From Panorpa germanica (Eukaryota; Arthropoda; Insecta; Mecoptera; Panorpidae): 64,000 nt of DNA. The notes under the pieces were generated by a model. The model searched no databases. It saw only the letters and a list, made by a program, of their open reading frames with translations, and was not told the DNA's origin. Where the stretch lies: the NCBI GenBank assembly GCA_963678705.1, contig OY783219.1:5518001-5582000 (forward strand), in the 5' to 3' direction. Below are positions 1 to 64,000 of this stretch, one piece after another. The number at the start of each line of letters is the position of its first letter. Positions within the stretch are counted from its first letter, which is position 1. The position numbers were made by a program, and so were the translations under genes.

Positions 1-1054
1 CATGCAATTTAACTGATAGTCTATTCCATTCCATCCCATTCTATTCCATTCGGTTGATGTTTTGAAAGGATGATAACGATGGCGGTTGGATTGACAGAAT
101 AATATTCCGTACACACACACAGGCAGATAAATGCATATAGAGCTACCTGACATATATCTGTATATGTACATGTCTATCACAAAGTAATTACAATTAGATT
201 TATAAATTTATAATTATAAAAGCAAGTCAATCAAAAAATCGACAGATTGGCTGTTTGTTCGTGAACAACCTGATAACGTTGATGAACAGGTGGAAATTTC
301 ATTTGTGTTGCCAATTCTGTTATCAATTCCGTTGAGTTGTTTTGTTTTTTATAAATTTAATATAATTACAATATGTTTTGTTGAATTTTGTTGAAAAAAG
401 AACAACTTAAATATAAAATACAAAATCAGCAAAAATTATTACGTTAAGAACTATTACAAATTTTACAATCGGAGACCATCATTTTTTTATCAAATTTTAA
501 ATACGTTTTTGAACGTACTCTTTCCCGCTGATTCTTAACTAGATACAGCACATTAGTACCCAACAAATATTATTTAAAATCATCTCTAATTGAATGCAAA
601 TGACGTAACGACAATTTGATCGTTAAATACCCTTGCAATATATGTGCTGCATGGTTCTGTATTGGTTGTTAACATCCCCAGTCATCTTGTATTGACACCA
701 CCCCCACATATGAATCAGGTGGTGGCTGTGTGCACCGAGGGGAGTGGGATGACGGTTGCAACCCTGCATTCTGCATCGTTACGGACGGTCTAGGGTGGTT
801 TGTACACCGGACTACTGCTGCTGTTGCAGTGGTTGCCTATTGTAGGTTCTTCTATTATTATATTTGCTGTGGTTTTTGAGGAAGATGCAATTAACTGTTG
901 TCATAGGTAGACACTAACAAAGAGAGGTCAAATATTGTGTTGGGTGACAACTAGAAGACTGTTTTTGATAGAATTTGCTATTAGGTTTGTTAGTTTATTT
1001 CATCTTGATGCTTGATTATAACGTTATAATACTATATTTGTATACCGACCAAAT
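1..1054. other. Intergenic, no gene seen
   Basis: AT-rich sequence without a convincing exon on either strand. Positions about 477-540 hold a fragment of dispersed repeat family R2 (the stretch ending in the 'gtactctttcccgctgattct' theme). The region near 660-850 is less AT-rich and could be regulatory or a diverged repeat, but nothing recognisable is seen. Confidence 0.5.
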
Positions 1055-1640
1055 CGATACAAAAAAGCATATTTTCGGTCATGTTTTTTGACGACACTGT
1101 TAATATATAATTAATTCTATAATTACTACATGATAAAATAATATTTAAATAATAATTTGTGAAATTTTCATAAATAAATATCAAGAAATGAGACATTGAC
1201 AGCGAATCTCCGCTGACGTCACAAAAAGAAACTTATACCTCATTACTGGATTATCAGAATTCAAAAAACCAAAACGATTTCATTAATTGATAAGTTTCTG
1301 CAGGTAACCCTGTAGATTTCTTTTTTCTTTTCTTGATTTTCAAATTTTTTGGAGCTCTCATGAAAAAAATCAGAAACTTTGTTATTTTAAAATACGTTAA
1401 AATTAAAAAATTAAAAAACTCGACAGCGTTACCTGAGCAGTTATGTAAAGAAAGAGTGTGCAAAATTTCAAAATAATCGGTCTAGCAGATTTTGAGCTAG
1501 AGAGGCTAAAAGCTAAGCGTTTAAAAGTTTCAAAGAAGGACGAAACCAGACCAGAGAGGTGAAAACTTAAAACTCTATATCTCCGACAGTTTTACTCCAA
1601 TCGACTTCAAATTTTCACACAATAAGCTTCATATGTATGT
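1055..1640 (+). repeat. Dispersed repeat family R1, copy 1
   Basis: One of five related copies in the window (others near 8880-9530, 12335-12960, 18255-18750, 34055-34580). Shared landmarks are a 'cgaatctccgctgacgtcac' block, an internal inverted pair built on 'ctcgacagcgttacc', and a right-hand block 'ctatatctccgacagttt'. It looks like a non-autonomous element; superfamily not recognised. This copy carries several small differences in the internal inverted pair. Confidence 0.75.
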
Positions 1641-3321
1641 ACAATAATATAAATAAATATCAATGCAGATGCCCCCCCCCCCCCCATCCTATTAATATGC
1701 ACTATATTTATTAATGGAAAATTTTACGAAAGAATCACTGATATCTCGAACACAATGTACTTTAATAATTAAAATTGATGTTCTTTACAGCGTATATATA
1801 TATATATTTATATCGTTATTTAAGTTCTTTTCTTGCGGTTGCCACTAGATTTGCTCTCCAAGAGTTTCGTCGCCTGACACTACGTAAAATCTATCGCTTT
1901 CTGCTCTCTGCTTTCTCAGTGTTTTGAATTTGATGTCAAAAGCACGTGCCGCGTCAACGGAATAAGAGCTCCCTCCTCTCCTCCCCTAGCCTTCACCCCT
2001 ATTACCTCGTTCTACTATACCACCTCCATCAAAAGCGACCCCATATTATCCCAAACCTTGTGAAGTTCTACTAGATTTGTATTAGGTGAGGTTATATGTA
2101 TATATATAAACTAGGCACGCGTTACTGTGGCTCAGTCTGATATAAAATGACATGGTCATAGACAAGGATCAACCTTAGAGCATATATATACATATGGAGA
2201 GTGAATGATGGACCTGAAAGTGTGTCCAAAATGTGTGCGAGAGAGAAAGATATATGTTCCTATTTGTTCTCTATGCACATGCGTCGAAAGTGACAGTTGT
2301 CAAGTCAGAGCTGATTAGATATAATATGTGATAGTTGTTAAATATGACATTATATTGATGTAGAATAATGTAGATATGTATAAATATAAATATAACTAAA
2401 AACGTGAGTTCTGTCCACATGAGTATATGTTTTCAATGAACGGTCACTGTTTTACCGACAGACGAGCTTTGTACCAACTAAATAGAATTTCTTTACATGT
2501 TTAATATTTATTATATCTTAATAGAATAATAATATTTATTATACCTAGACAGCTGTCACTTTCGACACATGTGCATAGAGAACTTTTAGAGAAATTTTAA
2601 TTTAAAAAGACCCGCGCTAATTATTTTTTAAAAATCTTTTTTACCGAAAGTTGGTACCACTGTAGTTAATTACTATGCCAAAATCTGTGAACTAGTTTGT
2701 TTATTACCAAATTTATATAAAACAATTAAGTTTACTGCTAATTCTTATAAATAGTTGAACAAAATCAATTTCATTAAAACTAAGTGGAATATTTGACTGG
2801 GCAGCATATTTAGTCGACACGTTTCATTAAAAACTTCACCATGAAAACCATGGCTTTGACGTGGGGTGAAGAGGAGGGGAGGGGTGCTGCTTCGCTTAAC
2901 GTAGAACCTCAAGTCGTAGCAGTAGCTGTAGATCGGCTACGAGTGTCTACGAGCACATACAAAACTAGTAAGAAAAATAAATCAAGCCATACTCATAAAA
3001 TTAATTCAAATATTTTGAAATTTAAAAATGATATTTTGGAATTATTCAAAAATTACGTAGCATAGATTTTATATTTTATTAACTCGTAAATTTTGTGTCG
3101 ATGTATTGTTTTTGTTAAGTAATTTTTTAGTTTAAATGTTATATCATGAAGCTTATTAAAGATTTGTTTTTAATATAAATATTGGTGTTCAAAAATTTCA
3201 ATTCTACAAAAAGTTGATATATATTTATATATATATATATATTGCTAAGATAAGAAAAGAGAGTAATAAAGGAATAGTCTGCTAGTAAAGATTTTAATTT
3301 TAAAATTTGCTTTACCTTAAG
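1641..3321. other. Intergenic with poly-C tract and small repeats
   Basis: Holds a poly-C run near 1672-1685, a short TA tract near 1796-1808, and the partial foldback element R6 at about 2165-2600. A 74-codon plus-strand frame at 2841-3065 with a decent Kozak start and a possible GT donor near 2968 is not recognisable as a protein and is not called as a gene. Confidence 0.5.
2165..2600 (+). repeat. Foldback element R6, truncated copy
   Basis: Matches the left arm and centre of the foldback element at 32859-33366, including the 'gtgtccaaaatgtgtgcgag' block and the 'gtcgaaagtgacag' block. The inverted second arm begins ('cagctgtcactttcgac' near 2550) and then stops near 2583, so the right end appears lost. 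Confidence 0.65.
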
Positions 3322-3699
3322 ATGTACTGGCTGATAGGACGTAAGTCACAACTGAGCACTGAAAACAAACTCCTGCTTTACAAATCCATACTTAAACCGG
3401 TATGGTCATATGGTATTCAACTATGAGGTACTGCATCTACCTCTAATATTGAAATAATACAAAGATTTCAATCTAAAATGCAAAGGATTGTCACGAATGC
3501 ACCATGGTTTGTACATAATAACATAATACATCGGGATCTAGATATACCCACAGTTAATGAAGAAATAGTGCTTAGAACCAAAGCATACAAAGAGATAATA
3601 TTTGAACATCCAAACAATTTGGCCAGCTGTCTAATGTCCAATAATTAGGTAGTACGCAGACTAAAAAGGAAAGTACCTCAGGACCTATTAACCAACTAA
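3322..3699 (+). pseudogene. Jockey-like non-LTR retrotransposon reverse transcriptase fragment
   Basis: Translation from 3322 gives the post-catalytic segment of a jockey-clade reverse transcriptase: 'KLLLYKSILKPVWSYGIQL', then 'IEIIQRF', 'APWFV', 'HRDL', and finally 'RRLKRKVPQDLL'. These phrases in this order are characteristic of insect jockey-type elements. The frame is broken: a TGA stands where the family has Trp after GIQL, and a TAG follows 'SCLMSNN'. Only the last roughly 120 residues remain; the catalytic palm is absent, so this is a dead 5'-truncated copy. Confidence 0.8.
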
Positions 3700-3979
3700 T
3701 CAGAATCTAGGATCTATTAAAATTGAGTGATTAGTCGATGGGCACATCCCGCGCAAGACACTTTATTTACATACCTATCACTGAATGTCCTCTAAGCAGG
3801 ACAGATATAACCTTAAGATAACCTCGCAGGGGGATCGATAGCTGCTAGTATCTTTTTATAATATACTTACATTTTCTATGATTTTTCTTCAGGTAAATCA
3901 AATTATAAAATTACACTCTCTACTGGTACACTATTGCTTTATTAGGTCCCCATGTTATAAAATACAAATGAGAAAAAAC

Positions 3980-3983
<4 letters not shown>

Positions 3984-4052
<69 letters not shown>
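3984..4052. repeat. (TA)n microsatellite
   Basis: Uninterrupted alternating TA over about 70 bases. The apparent Tyr-Ile peptide read from it is an artefact of the repeat. Confidence 0.95.
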
Positions 4053-4058
<6 letters not shown>

Positions 4059-4794
4059 AAATCGTTCTATTGCATTGCTGTTAATCTTTTCGCAGATTAC
4101 ATTATTGCATAAATATATTTTGAAAACTTAAATCTATTAGATATCAAAAATAGCCCAGTCAAACTTAACACTCCATTAATAAAAGCTTCATTAATTTAGT
4201 TCCAACTTTTAATAAATTCTTCTAATTTTGGTTGGACTATATATTGAATCAACCAGCTTGGAGTGGTAATTTTTCAAACGCCAAATGCAGACGTCTTGCT
4301 GCAGACTGAGCACTCTTGTTCCTATCTCGGCATGTCCCCTTTCCCTCACTTTATTCCACCCTCCTCAACTCCTTCAGAATCTGACAACCCGTTCAAAGCT
4401 CTCCCACATCCTACCTCACTCCCTTCCGCCCCTGTAGTTCGCACCAGTTGTGAGTTAAAAGGCCTTCACTTATGAAAGGTGCTCCTTCCTTTATATCATG
4501 TAGTACCGCTGTTATTCTTGCACTAGGTTTTTTAATATACCGCTGTGTTAGTGTATTGGTTCGTATCGATATGGATGATGGAGACTCCTTCTAAATTTCT
4601 GACGACGTCTGGAAATGAACGCTGATATGAGTATGTCCATTAAATGAAGTTCAGAGAAATCAGAAATAATATAAAAAATATAAGTATTGAAAATTATTTA
4701 ATTAGCAGAAATGTGGGGGGGAACGTCTCGTGTTGAGAATTTGTGACCTTTTGAAGCCTGTTGTGAGCCTTTAAAATTATTGAGGTTAAGGTTA

Positions 4795-5150
4795 AAATGA
4801 AATTATTTTTTTTCAACTTTTGAATATGTTTTTAAACGTACTTTTTCCCGCTGATTCCAAATCTGAAAACCATTTTAAAATATTTCCATTATTTAACCCT
4901 TAAAAGGCTTATATCTCGAAAACCGGAAGTGCCACCAAAAAATAAATTGCAGATATGAAATCAGCATTAATTTATACGTTAAAAACTATTATAAATTTTA
5001 CAATCAGAGACCATCAATTTTTTATCAAATTTTAAAAGTAAAATTTAAGAAAAAAAAAATAAAATTAAAATATTTTATTCTCAACTTTTAAAAATGTTTT
5101 TGAACGTACTTTTTCCCGCTGATTCTAAATCTGAAAACCATTTTAATATC
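4795..5150 (+). repeat. Dispersed repeat family R2, two partial copies in tandem
   Basis: Two overlapping copies of R2, recognisable by 'tttttcccgctgattc', 'ctgaaaaccattttaa', 'cttatatctcgaaaaccgga' and 'agagaccatcaattttttat'. Further copies lie at 11535-11780, 36160-36440 (opposite orientation) and 43640-44110. Confidence 0.75.
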
Positions 5151-6214
5151 CATAATGGTATTACTATGTTTGAAACACAGGTTTCAGTATCGTTTTACAA
5201 ATCATTAGTTTGCTGCTATTGGATAAATGCGATAATCTCAAACGTAAAATTCTTTTTTTCAATTTTTCCAAAATGTAAAAAGTACAATTCTTTTTATACA
5301 CTTGTAACATTATAATATACGATGATGTTATTATTTTAAATAATTAATTGAACAACATCATGGTGCTTGTACAGATAGAGGGGTACGAGGGGATACACCC
5401 GATATCGATACAAGAATATATCAGTGCCGAACCAATATCATTAAAATAAATATTATTGATTGATGTTTGGCCAGAAAGCGAACAAACAATTTTAATTAAT
5501 AACATTGCGTTTGACATTCTGAACGACATGCGGGTTGAACAGCTCCGGTACAGAACAATAACAACGCCGACGCCAGCGTCGATGTTGTGAGGCACCGGCA
5601 TCGGCGTCAGCATCGGTAGGGGGTCCTGGAATTATTATTAACAATATTCATATACGAGTATGCACAGGTTAGTTGAAAATAGAAAAACCATAAATTAAAA
5701 TCACTGTTTTGAAATTGATAAAGTTGACACATCAAATATCCAAATCGCAATATTATAGAAGTTATTAACAATTGAAATAGTCCTTTAATAATTAAAGGGG
5801 TAAAAATTTACAAAATATGACTTCTCCGTTGTCATTTGTCATCCTTTACAATCACTGTTAAACAAGAGAAGTGCAAAAGAGATGCAGAATTAAATGTCAC
5901 AGCTATAGCAGCTGTTGCTTCGACCCATAATGTTTCAATATAATGTCGTGATATAAAACAAAAAATAAATAACATTATTTATTATATACAAACGTGTTTG
6001 TGACGTCATCAACTATTAGTATAAGAACTGGAATATGACAAAGTAAAGGAAAATTCAAACTGTAAATAGATATATATCCGTCAATTTTTAGATATTTAAT
6101 AAAATAAGAACGCCAACATATACTTATTAACCTATATTTCAATAAAGAATTAAAAAGTCGAACTATATAAATTGAGTTTTCAACCTAGTTTCAAGTTTAT
6201 TAGAGAACTAGAAC

Positions 6215-6475
6215 TAGAAAATATAGCAATATTCATTTTCAAAACTTATTTTTGCGGTTCCAACTCATTAAAAGTCAGTGGAAGAAAGCTTAAAATGTAG
6301 ATACGTTATTCATCTAACTAATTGCAGCTTTAGATTTTGATCCGCGTTTATAGTTACTTACATAAAACGATTTAAACATAAAAAAACATGGTTTTTTTGA
6401 TAATATTTAACCTGCTGTATAGTATCGCCATTTATATTTCGCGAATCAAATAATGGCCAAGTATCGGTTCACCTT
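6215..6475 (+). repeat. Dispersed repeat family R4, solo arm
   Basis: About 260 bp matching 17128-17385 and both arms of the inverted pair at 40780-41325. Landmarks are 'gcggttccaactcattaaaa' and 'cctgctgtatagtatcgcc'. Confidence 0.8.
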
Positions 6476-8879
6476 AAATTGTTTATAAGCAAACATAATC
6501 ATAAACTAGCGGTAGTGGTGTAGCGCGCATATATGAGGCCACAACACCATAAATACTGTCAATAATGTAGGAGGTTATCGATGATAGGATCAGAGATAGA
6601 CCGACGTTAAAAGAAAATGAATTAAATTAATAATCGAACACAAATAAACTATGAGTATACTTTTTTTAATGTAGTCCAACATTGTTTTTGTTCTGCCTTT
6701 TCCCATCTCTACATCCGTGCTACGCTTCTACGGGTGCTACGGTGCTACGAACTCTACAGCACTCAATGGCTGTGATCGAGAGGTTTGCTGCTGGTGACTT
6801 ACTCAATAGAGAACTATAACTGAACCCTGTTGGTAGCGTCGGTGCTAGTGTCATGTCAGCTACAAAGAATTGTACCCCAGGGGTAAAACTGACTTCACTA
6901 GGGCACAAGAGTCAAAGAGAGGTAACTCCCACCCCATCATCGCAACTAGGGGAGGCTTACTGTGTTCAGTTTATATTTTGGGTCATCATTTTCTATGTTA
7001 GAACATAATTTATTTCTTGTAAATATCATTCAAGTATATTTGAAGAAGTATTTAATTTTTTTGTAAGAAATTTTTTAACATTTTGATATATATATATTTA
7101 TTCATATAGCATTCTTTGATACAGCTTCACTGTAACAGAAGTCATTTTGTGTTAATTCTGACGTGCAATGTTTTAACATGAGGACCAATATTGATAAAGG
7201 AATAGTGTGTCAGTAGAGAGTTTAATTTTATAATTTGTTTTACTAGAAGATGAACTCACATAGGGTGTGTCGAAAGCTGCTAATAATAAAGTCAAGTTTT
7301 CTATGATAGAAGGGTTGTTTAATTCAACATATTCCTAGTAATTACATGGCGATTCTAAATCCTCACCTAGAATTGTTTTATATGTATTATTATATATTAT
7401 GTCTATTATATACAGGGTGTTCCAAAATTCAACGATAAGCGGGCACCGGAGGGAGGTCCTGCTCATGACTACACGAGAAATAAAGAAAAAAAAAAAAATC
7501 TTTCGAAAATCGAAACACCTTAAGATATTTTTAACTACGATGACCACAATTTTTCAAATATTTCTGATTTTTTTTTGTATCGGCAACCTAAATAGCACTG
7601 CTATCCACCACAACCATTAAAAATCCCAGAATGCTAATAGTATTTACACAAAAATTAATCCAAATTATTTTTTTCCTAAGTTTTTTAAAGATTTTTACTT
7701 TTTAGTCCCCTTTAACTAACTCATCGTGGTGTAAAAGAAAAGTATGAACACTACTATGCCAAGTTTTTTTAAAAATTGGCGCAACTCTTCAGGATTCCAA
7801 AATAGTATAATACTCCAGTAAAAAAAATTATGCATACTATTTCTAAAGGAGAACCATATTTCATAAATTGTTCTTGTTGATAGTTATCACTTTTACAATA
7901 CCCAAAAGAGGTTTTTTATTGTTGAATGAATTAAAAAAAAAAGGTACAAACGATTTTTCATTTATTATTCATCAAATTTATTACATTACAGTAAATGTTC
8001 AAATTATTTCCCACTGGCATTAATAACTTTAACTTCAGATGGGTCCGTGGATAAAGTAATAACACTAATATCTCGAAAACAATGACACTCGGCATAGTAG
8101 TGTACCGGCCTATAATACTAATAAGGCCTACTATTAAATTATTTTCAAGATTGACATCGATGAAGCTATCGGAGAGTCTCCACAACATTTTTCTTCAGTA
8201 TCAGTTAGTAGGTGAAATATGTTATACCAGTAGAAACGCTAAAAAAATATTAATTCAAAGTACACACAAACACTGGCACTGCGTAACCCGTAAAGCTTTA
8301 AATCTACAAAGAAATCCTTTCTCCATCAGGCGCCCTTCCCCCCCTCCCCTCTACCCAATCCTCCCATCGAATATTCCGACCATACCCCCACCACTTTTCC
8401 ATATCCATACGAGTTGTAATATGTAGAGAGCACTAGTAGCGCCTCTAGCGGCTGTCACCTGCAGCTTCCAATTTGTTTCTCTCAATAATATGAAGCATCA
8501 AACGCACACACCGGTACCGGCACCGGTTTACGGTTTACGGTTACGGTTCTTGCATGGTTCTACGCCTCCGTAACAGTGCTACGTTCTCAGAAAGCTCTAA
8601 GCTTTAAGCTACGTGTAATACAACCTATACAACTTGGTATAATCACATTCAAAAGTATTTTTAAAATTAATTATGTTTCTAGTACTATATAAAATAAAAT
8701 ATTTCTATTTATAGAATGTTTATTTTTTTTTATTTAATTTATTTAACGTCGGCCTATTTCCGATGCTGAGTCCTATCACCGACGGTTATAGAATGTTTAA
8801 TATAGTACAAATTACGAGAGTTTGCTAGTGACTCATGCTTAATTTAATTTTTGAATTGGTCAAGTTCGTGGGTTAAGGG
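6476..8879. other. Intergenic, no gene supported
   Basis: Contains an 'acagggtgttccaaaattc' motif at about 7413, resembling the ends of several short insect transposons, a GC-richer patch near 6700-6960 with an unrecognised 62-codon minus frame, and a short R8-type end near 8795-8830 ('atagtacaaattacgagagt'). None of the small frames shows domains or convincing splice structure. Confidence 0.45.
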
Positions 8880-9530
8880 CTAAACGATCAAAAAGCATAT
8901 TTTCGGTAATGTTTTTTGAGGACACAGTTAATATATAATTATTTCTATAATTACTACATGATAAAATAACATTTAAAGAATACTTTGTAAAATTTTCATA
9001 AATAAATATCAAGAAATGAGGCATTGACAGCGAATCTCCGCAGACGTCACAAAAGAAAGTAACATTGTGGTACCACTCATAACTAATCACTGGATTATCT
9101 GAAATCGAAAAACCAAAATGATTTCATTAGTTGATAAGTTTCTGCAGGTAACGCTGTCGAGTTTTTTTTATATCATTGATTTTTCAATTTTTTACAGCAC
9201 TTCAAAGTCAAAATACCAATTCTTCATGAAGAAAATCAGAAACTTTGTTATTTTAAAATACGTTAAAATTAAAGAAAGACAAAAAACTCGACAGCGTTAC
9301 CTCGGCATTTATGTAAAGAAAAAGTGTGCGAAATTTCAAAAGGATCGGTGCACTAGATTTTGAGCTAAAGAGGGCACCGTCTCTGAAAAAGCTAAGTGTG
9401 AAAAATACGCGTTTAACAGTTGCAAAGAAAGACGAAACCAGACCAGAAAGGTGAAGATTTAAAACTCTATATCTCCGACAGTTTTACTCCAATCGACTTC
9501 AAATTTTCACACAATAAACTTAATATGTTC
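8880..9530 (+). repeat. Dispersed repeat family R1, copy 2
   Basis: The most complete plus-oriented R1 copy. Its complementary strand carries an open frame (8860-9090) whose middle part reads 'FLIFIYENFTKYS', also present in the copies at 12723-12983 and 18187-18393. Whether that frame was ever coding is unclear. Confidence 0.75.
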
Positions 9531-10079
9531 TACATTAATAATAAATAAATTAAAAAAGTTGAAACTTTACCCCTCCCCCTCTTAATAAAAAAAGAAATAC
9601 AACCAATCTACAAACGTACTCGTATTTATAAATTAAAAATTATGTATTACAAATGTTTATAAATGTATATATTGTTTCTAGTGCTAATAAGTATTTTGCA
9701 CGGTAGGTACATTTGTTTGAGCCTACTATTAGCATTAGACAGATATTGCATTCTCTCACAGCATCAATACGATTTTCTGTAAAGATTTAAATTTACTTTC
9801 AAAATATCAAACGTACTAATAGCGTTCTGAATGCATTTTAATAGCGAATATTAAAAGTACGACACGTGTTCACCAGATGTCACTCTCATACACCCCCTTT
9901 CCCCCCCCCCCAACTTCACCATACTTCTAAAACCACCCTTTTCTCCTGATGACTGCCTCGCCAAGCATTGAATGCCAACTGAGTGCTGAGATTCTCGTAT
10001 TTTCGGTCGCGACGAGATGAAAACTATTGAATTCTTGTAACGGTATGCGTTCACAAGTCCGCACTGCTCGCATTGGATG

Positions 10080-10400
10080 TAGTGTATGACACGCGGAAGA
10101 GAACAGAAAAGAATGGATAAAATTCATAAGTTCAAATATAATACAAGAGGATTTAGGAGAGATAGATACTGGAATACATACGAGAAAAAGAGACGAAGAG
10201 GAATGCTGTAGATACTGAGAAAATAGAGAGGAAAGAATGTGTAAAGTGTGCTGGAAAGAAATAGAACCGCTGGAGCACATGTAAGAAAAAGTAAAAGGTG
10301 AAAAGAAGATTTTGCAGTTATTAAAGGGAAAAGGTGGATGGCGGAGATAGAGAGAAGGAGCGATGAAAGAGAAACAGGAGGAAGAGTAGCAGGAAGAGAG
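10080..10400 (+). pseudogene. Degenerate non-LTR retrotransposon 3' end (tentative)
   Basis: Plus-strand reading contains 'MCKVCWKEIEPLEHM', resembling the Cys-x2-Cys...His cluster that follows the reverse transcriptase in many insect non-LTR elements. In-frame stops lie on both sides and the rest is purine-rich low-complexity sequence similar in style to 19660-20260 and 28050-28520. The call rests on one short motif. Confidence 0.35.
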
Positions 10401-10534
10401 AATCAATAGCGATTTAAATTTATCTCTTTTGTTTGCATTTTTTTTTTCTTTTGGAAGTATTGCGAATGGATAGATATTATAATATAATTAAGCACAAGCA
10501 TATGTAATTTAATGATTTAAGGCGGAAGAATGTA

Positions 10535-11030
10535 GTGTCTAAAGCCTCCTTCTCACTCACTGTTTTGATATTTAATTTACTATTTTTATTTAATATTGTA
10601 ATCTAGATTTCAGGTTTTCGTTTAAGCATTCCTTTTCACATTTGTGTTTTAATTTAAGTTTAGTTAATTTAGTTGGTGCGCATGCATCGTTAGTAATATA
10701 AATTTTACCAGTTCGACAAAATTGTATGTGAAATAAATAAAATTGCTATTTTTAATAACAATTAGTAATAGAAATTGTTTTCACTTCTATATTTTTCAAA
10801 AACTGACATTAAACTTCTTTTAAAAGTAAATCCTACTGCATTTTGACAGATTACCACATTTTGGAGGTTATAATATAATATAGTTTTTCTTAATTTAATA
10901 TTTTTAATTTAAAACATTAATAAAACATAAATTTAATTAAAAATGGTACTGTGAATGACTATGCGTATTACAACATGCTATTTAAATTTAATACAAAATT
11001 AAATTAAAGTAGTGAGTAGGAATGATATTT
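10535..11030 (+). mobile_element. MITE family R7, diverged copy
   Basis: Nearly full-length inverted copy of the element at 26536-27028. Shared internal blocks include 'tctagatttcaggttttcgt' and 'gcattccttttcacatttgt'. Its ends ('cactcactgttttgat' and 'gtgagtaggaatgat') are diverged forms of the terminal inverted repeats seen intact in the other copy. Confidence 0.75.
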
Positions 11031-11534
11031 GATGCAAAACATTAAATTAAAAATAATAATTTGTAAAGCCAATGCGTTTGATACAAGCAGCGCGGACCAG
11101 TGAACGCTTGTCTTTGCAGGTATCTCTAATACCGACAAGGAGTCTTTGCTTCACTATTGTTTCTTCAATACTGACGCTTATTCTTTCGTTCTTCATTCGT
11201 CTGGTGCCATGTGTTACTCTGGTTGCCTGCTGAATTTCGTGCAGGCTCATTCTTTATTGATTCGCTATTTCACTAGTAATTGCCGTTGCATCTGTTACCG
11301 AATTGTTTATGAATTAGAACGCCATCTGTGCTGTACGAGTATACACGACTCTCATATCATATTATATATTTGATATTTTGATTTCGTATCATCTGAATAA
11401 AATGCTGCAGCATTTAGTAAATTTTATTGGACCTTGTGTGACAGTAAAGGCATTTACTTTTATTTGCTGAACAGTGAACACCCAAGACTTACTTAATTAA
11501 TTAGGATTATTAGGATTAGCCATACAACAGAAAT

Positions 11535-11780
11535 AATTAAACGTACTTTTTCCCGCTGATTCCAAATCTGAAAACCATTTTAAAATATTTCCATTATTTA
11601 GCCCTTGAAACGCTAATATCTCGAAAACCGGAAGTGCCACCAAAAAATAAATTGCAGATTTGAAATCAGCATAAAATTTCACGATAAGAACCGTTATAGA
11701 TTTTACAATCGTAGGCCATCAATTTTTTATCAAATTTTAAAGGTAAAACCCTAAAAATAAAAATATAATGCAACGTTCTG
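11535..11780 (+). repeat. Dispersed repeat family R2
   Basis: About 245 bp R2 copy with the blocks 'cgtactttttcccgctgatt' and 'aatatctcgaaaaccggaag'. The reverse strand has an open frame (part of 11497-11682) shared with other R2 copies. Confidence 0.75.
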
Positions 11781-12100
11781 TCAAAGTTTCAAGTCAATCG
11801 ACCGACTACTTTTCGAGTTTTGCCAGCACAGACATAGGCAGGGCGAATTTTTATTTATAAAGAAGAAGATTATGACAGTTTTAACTTTACCCTGTAAAAA
11901 GAAATATGAATTTCAATATTTTTTACTCATTTTATTTAAATATAATTACACAAAGTTTTACACATTATTTTGTGCCTTAGTTCTAGAAATTGATGCAAAT
12001 CACTAAATTAAAAAAACTACAAATAAAAATTTATTTAATTTTTTTAAGGAAATCAACGGAATTCGTTGATATTATTAGGGTGGGGAATCAGAGGGGTTGA

Positions 12101-12231
12101 TTAGTAACTTCCAGGGGGACATGCCTTAAGGGTGCACGCAGCGAATTGTCCATTGGCCATGCAGGTGCAGTCGTTGCACTGATATTTAAAATGTGAACCA
12201 GGGACACATGTAAAGCCGGGGGTGTTCACCT
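12101..12231 (-). CDS. Alternative terminal exon a of pacifastin gene (P1 Leu)
   Basis: Complete six-cysteine pacifastin domain in one exon, with acceptor 'tttcag' at phase 1 and stop TAA at 12103-12101. The reactive loop reads ACTLKAC, the same short motif as the locust inhibitor PMP-C, whose P1 Leu favours chymotrypsin-like proteases. It is the more distal of two interchangeable last exons; the other is at 13186-13310. Confidence 0.8.
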
Positions 12232-15200
12232 CTGAAAATTTGAAAAAGAAAATATTTATTAAATTGTATAGACTGTGGTAACTAAAAAATTAATGAGAGG
12301 TAATGAGATGTCTAATTATTGTGGGAATTTGAAGTCGATGAGGGTAAAACTGTCGGAGATATAGAGTTTTAAGTCTTCACCGCTCTGGTCTAGTTTCGTC
12401 TTTCTTTGAGACTTTTAAACGCGGTTTCTTACACATAGCTTTTTCAGAGTCGGTGCCTTCTCTAGCTCAAAATCTACTTCACCGATTCTTTTAAATTTTT
12501 GCACACTCTTTCTTTACATAAATGCCGAGGTGGCGCTGTCGAGTTTTATTTCCTTTTTCTAATTTTAACGCATTTTAAAATAACAAAGTTTCTGATCATT
12601 TTCATGAGAAATAGATATTTTGACTTCTAAGAGCTGTAAAAATTTAAAAAATCAATAAACTAAAAAAATCTCGACAGCGTTATCTGCAAAAACTTATCAA
12701 CTAATGAAATCCTTTTGGTTTTTTGAATTCAGAAAATCCAGTGATGAGTTATGAGGGACACCGCAATGTTACTTTTCTTTGTGACGTCTGCGGAGATTCG
12801 CTGCCATTAACTCATTTCTTGATATTTATTTATGAAAACTTCACAAAGTATTCTTCAAATGTTATTTTATCATGTAGTAATTATAGAAATAATTATATAC
12901 AAACTGTGTCGCCAAAAAACATTATGGAAAATATGCTTTCTTATCGTTTTGACCTTACCCCCCTTAAAACGAATGCTAAATAAATTTAAATTTCTTCACT
13001 ACAGAAACACAAATCAAATTGTTACAAAATTTATTTATTTCCAAAGCACAAACTATGCTAATAATATAACTAAACAGTATAATTAATATCTCTATTTGAA
13101 ATTAGTTCTACACTACAAATTTCTAATTACACTTTTTACAAGATATATTTGTTCATTTGTCTTCTATTTCCTCTTCCAGTGTGTCTTAATAACTTCCAGG
13201 GATACAATATTTGAAGGTGCAGCCGGCCCTTCCGTTAGCGCCGCAGATACACTGGTTGCATTCCCATTTAAATGAGGCGCCAGGCGTACAACTTTCGGGA
13301 GTGTTTTGAGCTGAAAGCGTAATTCAGAATTTGCTTCTGCTTTTAAAAAAATTCTTCACATTAGATTCTCGAAAATTCTAAACACAACTAGATAATTCCA
13401 AGCTTCATTTCCTACTTCTCTTGTAGAAATTATCTTGCAACTAGGTTACTGCAAACTAACTGTTATATTACATCACTTTTTCTACCTGTGTATTTACAAA
13501 TTTACAAAGAAAAAGAAATTTGTTCACAATTTATCTTTCTTTTAGAAAACCGATTATAACTTATAAACTATTAGTTTTTTAAAAAAATGTTATTCTTTAT
13601 ACATTTTGCGTAATTTAATTAGCTTTCATTTGCCGTAAAAATAATTAAAATGCGTTAACCGATTCTTTAGATATCGCATCTATACGTTAGAGGTGTCCGC
13701 CATTTTGAATCCAAAGTGGAAAACTTTAAGCAACCATTTCTAAAATTTATCTACTCAATAAATTCTTTCACTGTACCAAATTCACATGCTTAGTGAAACA
13801 CGAGTTATGTACATGATATGCTATTGAGAGAACTTATAATATGTCAAAATAAAGATTTATGCAGTTTCTGGATTATTGCCTTGCATTCCGAAGTTAAATA
13901 GTTATTTATCTTGGCTAAATGTAAAATTTTATAACATTTAAGGGTATGTCATATACTCCAGCTTATATAAAGGAAAAGAAACAAAAAACACAAGAAGAAA
14001 AGCAAAAGAAAATGAGAAGAACGGTAATGGGTATTGTGAAGTAATAGAGTAAAACAATCCAACGTTGGACGCATCGTATGGTTGATGCTGAAACTTAAAC
14101 TGAAGAAGTTCGGGCTGTTGTCGATCTTTTGACGCGCATCAAAAGAAATTTTTTACCCCCACCACACACTTGATCCACATGTCATGCACTGCTGCACGAA
14201 TCGTCCAACAAAGGAAGATTTTCTACTTAAACGTTTCTTTGTTTACTTGAAAGTTTTTGTTAAACAGTGTCAGTGTGATCAAACATTCGTTCCTCCGTGT
14301 AGTAGGAAACTTGCCATGTCAATCTTTCAATATTTGAATTACACGTTAGAGGCAAGCATTTGAATCAAACGTTCAACGCATCGTTTGGTGTTGGTTTAAG
14401 CGAGAGAAGGTACAGAGAAGAAGAAAAGAAAGAAATCGGGGAAAAACATAAAGTTTAAAATGGTTAGATAGCAGATTAGACCACAGAAAGAGGGACACGA
14501 GGAAAATAAGAAAAAACTGTAATTTCACTAAGTTTAATTGGAGTCTATTTAATACTTTCAATTTTATTAATGAAACGTTATTATCGATTTGGTCTGGGGA
14601 GAATGAAAATTCTACCAGCATGAATATGAATATGAATAGAAATTAATTTCTTGAATATTTGAATATTTACCAGCTTGTCTCTTTTGCCTATTTTCTCCTG
14701 GAGGGCAGGCACGTCTGGTGCAGATATATCCGGAACCATCAGCAGAGCATCTGCAATTGTTGCACTCCTAAAAAATATATTACAAATGTATATTTATTTG
14801 AGCATAATATATAGGTTCTTCCAAGAAGAACTGCCATTTTAAATTTCGCACCATTTTTGTCAACTATCAACAACAAGTTTTTCCTTCAAATGGAATGGAT
14901 TATGGAGCGTTTTGAATGGTTTTGAGCGTTAAAAAAATGAGGATTGCAATACTTGATTTAATAGCTCTGTAGCAAAAGCTATATCTACAAACAAAATACG
15001 TTTTTCATAAAAGAAATATATTCTAAATGATAATGAACATTGTTTATTTATTAAGTTAGGTTATGGTATGAGGAAAAGTGTATAAATGGCAGTTAAATAT
15101 GATTTAAAATTAAGCTTATTTAACATAATTATATAATAAAATAAAATCTTTAATTATTAAAGAGGTTCAACGTTATAGAACATTCCAAGACATATCACGT

Positions 15201-18200
15201 CCGCCAAGTTGCTATCTCTTCTATACAACAGAGCGTAGAAAAATAACTGACCTACCCTAAATAGTAGAGACATGTTACGTCATAAATATGGCCGACATCT
15301 GTAGCAGTAAAACTACAATTCGAATTTTAACATTTAGATATTTAATAAAATAGACACGCTAATATATATTTATTAACATCAATTTCTGCAATATTGTCAC
15401 TTTACATTTAGTGTCCTCATTTCATAGTACGTATAAACGTGAATAAACGTAAGGCGGCACTTTGATACAGGTATGAAATACGTACTTCTACGGTACAGCG
15501 TATTGCAGTGAAAATATTGTCACAGTTCATGATAAAGTATACAAATGCGACTACTCCCTACTGAAAAAATCGGTACCTAATACTTACATATCGCGTTTGT
15601 GAGTTGGGCTCGCAAGGTCCTTGAGGGTAAGCTGTAATAAATTAAGAAAAACAAAAATGTATTTCATTGTATATGATTTGCAAAATAGATAAAGTGATAC
15701 AGCGCTGCCATCTTACCGGTAGATCTTTTATTTCTGGGACTATCAACTAGAAATCCGCAGCCTCTTCTGGTACACATGTACCCAGTTCCTGTTTGGTCAC
15801 AAGTGCAGTCATTACATTCCTGGATAAAGAATTTATAATGCAATACAATTAGAATTATTTGGTGCGGATCTTAGCTAAAGCAATTTATAATTTTTAATTT
15901 AATTAAGGTATATATCTATACTACTCACTCATCCAGTTCTACTCTAGTCTATTTTACATTTGTGACATTATAACTTACATAATATGATACAAATGTTGAA
16001 AAATATAATACTATCTTGCAAATAAAATTGTATCAAAGACTTAAACCTAATGTACTTTATTAATTTTTTGAGTTACATTTACTTACATATTTCGTTTTGC
16101 TTCCAGGTTGGCAAGGTCCTTGGGGATATCCTGAAAATACAACAAGATATGAAAAAACTACTTCAAAAGAACCTATTTTCTTAAAGATTCTTGTTTCTAG
16201 AAATACTCAGTTAAAACAGTTTGTCAAAGATGTCAGCACTGACAGATTACAGCGACCATTTATTAAATTACCTTCACGTTTTTGCCTTGGAGGTCCACCA
16301 CAGATCTGTCTTGTGCAAATGTAGCCAGAGCCATCTAAAGCGCATCTACAATCATTGCATTCCTGGAAAACAAATTATATATTAGTCAAGAACTATACCG
16401 TAACATAGAAAACTATTTAATATTGGTTAGAACCTTAGGTAAGAATTTTTTAATTTCATTATTTATATATTGTAATTATGATACGTACATATTTTGTAAT
16501 GGTGTTCGGCTCGCAAGGACCCTGAGGATATCCTGTAAAAAGCGAACAGTATTTATTAAAAAACTATTCATCATTTACGCGAAAAGATAACTTCCTGTTA
16601 AGAAACCTCAAATGCATGTAAACCCTTTTTCTATTTATTAATAGAACTGGTTAAATTTTGTGTAATGGGAGAATATCCATCATACTGGAGTTCGAAATTA
16701 CTACTTTTTATTTTAATGGGTGTTCTCATTTTTTAATGGTCGATTTTTCAATTGTTGATTGAAATTGGTGTTAATAAATGTGTACTGGCATGCCTATTTT
16801 ATTAAAGATATAAATGTTGACGGAGATATAGCAATTAAAAATTTGAATTGTAGTTTGAAATGTATTTTAACGTCAGGTTTTTGTTGAGTAGGTCAGTGCT
16901 GTGGTAATGTGTTGTAGCTGTTGGTAGTCGAATAATCAAGTCATAGAATAATAAGTTTTTCTTTTATTTAACCCTGCTAAGGCAGATATAATATTGAAAT
17001 TTTATTGTTCTTTGAAATAGCTGTAAATAATATTTGATATTTTGATATACTAGTATATATATTTTCTTCTTTTATTATACCTATTATATTATTATAACTA
17101 ATTAATATAAACTTTAAGTTAATTGAAAATATAGCAATATTAATTTTCAAAACTTATTTTTGCGGTTCCAACTCATTAAAAGTCAGTGGAAGAAAGCTTA
17201 AAATGTAGATACGTTATTCATCTAACTAATTGCATCTTCAGATTTTGTTCGCGTTTATAGTTACTTACATAAAACGATTTAAACATAAAAAAACATGGTT
17301 TTTTTGATAATATTTAACCTGCTGTATAGTATCGCTATCTATATTTCGCGAGAAAAAATGACCAAGTATCGTTTCACCTTAATATAAAAAAGTAAAAGTT
17401 TACATTACGTTTTTTTGTTACTTAAGTGACATCTCTTGTTGAAAGATCTTTTATTTGAGAGTGTTCATGTACTTGTAGTTAAAGGCGTGTGTTTTGGAAG
17501 GGGTGCACTTATAATAAAATCACAAAATACTTTTTCATGTAAAATTAATATTTACTATAAAATTATTTGATGACGTTTGTTATACCGGCTGGGAATCAGA
17601 TAGGAGTTAAGAGAATGAAATTTCAATTAAATTTGGACTGGGTATACACTGGTTATATACAGGTAGTGATCTAATTGAAAATAAATTCCGTAAATATGAG
17701 AAATATTCATCTGTCAAATGTTATTAAAGATAATAAAACCACCAGATAATGCTCAACATATATATATATTTATATTTTTATTTATATATTATAATTACAC
17801 TGTATTCATCTACATCATATCTATGGTTATCCACATAAAGTTGATTTCTTCTCATCCAATCCCGCTGTAAATAATTTATATTTAATTTTAATTTCAAGCA
17901 CAAATGGGGTTAAATTTACAAAAGTACTCAGTGACTTATTTTGCAACTTTTTCTCTGACGTAATGCGTCGTGAATTAGACTAATGTGATGACGTCAAAGA
18001 AAAAAATACAAAATAGATGCCTATTTCGCTATTTGCTTTCCTAGTAAACAATTTGTCCACACCCGTTCTCATGTGATGGCATTGTTATAAGCTACAAATG
18101 CCGAAAGCGTTTCACATGCGGACTTCAAAGTGAAACTTCCACCACAATCTGTGACAGTTCACCAAAGTGTTTACTGGGTTCGCTATTTATGTAGAAGCTT

Positions 18201-21200
18201 GATATAAAATGATAACAATTCTGCCCCAAATTAGCCACATTGGGGGGTTGGTAAGGTCAAATCGATACATAGAAGAATATTTTCGATAATGCTTTTTGAC
18301 GACATAATTATTTCTATAATTACTACATGATAAAATAACATTTAAAGAATACTTTGTGAAATTTTCATAAATAAATATCAAGAAATGAGCCATTGACAGC
18401 GAATCTCCGGTGACGTCACAAAAAAAAGTAACTCATAACTCATCACTGGATTATTTGAAATCAAAAAACCAAAATGATTTCATTAGTTGATAAGTTTCTG
18501 CAGGACACCCTGTTAAGTAACCCGACAGCGTTACCTCGGCATTTATGTAAAGAAAGAGTGTGCAAAATTTCATTGCGGATCGGTGCAGTAAATTTTGAGC
18601 TAGGCTCTGAAAAAGCTAAGTGTGAGAAAACGCGTTTAAAAGTTTCAAAGAAAGACGAAAGCAGACCAGAGAGGTGAAGACTTAAAACTCTATATCTCCG
18701 ACAGTTTTACTCCAATCGACTTCAAATTTTCACATAATAAACTTAATATGTTGTACATTAATATAAAATAAATAGAAACCTTACACTCACCCCCCCCCCT
18801 TATGGACGTTCACGAGAAAATCTCTCTCTCTCTCATCACTTTTTAAAGTTTTAAAGTTAAGATTTGTAGCAACTGGAGTGAAAAGACTGTAACAGGGTGC
18901 ATATTTTCTCTTTTTTTTTAGGTGCCAGTAGTTTTTAAAATATTCAACTTAGATTTTTTTAAATATTTTTCTGATAACTATTATGACTTGTTCTATGACC
19001 CACTTCTGGCTTGATGTCGGTTTCTGGGACACCCTGTATATATGAGATGTTGAACCGTGATAATCGCTTTTCCATAAAGAAAAAAATTTACTTTCCACAA
19101 TGTGACATATAATCTGGGACTAAATTGCTGCGGGCTACAAAAGAAATTTACTTGTAATAATTTTTTCCCGGTACATGCGGTTCCTCGGGGTTGGGGCCTG
19201 GGCCTGGCTCTGTGCCTGAGCAGTTTTTCCTACTGCAGAAATAAGTTCCAGCAGCACACACGCAGACGTTACAAGTCTGATAAAAACGCATTAGTGAAAA
19301 TAATAACATTATAATATCATATTTTTGCGACCATACCTGTCTTATTAATAATCGTTTAGTACTCCGTTTGCAATGAAATCCACTTGCTGTAAAACTTCCA
19401 ACTGGTAAATGCCACTCAGCTGTAACAACATTCATTTGGAACACAAATACACAAAATGTATCTTTTCTAATCTATGTTTGTTGATCTTTATTAAAACGCG
19501 TTTAAATGGTTGCACCAGTTCAGGGGCTAATTGAATTTTTTTTTTCATACATTCAAAATGTATGGTAAATCTGGCTGATAAAATGGTCTTTAAGGAAATA
19601 TTGACAGGAATTAGCAAGGAATATATAGGGGAAATAGAAAAGTTCCTTCCGCTGTTATCAATTGAAATTAATATGTAGTATATAGGCGAAGGAAAGAGGT
19701 GGATGCCGGAAATAGTAAAAAGGAAAGAAAAAACAGGACAATAAATAAGCTCGTAGCTGGGTTGTATAAGGAACATAAAGAGAGAGGAAGTACTAAAAGA
19801 GGCAGTGAAAGGAAGCAGGAGAAAGAAAGAAGTAGCGAGGAAACAGTTAAACTTCAGTCCAGAAAAATAGAGGATTTGCGTAAAGGAGATAAGGACAAAA
19901 GGTGGATGACGGAGATAGAGACAATAATAAAATAGTAAAGGTAGAGAGTCAAGAGAAATAGTAAAGTAAGAGAGTCAAGAGGAAATAGTAAAGATAGAGC
20001 GTCTATGCCTGTAATAGACATAAGTGGAGAAGTGAAAACGAAGAGAGAAGGCAGGAAGGATAGTGAAAAGATAATAGAGGGTTTTGTCGAGAGGAGACAA
20101 AGAAGACAAGAGGTGATGAAACGGTGAGAAAGAAGGAGGAGTAAGGAATATGAAGAGAGTTTGAATTTATATAAAAAAGAAATGTATTAGGAAATATAAT
20201 ACTGTAGATTGTAAAGAAAAAGGGCGCACAATTAATATAATAAATATAGCATATAAAATTACCAATTAATCAAATGTATAAACAGAGCTTTCAAGTAAAA
20301 TACGATGATTTTTAAAAAATAAAAAAAAAAATAAAGTCCTAACAAATATAGTTTGAAACGTACGAGTTTTTGCGGGGTTTTGCAACTGGGCTACTCAAAT
20401 ATAATATTAAGTAATACTTATAATTCAAATAAAACTTAGTTTTATGTTATTTTTTGATACTGATTGGCTAGCAGGTCGGTTGGAACGATTCCATGACCCC
20501 AATGTACGTTATCAAATATTTTTCTAATCGTGAACTTCTGTTATCAACATTTAAACTTTAAACTCCAAATCAAATAACCTAATTAAGTAGTTCTTATGTA
20601 ACATTTACCATATTTATCACTACTAAGTCATCAAAATATTTAGAAATAGCGAAAAAAAATTTAATTCGTGGCAAATATTCAATATTATTTTTAGTTTTTT
20701 ATTGTGTTTACGTCGTCCTGTTTTTTGACCTATTCTAGTTTTTGGAAGCAGTTTTATAGAGGCGTGGTTTATATCAGTATTTAACAAAACTAGTGCTTTA
20801 TTTTGTAATATTTTCTCTGATGACATGCGTCATGCAGTGGACTAGTGTGAATCACTTGTTTGTTAATATTGGCAAATGGAATTGTAGTAAACATGCAACT
20901 AAGGTCTTTTTTATTTAATGGGCTTGTGTCCTATGTTCTAATTTCTATAAAAGTGTACTACATATTGGTAAAGTGGGTTACTAGAACCTCAAATGTTCAA
21001 TTATTTTTTAATAACTCCTTATATGTTAAGAGATATTAACAATTAAAAAAGTCATTATGTCTCTTTAATTATTAAAGGGATTCAACGTTGTACACATTCC
21101 AAGTGCATGTGACATCACAATCCTTGTGTATTTGTATTGGCAGAGATGTGCACAAATGCTTTTCAAAAGCATTTAAATACAAAATGCAAATACCTCGTTA

Positions 21201-22003
21201 TTTTCCTGTTTCAAATACAAAATAATAAGGAATCAGTAAAGATGTACTAGAGTGATTGTCTTGTAGTAAAACAAATAATGAACGAGAAAATATGATAAAC
21301 ACTGGTGGGGTAACAAGAAGGATACTAAAATAATAGGCACATCTATCATTTTAAATTATTAAGACAATTGTGCAGATACTTTTAGATCATAGATGGTGCT
21401 AATGTTGGTGGGGTTTTAAGTTTATATTCAAAAAATCATATTTACTGATTAACACTATGAAGTAACAAAAATGAAAAAAGTATTTTGTATTTTCCAAATA
21501 GGAAATAGGTTTGTAAAAGTTTTCAAATAAAATATAAAATTAAATACTCTTAAAAGATATTTAAATACAAAATAGGTATTTACTATATTATATTTGTATT
21601 TTGAGTATATGTATTTGAAAAACGCACATCTCTGTCACACATGTCTAATTATTTTTTAATAACACCTTATATTTTAGGAGATATTAACAAATAAAAAAGT
21701 CACTTTGTCTCTTTCATTATTAAAGTGATACTATTTCGTATTTTATTATTTATTTCTTCTGACGTATTATGCATATCTAAAACATGCGATAAAACTGAAA
21801 TTCAAATTTGATATAGCTATAACTCCATCAACATTTGAATCGATTATTAAAAAAACGACGAGTTGACAAGTCCGTACAAATTATAGTCATTTGAAATTAA
21901 TTATTTATTAGTTAATTTACAAAAAAATGAACCAACCTCCAGCAGCGGAAGCAGCAGCCACGCAGACAACTCCGAACACAAAGATTACGTAAAATTTATT
22001 CAT
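12101..22003 (-). CDS. Pacifastin-type serine protease inhibitor precursor (long isoforms)
   Basis: Secreted inhibitor precursor built from pacifastin-like domains. Coding exons in transcript order: 21937-22003 (ATG at 22003, hydrophobic signal peptide MNKFYVIFVFGVVCVAAASA), 16489-16532, 16272-16362, 16087-16130, 15717-15819, 15588-15631, 14671-14767, then either 13186-13310 or 12101-12231, both ending GSY-stop. All introns are GT-AG and phases agree (1,0,1,0...). Each internal domain is split after its first Cys into a 44-nt exon and a core exon, and matches C-x9-C-N-x-C-x-C-x3-G-x4-C-T-x3-C. Arg follows the Cys-Thr in the three internal domains, which predicts trypsin-type specificity. Dibasic KR sites (RQKR, RNKR, NRQKR) follow the domains, suggesting cleavage into separate inhibitors. 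Predicted length is 204 or 206 residues. Splicing is inferred, not observed. Confidence 0.85.
12335..12960 (-). repeat. Dispersed repeat family R1, copy 3
   Basis: Inverted R1 copy lying between the two alternative terminal exons of the pacifastin gene. It has the same landmarks as the 8880-9530 copy. Confidence 0.75.
13186..13310 (-). CDS. Alternative terminal exon b of pacifastin gene (P1 Phe)
   Basis: Single-exon pacifastin domain with acceptor at phase 1, matching the donor phase of exon 14671-14767, and stop TAA at 13188-13186. The loop reads GCTFKYC, so the predicted P1 is Phe, a chymotrypsin-type residue. The domain has all six cysteines and ends IPGSY. It lies about 1 kb upstream (in transcript sense) of the other terminal exon. 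Confidence 0.8.
14050..14400 (+). mobile_element. MITE family R9, diverged copy in pacifastin intron
   Basis: Related to the intact element at 23435-23736 through 'gaagaagttcgggc', 'cacacttgat' and 'tcatgcactgctgcacgaat'. Its ends are diverged ('gcatcgtttggtgttggttt'). Confidence 0.65.
15120..15400 (+). repeat. MITE family R3 fragment in pacifastin intron
   Basis: Carries R3 landmarks: 'tctttaattattaaag', 'acgttatagaacattcc' and 'aatatggccgacatc'. Both terminal inverted repeats are missing, so this is an internal fragment. Confidence 0.6.
16690..17020 (-). repeat. MITE family R3 fragment in pacifastin first long-isoform intron
   Basis: Includes 'aaatgttgacggagatatag', 'gtaggtcagtgctgtggtaa' and 'ggtagtcgaataatcaagtc', which align with 54308-54845. 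It lacks the terminal repeats. Confidence 0.65.
17128..17385 (+). repeat. Dispersed repeat family R4, solo arm
   Basis: Near-identical to 6215-6475 over about 255 bp, with small differences. Confidence 0.8.
18045..18180 (+). mobile_element. MITE family R5, diverged short copy
   Basis: Starts 'ctagtaaacaatttg' and ends 'gtgtttactggg', diverged forms of the R5 termini CCCAGTAAAC/GTTTACTGGG. The interior is shorter than in the copy at 40455-40653. Confidence 0.55.
18255..18750 (+). repeat. Dispersed repeat family R1, copy 4
   Basis: R1 copy with a deletion between the two 'cagcgttacc' arms, so the internal inverted pair is collapsed. The right end 'ctatatctccgacagtttta' is intact. Confidence 0.7.
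19148..19419 (-). CDS. Short-isoform exons of pacifastin gene
   Basis: Two exons, 19337-19419 and 19148-19276, that can follow the shared signal-peptide exon 21937-22003 in phase 1 and end in a stop (NYYK-TAA). Together they give a predicted 92-residue secreted protein with one diverged six-cysteine domain: C-x12-C-N-V-C-V-C-x2-G-x3-C-S-R-K-N-C, then a Pro/Gly tail. The CSRKNC loop suggests an Arg P1. The exon ends in a frame that cannot splice in phase to 16489-16532, so this is a self-contained isoform, not part of the long chain. The 60-nt intron between the two exons is itself open in frame and could be retained. Confidence 0.7.
19660..20260 (+). repeat. Purine-rich dispersed repeat R12
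   Basis: AG-rich stretch almost repeated at 28050-28480 and continuing at 32283-32400 beyond the copia insertion. Landmarks are 'gaggcagtgaaaggaagcag', 'cttcagtccagaaaaataga' and 'acaattaatataataaat'. Its open frames are low-complexity artefacts. Confidence 0.7.
20917..21130 (+). mobile_element. MITE family R3, partial copy with one terminal repeat
   Basis: Begins with the R3 terminus 'aatgggcttgtgtcc' and runs through 'agtgtactacatattggtaa' and 'tctttaattattaaaggga' before diverging near the pacifastin promoter region. The far terminus is not seen. Confidence 0.65.
21937..22003 (-). CDS. Shared signal-peptide exon of pacifastin gene
   Basis: Encodes Met1 through a hydrophobic stretch and the small-residue end AAASAAG, a typical signal peptidase site, and stops in phase 1 before donor GTTGGT. 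The same donor phase fits the long-isoform exon at 16532 and the short-isoform exon at 19419, so this exon is the branch point of the gene. Confidence 0.85.
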
Positions 22004-22074
22004 AATTACTCCTGATAATATCTGAGCTCGATTAATTACAACTATAAACTGTGCCCCACTTCGAAAGTACCGCG

Positions 22075-22082
22075 CTTTTATA
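22075..22082 (-). promoter_or_regulatory. TATA box of pacifastin gene
   Basis: Minus strand reads TATAAAAG within GGTATAAAAGCGCGG, about 72 bases upstream of the ATG. A CACAGTTT sequence about 30 bases downstream resembles the arthropod initiator. The second pacifastin-like gene has the same TATAAAAGCGC core at 40375-40382. Confidence 0.75.
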
Positions 22083-23434
22083 CCGACAAGTGACAATCAG
22101 CAGCGGGGCGTTACTTGTAGGTTCATGGCTGATGAATACATATGCTTATGCACGTATTACATACTCGTTTTTTAGACTTTGATGTGTTGTTATGAAAAAC
22201 TGTAATAATAAATCCATGTTATGATATAAATTAAGAGAGAACAATCACGTCATAAATCATCAGACAAAATACAGCTGGATCGGTTTAGATCGTATAGACG
22301 TTTACCCTGTAAATAATTCGATTAAACTTTGAAAATCTGAGTGGAATCGTAACTAATTCGTTTAAAGTTCTTATTCATGATTTACATTTTCGCATTCATC
22401 TGACTATCTCGATACCTTAAAGCGGACATATCGATGTTGTTCTACTTTACATTTCTTTTTAGACTTCACAAAGGGAATACATAAGTAATCGAGATTTGCC
22501 CAACCTTCATAATATAATACTTCATAGGATACACAACCCAGCTATTAGTAGTGAATGACGTATTAAACGTATCTGTTGTATAAAAGAGATGACAAATCGT
22601 CGGATGTAACTTATTATGCATTGGAATTAATAACATTGGATCCCTTTAATAATTAAAGCGACAAAATGATTGTAATTATCTTCTAAAATATAAGAAGTTA
22701 TTAAAATAGAAATCTGTATAAATAAACTAGCTTTAATTTCATGTCAAATTTTAATTCTATTTTTGCTCCCCGTGCCCCCAAATAATATTTTGAAATTTTG
22801 AACTTTCTTTTATTATTAATATACTTAATTAAGTTAAAATACAGAATATGAACTTTCTCCAAAGTTTCCTACCGGGCCACAAAATTTTTTCAACCCCCCT
22901 GAATTTCTAATTTTTGAAATATGTCAGCATTGAACACCGTAATACACATGCAAAATTTTAACTTTCTATCTTTTACGAATTAAAAGTTATACAGGAAAAA
23001 GTGATTATTTTTTTCCTGTTTTTCCAAAATTACGGGTTTCTAGGGAATTCAAGAAAAAATCCGGGGACGCCAAAAGTCTTAGAATTTTTTTCTCTACGAA
23101 ATAGGAAATTTTCAGAAACATTGATGGAGCGGTTTTCGAGCCACCATACGAATCGCGTAAACATAAGAATATAAAAAAACAAACATATAAGAATATAAAC
23201 ATACACCTGGGACATTATAAACAAGAAGTTCCGTTTCATAGAAATAAAGTCAACCCATTTTACATAAATCGTTTTCACACACAAGAGAAGATGACATCAT
23301 CGTCTGTTGTCAATATTTGCTGTTAACAAACACAAGTAATGTGTATTGTGTGTAGTATACAATCAGGCTGTCACTTCTCTACAAAGCAAATAACAAGTAA
23401 TCGTCATACACACCGCACGAGCTGGTTCTGATTC

Positions 23435-23736
23435 TAAAGCCGGCTCCAAACGATACTACGAACTCCTTCCAACGTTGAACGCATCGTGTTAGAAGAAGTT
23501 CGGGCAGTTGTCGACCACCACCACACACTTGATCTACATGTCATGCACTGCTGCACGAATCGTCCAACAAAGGAAGGTTTTATACTTGAAAGTTTATTTA
23601 TTTACTTGAAAGTTTTTGTTGAACAGTGTCAAACATTCGCTACACCGTGTAGTAGGAAACTTGCCTTGTCAATCTACTAATATTTAATTCACACATTTGA
23701 ATCAAACGTTCACCGCATCGTCTGGAGCCGGCTTAA
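23435..23736. mobile_element. MITE family R9 with 20-bp terminal inverted repeats
   Basis: Left end TAAAGCCGGCTCCAAACGAT and right end ATCGTCTGGAGCCGGCTTAA are inverted repeats with 18 of 20 matching. The element is about 300 bp and non-coding. The termini sit next to TA, which would suit a Tc1/mariner-type target, but the superfamily is not assigned. Confidence 0.8.
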
Positions 23737-24019
23737 TGCTGGTGGAAACCTATGACAAATGTGAATCCCTGAAGTATTGCCCAAGGTCTAATTGTTATGC
23801 ATATATTTTAAAAGTATTTTTAACATTTCACAAGTTTTATTTGAATATTTTGTTGATAAAATTAATAGTCTACTTGCTAGTGTATATGTGCTGTGGACAT
23901 TTGTGCGCATGCGTCAATAATTTATGTTATTTAAATTGAAATAATAATTACTTGTTTACTGTTCTATGCGCTATACTAATTCATAGTTACTATTTGGTTT
24001 TCTTTGGATCTTGCGTATA

Positions 24020-24530
24020 TTTAACGTCCATTTGACGATGTGTTCGAGAGCACCACCCGTGTAGGCACACATAGTTCTTTTGCACGAATTATTTTTTTTT
24101 TTACGCGAATTCCAAAATAATTTTACTAGTATATAAAAATCTAAAAAAAATATTTTTTGATTTGACGTTTTGTAGATGTAATAAAGAATGAAAGATACCA
24201 GAGTTTTTGGCTTAGGATATTTGTTTAGGGTTAGATTTCATTTGTTGTCTGGAATTGATATTGACTTTAGGAATGTGAAATTTTCTATATAAAATATAGT
24301 ATATAAAGCGGATGTTATTGTGGAATCGATCTCTAATAAAAAGATAGGCATCACAACATCATCTATGATGTTAATGAAAATAATGTGAGCCCAATTCTGA
24401 ATAAACTTGCGCATAAATTTTCTTGACTTAAATGTGTATTTCTTCTTTTAATAAAAATATGGATGAAATTTGTTGACATATTTTGTAGAATTTATATATA
24501 ATGGGTTTTCATAATTTTGTTTACACGGTT
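24020..24530 (+). repeat. Diverged copy of Tigger-like element R10
   Basis: Internal blocks match 38571-39070: 'gatttcatttgttgtctg', 'cttttaataaaaatatggat' and 'ttatatataatgggttttca'. Termini are eroded. Confidence 0.6.
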
Positions 24531-24830
24531 GAGCTTGTGACCTATGGCTTAATTTCTATAAAAGTGTACTATATATTGATAAAGTTGGTTACTAGAACCT
24601 CAAATGTCCAATTATTTCTTAATAACTCGCTATATTTTAGGAGATATTAACAATTAAAAAAGTCACTTTTTCCATTTAACTATTAAAGTGATACAATGTT
24701 ATAGAAAATTCCAATACATGTAGCGTCACGTCCACTAAGTTACAATCTCTTTATACATATAGCAAATAACTGACCTATATCTTAATAGTGCGACATGTTA
24801 CGTCATAAATATGGCCGACATTTATAACCT
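24525..24830 (+). repeat. MITE family R3 fragment
   Basis: Carries 'agtgtactatatattgataa', 'actattaaagtgatacaatg' and 'aatatggccgaca', matching R3 elsewhere. Intact terminal repeats are not seen. Confidence 0.6.
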
Positions 24831-25105
24831 AAGTTTTATTTTGTTTAAACGAATTTGTCAAAAGTTTGTTAGACGAATGGTTGACATCGATTCGGCTTCG
24901 AATCGAATCAGAAAACAGCACGATTAATCGAATAATATCTAACTATAAAATAATTCTCAAAAATTAATGGTGACCCGTTTATTATTAAATTACGTTATAT
25001 TGTTCGTGGAATCAATTCATTTACAAACATTCTGTGGGTTATTTTATTTTCCCAATTAGCGTTTGAGTATTATCTACATATAGCATCACTCATTGGATAT
25101 TAATT

Positions 25106-26189
25106 GTTTAATTCAGTGGTTCTCAAAGTGTGGGGCGCGACCCCCAAGGGGGGCGCAATGAAAACTCAGGGGGGGCCCAAAGCTTGGTTGAAAAATGAAT
25201 TAAATTTACTTACAAAATAATAAAGCAAACTTTTTATTTTTAAAATTACAACAAGTGTATAATTTTTAGTCAACGTCGTAAGAGTGCAGAACATTTAATT
25301 TTAAATTATCAGAAAATACAGAAAAAAGATGCAAACCTTCTGCAATGGACTGAAAAGGTGAAAAGCTTTGTAATGAAGCTAAGTTTGTACGAGTGCGGTC
25401 TGAAAAGTGACAATTTGGAGCTATTTCCTAATCTTAAAATTATGATTGAAGAAATGGATCTCAAAACTATTCCAACCAATGCAAAGAAATGCTTTCTTAA
25501 TCACTTAGAAATCCTCAAATCTCGTTTTAAAAAATATTTTAATGAGAACTTGGATGGTTTAGCATGGATTCAAAACCCGTTCAAACCATCAGTCGATGAG
25601 TGCTCCCTCAACATGAAGGAAAAAGAAAACCTCATTGACCTCCAAGGTGACACTGGGCTTGAAATGAAGTTTAAAGAATCTTCTCTCACATGCTTCTGGA
25701 TTGGTGTATAAAAGGAACATCCAATTTTGAGTGAAAGGGCATTGAAAATACTCACTTCATTTGCCACCACTTATTCTTGTGAAACTGAGTTTTCTGCTCT
25801 AGCTGCCATGAAGAGTAAATATCGCTCAAGACTGGATGTGACCTAGGAACTAAGAGTAGCGTTATCAGAACTGACACCGCGTTTCAAGAAGCTATTTTAA
25901 TTATTATTGCTTTGAATTACAAATATCAATTACGTACTATAGTAGCTAAAATAATTAAATAAATTGTAATTGTTTGTATAGAATTTGTTGTTTGATTACG
26001 ATTAAACCTATTGCCCCATTAGAGTATGCATAGAATGTGCAAAACTTAACCAAATAAAAATTGACTGTAAAATGTCAAATGCGACTCCATCATAATTATA
26101 TAGTACGCTTACATGTAGGGGGGCCCGGCTTACAGCTGGATTATGCAGGGGGGCTCGAAGTAAAAAGTTTGAGAACCGCTGGTTTAATT
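25106..26189 (+). mobile_element. hAT-family DNA transposon remnant with 8-bp target-site duplication
   Basis: The element spans 25114-26181. It begins CAGTGGTTCTCAAAGTGTGG and ends AAAAAGTTTGAGAACCGCTG, the classic hAT terminal form, and is flanked on both sides by GTTTAATT (25106-25113 and 26182-26189), an exact 8-bp duplication as hAT transposition makes. G/C-rich subterminal 'gggggg' blocks follow each end. It encodes only the C-terminal part of a transposase, so it is internally deleted. Confidence 0.92.
25340..25900 (+). pseudogene. hAT transposase C-terminal fragment (ZBED5/SCAND3-like)
   Basis: The frame through 25358-25900 reads the transposase C-terminus, including 'FPNLKIMIEEMDL', 'NPF', 'FKESSLTCFWIGV', then 'ERALKILTSFATTYSCE', 'FSALAAMKSKYRSRL' and 'ELRVALSELTPRFKKLF'. 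These are the hAT dimerisation-region phrases found in ZBED5/SCAND3-type proteins. Two in-frame stops (TAA at 25709-25711, and TAG before ELRVAL near 25843) break it. The BED finger and catalytic N-terminal part are missing. Confidence 0.85.
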
Positions 26190-26535
26190 TATGATGTTAA
26201 ACCAATAGATATTGAGTCACGGTTTTCTAGACAAGGTAAACACTTTGACTAACTCTGTTCAACGTGTGTTAGAGTGATGTTTACTTATGTAATTTATCTG
26301 TATTTGCGAAATAAACAAAACCTCGTTGAAAGTTATTGATATTAATGATTTATCTTTATATGGAATTGCGCATTCCATAAAAATACACCACAGTGTTACA
26401 GCGTAGTAATGAGCAGTTTAAAACGCCTTAGGATAGTCAACACGTTATACACCGTCAAGGACATGTTATTGAAAGAATGGGCTCATTTTTTAGAGGTTAT
26501 TTTTCTTGTGTTTTATTGAAATATAGGTTAAAATA

Positions 26536-27028
26536 TCATTCCCACTCATTGCTTTAATTTTATTTTGTATTTAATTTAAGTTGTTTAGCATTTGGCAATA
26601 CACGTAGTCATTCACAGAACCATTTTTAATTTAATTTATTTTTTAAGTAGAACCTTACAAGATCCAATGTTTTAAATTAAAAATATTAAATGAAGAAAAA
26701 CTATATTATATTATAACCTCCAAAATGTGACAATCTGTCAAAATGAAGTATGATTTATTTTTAAAAGAAGTTTAATGACAGTTTTTGAAAAATATAGAAA
26801 TTTCTATTACTAATTGTTATTAAAAATAGGTATTTTAATTATTTCATATACAATTTTGTCGAACTGTCAAAATTGATATTACTAACGATGCATACGCACC
26901 AACTAAATTAACTAAACTTAAATTAAAACACAAATGTGAAAAGGAATGCTTAAACGAGAACCTAAAATCTAGATTACAATATTAAATAAAAACAGTAAAT
27001 TAAATATCAAAACAGTGAGTGGGAATGA
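26536..27028 (-). mobile_element. MITE family R7 with terminal inverted repeats
   Basis: Left end TCATTCCCACTCATTG and right end CAGTGAGTGGGAATGA are inverted repeats with one mismatch. About 490 bp, non-coding. A diverged copy in the opposite orientation lies at 10535-11030. Confidence 0.82.
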
Positions 27029-27418
27029 GTTTTAATATATGTATATTGGCGTTTTTGTTTTTTTAAATAATCAAAAGTTGACGGAGTTATAGCTATATCA
27101 AATTTGAATTTCAGTTTTCCCGCTTGTTTTAACTCTGCATAATGCGTCACAGAAGACATGCTCGCATTATTAATAATTTCATTTTATTTTCAATAGTGGA
27201 CTTACCCAATTAGTGAATTGAATCAGTCGTATGTTATTCACGAGTTGTTGATGCTTTGCTTGTATTGATTTGACCTTTTCAACTCTTTTATGTAAAATAT
27301 TTTCAGAAACTGAAATTACAGCTAAATGAACACTGCTCTTATCTTTAATGATTTCATGTTTCTGTCGTACTACTAAATTCCCCGTTCGATTCTCAATATT
27401 TGTTTGAAAACGAGTGAC

Positions 27419-27493
<75 letters not shown>

Positions 27494-28049
27494 GTCCTAT
27501 GTTGGCTATCAGAACCTCAAATGACCTCCTTATATTTTAGAAGATATTAACAATTTAAAAAATCCTTCTGTTTTTTTAATTATTAAAGGGATTCAATGTT
27601 ATAGAAAATTCTAACACATACTACGTCACGTCCGACTATCTGTTTTATACAACAGAGAAGCAAGCAAGTGACACAACACTTAGAGAATCAGCATTCGGAC
27701 TTCGATACATACAGATCGGTTAAGAAATCTAACAATATACAAAGTGCGACAGCATAACTTCCTTTCTATTCAGGCGGTTGATGTCGTAGCGGAGCGCTAG
27801 TGGTCTCGTTCGAGAGGCGGGACAATAAAGTTTTGTCCCAACACAGTACAGATTTGGCTCTTTTATCCAGGAAGAAATTGCTAACATAACGCCTGCTATA
27901 CTATCACGAGTCATGACAAACGCCAGAAATAGGTTTACTCAGTGTATGGAGAATGGGGTACGTAACCTCCCTCATTTGATATCCAAAACTAACTAAAATT
28001 AAATTTTATGGATGTGCCTACATTATAAAAAACAAATAAACATTTTCTT
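27029..28049. other. Intergenic with AT microsatellite
   Basis: Has a long (AT)n tract at 27419-27490 and an R3 fragment at about 27485-27640. No gene is supported; the 61-codon minus frame at 27729-27914 is unrecognised. Confidence 0.5.
27419..27490. repeat. (AT)n microsatellite
   Basis: About 72 bases of uninterrupted AT dinucleotides. Confidence 0.95.
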
Positions 28050-28522
28050 TGAAGAGAGAAGAAGTACTAAAAGAGGCAGTGAAGGGAAGCAGGAGAAAGA
28101 AAGAAGTAGCGAGGAAACAATTAAACTTCAGTCCAGAAAAATAGAGGATTTGCGGAAAGGAGATAAGGACAAGAGGTAGATGACGGAGATAGAGACAATA
28201 ATAAAATAGTAAAGGTAGAGAGTCAAAAAGAAAGAGTAAAGTAAGAGAGTCAAGAGGAAATAGTAAAGATAGAGCGTCTATGCCTGTAATAGACATAAGT
28301 GGAGAAGTGAAAACGAAGAGAGAAGAAGGCAGGAAGGATAGTGAAAAGGTAATAGAGAGTTTGTCGAGAGGATACAAGGAAGGCAAGAGGTGATAGATGA
28401 ACATACAGGCAACAAGGAAGGAGAAGCAGGAAACGGTGTGAATAAAGGAGGAGTAGGGGACGTGAAGAGAGAGGATCAAGAAAAGAAGAAACAGAAAGTA
28501 CTATTCAAAGTAGTAATTTTTA
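28050..28522 (+). repeat. R12 purine-rich repeat, part left of copia insertion
   Basis: Close match to 19775-20180. The remainder of the same repeat unit ('gaatttatatgaaatgcatt', 'acaattaatataataaat') reappears at 32315-32400 on the other side of the copia element, so copia inserted into this repeat. Confidence 0.7.
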
Positions 28523-28699
28523 TGTTATTTAGAGGATAAATATTAAATAGTATTTTGAGTAAACAAGACCGTTTTGTAAGAGATTCCGAACTGTATATTT
28601 ATTGTATTAGTTAACGTTCTTTTGTTATTACTAAAATAATATCAAGTAAAAACATTACATCTAGTTTTCTAACTCTAGACTTCTAGATACTTAATCTCA
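28523..28699 (-). repeat. Copia 3' LTR
   Basis: 177 bp; minus strand begins TGAGATTAAG and ends AAATAACA. Pairs with 32108-32282. It is preceded on the minus strand by a purine tract, AAAAAAGGGAAAG, the plus-strand primer site. Confidence 0.9.
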
Positions 28700-28792
28700 A
28701 TACTTTCCCTTTTTTCTTGACTCTATATACAGAATTGAACAATTTATAAACTTAAATTACTGGAATATAAAATATATTATACAATATATTTT

Positions 28793-31700
28793 CTAGATTC
28801 TCAAAAGTCCTAACTTATTATTCAAATTCACTAGTCTTGGTTTTGGAAGTGGCTTGGTCATGATGTCAGCTATTTGATCTTCAGTAGTGATATACCTTAC
28901 TTGTATAGCACCTTCCAACACTTTTTCTCCTTTTATTTTTACGTTTTCTAATATAAAGACAAGGATCAGCTTCACTGGCTCTAAACCCCGCTTCTTTTAG
29001 AAAAGTACTAAATCTTTTGTTCCAACATCTAGGAGCTTGCTTTAGCCCATATAAACTCCTTAGTAATTTACAGACATTTTTAGTTCCATCAGTATATCCC
29101 TCTGGCTGTTCCATGTATATATCCCTATCTAAATGTCCGTATAAAAATGCTGTTGAAACATCGAACTGAGTTAAATACATCTGTTCTGTAGCTGCAATAC
29201 TTAGCATAGCTCTTATCGTGCTTAGTTTTGCTACTGGACTAAATGTTTCATTAAAATCCACACCATATCTCTGACTGTAACCTTTTATAACAACTCTGGC
29301 CTTGTACTTATCTATTGAACCATCAGGATTTGATTTTACTCTAAAAACCCATTTAGAAGGTATCACTCTAGATCCTTTTGGCAAACTTGTTAGTTCCCAT
29401 GTATGGTTTTCTTTTAAGGATTTTATTTCATTTTCCATTGCTTCTTTCCAATGATTTTTATTGTTTCCACTGAGAGCTTCTTCATAAGTTTCAGGTGTGG
29501 TGATTTGAAAAACTGTTTCTTCACCAAACATTACGTAGTCTTTTAGATATGCCGGTTTGGACAACTTTGAACGATCTCTCAAATTTCTGGAAAGCTCTGA
29601 GAGTGGATCTTCTCTTTCTTCGTCTGTTGAATCATTCTGTTCATTCTCAGACGATTCTTCAGATTCTGATTCACTGTCTTCTTGTCCTCTATTCTTTTCA
29701 GACACCTCTTGGTTGGTTTGTTTTTCCTCAATTTGAACTTCTATGTCCTTAAATGGCAACTTTACGTACTCACACTTGCTTAACTTTTCTTGAAATAAAA
29801 CATCTCTACTCAGTATAACTTTATTTTCTTCTTTTACCCAGATGCGATAACGCTCATCTCCGTCATAGCCTATCAGGTAACCTTTTATGGTTTTCTTATC
29901 CATTTTCTTCCGTCTCTGATCTGGAATGTGGGCGTAGCACACTGAACCAATTACTCTTAAATGTTTTATTCTTGGTTTCTTACCTATCCATAATTCATAG
30001 GGACTTACACCTTCTACAGACGATTTCCCAGTTCTATTTAGGATGTACAGTGACGTTGCTACAAGCTCTGCCCACATAGCTTTTGGAAAAATTAAATTCT
30101 CATTAGAATATTTAAATGTTCTTGCCATTTCTATGATTGTTCTAAAATCTCTCTCACAAATCGCATTTTGCTGAGGCGTGTATGGAGCTGTCAACCTTTG
30201 TGTGACCCCTGCTGCACTAAGAATCTCTCTGATTTCTTTGTTGTCCATTTCACCACCATTGTCACTAATCAATTCTCTGATCGAATGGCCCAACATCTTT
30301 GTATGCGAAAGTACCTTTCTTAGCATTTCTTTTACCTCTGATTTTTCTGACATCAGGTAACCATATCGAAACTTAGTATAGTTGTCCTTAAAAACAACTA
30401 AGTACTTTTTCTTATTTAATGACTGATCAAAAGGTCCACATACGTCGGCCGAAAATAATTCTCCTGGTTTTGTTGATTTTTCCCTATGACCAAATGGTAG
30501 CCTATGTGCTTTACCATAGATGCAAGGCTCACATAATTGCTTTTCCTCTTTTGGAACTTTCAGATGCAACTCTTTTTGCATTTTAGCTAGTACGTGCCTT
30601 TTATCTTGATGGCCCCACCTCTCGTGGTACAATTGCAATTTATTATCAACAAAATTTACCTCAGGGTTTCTTATTGGTAGTACTGGTGTAATTTTTGCCT
30701 CGAATAAAGTACCTCCTAGTTCTCTTGTTCCATTTAGCATCAACTTTCCCTGATTTGAGAGTCTGCACTTGGTCGCTGTTGACTTAAATACACTCTCTGG
30801 ATTCTTGTCTTGTGCTGCTAAAACAGAGAACAAATTTCTTCTCAAATTTGGTACATACCAGACATCCTTTAACAAAAATTCTTTTCCAGTTTCCAAGATT
30901 CTTATTTTTACAGTTCCTGATCCTATGGCGGGAAGGACTTCTTTTCCTGCAGATCTTATACCAGATGCAGCTTTGAATTCTTTAAAATCTATGTAATACA
31001 AATTACTATTTGTTACATGTCTTGTCGCTCCATTGTCTATCCACCATCTTGAAGAGTGAGTAGACGACTCTGCTGGCATAGCCTCTTCTTCAAGTAACAT
31101 AAGTCCTGTAACAGCTGCTGATGCCTGTTGGTTTTTCTTTGGTCTTCCGTCAGAGATCCACTTTTGGCAATCTTTAACCCAATGCCCAACCTGTTTGCAG
31201 TAGTTACATGTAAATTTATTTTGTTTCGTCTTAACTTTGCTCTTATTATACTTTGTGTTAGCTACAACTAATGCCTCTTCTCTCTCTGGAGAAACTAAAC
31301 TTGTACTTTTTTGTGTCATAAAGTTCCTTTCAAAGGAACAAAGTTGAATCGTCAAATCATCAAATGTCTTATTCGTATCATCTTTTAACAACATCCAACT
31401 TGATTTAAAAGTAATAAATGTACTTGGCAAAATATGCAGCGTCTTGCATAGTAATAATAAGTCTGGTAAAGTATTCTCATTTTTCGCTTTAAGACCATTA
31501 TTTAATTCACTCCATAGTGATTTAAGCTTAGCTATATGTGTTGCTACGTCGTCACCATCAATCCAGTTAAATGAAAAGAAATCCGTACAAATCTTAAATA
31601 ACTGGTCTTTTGACGATGCCTCAAACTGCTGTCTTAACATATTCCAAGCATCAAATGCTGTCTGCTGATCCATGATTTTCTGGTACACTGCATCCGTAAC

Positions 31701-31940
31701 AGAGCTTGCGATCATTGATTTAGCGTAGCTATTTGATTTTCTAAATAAATCACATTTGGACTTGTGCTCTTGCTTTTCAGATTCTGTAGCTCCTTCCTTG
31801 AGTTCTTTTGGTTTTATAAGCTTACCATCTATTACATCTAGAGCACCTTCATGATAATCCAAAAGATCTCTTATCTTGCGCTTCCATATTGGCCAATCTA
31901 ACTCACCGGTTAATGGTTTTATATGTTTATAAAACTCCAT
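28793..31940 (-). pseudogene. Copia gag-pol polyprotein lacking RT core and RNase H
   Basis: One frame of 1,019 codons from 31940. In order: gag (residues about 1-240, with the 'KDQLFKICTDFF' copia signature), CCHC zinc knuckle C245-x2-C-x4-H-x4-C258, protease WWIDNGATRH near 299-308 (DNG in place of the common DSG), GAG-pre-integrase, integrase with D in 'SADVCG', D in 'SDNGGE' and E in 'CERDFRT', then the start of the reverse transcriptase (WVFRVK, 'KARVVIKGYSQ', 'SLYGLKQAPR', 'ADPCLYIR'). Right after that the sequence jumps to the extreme RNase H tail ('EDQIADIMTKPLPKPRLVN') in another frame at about 28880-28793. The YVDD catalytic motif and nearly all RNase H are gone, so the element cannot copy itself. 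Confidence 0.9.
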
Positions 31941-32088
31941 TTTATTTTTAACTATTGTATTCAGCCTGATAATACAATTTAAAATATGAGTTTCCGTTTG
32001 TTTATCAAAATAATTTTAAAATAACACTAATATCACTAACTTTGATATTTGTTAATTCTCTACCTTTACTATTAATACAAATACGTAA

Positions 32089-32102
32089 CTGGGCCCATAA
32101 CC
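32089..32102 (-). promoter_or_regulatory. Copia primer-binding site
   Basis: Minus strand GGTTATGGGCCCAG, five bases inside the 5' LTR. This is the classic copia-class site that pairs with the anticodon-side fragment of initiator tRNA-Met rather than with a tRNA 3' end. Confidence 0.88.
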
Positions 32103-32107
32103 TTTTA

Positions 32108-32282
32108 TGTTATTTAGAGGATAAATATTAAATAGTATTTTGAGTAAACAAGACCGTTTTGTAAGAGATTCCGAACTGTATATTTTGTTTTAGTTAACGT
32201 TCTTTTGTTATTACTAAAATAATATCAAGTAAAAACATTACATCTAGTTTTCTAACTCTAGACTTCTAGATACTTAATCTCA
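32108..32282 (-). repeat. Copia 5' LTR
   Basis: 175 bp partner of 28523-28699. Differs in the patch 'tatattttgttttag' versus 'tatatttattgtattag'; otherwise I see the same sequence. Confidence 0.9.
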
Positions 32283-32639
32283 ATATGAATAGTTTAAGTT
32301 TAGTTTTTAACTTTGAATTTATATGAAATGCATTAAGAAATATAATAATGTAGATTGTAAAGCCGAAAGGCACACAATTAATATAATAAATAAAAAATAA
32401 ACATTTTCTGATTCATACAATAGGTTAAGTTTTGAAAAAAGGAAGTTATATTGCCGCTTCCAGTAATTAATGTTATATGACAGAACCCTAACATTTAACA
32501 AATAATTTAATTTTAAAATAAAACCTTGAATATTGAATGGTAATATTTGACTTGACACCGGTCATGATAGAATTATTAATTACTGTTATTAATTAGAAAC
32601 GTAATAGATGCATTTAATTCGCTGTAAATAGCTGTTCTA

Positions 32640-32792
32640 ATGGAAACATTGTGTGCAAATTCAATGTCAAATGACGTGGATATTGCGGAGAGTGATGTGT
32701 GGCAAACCACTAACGATGTAGATAAATCATGGACCAGTTACGTAAGATTAGGATTAGAAAAAAATGTTAACTTCGTGCACGGTACCGAGTGA
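32640..32792 (+). other. Small unrecognised open frame (50 codons)
   Basis: ATG at 32640 to TGA at 32792. The peptide (starting METLCANSMSNDVDIAESDV) has mixed, coding-like composition unlike the AT-driven frames around it. No domain is recognised and no convincing splice partner is seen. It could be a first exon, a transposon relic or chance. Confidence 0.2.
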
Positions 32793-32858
32793 TTAGTCTC
32801 GTTTCAATATGGTAACGAATATAGTCCAGCAGCTGAAGCCGTTTATAAAGGAGAAAAA

Positions 32859-33366
32859 CTTAGAGCATGTATATATGGAGAGTGAATAGCCTATGTTTCC
32901 TATAGATGTGTCCAAAATGTGTGCGAGAGAGAAAGGTATATGTTCTTATTTATTCTCTATGCGCATGCGTCGAAAGTGACAGCTGGATTAGATATAATAA
33001 ATATTAATATTCTATCAAGATATAATAAATATTAAATATGTAAAGAAATTATATTTCTTTAGTTGGTACAAAGCTCATGTGTCGGTAAAACAGTGACCGT
33101 TCATTGAAAACATATACTCATGTGGACAGAACTCACGTTTTGAGTTATATTTATATTTATATACATATCTACATTATTCTGCTTCAATATAATGTCATAT
33201 TTAACAACTGTCACGTATTATATCTAGACAGCTCTGACTTGACAACTGTCACTTTCGACGCATGCGCATAGAGAACAAATAGGAACACATACCTTTCTCT
33301 CTCGCACACATTTTGGACATATTTTCAGGTCCAGCATTCTCTCTCCGTATATATATATGCTCTTAG
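32859..33366. mobile_element. Foldback MITE R6 with very long inverted arms
   Basis: The left arm runs from 'cttagagcatgtatatatgg' through 'gtgtccaaaatgtgtgcgag', 'ctctatgcgcatgcgtcgaa' and 'agtgacagct'. The right arm repeats these in reverse complement, ending 'atatatatatgctcttag' at 33366. The arms are about 130-150 bp each, so the element can fold into a long hairpin. A truncated relative is at 2165-2600. Confidence 0.82.
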
Positions 33367-34054
33367 ATTGATTCGTGATATATAGATATAATATAGAAGA
33401 TATAATAAATATTGAAGAAATTATATTTCTTTAGTTGGTAAAAAGCTCGTCTGTCGGTAATACAGTGATCGAAGGAATTAAAAAAGACACTAAAGAAAAG
33501 TTATAGTAATAGGAATTGGGTATCTGTCATGCTCTTATTGGGAAAAAATGGACTGGGTCTTAGGAAGCCAGACAAAATATCTAAAAAAAAAATTGTAAAT
33601 TAAATGGAAATCCTTAAATATATCTTACGATGACGAATGATAGACTTACACTGAGTTAAAATATCACTGAGATTTATCAGTGCATTGAAAAATAAAGATG
33701 CAACCAAAAATCGCAGGTTAATAAAAATAAAATAATTTGCTTATATATAAAATAACAAACAAACATAAAGTTTATACTTTATAATATGAATGTTCTTTTA
33801 ATTATTTTTATATGCTTATCTAATTAATGATACGCTATATAAAAATAAACCGCAACTGCAGGGTGTTCTACAAGAAGTAATTGATGTGAATTTACCAAAA
33901 TTTAGGAAATACCTTAGTGCCCTTCTCTGCAAGATTTCTCTGAATCACTCTAAAGTCTCTGTATATTGATTAGGTTGGCTATCATAACCTCAAATATTTA
34001 TTTTCTTTTATTTATTTATATTATTATACAACATATTAAGTTTATTGTGTAAAA
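33367..34054. other. Intergenic, nothing recognised
   Basis: AT-rich. A 'gcagggtgttctacaag' motif near 33859 resembles the end of a short transposon, but no partner end was found. Confidence 0.4.
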
Positions 34055-34580
34055 AATTGAAATCGATTGGAGTAAAACTGTCGGAGATATAGAGTTTTAA
34101 GTCTTCACTTCTCAAAATCTACTGGACCGATTCTTTTGGAATTTTGCACACTCTTTCTTTACATAACTGCCGAGGTAACGCTGTCGAGTTTTTCTTCTTT
34201 TTTTAATTTTAAAGTATTTTAAAATAACAAAGTTTCTGATTTTTTTATCAAAAATCGATATTTTGAATTTTAACTACTGTAAAAAATTTAAAAATCAATA
34301 AAAAAAGAAAAACTCGACAGCGTTACCTGCAGAAACCTATCAACTAATGAAATCATTTTAGTTTTTCGATTTCGATAAGTGGCACCACAATGTTACTTTT
34401 TTTTGTGACGTCTACGGAGATTCGCTGTCAATGCCTCATTTCTTGACATTTATTTATGAAAACTTCACAAAGTATTCTTCAAATGTTATTTTATCATGTA
34501 GTAATTATAGAAATAATTATCTATTAACTGTGTCGTCAAAAAAAATATCTGCTTCTTTTCTATCGTTTTGACCTTACCCC
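34055..34580 (-). repeat. Dispersed repeat family R1, copy 5
   Basis: Inverted copy with both internal 'ctcgacagcgttacc' arms and the 'gacgtctacggagattcgct' block. Confidence 0.75.
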
Positions 34581-34883
34581 TCTTAAACAAGTGAAACAGA
34601 GATGCAGAATTAAACGTAAAAGCTATAGCAACTGTTGCTTCGACCCATAATATCGAGATATAAAACTTATTATATTCAGTAACATATTACGCAGTAAAAT
34701 AAAATTCAAACTTTAAATAGATATTTATCGCCAATATACGTTTATTGCCCATTATTTAAATAATGAATTACAAAATCGACCGCTAAAAAATGAGCTCACA
34801 ACCCAATTCCGTATTTTGGAAGCAATCACATTTATATAAATATGAAGGTAAAACATTTACATTTATTTTTTCAATACCACACA

Positions 34884-37800
34884 TCAGTTACTTCTTGTTG
34901 CTTTGAAACGACCCATTTCTAGAGTTGATATAGTTCAAATTACGAGAGTTCAACGGCGACTTATACATATAACAAGTTGTGGGGTATAAACTTCCGATAT
35001 AAGTAAAAAGCACAGACTCACTTATTTTTTTATAATGTATATAGAAGCGATTAAGATAAAATTCATTATCGTATTATAGATTTATACCTCTCTTATAACC
35101 TTTTTTAAGTATAAGTCGCCACCGAACTCTCGTGATTTGTACTATATCAACATTTTCTCAATTTTCGTACATGCCTAATATATGTCACTTAACAATTAAA
35201 AACATGTACTTACGGGGAGGTCCGTAATAACAGTCTGCATTCCCATCTGTTGGGCTGGTGGTGGTGGTGGATTGTGTTGGTTTCTGAGTGGTAGAAGGGG
35301 TAGTAGGAGTAGTGGTGGTAGAGCTACCCGTTCCCGATCCCTCCCCTCTTCTAATGAATACTCCATGCTGCCCACTTAGTAAGTTAGTTCTTCTACTATG
35401 ATCAAGTGCTATTATGTCTTCATTTCGTGCTGCAGAACGAAGTCTCAATATCCTATGCGTCTTTCTCTCTGGAAGTAAAATAAAAGCAATAGACAAAGGT
35501 TAATCCATGAATTTATCGATGGATTTAAATTCTAAACATCTTACTAATTCGAATTAGGTTGATCTGTGGCAGTTCATCGTTCATGAGTTGCTTGACACAG
35601 TCAGCATTTAAATTGCAATATAACGTCCCTTTCTTTTCGCATACGCAAACAGCGCATTCGTTCTGTAACAGAAATTGATACATTAAGAGATATTAACAAT
35701 TAAAAAAGTCATTTTGTCTCTTTAATTATTAAAGGGATTCAACGTTGTACATATTCCAAATGCATGTGACATCACAACCACTAGTTGCTATCTCTTTTAT
35801 ACAGCAGAGCGTAAAAGAGATATATTCTTGACAAAACTCTGACAAGTTTACAAGCTACCAACCTTAGAACTTTGCTATATGTATTTATATATCAAAATAT
35901 CAAATATTATTTACAGCTATTTCAAGGAACAATCAAATTTCAATATTATGTCTGCCGTAACAGGGTTAAATAAAATAAAAACTAATTATTCTTTGATTTG
36001 ATTTGATTATTTGACTACCAACAGATACAAAACATTACCACAGACTTGTATGTACGGAAATTTCATAACGCGGGGTACACAGATGTACTTGTTAATTTTA
36101 TAATAATTGAAATTTCTGTTTTGTCAAATTTATAACGGTGCTTATCGCAAAAACTTATGCTGATTTTAAACCTGCGATTTAATTTTTGGTGGCACTTCCG
36201 GTTTTCGAGATATTAGCGTTTCAAAGGTTAAATAATGGAAATATTTTAAAATGGTTTTCAGATTTGGAATCAGCAGAAAAAAGTACGTTCAAAAACATAT
36301 TCAAGAGTTGGAATTAAAATATTTTAATTTTTAATTTTTTTTATAATTTAACTAGGGTGTTAACCTTTAAAATTTGATTAAAAATTGATTGTCTCCGATT
36401 ATAAATTTATAATAGTTCTTAACGTAAAAATGTATGCTGATTTTATTACTATTAAGTTATAAATTGTTTACGTAACAAGTAACTTTTGTTATGTAAGATA
36501 AACTTAAATATACATAAATGCGTTTAGTGGGTTATGTTTAAAATTTATCTTAAAAATGAAGTTATCTTACCGGTTCGAAAGGTACTCCTAATTTGCATTC
36601 TGGGGGCATTTTTACTGAAAAATAATGGAAACTATATTAGAAAAATATATAAGAAAAACATCTGTACTTCTAATTTTAATTCTTTTGGGAATTAATACTA
36701 TTTAAGAATAACTTTGATTATTATCATTAAAATAATTCTGCATTACTGTTTAGGAATCATCCATTAAGGGAAAAAGGTGCACAAAATATAAGAAGAAGAC
36801 GAGGGGTGTCATAAACTTCGTGTTGACACATCTACCACTCTGGGTCACTTAAAACTATGCCGATACTATTGATTTTGCGTGGTAAGTGAAATACTGACAC
36901 CTAACCTAAAAATTTAAAAAACAGGTAATTATTTATTTTACAAAGTAAATATTTGGAACATTCTAAACTTCTGCGCGCGGAAGATATACTTTAAGATAAG
37001 CTTTTGATATTGCAAGAGAAAAGAAAATCGACCTATATTTTTATAAAGAAATATAACTTTTCTTGTGGTCTGGGGAATGAACAGTAAAAGAGAAATGAGG
37101 CAAGAGGAAAAATTAGAACACGTTAAGTATACGTGTCTCGATAAAAATTAAAGTGAATTAAGGTTGGAGGAGTGATTGCAAGGAAAGAGGAAAGGAGGAG
37201 TATGCATGACGGAGGAAAGAATAAAGCGAAGAGAGAAGGAGGAGAAATTTTGTAAGCAGAGGAAGTCGTGCGGAACGATTGCAATAGAAGAGAAGAAAGC
37301 TTAGAGGAGTGATTGCAAGGAAAGAGGGAAGGAGGAGTATGCATGACGGAGGAAAGAATAAAGCGAAGAGAGAAGGAGGAGAAATGTTGTAAGCAGAGGA
37401 AATCGTGCGGAATGATTGCAATAGAAGAGAAGAAACTTAGAGGAGTGATTGCAAGGAAAGAGGAAAGGAGGAGTATGCATGACGGAGGAAAGAATAAAGC
37501 GAAGAGATAAGGAGGAGAAATTTTGTAAGCAGAGGAAATCGTGCGGAATGATTGCAATAGAAGAGAAGAAAGCTTAGAGGAGTGATTGCAAGGAAAGAGG
37601 GAAGGAGGAGTATGCATGACGGAGGAAAAAATAAAGTGAAGAGAGAAGGAGGAGAAATTTTGTAAGCAGAGGAAGTCGTGCGGAACGATTGCAATAGAAG
37701 AGAAGAAAGTAGATAGGTGGTGGAAGTAAGGAGGAGGTAGAGGAGGAAGATAAGATCAAAAGGCAGACGAACATTCTATACTTACATTCATAAAGAAACA

Positions 37801-40341
37801 AAATATATCAAAGAGAAAAACAAGATTTTTAAAGTTGAATTAAAAGTTTATTAACTTTTTAAATAATTACTACAAATTAGTATCGTCTATTATTGTTGTT
37901 TCCAGGAGCATAGAGTAGTCAAACGTCATTAAGGATATTGGGCAATAAAACGCCAATCAGAAGATCCACCTGGAAAATTTTGATCTCTCGTCCTAGTAAG
38001 ATAATAAAATGGATTTCCTTCTCCAGTATTAACTAAAATTATAATACATAAATGTAAAAATGAACAGCGATTTTTAATTATCTAAGTTTTACGCCGTGTT
38101 TCATATACTCGTGTTCGAATTCTAAGTCGAATCGAGGTCAAACATTCGTCTAAACTTTTGACAAATTCGTTTAAATGAAATAAAAGTGAGGTTATTACAG
38201 TTTCTTGTTTACTATAACATGAATACTTGGCAAAAATTGTGAATTATGGGTAATAAATGTTTAGATACGTTCACACTGAGAATTGTAGGTTTATGTTTTA
38301 ATGTCATAGTCGATATATCGGATAATTCTTTTGGTTTAGTTGTCTCTATTTAATAAGCTAGATTTTTATCTAGTTCTAAAACATGTTGGACTATTTTAAA
38401 GTAGAAAGATTAGATTAATAACAGATTTAAGATAAAATACTTACAGAAATATCTTTGTGGCCAGTGTGGCATTCTATTATACCCTGAAATATGAATGCAG
38501 GGATTATATTAAACTGGATTAAATCGGATTCTTCTTGATTTATTTATTGTATTGATAATATACTCCTAACCCTCGTTTAACACGAATCTTTCGTACACGG
38601 ATTCAAAATAACACGGTGTCCAAAGAATAAGAAATAATGCAAAAATTTTATAATGTCTTACAAAAATATTTGTTTTGTAAATGTAATAAAGTTATAAAGG
38701 TACCAGAGTTTATTAGGATTAAGTTATGTTCTTTTCGGAGTATTTGTTCAGGATTAGGTTTCATTTGTTGTCTGAAATTATTATTAATTTAAAGTATGGA
38801 GAGTTTTTCAACTATTGGTATATAAAGAAAATATTATGTTTTTTGTATATGTACTTACGAACTAAAGTGTGTATTTCATCTTTTAATAAAAATACAGATG
38901 AAATTTGTAAATATACTTTGTAGAATTTGTATATTATGGGTTTTCATTATTGGAACGATATATAGATCCTATTTAATCTTACACTGTCTTTCATATATAG
39001 CTCTGGAACACGTATTTTTTTTACACGATTTCTGTTTGCGCTTATTTTGTTGGAACCACGTTAAACGAGGATTGGGTGTATGTATATACCAACCGCCATA
39101 TATATTCTTCTCAAATATGTACTCAGGAACTGGAGTAGGGTCCCCTCTCCCATATGGTATCCCGCTACCTCCACCCCCTTCACAAAAATAAAAAACAATA
39201 CATTTTATCATTTTTATCTTTTGTAAGTAATTTGATAAATAAGATAAACATTAAAGAGATTCAACCAGGCACGTCGCAGTTTGTCGCAGATCCATTTCCA
39301 TCCAGTGCAGCCTCAAGTTGTGAAAGAGTCCGCATTATAAGATGAAGCTCCATATTTCTTGAGCAGGCGGATAATATTAAGTGCTAGATGTTTTTTTTTT
39401 AATCAGTTGAAGTGTTATATAGTAAATACAGTATTTATAGTTTGAACACTTGTGTTCTATTTCAGTTATATCCGGTGGTAAAGTTTTGTTTGTGTTTTCT
39501 TTACAATATATCGGTTTTATTTTTATAAATATGACTTTGAAATGTTCTTTAGGGCATAGGAAACAAGATATATACAAGACACCGAATTTTGTGACCTTCC
39601 ACCTTTGAAAAACAAGACTTGCGCAGGCGAGATATTTGAGAGAACTTATAAAATACCAAATACAAATATTCATACTAGTTTTTAGCTCATTCCGAGGTGA
39701 AATCCTTGTTCACCTAAGTTAATATTAACAGAATATTTTTAATATCTTTTGCATTTATTAAACAGCAATGTGACACACTTTGTGATTTACTTTTTGTGTT
39801 TAGATGGTAATATATTTTATATAAAATAATTAAGAATATATAAATTTACCTACCTGCAAACAAATTAAACTTATTTTTGGAAAGATCCTTACATTTGCAC
39901 AATAACTTTCAAAATTAATTATCTCTAAAAAAAAATTTTTTCATAACCCGAATTCAATACACGGACTATTTTAATATGCGTCCAGTTTTTGAGTGGGGTG
40001 TATTTGAGTTGTTTCGCATTACCATGAGTTACATATTTGTCAATACACCACTGTAGATAGTCATGCATTATATGTTTCACGCGTACACAGATAAAAGCAA
40101 CGCCTTACGTGATGTATTGATAAACATTAAAATAAAATTTAGTTTCCTCTCATGATAAATTACGTCAATGCCAAACAACTGGCAACCTTTTAGAACTAGA
40201 TTCAAGAATTAAAATAACTAAAGTATTTTACTATTTTCACACGGTATTTAAAATGTTGTTGTTCATACCTTCTGCTTCATCCTGAGACAGCGCCGTTGTG
40301 GTGAACAGTAGAACTAAGAATATTGTTGGCAACTTATTCAT
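34884..40341 (-). CDS. Second pacifastin-like secreted protein gene, Thr-rich isoform
   Basis: Exons: 40269-40341 (signal peptide MNKLPTIFLVLLFTTTALSQ), 36571-36614 (44 nt), 35545-35662, 35214-35468, and possibly 34884-34918. Phases fit throughout (1,0,1,1). The 44-nt exon plus the next exon form one six-cysteine domain: C-x9-C-A-V-C-V-C-x3-G-x3-C-x5-C, a diverged pacifastin pattern with the same split position as the gene at 12-22 kb. A basic segment and a Thr/Ser/Pro-rich stretch (TTTTPTTPSTTQKP) follow, likely an O-glycosylated linker. The last exon is weak: it adds QMGRFKATRSN before a stop, and its acceptor abuts MITE R8. Predicted length about 174 residues. Inhibitory function is uncertain because the usual Cys-Thr loop is altered to CNLNADC. 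Confidence 0.65.
34922..35151. mobile_element. MITE family R8 with long terminal inverted repeats
   Basis: Left end 'gagttgatatagttcaaatt' continues 'acgagagttcaacggcgact'; right end 'ataagtcgccaccgaactct' continues 'cgtgatttgtactatatcaa'. The arms are inverted repeats over about 40 bp with a few mismatches. A second copy is at 48295-48512 and a stray end near 8795-8830. Confidence 0.82.
35680..36040 (-). repeat. MITE family R3 fragment in intron of second pacifastin-like gene
   Basis: Has 'tctttaattattaaaggga', 'cgttgtacatattccaaatg', 'tattatgtctgccgtaacag' and 'ttatttgactaccaacag', all shared with 54308-54845. Confidence 0.65.
36160..36440 (-). repeat. Dispersed repeat family R2, inverted copy
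   Basis: Reverse orientation relative to 11535-11780. In this orientation the plus strand reads a recurring frame ending 'LNNGNILKWFSDLESA', also visible in the copies at 11497-11682 and 43916-44125. Confidence 0.75.
37165..37717. repeat. 137-bp purine-rich minisatellite, about four units
   Basis: The phrase 'agtgattgcaaggaaagagg' starts at 37171, 37308, 37444 and 37581, so the period is 136-137 bases. Units differ by a few bases. The long open frames seen on both strands here come from the repeat. Confidence 0.9.
37929..38483 (-). CDS. Alternative exons for a small cysteine-free secreted peptide
   Basis: Exon 38445-38483 (acceptor phase 1, donor GTAAGT) and terminal exon 37929-38032 (stop TAA at 37931-37929). 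Joined to the signal exon 40269-40341 they give a 71-residue protein: signal peptide, acidic DEAEG, then a basic and aromatic mature part (MPHWPQRYFF, 'NPFYYLTRTRDQNFPGG', 'DWRFIAQYP'). It has no cysteines and no family I recognise. All splice sites are GT-AG with consistent phase. The same donor also fits exon 36571-36614, so the locus seems to choose between two unrelated products. Confidence 0.6.
38571..39070. mobile_element. Tigger/pogo-like non-autonomous element R10
   Basis: Left end CCTCGTTTAACACGAATC and right end ACCACGTTAAACGAGG share an 11-bp perfect inverted terminus (CCTCGTTTAAC), and the subterminal 'tacacggatt'/'tacacgattt' motifs repeat. About 500 bp. The terminal style resembles pogo/Tigger elements. 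It lies in the intron of the second pacifastin-like gene. Confidence 0.7.
40269..40341 (-). CDS. Shared signal-peptide exon of second pacifastin-like gene
   Basis: ATG at 40341. Encodes a clear hydrophobic leader with cleavage expected near ALSQ, then DEAE, ending in phase 1 at donor GTATGA. It can join 38483 or 36614 in frame. Confidence 0.8.
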
Positions 40342-40374
40342 CTTAGTAATTTCGATATGAGGTTTGAACAAGCG

Positions 40375-40382
40375 CTTTTATA
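40375..40382 (-). promoter_or_regulatory. TATA box of second pacifastin-like gene
   Basis: Minus strand TATAAAAGCGC, 34 bases upstream of the ATG. The 11-base core is the same as at 22075-22082, supporting common ancestry of the two promoters. Confidence 0.7.
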
Positions 40383-40454
40383 GGATAAAATCATTTCTAA
40401 AGCTAATATTCCACGTTGCAATGTGATGGAATGAAATGACGATGAGTGAGGTAT

Positions 40455-40653
40455 CCCAGTAAACATTTTGGAATCACTTTTGTCATGAAAGAGTTCAGTT
40501 TCTCACAGTCGTCCATAAGAAATGTCTATTTTCCACGTAGCTACTACATCTGTTGGAATGCAAATGAAGATAAAGTTGATGCGAACTATAATTGAAGTGC
40601 AACAATGATAGAAACGTCACAAAACAGGACACTTCACCAAATTGTTTACTGGG
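40455..40653. mobile_element. MITE family R5
   Basis: Starts CCCAGTAAACATTTTGG and ends AAATTGTTTACTGGG, giving the perfect inverted terminus CCCAGTAAAC. About 200 bp. Other copies: 18045-18180, 43298-43385, 44370-44515, 55595-55812 and its duplicate 60761-60978. Confidence 0.82.
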
Positions 40654-40779
40654 TAGAAGAGAACGGAAAGGGGGAGAACTCAGTAGAAGATTTGTGGAGG
40701 TAGGAAAAGATAGTAAGTAACTACAAGAAGCCAAATATAATAAGAAATACGAGAGAGATAGATACCAGATAGTACTTAT

Positions 40780-41325
40780 GATGAAACGATACTTGGCCAT
40801 TTTTTCTCGCGAAATATAGATGGCGATACTATACAGCAGGTTAAATATTATAAAAAAAAACCATGTTTTTTATGTTTAAATCGTTTTATGTAAGTAACTA
40901 TAAACGCGAATCAAAATCTAAAGCTGCAATTAGTTAGATGAATAACGTATCTACATTTTAAGCTTTCTTCCACTGACTTTTAATGAGTTGGAACCGCAAA
41001 AATAAGTTTTGAAAATGAATATTGCTATATTTTCTATTTAAATTCCAATTTTTTTATGACTGGTAACATTTCTAAGGGTTTGTCATAAATTTTATAACCT
41101 TTATTTAAGACAAACCCTTACAAAAGTCAGTGAAAGAAAGGTTAAAATGTAGATACGTTGTTCAACTAACTAATTGCAGCTTTAGATTTTGAATCGCGTT
41201 TATAGTTACTTACGTAAAACGATTTAAACAAAGAAAACATGGTTTTTTGATAATATTTAACCTGCTGTATAGAATCGCCATCTATATTTCGCGATCAAAA
41301 ATGGCCAAGTATCGTTTCACCTTAA
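40780..41325. mobile_element. R4 element with about 205-bp inverted arms
   Basis: The left arm starts 'gatgaaacgatacttggcca' and the right arm ends 'tggccaagtatcgtttcacc'. The arms match over roughly 205 bp around a loop of about 130 bp. Solo R4 arms lie at 6215-6475 and 17128-17385, so this may be the fuller form of the family. Confidence 0.75.
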
Positions 41326-41329
41326 TCTA

Positions 41330-42117
41330 AGAGTATATTAATTAAATAAAGCGAAGAAAAAAAGAAGAACAAAGTAGACAGAAAAGGAGCGAAATAAGTA
41401 CTATTTAAAGATTTTAAAATATTTCCCGATTAGCTATCCACCTCAAATTTTGAGCACACTCTCCTTGTGGATAGTGATGTAATATTGTGCAATACTATTT
41501 AAGTAAAAAAAAACATTTGTTGTCTGGTAAAGTTCGCAAAGCTTTGACAGAAAATTCAAATTTAAAAAAAATAGACTTTTAACGTGAAATATAGCATTTA
41601 CCTGTTTTAATTAGTTTATAAAGTCATTAGTTAATTATTATTTATTTTCCAAATAAATTTCTTTATTACTAATTAGTACTAATTCACAGTTTGTTGATAC
41701 AAACTTTGTTAAATATATTTGTATAATGTCAAACAGCTTAGATTTGTTATAAATTATATAATGTTAATTATGAAAATAATTGTTAAACACTTATTTGTTT
41801 GTTTTTACCTAACTAGCTCAATTAAAAACGATCAACTTAGTGATAATTAATAAAATGTAAACAACAATTTAGTAAAGAAATTTTATAAACTTCTCCATGT
41901 TTATAATAAAAATTACCTTTCAAAACGATGATTAAATTGTCCGAATTTTGGTGATGTACTTTTGGGAAATAATAAGGAATAACCATATTTCGTATTTAAC
42001 GTTTATTATTAAACAAAAAATAATTAAAAATTAATTTTGAATACATAAAAACAATATTTAAAATATGTAAATAAATAAAACATTTTTTTAGTTTTATAAA
42101 AAAAATGAAGAGGGTTT
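41330..42117. other. Intergenic, 3' side of leucine-rich-repeat gene
   Basis: AT-rich and without recognisable features. It probably includes the 3' untranslated region of the minus-strand gene ending at 42118. Confidence 0.4.
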
Positions 42118-45100
42118 CTAATGGTTGTTGTTTTGAATCTTCAGAGCGGCAAGAGATTTTTGAATTGCGGCAATCTGCAAAAAGATAATAGAATAACAAT
42201 CTTTTATAAACATACTATATCTTAATTTCTATAAAAGTGTACTATATATTGATAAAGTGGGTTACTAGAACCTCAAATGTCCAATTATGTTTTAATAACT
42301 TCTTATATGTTAAGAGATATTAACACTTAAAAAAGTCATTTTGTCTCTTTAATTATTTAAGGGATTCAACGTTGTATACATTCCAAGTGCATGTGACATC
42401 ACAATCCTTGTGTAAGGTTACCAACCTTACAGATCATAAATCTCTACAATATGTATTTATATATCAAAATATCAGCTATTTCAAAGAACAATAAAATTTC
42501 AATATTATGTCTGCCGTAACAGGGTTAAATAAAATAAGAACTTATTATTCTATGATTTGACTTGATTATTTGACTACCAACAGCTACAGAACATTACCAC
42601 AGCACTGACCTACTCAACAAATAACTGACGTTAAAGTGCATTTCACGTCATACAAATATGGCCGACCATTTCTAGCGCTAAAACTACAATTCAAACTTTT
42701 AATTGCTATATCTCCGTCAACATTTAGATATTTAATAAAATAGACACGCCAATGCACATTTATTAACATCAATTTCAATCAACAATTGAAAAATCGACTT
42801 TTTAATAACTTGAATATAATGTAATATCCTGCTTTATACCTTAGATATATCCTGGCACAACGCTCTCTGCATGACCTTAGGCGTATTATCCTCATCTTCA
42901 GAAACATTCAAAGTGATATTACGCAAGGCATCCAATAATCCAATTATTTCTTTATTAAAATCAATCCTCTTCGGTTGTAACCTCTTAATAACTTTTTGGT
43001 TCAACATCTTATACGGTAAAGCCGCCAATTCCGTCAACTCTGACCTCGTCAGCATCTTACTATATTCCTGGGATGTCCCAAACGGATTCACTGTTTCTTT
43101 AAACGGGTTATTAGCAAAACTGTAATAACTTTTCGTCCGATACAATTGCTTGAACTTTTGCTGGGACTCTATGTTTCTGTAAAGATTGTCATATTAAGTT
43201 ACATCACTGCTACGTTAATGCATGTTACAAAATGTACACTATTAAAATGTTTTTTATTTTCGATCCTTATTTTATTAAGATCCGATCAAGAACCAACCCA
43301 GTAAACATTTTGGAGTCACTTTGCCATCATATTGAAGATGCGTATGATTTTTTTGTCATGAAAGAGTTCAGTTACTCATAGTCTAGGCTCGGATTTGAGG
43401 GAGGGTAGGCGGGGCTACTGCCCCAGGGCCTCCACAAGAAAGGGGCCTTCACAATAGAGATCAAAGCACTAAATTTTTGAAAGACTTGACGGAAAAAAAT
43501 TGTTCCTTTTATTCGGAATATAAAAAAGGCCCCAGAGTCTTCACACCTCAAAATCTGGCCCTACATACAACGGTTTTAAAGGTACTTTTCAAGGTAACCC
43601 TTGTAAAATTTTTCAAAAAAATTAAATAATAAAATATTTTATTTCCAACTTTTAAAAATGTTTTTAAAGGTACTTTTTCCCGCTGATTCCAAATCTGAAA
43701 ACCATTTTAAAATATTTCCATTATTTAACCCTTTAAATGCTAATATCTCGGAAATTGGAAGTGCCACCAAAATATTAATTGCAGATTTGAAATCAGCATA
43801 AATTTTTACGTTAAGAACTATTGTAAATTTTACAATCGAAGACTATCAATTTTTATCAAATTTTATAGGTTAACCCCTTGCAAATTTTATTAAAAAAATT
43901 CAAAATTAAAATATTTTATTTCCAACTTTTAAATATGTTTTTTAACGTACTTTTTCCCGCTGATTCCAAATCTGAAAACCATTTTAAAATATTTCCATTA
44001 TTTAACTTTTGACACGCTAATATCTCGAAAACCAGAAGTGCCACCAAAAAATAAATTGCATGTTTGAAATCAGCATACATTTTTACGATAGGAACCGTTA
44101 TAAATTTTACAAACAGAAATTTCAATTATTATAAAATTAACAAGTGTATAGCCTTCAAACTTAAAGGTATTTATACAGCCGTACATCGGTGTACCCCGCG
44201 TTATGAAATTTCCGTACATACAACCAGACCCGGATTTGAGAGAGGGCAGGCGGGGCTACTGCCCCGTGGCCTCCACAAGAAAGGGGTCACATTAGAGATC
44301 AAAGCACTAAATTTTTGAAAGACTTGACTGAAAAGAAATGTTCCTTTTTTTCAGAAAATAATCATCGTTCATATGAAATGTCTATTTTATCGGCTACAAA
44401 TGGCGGAACCATTCCATCTGTCGGAATCCAAATGAAGATAAAGTTGATGCGAACTATAATTGAAGTGCAATAGTGATAGAAACGTTACTTTACCAAATTG
44501 TTTACTTGGAAAGAAAGTGATTTACTTGAAAACCTCTTTGAAATATTAAATGAATGGTAATTTGGGGAGGAATGAATTTCTTACCTTCTTAAAGTCAAAA
44601 TCTTCTCACTCATGCTATTCCGATCAACTATTTTAGCATTTCTTAAGTCTTGTAACAATTTTTCTAAGATCTTTTCAATTCTTTTCGAATTAATACTTGA
44701 CAATTTCTTGCCAACATTCTTAGTCTCCTCCAATTTCAATTTGATTTGTCCGTTCACAACTTGCACTTCTCCCAAGTCCAAATTTCCTCGATTTTTTCTT
44801 CCCCTCTTTTTACATAATGGTTTTCTTCCAGCTTCTAGAAGAACTGACAGCATTCCCATAGCGTCGAAGGGATAGCTTTCTATAGGGTTGGAATATTTTT
44901 GGACTTTTATTGGAGGGGATATGTCAAAACTGATTTCACTTAATCTTTTCATGTAACCAGATGGGTTCTTTTCTATGTCAAACACTTTAGGCATCTTAAC
45001 TAACTCTTTGTACATTTTCTCAGCTATTGTTGGTTCGTTAAATCTTGGAGATTCCGGTTCTCTTTTGTTATTCTCATATTTTGACTGAACATCTTCCAAA

Positions 45101-45825
45101 AATTTTACCTAAGTCCAAAATTAAACATTAAGAAAAGTGCTCAGTGAATTAAATAAGAAATTGAACAACCTTATAACGTTTATATTTACACGATTACAAA
45201 GATTTCTTAAGATATTCTTAAAAGGTATACTTACATACTCAGGACAATGTTTCTTGAATTCCTCATGTAAGAATTCCTTTATTTTCTCAGTTCCTTCTGA
45301 CAAAATATCTTCTGAGGGATATTCCAAAGGATTTGGCATTACTTGCAACGTTTTTAAATTATGTACAGTTCCTAGTTCCGGTGGCAAATACCGGATACAA
45401 TTGCCTTGTACTAAAAACGTTTCTAACCGTAAATGAAATTTAACCGAATCGGGTATACAAGTAATACGGTTATTTCGAATATCCAACCATTTTAAATAAG
45501 GAAAACAGATAAAAATCTCATCAGGTAATACTGTTAAATTATTTCCTTCGAGATAGAGTAACTGAAATTTAAATAAAATTAATTATAATATTATCACCAG
45601 AGTAGTAATTAATACACAGCGCCTCTACCGGTAGAATATTTCACTTACCTCTAGCTGAGAATTTGCCAAATAAAAATCAGGGAACGAAAATAAACCATTT
45701 TGTGCGATATCTAAATATATTCCATTTCCTTTTGGTTGACGAATTTTTGAAGGTTTTATTGTAGCTAGTTGTAATTCATTTATATTGCTTTTAATTTTCT
45801 TATTTACTTTTCTCTTACTATTCAT
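42118..45825 (-). CDS. Leucine-rich-repeat protein, LRRC27-like (tentative)
   Basis: Five exons: 45649-45825, 45235-45561, 44585-45108, 42840-43176, 42118-42174. All are GT-AG with matching phases (0,0,2,0), giving 473 residues. Exon 2 carries about four leucine-rich repeats ('LLYLEGNNLTVLP', 'LKWLDIRNNRITCIP', 'LETFLVQGNCIRYLP', 'LKTLQVMPNPLEYP'). The remainder is charged, helix-rich and Lys/Glu-heavy, ending in a short helix (IAAIQKSLAALKIQNNNH). An N-terminal LRR block followed by a long charged tail fits LRRC27-type proteins, but I cannot confirm the family. No signal peptide or membrane segment, so likely cytoplasmic or nuclear. Head-to-head with Hakai, start codons about 615 bp apart. 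Intron 4 contains an R3 copy, and intron 3 holds R2, R5 and R11 repeats. Confidence 0.82.
42220..42800 (+). repeat. MITE family R3 copy in LRR-gene intron
   Basis: Contains almost the full R3 interior, from 'agtgtactatatattgataa' to 'aacatcaatttcaatcaaca', but without intact terminal repeats. Confidence 0.65.
43298..43385 (+). repeat. MITE R5 left-end fragment
   Basis: 'cccagtaaacattttggagt' through 'gaaagagttcagttactcat', the left portion of R5, cut off where R11 begins. Confidence 0.6.
43386..43571. mobile_element. Short terminal-inverted-repeat element R11
   Basis: Left end 'ggctcggatttgaggg' and right end 'cctcaaaatctggccc' are imperfect inverted repeats. Internal G/C-rich phrases 'ggcggggctactgccccag' and 'ggcctccacaagaaagggg' recur in the partial copy at 44224-44360. 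hAT-like in style, not proven. Confidence 0.6.
43640..44110 (+). repeat. Two tandem R2 copies in LRR-gene intron
   Basis: Two successive R2 units, each with 'tactttttcccgctgattcc' (near 43671 and 43949). Confidence 0.75.
44224..44360. repeat. R11 partial copy
   Basis: Matches the left two thirds of 43386-43571; the right terminus is missing. Confidence 0.55.
44370..44515 (+). repeat. MITE R5 right-end fragment
   Basis: Carries 'aatgaagataaagttgatgc', 'gaactataattgaagtgcaa' and ends 'aattgtttacttgg', the right end of R5. Confidence 0.6.
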
Positions 45826-46440
45826 TTTTACAAATTTTACATATACTCTTCTACTGTAAATATAAATTAAAATGAAATGATTGTTTATTTAATCAATAAT
45901 GTGGTACCTATGATTCATACATTTCAAAATGTATTTATTTAAACTCTAATTTGTTTTATTTTGTGTATGTGTCCTATGGTCTTTCATTGAGACAATTAAT
46001 ATTAAATTGTATACATTCAAATATGCAATAATTAATAAATATCTTTAATTAAATTTTCATAATTATTTTAAAACTTTTTAACATAGTGTAGATTTCTTTA
46101 ATTAATGATGTGAATCATTGCTAAATTTTATATTTTTTTTGTTGGCTAACAGTTTTATATTGTAAGAACTTGCTTGGTTGTAGCTGTCAATAATTTTAAA
46201 CTAATACAAATTAATTATTTTGTTATTATTAAATATATGTAGTATTTATAAATCTTTACGTATTTACAATAATAATACTTCGTGAAAGTACACTTTATCT
46301 TTAGAAGTATTTCAGTATATACACTAAATGTCTAACCTAAAAAATTAGTGTCATTGCTTTAGGTAAGTTACTGTGATTTGTGTTGTATATAACTGTTTAG
46401 CAGTAGTCTAATTCTAATTTATATCAATAGAATAATAAAT
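45826..46440. promoter_or_regulatory. Putative bidirectional promoter between LRR gene and Hakai
   Basis: The 615 bp between the two divergent start codons contain no repeat I recognise and no TATA box at an obvious position, typical of housekeeping promoters. That it drives both genes is inferred from orientation only. Confidence 0.4.
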
Positions 46441-47688
46441 ATGGGAGCAGATGATACGACAGTAGGTAAAAGAGGCCGTGGAGCCGGCAGAGGAGGTCGT
46501 CGTGGTAGAGGTCGTGGTCGAGGACGTGGTCGCGGAAGAGGTCGTAAAGCAGCGAAAATCTTATCATCTGATGAAGACTCAGCCAACGAAGCACCACCAG
46601 AAGTAAAACCAACCCCAGAAGTAGACCCAAAAGTAAAGCTAGAAGAAAAAAAAGATAATGATGAAAACCTACCACCAAAAATAGATCTTGAAGCTGACAT
46701 TTCTCAATTAGAAGCTCCTACATTCACAACATTACAAAGAGGGCCTCCAGAACCCATGCTAAGACTTCAATGGGATCACAAAGTGAATTTGATGGGTGAG
46801 AAAGTTTTAAATCCCATGATACATAGCTGCGATCAATGTAACAAACCTATTTTAATTTACGGGCGTATGATTCCTTGCAAACATGTTTTTTGTCTTCGTT
46901 GTGCAAAGGCAGAACCTAAAGTTTGTCCTAGGTGCAACGACAAAGCTTGCAGAGTAGAACAAACTGGTCTGGGCACTGTTTTTATGTGTACTCATGGAGG
47001 TACAAGGTACGGGAATGCAGGATGTCGTAGAACATATTTATCTCAACGAGATCTTCAAGCCCATATTAATCACAGGCACGTGAACTCAACTACCGCGAAT
47101 CAAGATGCTGGAAATATAATTTCTGCTAAACAAGCTCCATTAACTGACCTTAAAGGGCCTACGACACCTAGAAAGGCACCGCTGGAACCACGAACGCACC
47201 CTCAAAATGCAGCACAGAATATGGTAAATCACGAAGCGCAAAGAAATCCACCTGCGCGTACTGGATACCCAATAATGACGAATCCAAATGCAATGAGAAC
47301 CAATTTAATAACTGTTCCAATTCAAGACAACAATCCAGTTAATATTGTCGCACATACCGAGGTGCCTCCAGCGAACTATGTAGTGCCCCCGCACTTTAAT
47401 CCAGCTGCTGTAACAGCTTATAATAATACTTATCCACAAAATGTTACTAATATTCCACCTATTGGACAAACTATTGCTACTTTGAACCCTATTGGAGCTA
47501 TTGGGCCTATGCATACAATGACTGTACCACCACCACATTTGGGGACTCAGCCGGCTTACTATGGACCTTATACACAGTATACGCCGCAACCAGCACCCCA
47601 ATATCCACAGGCTCAACAAAGAACTTACGAACAAACGTATCCTCCGCCTCCTACAGGACCCAACTGGCAACAACAATACTACAGATAA
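46441..47688 (+). CDS. Hakai: E3 ubiquitin ligase Hakai (CBLL1 family)
   Basis: Single-exon gene of 415 residues. Hakai is a RING-type ubiquitin ligase first known for E-cadherin turnover and now also known as a stable part of the m6A mRNA methyltransferase (writer) complex. The RING finger spans residues 130-165: C130-x2-C133, C146-x-H148-x2-C151-x2-C154, C162-x2-C165, including the family phrase [12 protein letters not shown]. It is followed by the Hakai-specific zinc-binding motif (C183, C195, H208, H213; phrase '[18 protein letters not shown]'), which binds phosphotyrosine targets as a dimer. The C-terminal half is Pro/Tyr/Gln-rich and disordered. Residues 11-35 are an unusual Arg-Gly run ([10 protein letters not shown]), then acidic sequence. 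The start is the first ATG in frame with a good A/T-rich leader. Confidence 0.93.
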
Positions 47689-48193
47689 TATTAAAAGAAC
47701 TTAGAATATATGTATATTCTAAATTACATAATTTAGAATAGAATATATGTATATTCTAAAAGAAATACGATGTGAAATTAGTTGCGGAATAACATATTAA
47801 TGGGGCTGCACTACACCGAATGATAATAGCAAAGGAGAGGACAGTTAACAGATTGATGGATGTACGTTTTAACCCAGAACACAAAAACAATAAGTTTACT
47901 CCATTTGAGATAGTTTTAAGAAACTCTAGAGTGTTGTATTGTTAGAAAAAGTATAGATCAATGCATTTATGTTTAATAGTTTATCTACAAAATCTATTGC
48001 ATAAAATGTGTAAAAGCATATTGTGTATACATACAATTGTAATATAATAATTTAGCCTTTAATAAGTATATCTTAAATATTCTTCTGTTCTACAATGTTA
48101 GGCTATTCTTTCATATTCTGCAAATATAATATGAAACTTCTGTAATCTTGTATAAAAAGCTTTATTAACGACAGAAAACGTAATTGTACGTTG

Positions 48194-48199
48194 AATAAA
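48194..48199 (+). promoter_or_regulatory. Poly(A) signal candidate for Hakai
   Basis: AATAAA 506 bases after the stop codon. A second AATAAA lies near 48280. Which is used cannot be seen here. Confidence 0.5.
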
Positions 48200-48294
48200 A
48201 AGTTTTGTTATGTAATCTTTCGTTATATTATATAATATCTTTAAAAAACATTATGTAAAAGGTACACTTTTTTATGTTAAATAAATCTGAACTA

Positions 48295-48512
48295 TAGTCT
48301 AAATCACGATAATTCGGCGGCGACTTATACTTAAAAGAGGTTATAAGAGCGGTATAAATCTATAATACGGTAATGAATTTTATCTTATTCGTTTCTATAT
48401 ACATTATGGAAAAATAAATGAGTCAGTGCTTTTTAGTTATATCGGCAGTTTATACCCCACAATTTATTTTAAGTATGAATCGCCGCAGAACTCTCGTAAT
48501 TTGAACTATACT
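48295..48512. mobile_element. MITE family R8, second copy
   Basis: Inverted copy of 34922-35151: left 'tagtctaaatcacgataatt' with 'cggcggcgacttatac', right 'aatcgccgcagaactctcgt' with 'aatttgaactata'. It sits between Hakai and Orc6. Confidence 0.8.
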
Positions 48513-48980
48513 TAACTGTGTGCTTTTAAAATATTATTAAGAAAAAAAGTACCAGCGAAAAGAATATTGTACAGTTATGATAACTGATTGAAAAACTAAA
48601 TAATATTATATTTGCCATTGTTTTTTAATCATTTTTAATATATTTGGGCCCTTTTCTTTTAATGTGTGATCTATATTGTTTCATTTAAAATAACTGTACG
48701 AATCTTGTTGAACAAAATTTTCTATTAGAAGTGTAGTGAGCTCTTTGTTCTAATATATGTAATATATTATAAACAAGTTTGATGTATTAAATTCCTAACA
48801 TTGACCTACAAATACACGGCTCATTTAAAAATCCAATGCGCCTCTGTATAAATGTTTATTATATTACATCCAACAGGTGGCGTTATTATCGCAGTTGTTG
48901 ACATACGTATGAAAATTTGAAGTTTGTGAATAAATAAGTTTAATTAATTATATTTTTATTAATATTAAAATAGCTTAAAT

Positions 48981-51900
48981 ATGAGCGCTTCCGAAAATAA
49001 AATGCTATCCTTAATGGCTCAAAAACTAGGATTTGAAGATGATTTACAATTAGTTGAGTAAGTAATTAAAACATAACCTTAAAAGCAATTAAATTGAAAG
49101 AATATACTAATTGTTATAAATATAAAATCTAGAAAAGCACACGAATTCTCACGCCTCCTGCAGATGAAATCTCTCGGTAATAGCTCTGTTGTTTTAAACG
49201 ATTATGCTAAATGTGTCATATGTCTCGATCTTGCAAGCACTAATTTGGGAATTACTTTTGATGCAGTAAGAACAATATATTTATTAATGAAAATATTTAA
49301 TTTCTTGTATCTAATGTACATTTTTTATAATAGGAGACTGCTTTAAAATTATCAGGACTTAAAAAAAGTCAATATCTAAATAATTTACGTACTATAGAGA
49401 AACTTTTAGATTTAACACGTCCTCTGACAGTAAATGAAATCTGCGTACAACTAGGAGTAACTGGGGTAATTATATTTATATATTACATTACTTTATTTCA
49501 GAGTTGTTATTAATAATCTGTTATTTTGAAGGTTACAAACAAAGCAGTAGCTATATTTGACATTTTTATAAAAACTCATAACACTTCTGATACGTCGCAT
49601 CCTCAGTATGTTTCAATGGCCGTTTTCCAAGCTTGCAGGTATTTAAAGAGAATTCACTATTAAATAGTATATATATTAAATTTGTAATACCTTACCTTGT
49701 ATGCTTTTAGATTAGATAGTATAAAAGTAACCAGGAGCAAAGTTATTGCATTTAGCCGGCTGAAGCCTTCGCAGTGGTCAGTTTTAGAAGCAGATTGGAC
49801 TAAATGGGTAGATACCATTGCACCAACTCTTTCAAAAAGTATTAATAAGGCTAACAATTCAAATATTGCTCTCAAATCTGGTAAGTTCTAAATATTTTTT
49901 AATCTATCCTTTTCTTCTTCTCAAGTATCTCAAGCAGTTACCATTCGTTCAGAACGTTAATTTCATAAAACGAAATATTGAGACACCTAAAACTATCTCA
50001 CCCAATCTGATTTTTTAAATTCTGTGTAATATAGTTTTTATTTCAAATTCTGATTTTTTTAAAATCAAGTATAAATGTTTAATGAAAATTAAAACAGTGG
50101 CTGGAAATTGAGTAAACAAATAGGGTAATTAAAACGTATATTCTCTAAACACAAAACATCAATTGATTTATTATTTTACGTAATTTTTAACTGAAATTTA
50201 ACATAAATTACAATAAGATACATTGTCATTAAAGAAATGCAAAAGGCAAATCTTTTACAATTATTAATTTAATCAGAAACCTTGTCAGACAATGTATATT
50301 TATGTCGATACTTTTGTTATATAACTGTTCTGTAACAGGTAATCCTTTTTATGTTAAATAAGTATTAATTTATATGCATTAATAATTCGCAAGAAATTCA
50401 TATAATTTTTGAAAATTCTTTATTAGAGTCAAAATGATAATAATTTCAATTTAAACGTATACATCTTATAAAATATAAAGCAGCATTTTTTTTGTTTTGT
50501 TACATTAATAATAAACATTAAATATTTTTGGAATATTTAAAAACTAAAGTTATTAAACTTATTACAAAATTTAGTTTCAAAAATTCTTAATTTTACATAA
50601 TTAAAAATATTAACATTACAATAAAAATAGAAATGACAAAAACAATTTCTGTAACTATTCTAAAACACAAATATCACAAGCTAAAAGGGGGGGGGTACTT
50701 TTTGTTTTCTTCTTCGAATACTTGAAACTATATTTAAATAATTTTTTTGTTTCTTTGAACCGATGGCTTTTTCGGAGGGGCCCAACGCAGTGCCCCTGGA
50801 TCTACAGTAAGCCTTGGTTTCTTAAATACAGGGGAATTTAAATGATCGTTTACGAGTTTTCCTGTCACGCAAATAACGTGCTGTCCTTTCCAATACTTAA
50901 CCATGTTCATGCTTTGCAGAGTTGATATAATATCTGTTTGAGTAATGCAGGTCATTTCGCTAAGATCTTTAATTGCCATCGTCCCTCTGCAGACCCTTAA
51001 AATCTCCAGGATGACGTAAGACCAGTAGCTCCTGTAGCTCAACTTTCCAAGATCTGATAACGGTTTTTCAGGACTGCCCTGGCAACCTTCAATTCGTGAT
51101 AGTTCATAACTAAAAGCTATTAAAAGTTTTCCGTAACCTTGTCTTTGGTATGGAGGTAGTGTTAAAATGCAAGCCACGTTGTTACCTTCTGGAGATTCTT
51201 TTTCTTTAGAAAAGTAGCCAACTATATGTGCCCCAAACTTATCAACTTCACAAAGCACGTAAAATAAAAATGGTTCAACGTCAAAGTATAAAGTTTTGTG
51301 GTCCAGAAAGAGCTTTGCAAGTAGACATAGATTTTGACAATACATTTTGTACTCACGGCCGTCCACTTCGTATATGGAGATGGTACCTTTGCGGTATATT
51401 TCTTTGCCTACAGGTTGTCGGTGAATACACTCCCCCAGATGAAACCTGTAAGACTTTTCATGGCGCATATATTTTAAACAATATTCACAGATCCATAACT
51501 TTGATTGTTTACCATATTCGTCGGGGAAAGGACTGAAATACCATGTGTCAATTTCATATTTTCCAAACTGTATTTTATCAATATATTTAACTTTTGTTAT
51601 GGCTTCATGTTCGCGTTCTAAAGCAGCTGTTGTAGGATCCATATCGGCGTAAGACTTTGGAATGTGATTAATTTCGTCATGTCTACGTTTTTGATTACGT
51701 GTTATTTTACGATCAGTATTATCCGCAGACAATAAATCTGTCGTTGAACTTTTTTCACGTTTCCAATTCTGATCTAACATATCAAATCTTGATAACATAA
51801 TTCTTTCCCGCCCAACCCATTCGTCGAGTCTTCTATTGTGGCCTTCATAATGAATATAATATTCATACCTGTTCGTCCCTTCATTAAAACGGGAATGTAT

Positions 51901-52513
51901 TATTTCACCAGGTTGCCATGAATCATATGTTCTTTGTACTAAATAATGTTCGCCTATATCTAATGCAGATTCTTCAGGTTCTGCATCTGGCTCCGGTAAT
52001 TCTGTTGAAGCATAACCATTCTTTTTTTCTGTATCATTATTTACAGTCTCTGCTTTTGTGTCTTTACATTCCTCTGTCACCATTTTAATTAATTAATATT
52101 ATATATATTTCGTTACACGTTATTATAAAAATTACACAGCTAGAAATAACGAAAGACGCAATAAACACTTCCTTACATATTCTTTTTGTTAGTATTCCGC
52201 CATTTTTTTTGTTCTACCAATATCAAAATAATAAATTGTACAGTTATCTGCTCGCATGTGGTTTAGTAAAGAAACAATCCATTGTGTTTTTGAGTTATTG
52301 ATTTATAGAGGTCGCTAGAAGTTTCAAGAATATTTAAATATGAATTAGTTATATTAAATAATTACTTTTCAAGAAGACTACATTTCGAATTTTGCAGCCG
52401 ATACTTTAAAAAAGCAAAGGAGCACTGAAGATGACCATGAAAGAATATCCGAAGACTATGAGACTTGGAAGAATAGAATTTTGGAAGCTGCCTACAAGGA
52501 TATCCAGTGCTGA
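48981..52513 (+). CDS. Orc6: Origin recognition complex subunit 6
   Basis: Six exons: 48981-49057, 49133-49265, 49334-49465, 49532-49638, 49711-49880 and 52398-52513; all GT-AG with matching phases, 244 residues (human ORC6 has 252). Orc6 is the smallest ORC subunit and is needed to load MCM helicases at replication origins; it has two TFIIB-like cyclin folds that bind DNA. Recognisable phrases include [10 protein letters not shown], '[16 protein letters not shown]', 'SMAVFQACR' and '[17 protein letters not shown]'. The last exon supplies the C-terminal helix '[14 protein letters not shown]', which binds Orc3 in the family; Tyr227 aligns with human Tyr232, mutated in Meier-Gorlin syndrome. 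The final intron is 2.5 kb and contains the complete mof gene on the other strand. The last exon lies inside the 5.2-kb tandem unit and so recurs downstream. Confidence 0.92.
50734..52083 (-). CDS. mof: MYST-family histone acetyltransferase MOF (KAT8)
   Basis: Intronless, 449 residues (human KAT8 has 458). MOF acetylates histone H4 Lys16 in the MSL dosage-compensation and NSL complexes in the nucleus. Features: acidic N-terminus; chromo-barrel domain about residues 45-100 ('[16 protein letters not shown]'); MYST C2HC zinc finger C199, C202, H215, C219; catalytic core with Lys293 in VGYFSKEK (the autoacetylated Lys of the family), Cys305 in [13 protein letters not shown], acetyl-CoA loop Q313-R-Q-G-Y-G-K319 and Glu332. 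All expected catalytic residues are present, so it should be active. It lies wholly inside the last intron of Orc6 in antisense orientation. The lack of introns suggests a possible retrocopy origin. Its first 55 codons are repeated in the downstream tandem units. Confidence 0.95.
52398..52513 (+). CDS. Orc6: Last exon of Orc6, beyond the nested mof gene
   Basis: Acceptor TTTTGCAG, phase 1, matching donor TCTG|GTAAG at 49880. Encodes [20 protein letters not shown] followed by the Tyr-containing Orc3-binding helix and a TGA at 52511-52513. Opposite-strand small frames here are shadows. Confidence 0.88.
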
Positions 52514-53872
52514 TTACTGATTTTTCTAAATAGATATTTAACAATTGTATTATTCTAGGAATCGTTAAGTTTTCCCTTTTGTACTAAGCAAGGGCTGTTT
52601 TTGTACTGTAATTGATTTAAGGTCGCCTGTCTGAGGAAGTTGCTCTTACGCAGTTCGCACGTCTTATTTCTAAGCATTTCTAAGATAAAATAATAAACAC
52701 AATTTGAATAATAGACACACATATTTTATTTAATAATATTTATACCTTACAGACTAGACTGTACTCAAGAATTTCAATTTTTAATTGAAATTAAAATAAT
52801 AATTAATAAAATAATATTTAAAACAAAAAAATAATATATTTATATACATATTAATAATATATGTAATTAATAATAACATTAATAATTAATTTTAAGATAA
52901 TTTTGATATTAAGCTTACAATAAATTTATTGTATTGCAATTCAAAACATAAGTTAAATAAAATAAAACAATCATACGTTAAGGTATTATTTAAAAATAAT
53001 TAGATCTTTCAAAAATACACAAAATTCTGATTACTAAATTTAAATGTAAGAAAACAAACATGTTTTTTGCCAAACCCAATACCATATCTTTTGTAAGTGG
53101 TTTTTGAAATAGATCTTTTTATTTATCAAGCTCACAAATTATATACAGCTAGTTTATTATTTAGGCTTCTTTAAGTTAATTAAATTTAATTAGTTAATAT
53201 CGACATCATAAAAATGAATTACATTTTAAAATAAAATGAAGTGTATATGTGTATATATATTCGAAATAGAATTTTTAATGTTTTAAAATATTTTAAAATT
53301 CAATTTAAAATTAAAAAACATATGTTTATTTTTTAATGAAAATTTAATTTATTTGCACCTTAACTTTAATGACTTGATTATAAAATCAAGTAATAGTTAC
53401 AAATTGATATTTTTTTAAAAATATAATTAATAATATTTAGATAAATATGTAATATTTTTTCTTTGCAATTATTGTTTGATGTTGTTGTGTTTTTTGGGTG
53501 ATGTTGTATGAGGTTTTCAGTTATCCTTATCTGCAATTAAAAAGGCATTTATTAAAATAACATCCTGGACAACAGCCACGCATTATGATTGGGTAATTTT
53601 TCATAATTTTTAATGAAGAATTATTTATTTTAACTTTACATCAATATTGTCACAAACAAATTTTGAAATAACGTTTTCTATCGGTTCTAGCTATTATTAA
53701 ATTAATTCGCTAGTGATAATTATAGACAAAAGTACATATATACTATACTCAATACATATACTTGTTAAATACTACCACATTGTTGAGAAATATGGAAATA
53801 TTACCAATTTTTCTTTTACTAATTTGCAGTCCTAAATTGATTCATGTAGATTACAATTTACTCACTATATAT
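52514..53872. other. Convergent 3' region between Orc6 and troponin T
   Basis: Very AT-rich, no coding signal. Likely made of the Orc6 3' UTR on the plus strand and the troponin T 3' UTR on the minus strand. Confidence 0.6.
52692..52697 (+). promoter_or_regulatory. Poly(A) signal candidate for Orc6
   Basis: AATAAA 179 bases after the Orc6 stop codon. Confidence 0.6.
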
Positions 53873-53915
53873 TTATTCTTCTTCCTCTTCCTCCTCTTCT
53901 TCTTCCTCTTCTTCT

Positions 53916-53950
<35 letters not shown>

Positions 53951-56900
53951 AGGCTCGGGCTCGAAAGTGGGTTCTTCCAATTCTTCGTCAAGGTCGATAT
54001 CATCAGCCTTAACATCCTCCTCACCTTCGGGTGATTCTGGGTCTCCAGCTTTCTTGCCTGGACGTTCTCCGAACCATTTGGGCAACTTGGCTACACAATC
54101 GAAAACCAACGATTAAAAAATACAATCTTCAAAATATGAATTGTTTCAAAAAGAGGTTATTTACAAAACTTATACATTGTTTAAAAAAAAAACACATTTA
54201 CTCAAAAGAATTCAGGGTTTTAAAATAGTGTGTTTTGTATTTTGTAAAACTAATTTACGATTCGATGATGGAAATATTTTTTAGTTTGTCATTTAAAAAT
54301 GCTGTACAATGGGCTTGTGTCCTTATTTTTTAGTGGTCGATTTTTGAATTGTTGATTGAAATTGATGTTAATAAATGTGTATTGGCGTGTCTATTTTATT
54401 AAATATCTAAATGTTGACGGAGATATAGCAATTAAAAATTTGAATTTTAGTTTTAGCGCTAGAGTCAGTTATTTGTTGAGTAGGTCAGTGCTGTGGTAAT
54501 GTTTTGGAGCTGTTGGTAGTCAAAATAATCAAGTCAAGTCAAAGAATAATAAGTTTTCATTTTATTTAACGCTTTTACGGCAGGCATAATATTGAAATTT
54601 TATTGTTCCTTGAAATAGCTGTAAATAGTATTTGATATATAAATACATATAGCAGAGATTTATGATCTGTAAGGTTGGCAGCGGTTGTGATGTCACGTGC
54701 ATTTGGAATGTGTACAACATTGAATCCCTTTAATAATTAAAGAGACAAAATGACTTTTTTAATTGTTAATATCTCCTTACTATCTCCTAATATCAATATA
54801 TAGTACACTTTTATAGAAGTTAAGACATAGGACACGAGCCCATTTATTAGCTGTGTACAAAACTTACCTTTCTGGCGACCGCCGAATTGTTGGCTTCTGT
54901 CGGTCCAGATACGCTCAAGACTTTCCTTATTTTGTGTTTCTAGTCCCTATGGATGAATTGTTATTGGAATGTAAATCAAAAATGCAGGATAAATCAACAA
55001 CTAAATGCAACATATAACAATCCACTGTAAAATGAAAAAATCATTGCTTGTTGAACTTGGAAGTTGTGAAATAGATGTCTTATTAGACATTGTGATAAAT
55101 TGTAGACAATTAGGCGTATATGTAGCCTTGCGTTTTTGTTCAATAAATATTTCATTGATATAAGTTTGTATTAGACAACTTCCAAGCACGCTGCGTTCAA
55201 GAAATTTGATTTTACAGTGCTATAAAAGAGGGTATGGGGTCGCAGACTGCACTATCTTTGTACAGGTTAGCCGATTCGGCGACTGCTAAGATTTGAATTA
55301 AGTAGATATATGTTTTAGAAGAGAAATCCATTGGTCCAGCAGCAGATTGCTAGTTGCTTTTGTGACATAAATAGCAGAGAGAAACCTTATATAATCTTCT
55401 TCCTTAAGTTCGTTGATACAGTAAGAGAAAGGAGTCGGAAAAGGAGATGATTCGAAAGAAGGAATTGATTGGAAAACAAGAAAAGGTGTAAAGGAACTAT
55501 AATTCGAAGGGCGGATTGTAATGCTGGAAGGAGAGAAACAACGAAAGAAAGAAGAGTTTGTTTTGGTTTAGGGAGAATGTTGAAGTGAAAATATCCAGTA
55601 AACATTTTGGAGTCACTTTGCCATCATATTGAAGACGCGTCTGATTTTTTTGTAATGAAAGAGTTCAGTTTCTAAGGTCGTTAGGCTACAAATGGCGAAA
55701 CTACTCGATCTACCGGAATACAAATGAAGATAAAGTTGATGCGAACTATAATTGAAGTGCAATAGTGATAGAAACGTCTCAAAACAAGACACGTCACCAA
55801 ATTGTTTACTGGGTAGCAAAACTGCAACAGTAAATTAAATGAGCCAATCAACAAGTTGACCAATGGATTTTTCCTGCAATAAATGGGTGAGATTAACAAC
55901 AAATTAGGGTATTTCTCGACGAAATGTTCAATTTGATATTTCTGTGATATTAATAAACACTGAGAGAATAAATAATAACGGAAAACGATATAATTATTAA
56001 CAACATCATAAGGAATCAAGTAACATGTAAAGAAAAAGACAAAGGGGGTTGTTTTTTTTAATAGTACGATAAAGTAATGTAGACGAACACATTGAAAATC
56101 GACATGGGGGCTAACACATTTACGAAGAAAACAACGTGCTTAGCAACACGTGCCGAAATCCCACGTGGACTTGACTTACATCGTTTACGTTTCATGAATT
56201 GGTCATTTCGTTTCTTCCACGTGTGCTCCATGGTTTCCGACAATAATGTGTCGTAACCCTGAACAAAAGTTCACTCTCTTAAAAATATTCTTAGCATTTG
56301 TTTGATTATAAAGGTATTAATCAACGGACGGTAATTCCCGAAATTTTCTCATCGAACTAAAGTATGCTATATGGGATTGAGCTAATTATTTGGAAGGAAA
56401 TTCTACTTACACCCTCGAAGAGCTTCTTCTTGTCGTCGTAAGACCTTGTGTCCACACGACGTTCATATTTGGAGGCGACTTGGATCTTGGGCTGCAAAGA
56501 ACACCAACAATTAACGACTGAACCACCACGATCATCATCTAATTATAGATTAAGGAACTTACGGGGTATTTGCCAGTAAGGGCTTCTGGGTCTAAACCCT
56601 TCTTTAAGGCTTTGTGTCTGAGTTGTTGTTTCTGCCTTTCTTTCAATTCTTTAAGATCGTAATCTTGACGTTTTTGACGTTCCTCAAGATCGTATTTCTC
56701 GGTCTCCAATTTGACAATTGTTTCCCAGAGTTCAGTAGCCTTATTGCGAAGTTTGTCAATATTCAAATTTTCAACATCTAGTGGTTTAATACGGAAAGAC
56801 AGAGAAATTTTCTTTTCTTCTTCCAATTGTTCCTTGGTCTTGTTTCTTTCAATTTGGGCGGAGGAGAGGTTGAACTAGAAATGGTAAATTACAGATTATC

Positions 56901-57082
56901 TCACTGGAATTTGAGCAGGTTTAGCTGGTGATAAAGGGTGATAATTACGTTGTTGTCCTTCTTGGTAATGGTGAAATTGGGGCCGGTTTTGTTGCTGTCC
57001 TTCATGGCTTGAAGCATAGCTTGACGCTTCTTCTCAGCCTCTTCAAGACGACGACGCTTCTCTTCAATATCACGTTGTTTCT
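53873..57082 (-). CDS. up: Troponin T 3' exons, tandem copy 1 (5' end missing)
   Basis: Troponin T anchors the troponin complex to tropomyosin in striated muscle. Exons in transcript order: 56949-57082 (truncated by the tandem junction), 56563-56874, 56411-56491, then either 56180-56258 or 54868-54946, then 53873-54090. Diagnostic phrases: 'EKKRQAMLQAMKDSNKTGPN', 'RNKTKEQLEEEKKISLS', 'LETEKYDLEERQKRQDYDLK', 'HKALKKGLDPEALTGKYP', 'PKIQVASKYERRVDTRSYDD' and KLPKWFGERPGKK. The protein ends in 25 consecutive Glu, an insect-specific trait of this protein. In this copy nothing upstream of the junction continues the gene, so by itself it is an orphan 3' fragment of about 274 codons without a promoter. 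Intron between the two alternative exons carries MITE R5; the intron before the last exon carries R3. Confidence 0.92.
54308..54845. mobile_element. MITE family R3, full-length copy in troponin T intron
   Basis: 538 bp with terminal inverted repeats AATGGGCTTGTGTCC and GGACACGAGCCCATT (14 of 15). The interior has 'tgacggagatatagcaatta' and the palindrome-like 'ctttaataattaaag'. It is the reference copy for at least eight fragments elsewhere in the window and recurs at 59474-60011 through the tandem duplication. Confidence 0.85.
54868..54946 (-). CDS. up: Troponin T alternative exon B (79 nt)
   Basis: Encodes GLETQNKESLERIWTDRSQQ and FGGRQK, phase 0 to phase 1. It has the same length and phases as the exon at 56180-56258 but a different sequence, as expected for a mutually exclusive exon pair. 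Joining to 54090 completes an Ala codon (G|CC). Confidence 0.88.
55595..55812. mobile_element. MITE family R5 in troponin T intron
   Basis: Termini CCAGTAAACATTTTGG and CAAATTGTTTACTGG, 218 bp. It sits between the two mutually exclusive exons. Confidence 0.8.
56180..56258 (-). CDS. up: Troponin T alternative exon A (79 nt)
   Basis: Encodes GYDTLLSETMEHTWKKRNDQ and FMKRKR, phase 0 to phase 1, donor GTAAGT. Joining to the last exon completes a Ser codon (T|CC). It corresponds to the alternative exon 10 pair known for insect troponin T. Confidence 0.88.
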
Positions 57083-57249
57083 CATGAATCATATGTTCTT
57101 TGTACTAAATAATGTTCGCCTATATCTAATGCAGATTCTTCAGGTTCTGCATCTGGCTCCGGTAATTCTGTTGAAGCATAACCATTCTTTTTTTCTGTAT
57201 CATTATTTACAGTCTCTGCTTTTGTGTCTTTACATTCCTCTGTCACCAT
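57083..57249 (-). pseudogene. mof: mof 5' fragment in tandem copy 2
   Basis: Encodes mof residues 1-55 (to RTYDS) and then, across the junction, an immediate TGA. It keeps the start codon and upstream region, so it could be transcribed into a truncated message lacking the catalytic domain. Confidence 0.9.
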
Positions 57250-57563
57250 TTTAATTAATTAATATTATATATATTTCGTTACACGTTATTATAAAAATTA
57301 CACAGCTAGAAATAACGAAAGACGCAATAAACACTTCCTTACATATTCTTTTTGTTAGTATTCCGCCATTTTTTTTGTTCTACCAATATCAAAATAATAA
57401 ATTGTACAGTTATCTGCTCGCATGTGGTTTAGTAAAGAAACAATCCATTGTGTTTTTGAGTTATTGATTTATAGAGGTCGCTAGAAGTTTCAAGAATATT
57501 TAAATATGAATTAGTTATATTAAATAATTACTTTTCAAGAAGACTACATTTCGAATTTTGCAG

Positions 57564-57679
57564 CCGATACTTTAAAAAAGCAAAGGAGCACTGAAGATGA
57601 CCATGAAAGAATATCCGAAGACTATGAGACTTGGAAGAATAGAATTTTGGAAGCTGCCTACAAGGATATCCAGTGCTGA
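57564..57679 (+). pseudogene. Orc6: Orphan Orc6 last exon in tandem copy 2
   Basis: Copy of 52398-52513 with its acceptor intact and no Orc6 exons directly upstream within the unit. Splicing to it from the real Orc6 would need read-through past copy 1. Confidence 0.88.
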
Positions 57680-59038
57680 TTACTGATTTTTCTAAATAGA
57701 TATTTAACAATTGTATTATTCTAGGAATCGTTAAGTTTTCCCTTTTGTACTAAGCAAGGGCTGTTTTTGTACTGTAATTGATTTAAGGTCGCCTGTCTGA
57801 GGAAGTTGCTCTTACGCAGTTCGCACGTCTTATTTCTAAGCATTTCTAAGATAAAATAATAAACACAATTTGAATAATAGACACACATATTTTATTTAAT
57901 AATATTTATACCTTACAGACTAGACTGTACTCAAGAATTTCAATTTTTAATTGAAATTAAAATAATAATTAATAAAATAATATTTAAAACAAAAAAATAA
58001 TATATTTATATACATATTAATAATATATGTAATTAATAATAACATTAATAATTAATTTTAAGATAATTTTGATATTAAGCTTACAATAAATTTATTGTAT
58101 TGCAATTCAAAACATAAGTTAAATAAAATAAAACAATCATACGTTAAGGTATTATTTAAAAATAATTAGATCTTTCAAAAATACACAAAATTCTGATTAC
58201 TAAATTTAAATGTAAGAAAACAAACATGTTTTTTGCCAAACCCAATACCATATCTTTTGTAAGTGGTTTTTGAAATAGATCTTTTTATTTATCAAGCTCA
58301 CAAATTATATACAGCTAGTTTATTATTTAGGCTTCTTTAAGTTAATTAAATTTAATTAGTTAATATCGACATCATAAAAATGAATTACATTTTAAAATAA
58401 AATGAAGTGTATATGTGTATATATATTCGAAATAGAATTTTTAATGTTTTAAAATATTTTAAAATTCAATTTAAAATTAAAAAACATATGTTTATTTTTT
58501 AATGAAAATTTAATTTATTTGCACCTTAACTTTAATGACTTGATTATAAAATCAAGTAATAGTTACAAATTGATATTTTTTTAAAAATATAATTAATAAT
58601 ATTTAGATAAATATGTAATATTTTTTCTTTGCAATTATTGTTTGATGTTGTTGTGTTTTTTGGGTGATGTTGTATGAGGTTTTCAGTTATCCTTATCTGC
58701 AATTAAAAAGGCATTTATTAAAATAACATCCTGGACAACAGCCACGCATTATGATTGGGTAATTTTTCATAATTTTTAATGAAGAATTATTTATTTTAAC
58801 TTTACATCAATATTGTCACAAACAAATTTTGAAATAACGTTTTCTATCGGTTCTAGCTATTATTAAATTAATTCGCTAGTGATAATTATAGACAAAAGTA
58901 CATATATACTATACTCAATACATATACTTGTTAAATACTACCACATTGTTGAGAAATATGGAAATATTACCAATTTTTCTTTTACTAATTTGCAGTCCTA
59001 AATTGATTCATGTAGATTACAATTTACTCACTATATAT

Positions 59039-59081
59039 TTATTCTTCTTCCTCTTCCTCCTCTTCTTCTTCCTCTTCTTCT

Positions 59082-59116
<35 letters not shown>

Positions 59117-62100
59117 AGGCTCGGGCTCGAAAGTGGGTTCTTCCAATTCTTCGTCAAGGTCGATATCATCAGCCTTAACATCCTCCTCACCTTCGGGTGA
59201 TTCTGGGTCTCCAGCTTTCTTGCCTGGACGTTCTCCGAACCATTTGGGCAACTTGGCTACACAATCGAAAACCAACGATTAAAAAATACAATCTTCAAAA
59301 TATGAATTGTTTCAAAAAGAGGTTATTTACAAAACTTATACATTGTTTAAAAAAAAAACACATTTACTCAAAAGAATTCAGGGTTTTAAAATAGTGTGTT
59401 TTGTATTTTGTAAAACTAATTTACGATTCGATGATGGAAATATTTTTTAGTTTGTCATTTAAAAATGCTGTACAATGGGCTTGTGTCCTTATTTTTTAGT
59501 GGTCGATTTTTGAATTGTTGATTGAAATTGATGTTAATAAATGTGTATTGGCGTGTCTATTTTATTAAATATCTAAATGTTGACGGAGATATAGCAATTA
59601 AAAATTTGAATTTTAGTTTTAGCGCTAGAGTCAGTTATTTGTTGAGTAGGTCAGTGCTGTGGTAATGTTTTGGAGCTGTTGGTAGTCAAAATAATCAAGT
59701 CAAGTCAAAGAATAATAAGTTTTCATTTTATTTAACGCTTTTACGGCAGGCATAATATTGAAATTTTATTGTTCCTTGAAATAGCTGTAAATAGTATTTG
59801 ATATATAAATACATATAGCAGAGATTTATGATCTGTAAGGTTGGCAGCGGTTGTGATGTCACGTGCATTTGGAATGTGTACAACATTGAATCCCTTTAAT
59901 AATTAAAGAGACAAAATGACTTTTTTAATTGTTAATATCTCCTTACTATCTCCTAATATCAATATATAGTACACTTTTATAGAAGTTAAGACATAGGACA
60001 CGAGCCCATTTATTAGCTGTGTACAAAACTTACCTTTCTGGCGACCGCCGAATTGTTGGCTTCTGTCGGTCCAGATACGCTCAAGACTTTCCTTATTTTG
60101 TGTTTCTAGTCCCTATGGATGAATTGTTATTGGAATGTAAATCAAAAATGCAGGATAAATCAACAACTAAATGCAACATATAACAATCCACTGTAAAATG
60201 AAAAAATCATTGCTTGTTGAACTTGGAAGTTGTGAAATAGATGTCTTATTAGACATTGTGATAAATTGTAGACAATTAGGCGTATATGTAGCCTTGCGTT
60301 TTTGTTCAATAAATATTTCATTGATATAAGTTTGTATTAGACAACTTCCAAGCACGCTGCGTTCAAGAAATTTGATTTTACAGTGCTATAAAAGAGGGTA
60401 TGGGGTCGCAGACTGCACTATCTTTGTACAGGTTAGCCGATTCGGCGACTGCTAAGATTTGAATTAAGTAGATATATGTTTTAGAAGAGAAATCCATTGG
60501 TCCAGCAGCAGATTGCTAGTTGCTTTTGTGACATAAATAGCAGAGAGAAACCTTATATAATCTTCTTCCTTAAGTTCGTTGATACAGTAAGAGAAAGGAG
60601 TCGGAAAAGGAGATGATTCGAAAGAAGGAATTGATTGGAAAACAAGAAAAGGTGTAAAGGAACTATAATTCGAAGGGCGGATTGTAATGCTGGAAGGAGA
60701 GAAACAACGAAAGAAAGAAGAGTTTGTTTTGGTTTAGGGAGAATGTTGAAGTGAAAATATCCAGTAAACATTTTGGAGTCACTTTGCCATCATATTGAAG
60801 ACGCGTCTGATTTTTTTGTAATGAAAGAGTTCAGTTTCTAAGGTCGTTAGGCTACAAATGGCGAAACTACTCGATCTACCGGAATACAAATGAAGATAAA
60901 GTTGATGCGAACTATAATTGAAGTGCAATAGTGATAGAAACGTCTCAAAACAAGACACGTCACCAAATTGTTTACTGGGTAGCAAAACTGCAACAGTAAA
61001 TTAAATGAGCCAATCAACAAGTTGACCAATGGATTTTTCCTGCAATAAATGGGTGAGATTAACAACAAATTAGGGTATTTCTCGACGAAATGTTCAATTT
61101 GATATTTCTGTGATATTAATAAACACTGAGAGAATAAATAATAACGGAAAACGATATAATTATTAACAACATCATAAGGAATCAAGTAACATGTAAAGAA
61201 AAAGACAAAGGGGGTTGTTTTTTTTAATAGTACGATAAAGTAATGTAGACGAACACATTGAAAATCGACATGGGGGCTAACACATTTACGAAGAAAACAA
61301 CGTGCTTAGCAACACGTGCCGAAATCCCACGTGGACTTGACTTACATCGTTTACGTTTCATGAATTGGTCATTTCGTTTCTTCCACGTGTGCTCCATGGT
61401 TTCCGACAATAATGTGTCGTAACCCTGAACAAAAGTTCACTCTCTTAAAAATATTCTTAGCATTTGTTTGATTATAAAGGTATTAATCAACGGACGGTAA
61501 TTCCCGAAATTTTCTCATCGAACTAAAGTATGCTATATGGGATTGAGCTAATTATTTGGAAGGAAATTCTACTTACACCCTCGAAGAGCTTCTTCTTGTC
61601 GTCGTAAGACCTTGTGTCCACACGACGTTCATATTTGGAGGCGACTTGGATCTTGGGCTGCAAAGAACACCAACAATTAACGACTGAACCACCACGATCA
61701 TCATCTAATTATAGATTAAGGAACTTACGGGGTATTTGCCAGTAAGGGCTTCTGGGTCTAAACCCTTCTTTAAGGCTTTGTGTCTGAGTTGTTGTTTCTG
61801 CCTTTCTTTCAATTCTTTAAGATCGTAATCTTGACGTTTTTGACGTTCCTCAAGATCGTATTTCTCGGTCTCCAATTTGACAATTGTTTCCCAGAGTTCA
61901 GTAGCCTTATTGCGAAGTTTGTCAATATTCAAATTTTCAACATCTAGTGGTTTAATACGGAAAGACAGAGAAATTTTCTTTTCTTCTTCCAATTGTTCCT
62001 TGGTCTTGTTTCTTTCAATTTGGGCGGAGGAGAGGTTGAACTAGAAATGGTAAATTACAGATTATCTCACTGGAATTTGAGCAGGTTTAGCTGGTGATAA

Positions 62101-62248
62101 AGGGTGATAATTACGTTGTTGTCCTTCTTGGTAATGGTGAAATTGGGGCCGGTTTTGTTGCTGTCCTTCATGGCTTGAAGCATAGCTTGACGCTTCTTCT
62201 CAGCCTCTTCAAGACGACGACGCTTCTCTTCAATATCACGTTGTTTCT
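59039..62248 (-). CDS. up: Troponin T 3' exons, tandem copy 2 (5' end missing)
   Basis: Exons 62115-62248, 61729-62040, 61577-61657, alternative 61346-61424 and 60034-60112, and 59039-59256, each 5,166 bases right of copy 1. Also cut at the junction (62249), so it is not joined to the troponin T 5' exons either. The copy contiguous with the true gene should be the last one of the array, right of the window: its terminal exon would start near 64,205. Confidence 0.9.
59474..60011. mobile_element. MITE R3 in tandem copy 2
   Basis: Duplicate of 54308-54845 carried along by the tandem duplication, not an independent insertion. Confidence 0.85.
60761..60978. mobile_element. MITE R5 in tandem copy 2
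   Basis: Duplicate of 55595-55812 carried along by the tandem duplication. Confidence 0.8.
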
Positions 62249-62415
62249 CATGAATCATATGTTCTTTGTACTAAATAATGTTCGCCTATATCTAATGCAG
62301 ATTCTTCAGGTTCTGCATCTGGCTCCGGTAATTCTGTTGAAGCATAACCATTCTTTTTTTCTGTATCATTATTTACAGTCTCTGCTTTTGTGTCTTTACA
62401 TTCCTCTGTCACCAT
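62249..62415 (-). pseudogene. mof: mof 5' fragment in tandem copy 3
   Basis: Same 55-codon fragment followed by TGA at the junction as in copy 2. Confidence 0.9.
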
Positions 62416-62729
62416 TTTAATTAATTAATATTATATATATTTCGTTACACGTTATTATAAAAATTACACAGCTAGAAATAACGAAAGACGCAATAAACAC
62501 TTCCTTACATATTCTTTTTGTTAGTATTCCGCCATTTTTTTTGTTCTACCAATATCAAAATAATAAATTGTACAGTTATCTGCTCGCATGTGGTTTAGTA
62601 AAGAAACAATCCATTGTGTTTTTGAGTTATTGATTTATAGAGGTCGCTAGAAGTTTCAAGAATATTTAAATATGAATTAGTTATATTAAATAATTACTTT
62701 TCAAGAAGACTACATTTCGAATTTTGCAG

Positions 62730-62845
62730 CCGATACTTTAAAAAAGCAAAGGAGCACTGAAGATGACCATGAAAGAATATCCGAAGACTATGAGACTTGG
62801 AAGAATAGAATTTTGGAAGCTGCCTACAAGGATATCCAGTGCTGA
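62730..62845 (+). pseudogene. Orc6: Orphan Orc6 last exon in tandem copy 3
   Basis: Third occurrence of the Orc6 terminal exon, offset 10,332 from the functional one. Confidence 0.88.
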
Positions 62846-64000
62846 TTACTGATTTTTCTAAATAGATATTTAACAATTGTATTATTCTAGGAATCGTTAA
62901 GTTTTCCCTTTTGTACTAAGCAAGGGCTGTTTTTGTACTGTAATTGATTTAAGGTCGCCTGTCTGAGGAAGTTGCTCTTACGCAGTTCGCACGTCTTATT
63001 TCTAAGCATTTCTAAGATAAAATAATAAACACAATTTGAATAATAGACACACATATTTTATTTAATAATATTTATACCTTACAGACTAGACTGTACTCAA
63101 GAATTTCAATTTTTAATTGAAATTAAAATAATAATTAATAAAATAATATTTAAAACAAAAAAATAATATATTTATATACATATTAATAATATATGTAATT
63201 AATAATAACATTAATAATTAATTTTAAGATAATTTTGATATTAAGCTTACAATAAATTTATTGTATTGCAATTCAAAACATAAGTTAAATAAAATAAAAC
63301 AATCATACGTTAAGGTATTATTTAAAAATAATTAGATCTTTCAAAAATACACAAAATTCTGATTACTAAATTTAAATGTAAGAAAACAAACATGTTTTTT
63401 GCCAAACCCAATACCATATCTTTTGTAAGTGGTTTTTGAAATAGATCTTTTTATTTATCAAGCTCACAAATTATATACAGCTAGTTTATTATTTAGGCTT
63501 CTTTAAGTTAATTAAATTTAATTAGTTAATATCGACATCATAAAAATGAATTACATTTTAAAATAAAATGAAGTGTATATGTGTATATATATTCGAAATA
63601 GAATTTTTAATGTTTTAAAATATTTTAAAATTCAATTTAAAATTAAAAAACATATGTTTATTTTTTAATGAAAATTTAATTTATTTGCACCTTAACTTTA
63701 ATGACTTGATTATAAAATCAAGTAATAGTTACAAATTGATATTTTTTTAAAAATATAATTAATAATATTTAGATAAATATGTAATATTTTTTCTTTGCAA
63801 TTATTGTTTGATGTTGTTGTGTTTTTTGGGTGATGTTGTATGAGGTTTTCAGTTATCCTTATCTGCAATTAAAAAGGCATTTATTAAAATAACATCCTGG
63901 ACAACAGCCACGCATTATGATTGGGTAATTTTTCATAATTTTTAATGAAGAATTATTTATTTTAACTTTACATCAATATTGTCACAAACAAATTTTGAAA

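Follow-up and report, generated by a model that had tools for sequence, protein, structure and literature searches.

In the assembly analysed here, a 5,166-bp unit stands in exactly three head-to-tail copies, and the two joints between them bring the beginning of the acetyltransferase gene mof in front of the end of the troponin T gene (TnT). Judged from the sequence, this arrangement is probably a real and very recent chimera-forming tandem duplication in an insect-like genome, a description that we take from the gene set and from the Glu-rich tail of TnT. Such an event, if real, would be a very young duplication of this class, with its parts still identical, and would let the fate of a new chimera be watched before mutations blur the record; if it is instead an artefact, it would make a clean test case for assembly checking.

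Array structure and copy identity

The window, which is the whole 64,000-nucleotide stretch under study, covers positions 5,518,001-5,582,000 of a 14.5 Mb contig in an assembly of 464 Mb and 249 contigs, and 80 kb of DNA past its end were taken in for the analysis of the array end. Shifted by 5,166 bp, the window matches itself without a break, with 51917-58834 equal to 57083-64000 (6,918 bp, 0 differences), and at an offset of 10,332 bp it is identical over 1,752 bp. When the DNA past the window end is included, the three copies measure 5,166 bp each with 0 differences among them, and the assembled array runs over 15,498 bp, from 51917 to 67414 in window numbering. The 5,166 bp after 67414 are unrelated to the unit (3,584 mismatches).

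51917-57082, unstranded: array copy 1 (5,166-bp unit), 0 differences to copies 2 and 3
57083-62248, unstranded: array copy 2, 0 differences to copy 1
62249-64000, unstranded: in-window part of array copy 3, which extends outside the window to 67414

These comparisons bear out the original prediction of a 5,166-bp unit joined head to tail at 57083 and 62249, with the same letters at both junctions, and of two full copies plus 1,752 bp of a third inside the window; the third copy is completed outside it. Identity had been claimed for the stretches compared at that time, homopolymers and a GAA/GAG tract included, and it now extends over the full unit in all three copies. Tracts that usually drift fast are no exception, as a 10-base A run at 54183 and a TTC/TCC (GAA/GAG) tract at 53876-53950 are the same in each copy. 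Within the window the array repeats are by far the longest exact repeats, followed by an inverted one of 127 bp and a direct one of 96 bp.

The complete lack of differences, even in the A run and the Glu-codon tract, counts against a real array, since a path repeated by the assembler would give the same result. In that case a chimeric read, or a circular extrachromosomal DNA of 5,166 bp, would have formed a loop that the assembler walked several times, and three perfectly identical copies with identical junctions are what a walked loop would be expected to leave. The same loop would neither add copies of the flanks nor break the outer genes, and the single-copy flanks, the 14.5 Mb contig and the preserved outer genes fit a real array and a walked loop alike. 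If the array is real, its age is limited by the absence of differences to about 19,000 to 104,000 generations (95% upper limit, for two or three branches and an assumed 2.8e-9 to 1e-8 mutations per site and generation). An older array held identical by gene conversion seems to us highly improbable: tandem copies can indeed be homogenised, as is well established, but there are only three copies here, no differences appear even beside the array edges, where homogenisation would be expected to be least complete, and nothing in the data requires such a process.

Counts across the assembly agree with the structure seen in the window. A 25-mer spanning the junction is matched exactly at 2 places in the 464 Mb assembly, namely at the two array junctions, and its reversed-pattern control at 0. 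A 2,158-bp probe from the unit gave 17 matches, of which three are full-length at 100% and all lie in the array, the other 14 being short (72-82%). Counting probes were chosen without the dispersed repeat carried by the unit, as the whole-unit search gave, among the matches listed, dispersed-repeat places and not the array; the assembly-wide search skips very common words, so that repeat counts are lower bounds. The flank probe from mof matches at full length in one place and over 266 bases at 70% in another, the latter probably being another MYST gene, and the flank probe from TnT has one match. With one full-length place per flank probe, the assembly shows no second form of the locus in a single-copy state.

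This last result bears on a further possibility, which overlaps with a real duplication: the array could exist with a wrong copy number in the assembly (two copies, or more than three) or on one chromosome only. Counting is difficult when reads are too short to cover the 15.5 kb of identical copies, and we regard an error of this kind as possible, if doubtful. The absence of a single-copy version speaks against a heterozygous array, although assemblies often omit the second haplotype.

We also scanned the 174 kb around the locus for near-identical repeats (31-mer seeds no more than 80 bp apart, offset of at least 300 bp, length of at least 400 bp, words seen more than 30 times excluded), and the array alone was found. 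More diverged repeats do occur nearby, for example one of 649 bp at 87%. These 174 kb are a small sample of the 464 Mb assembly and yield no rate of such repeats.

Breakpoints and origin of the joint

Both breakpoints fall within coding exons. The left edge of the array, in mof, reads ...CAGGTTGC/CATGAATCATATG, the right edge, in TnT, reads ...CACGTTGTTTCT/TTTCTTCAATTTC, and the inner junction reads ...CACGTTGTTTCT/CATGAATCATATG. Comparison of the three gives 0 bp of microhomology between the partners and 0 bp inserted.

57082/57083, unstranded: junction 1, TnT exon joined bluntly to mof exon
62248/62249, unstranded: junction 2, identical to junction 1 (shared junction 25-mer)
54308-54847, unstranded (unit 2392-2931): dispersed repeat in a TnT intron, with long matches of 81-90% identity elsewhere in the assembly among the 64 matches listed (39 of 5,198 candidates scored)
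55595-55816, unstranded (unit 3679-3900): second dispersed-repeat stretch in the same TnT intron, with matches of 80-95% elsewhere in the window

The signature of non-allelic homologous recombination, a homologous repeat at both breakpoints, was looked for and is absent, with 0 bp common to the joint partners. Neither dispersed-repeat stretch sits at a breakpoint. Because the joint is blunt and the dispersed repeats lie away from the breakpoints, recombination between repeats is argued against as the first event, and an origin by unequal recombination between transposon copies is rejected, the joint being without homology and the dispersed repeats internal to the unit.

The blunt joint also bears on the possibility of an artefact. 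Since no base overlaps at the joint, an assembler could not have created it from sequence overlap alone; it must exist in some physical molecule, which could be the chromosome, a circular DNA or a read of chimeric origin. Together with the absence of gap letters (0 N in the 174 kb around the array), the blunt junction favours a real and recent event, and we consider an assembly artefact unlikely.

For a real duplication, we propose that the TnT and mof exons would have been linked, each at a single point and with no need of homology, either through two DNA ends or through slippage of a replication fork. The number of copies could then have risen to three by one more event, an unequal exchange or renewed copying, as the two identical junctions suggest. 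Because the outer copies keep a complete mof at the left and an uninterrupted TnT exon at the right, the event would be expected to be near neutral for both genes.

The genes at the array and the mof/TnT chimeras

Three genes contribute to the unit: mof, TnT and a gene that we propose to be Orc6. The first part of the unit is formed by the 5′ part of mof and the region upstream of it.

50734-52083, minus strand: mof (MYST acetyltransferase, KAT8 family), with an intact coding sequence of 449 aa from its ATG and no introns (open frame, Pfam, PDB)
57083-57249, minus strand: mof stub at junction 1, with the ATG at 57249, 55 codons and a TGA spanning the junction, repeated at 62249-62415 by the exact repeat

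The mof product has Pfam matches to MOZ_SAS (1.5e-86), zf-MYST and Tudor-knot, and its best match to a solved structure is KAT8 (PDB, 4e-202). Its frame is whole at the left array edge, as had been expected, and the stub anticipated in the inner copies is there, with its 55 codons followed by TGA.

49881-52397, plus strand: last intron of the proposed Orc6 (donor ATCTG/GTAAGT, acceptor GCAG/CCGATACT)
52398-52513, plus strand: proposed last exon of Orc6, within the unit (splice sites, codon phase TCT G/CC GAT, open frame)

Against ORC6_2nd, the exon at 49688-49891 gives a weak match (E 1.1e-4, 23.0 bits, under the Pfam cut-off of 27), and that at 49334-49513 reaches only E 0.043. The proposed last exon at 52398-52513 has no Pfam match, and we assume from its resemblance that it encodes the ORC6 C-terminus. 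If this exon assignment is right, the whole mof coding sequence appears to be nested in the last Orc6 intron, on the opposite strand. The leftmost array copy retains the proposed last exon in place, and the extra copies of it, which would be among the orphan exons of the original prediction, are found at 57564-57679 and 62730-62845. Upstream of Orc6 lies a Hakai zinc finger gene in a single frame (46393-47688, plus strand; Pfam zf_Hakai, 2.9e-18).

TnT enters the unit with its 3′ part.

53873-57082, minus strand: 3′ part of TnT in copy 1 (Pfam, PDB, splice sites)
57082-56949 (cut), 56874-56563 and 56491-56411, minus strand: TnT exons in copy 1
56258-56180 and 54946-54868, minus strand: alternative TnT exons in copy 1, 79 bp each
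54090-53873, minus strand: last TnT exon, with the Glu-rich tail and the stop

The Pfam Troponin match (39.4 bits, cut-off 26.2) falls only on the frame 56539-56874, which corresponds to the exon 56874-56563; five TnT exon frames were compared with Pfam, and the other four are without a troponin match. When joined, the pieces show similarity to troponin T chains of solved structure (PDB, best 5e-15). Three donor positions for one exon, each combined with either alternative exon, make 6 spliced models, of which two are in frame. Both use the donor after 56411, and this donor was chosen because it keeps the reading frame with either alternative exon. At the other end of the array, the TnT exon runs on uninterrupted across the right edge at 67414 (...RVREIEEKKQRDIEEKRRR...), and a scan with insect TnT motifs gave three matches beyond the array, at about 67720, 70381 and 70736, which look like 5′ exons of TnT. 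The suggestion that TnT can stay intact at the right edge stands as regards this exon.

The mof stub and the 3′ exons of TnT both read along the minus strand. Since the two genes share a strand, each inner junction makes a mof-5′/TnT-3′ chimera, in which the first 55 codons of mof and the region upstream of them precede the 3′ exons of TnT. The inner copies had been described as adding orphan exons and a mof stub; these exist, but the chimera at each junction had been missed. An in-frame mof-TnT fusion protein is excluded, since the mof frame hits a TGA at the joint. Another ATG, at 57092 in the mof DNA just upstream of this stop, opens the TnT frame in a different phase, and with the TnT splice sites it would give a predicted product of 277 aa with either alternative exon. 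Initiation there is unlikely because the mof ATG has an A at -3 and a G at +4 and is separated from the ATG at 57092 by five further ATGs. Early stops upstream of several introns lead to mRNA decay, and a chimeric transcript with such a stop would probably be degraded. It is a very improbable idea that the mof promoter drives expression of both chimeras, giving a TnT of 277 aa with a shortened N-terminus outside normal tissue control; this would be a new chimeric gene at birth, with the extra TnT 3′ exons open to read-through splicing.

Known duplications and other features of the region

Chimera-forming tandem duplications are documented in Drosophila, according to the accessible portions of two reports (PMC5460883, PMC4503668), one of which counts 76 chimeric genes from tandem duplications in 15 lines of Drosophila yakuba, 24 of them with raised expression (PMC5460883). 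As described in those portions, the Drosophila duplications ignore gene borders and combine a 5′ gene part with a 3′ part from another gene while the parents are kept (PMC5460883, PMC4503668), and the same is seen here: the copies stand head to tail with one common breakpoint junction, two genes are joined 5′ to 3′ on the same strand, and both parents are retained (mof frame whole, TnT exon uninterrupted). By its structure in the assembly, the array is a member of this class. It differs from the Drosophila cases in having three copies, and thus two identical chimeras, in that the reading frame of the chimera is not kept across the joint, and in being known from one assembly. The duplication is ordinary in kind and neat in detail. 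Among the papers listed by a literature search, none is on this mof/Orc6/TnT duplication as judged by title and start of abstract, which does not imply that it is unpublished.

The marks of false duplications in assemblies include, in the available part of one account, gaps between copies, reduced depth, discordant reads and erroneous k-mers (PMC9516828). Like the false duplications described there, the array consists of adjacent copies that add partial genes; unlike them, it has no gap letters, no allelic differences and a precise blunt joint (PMC9516828). The assembly gap that may separate false copies is absent from the same 174 kb, and the heterotype form, in which copies differ as alleles do, is absent from the three copies. 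Annotators should be cautious at this locus, where gene predictors may call two extra partial models each of TnT, mof and Orc6.

For non-coding RNA, the window gave 0 Rfam matches at the gathering score and 0 tRNAs by ARAGORN (bacterial code). A search with the TCAGG telomere pattern gave 0 matches, and the reversed control gave 2. An open frame of 1,044 aa at 28881-32015 (minus strand) resembles by eye a copia-type retrotransposon polyprotein, and it is flanked by stretches at 28518-28702 and 32103-32285 that are 98% identical and could be terminal repeats. Tandem Repeats Finder reports a 137-bp unit in four copies at 37160-37709 (95% matches). Outside the window, at 85586-88348 in window numbering, lies a repeat cluster with offsets near 146 bp and multiples of it, whose copies are about 94-100% alike.
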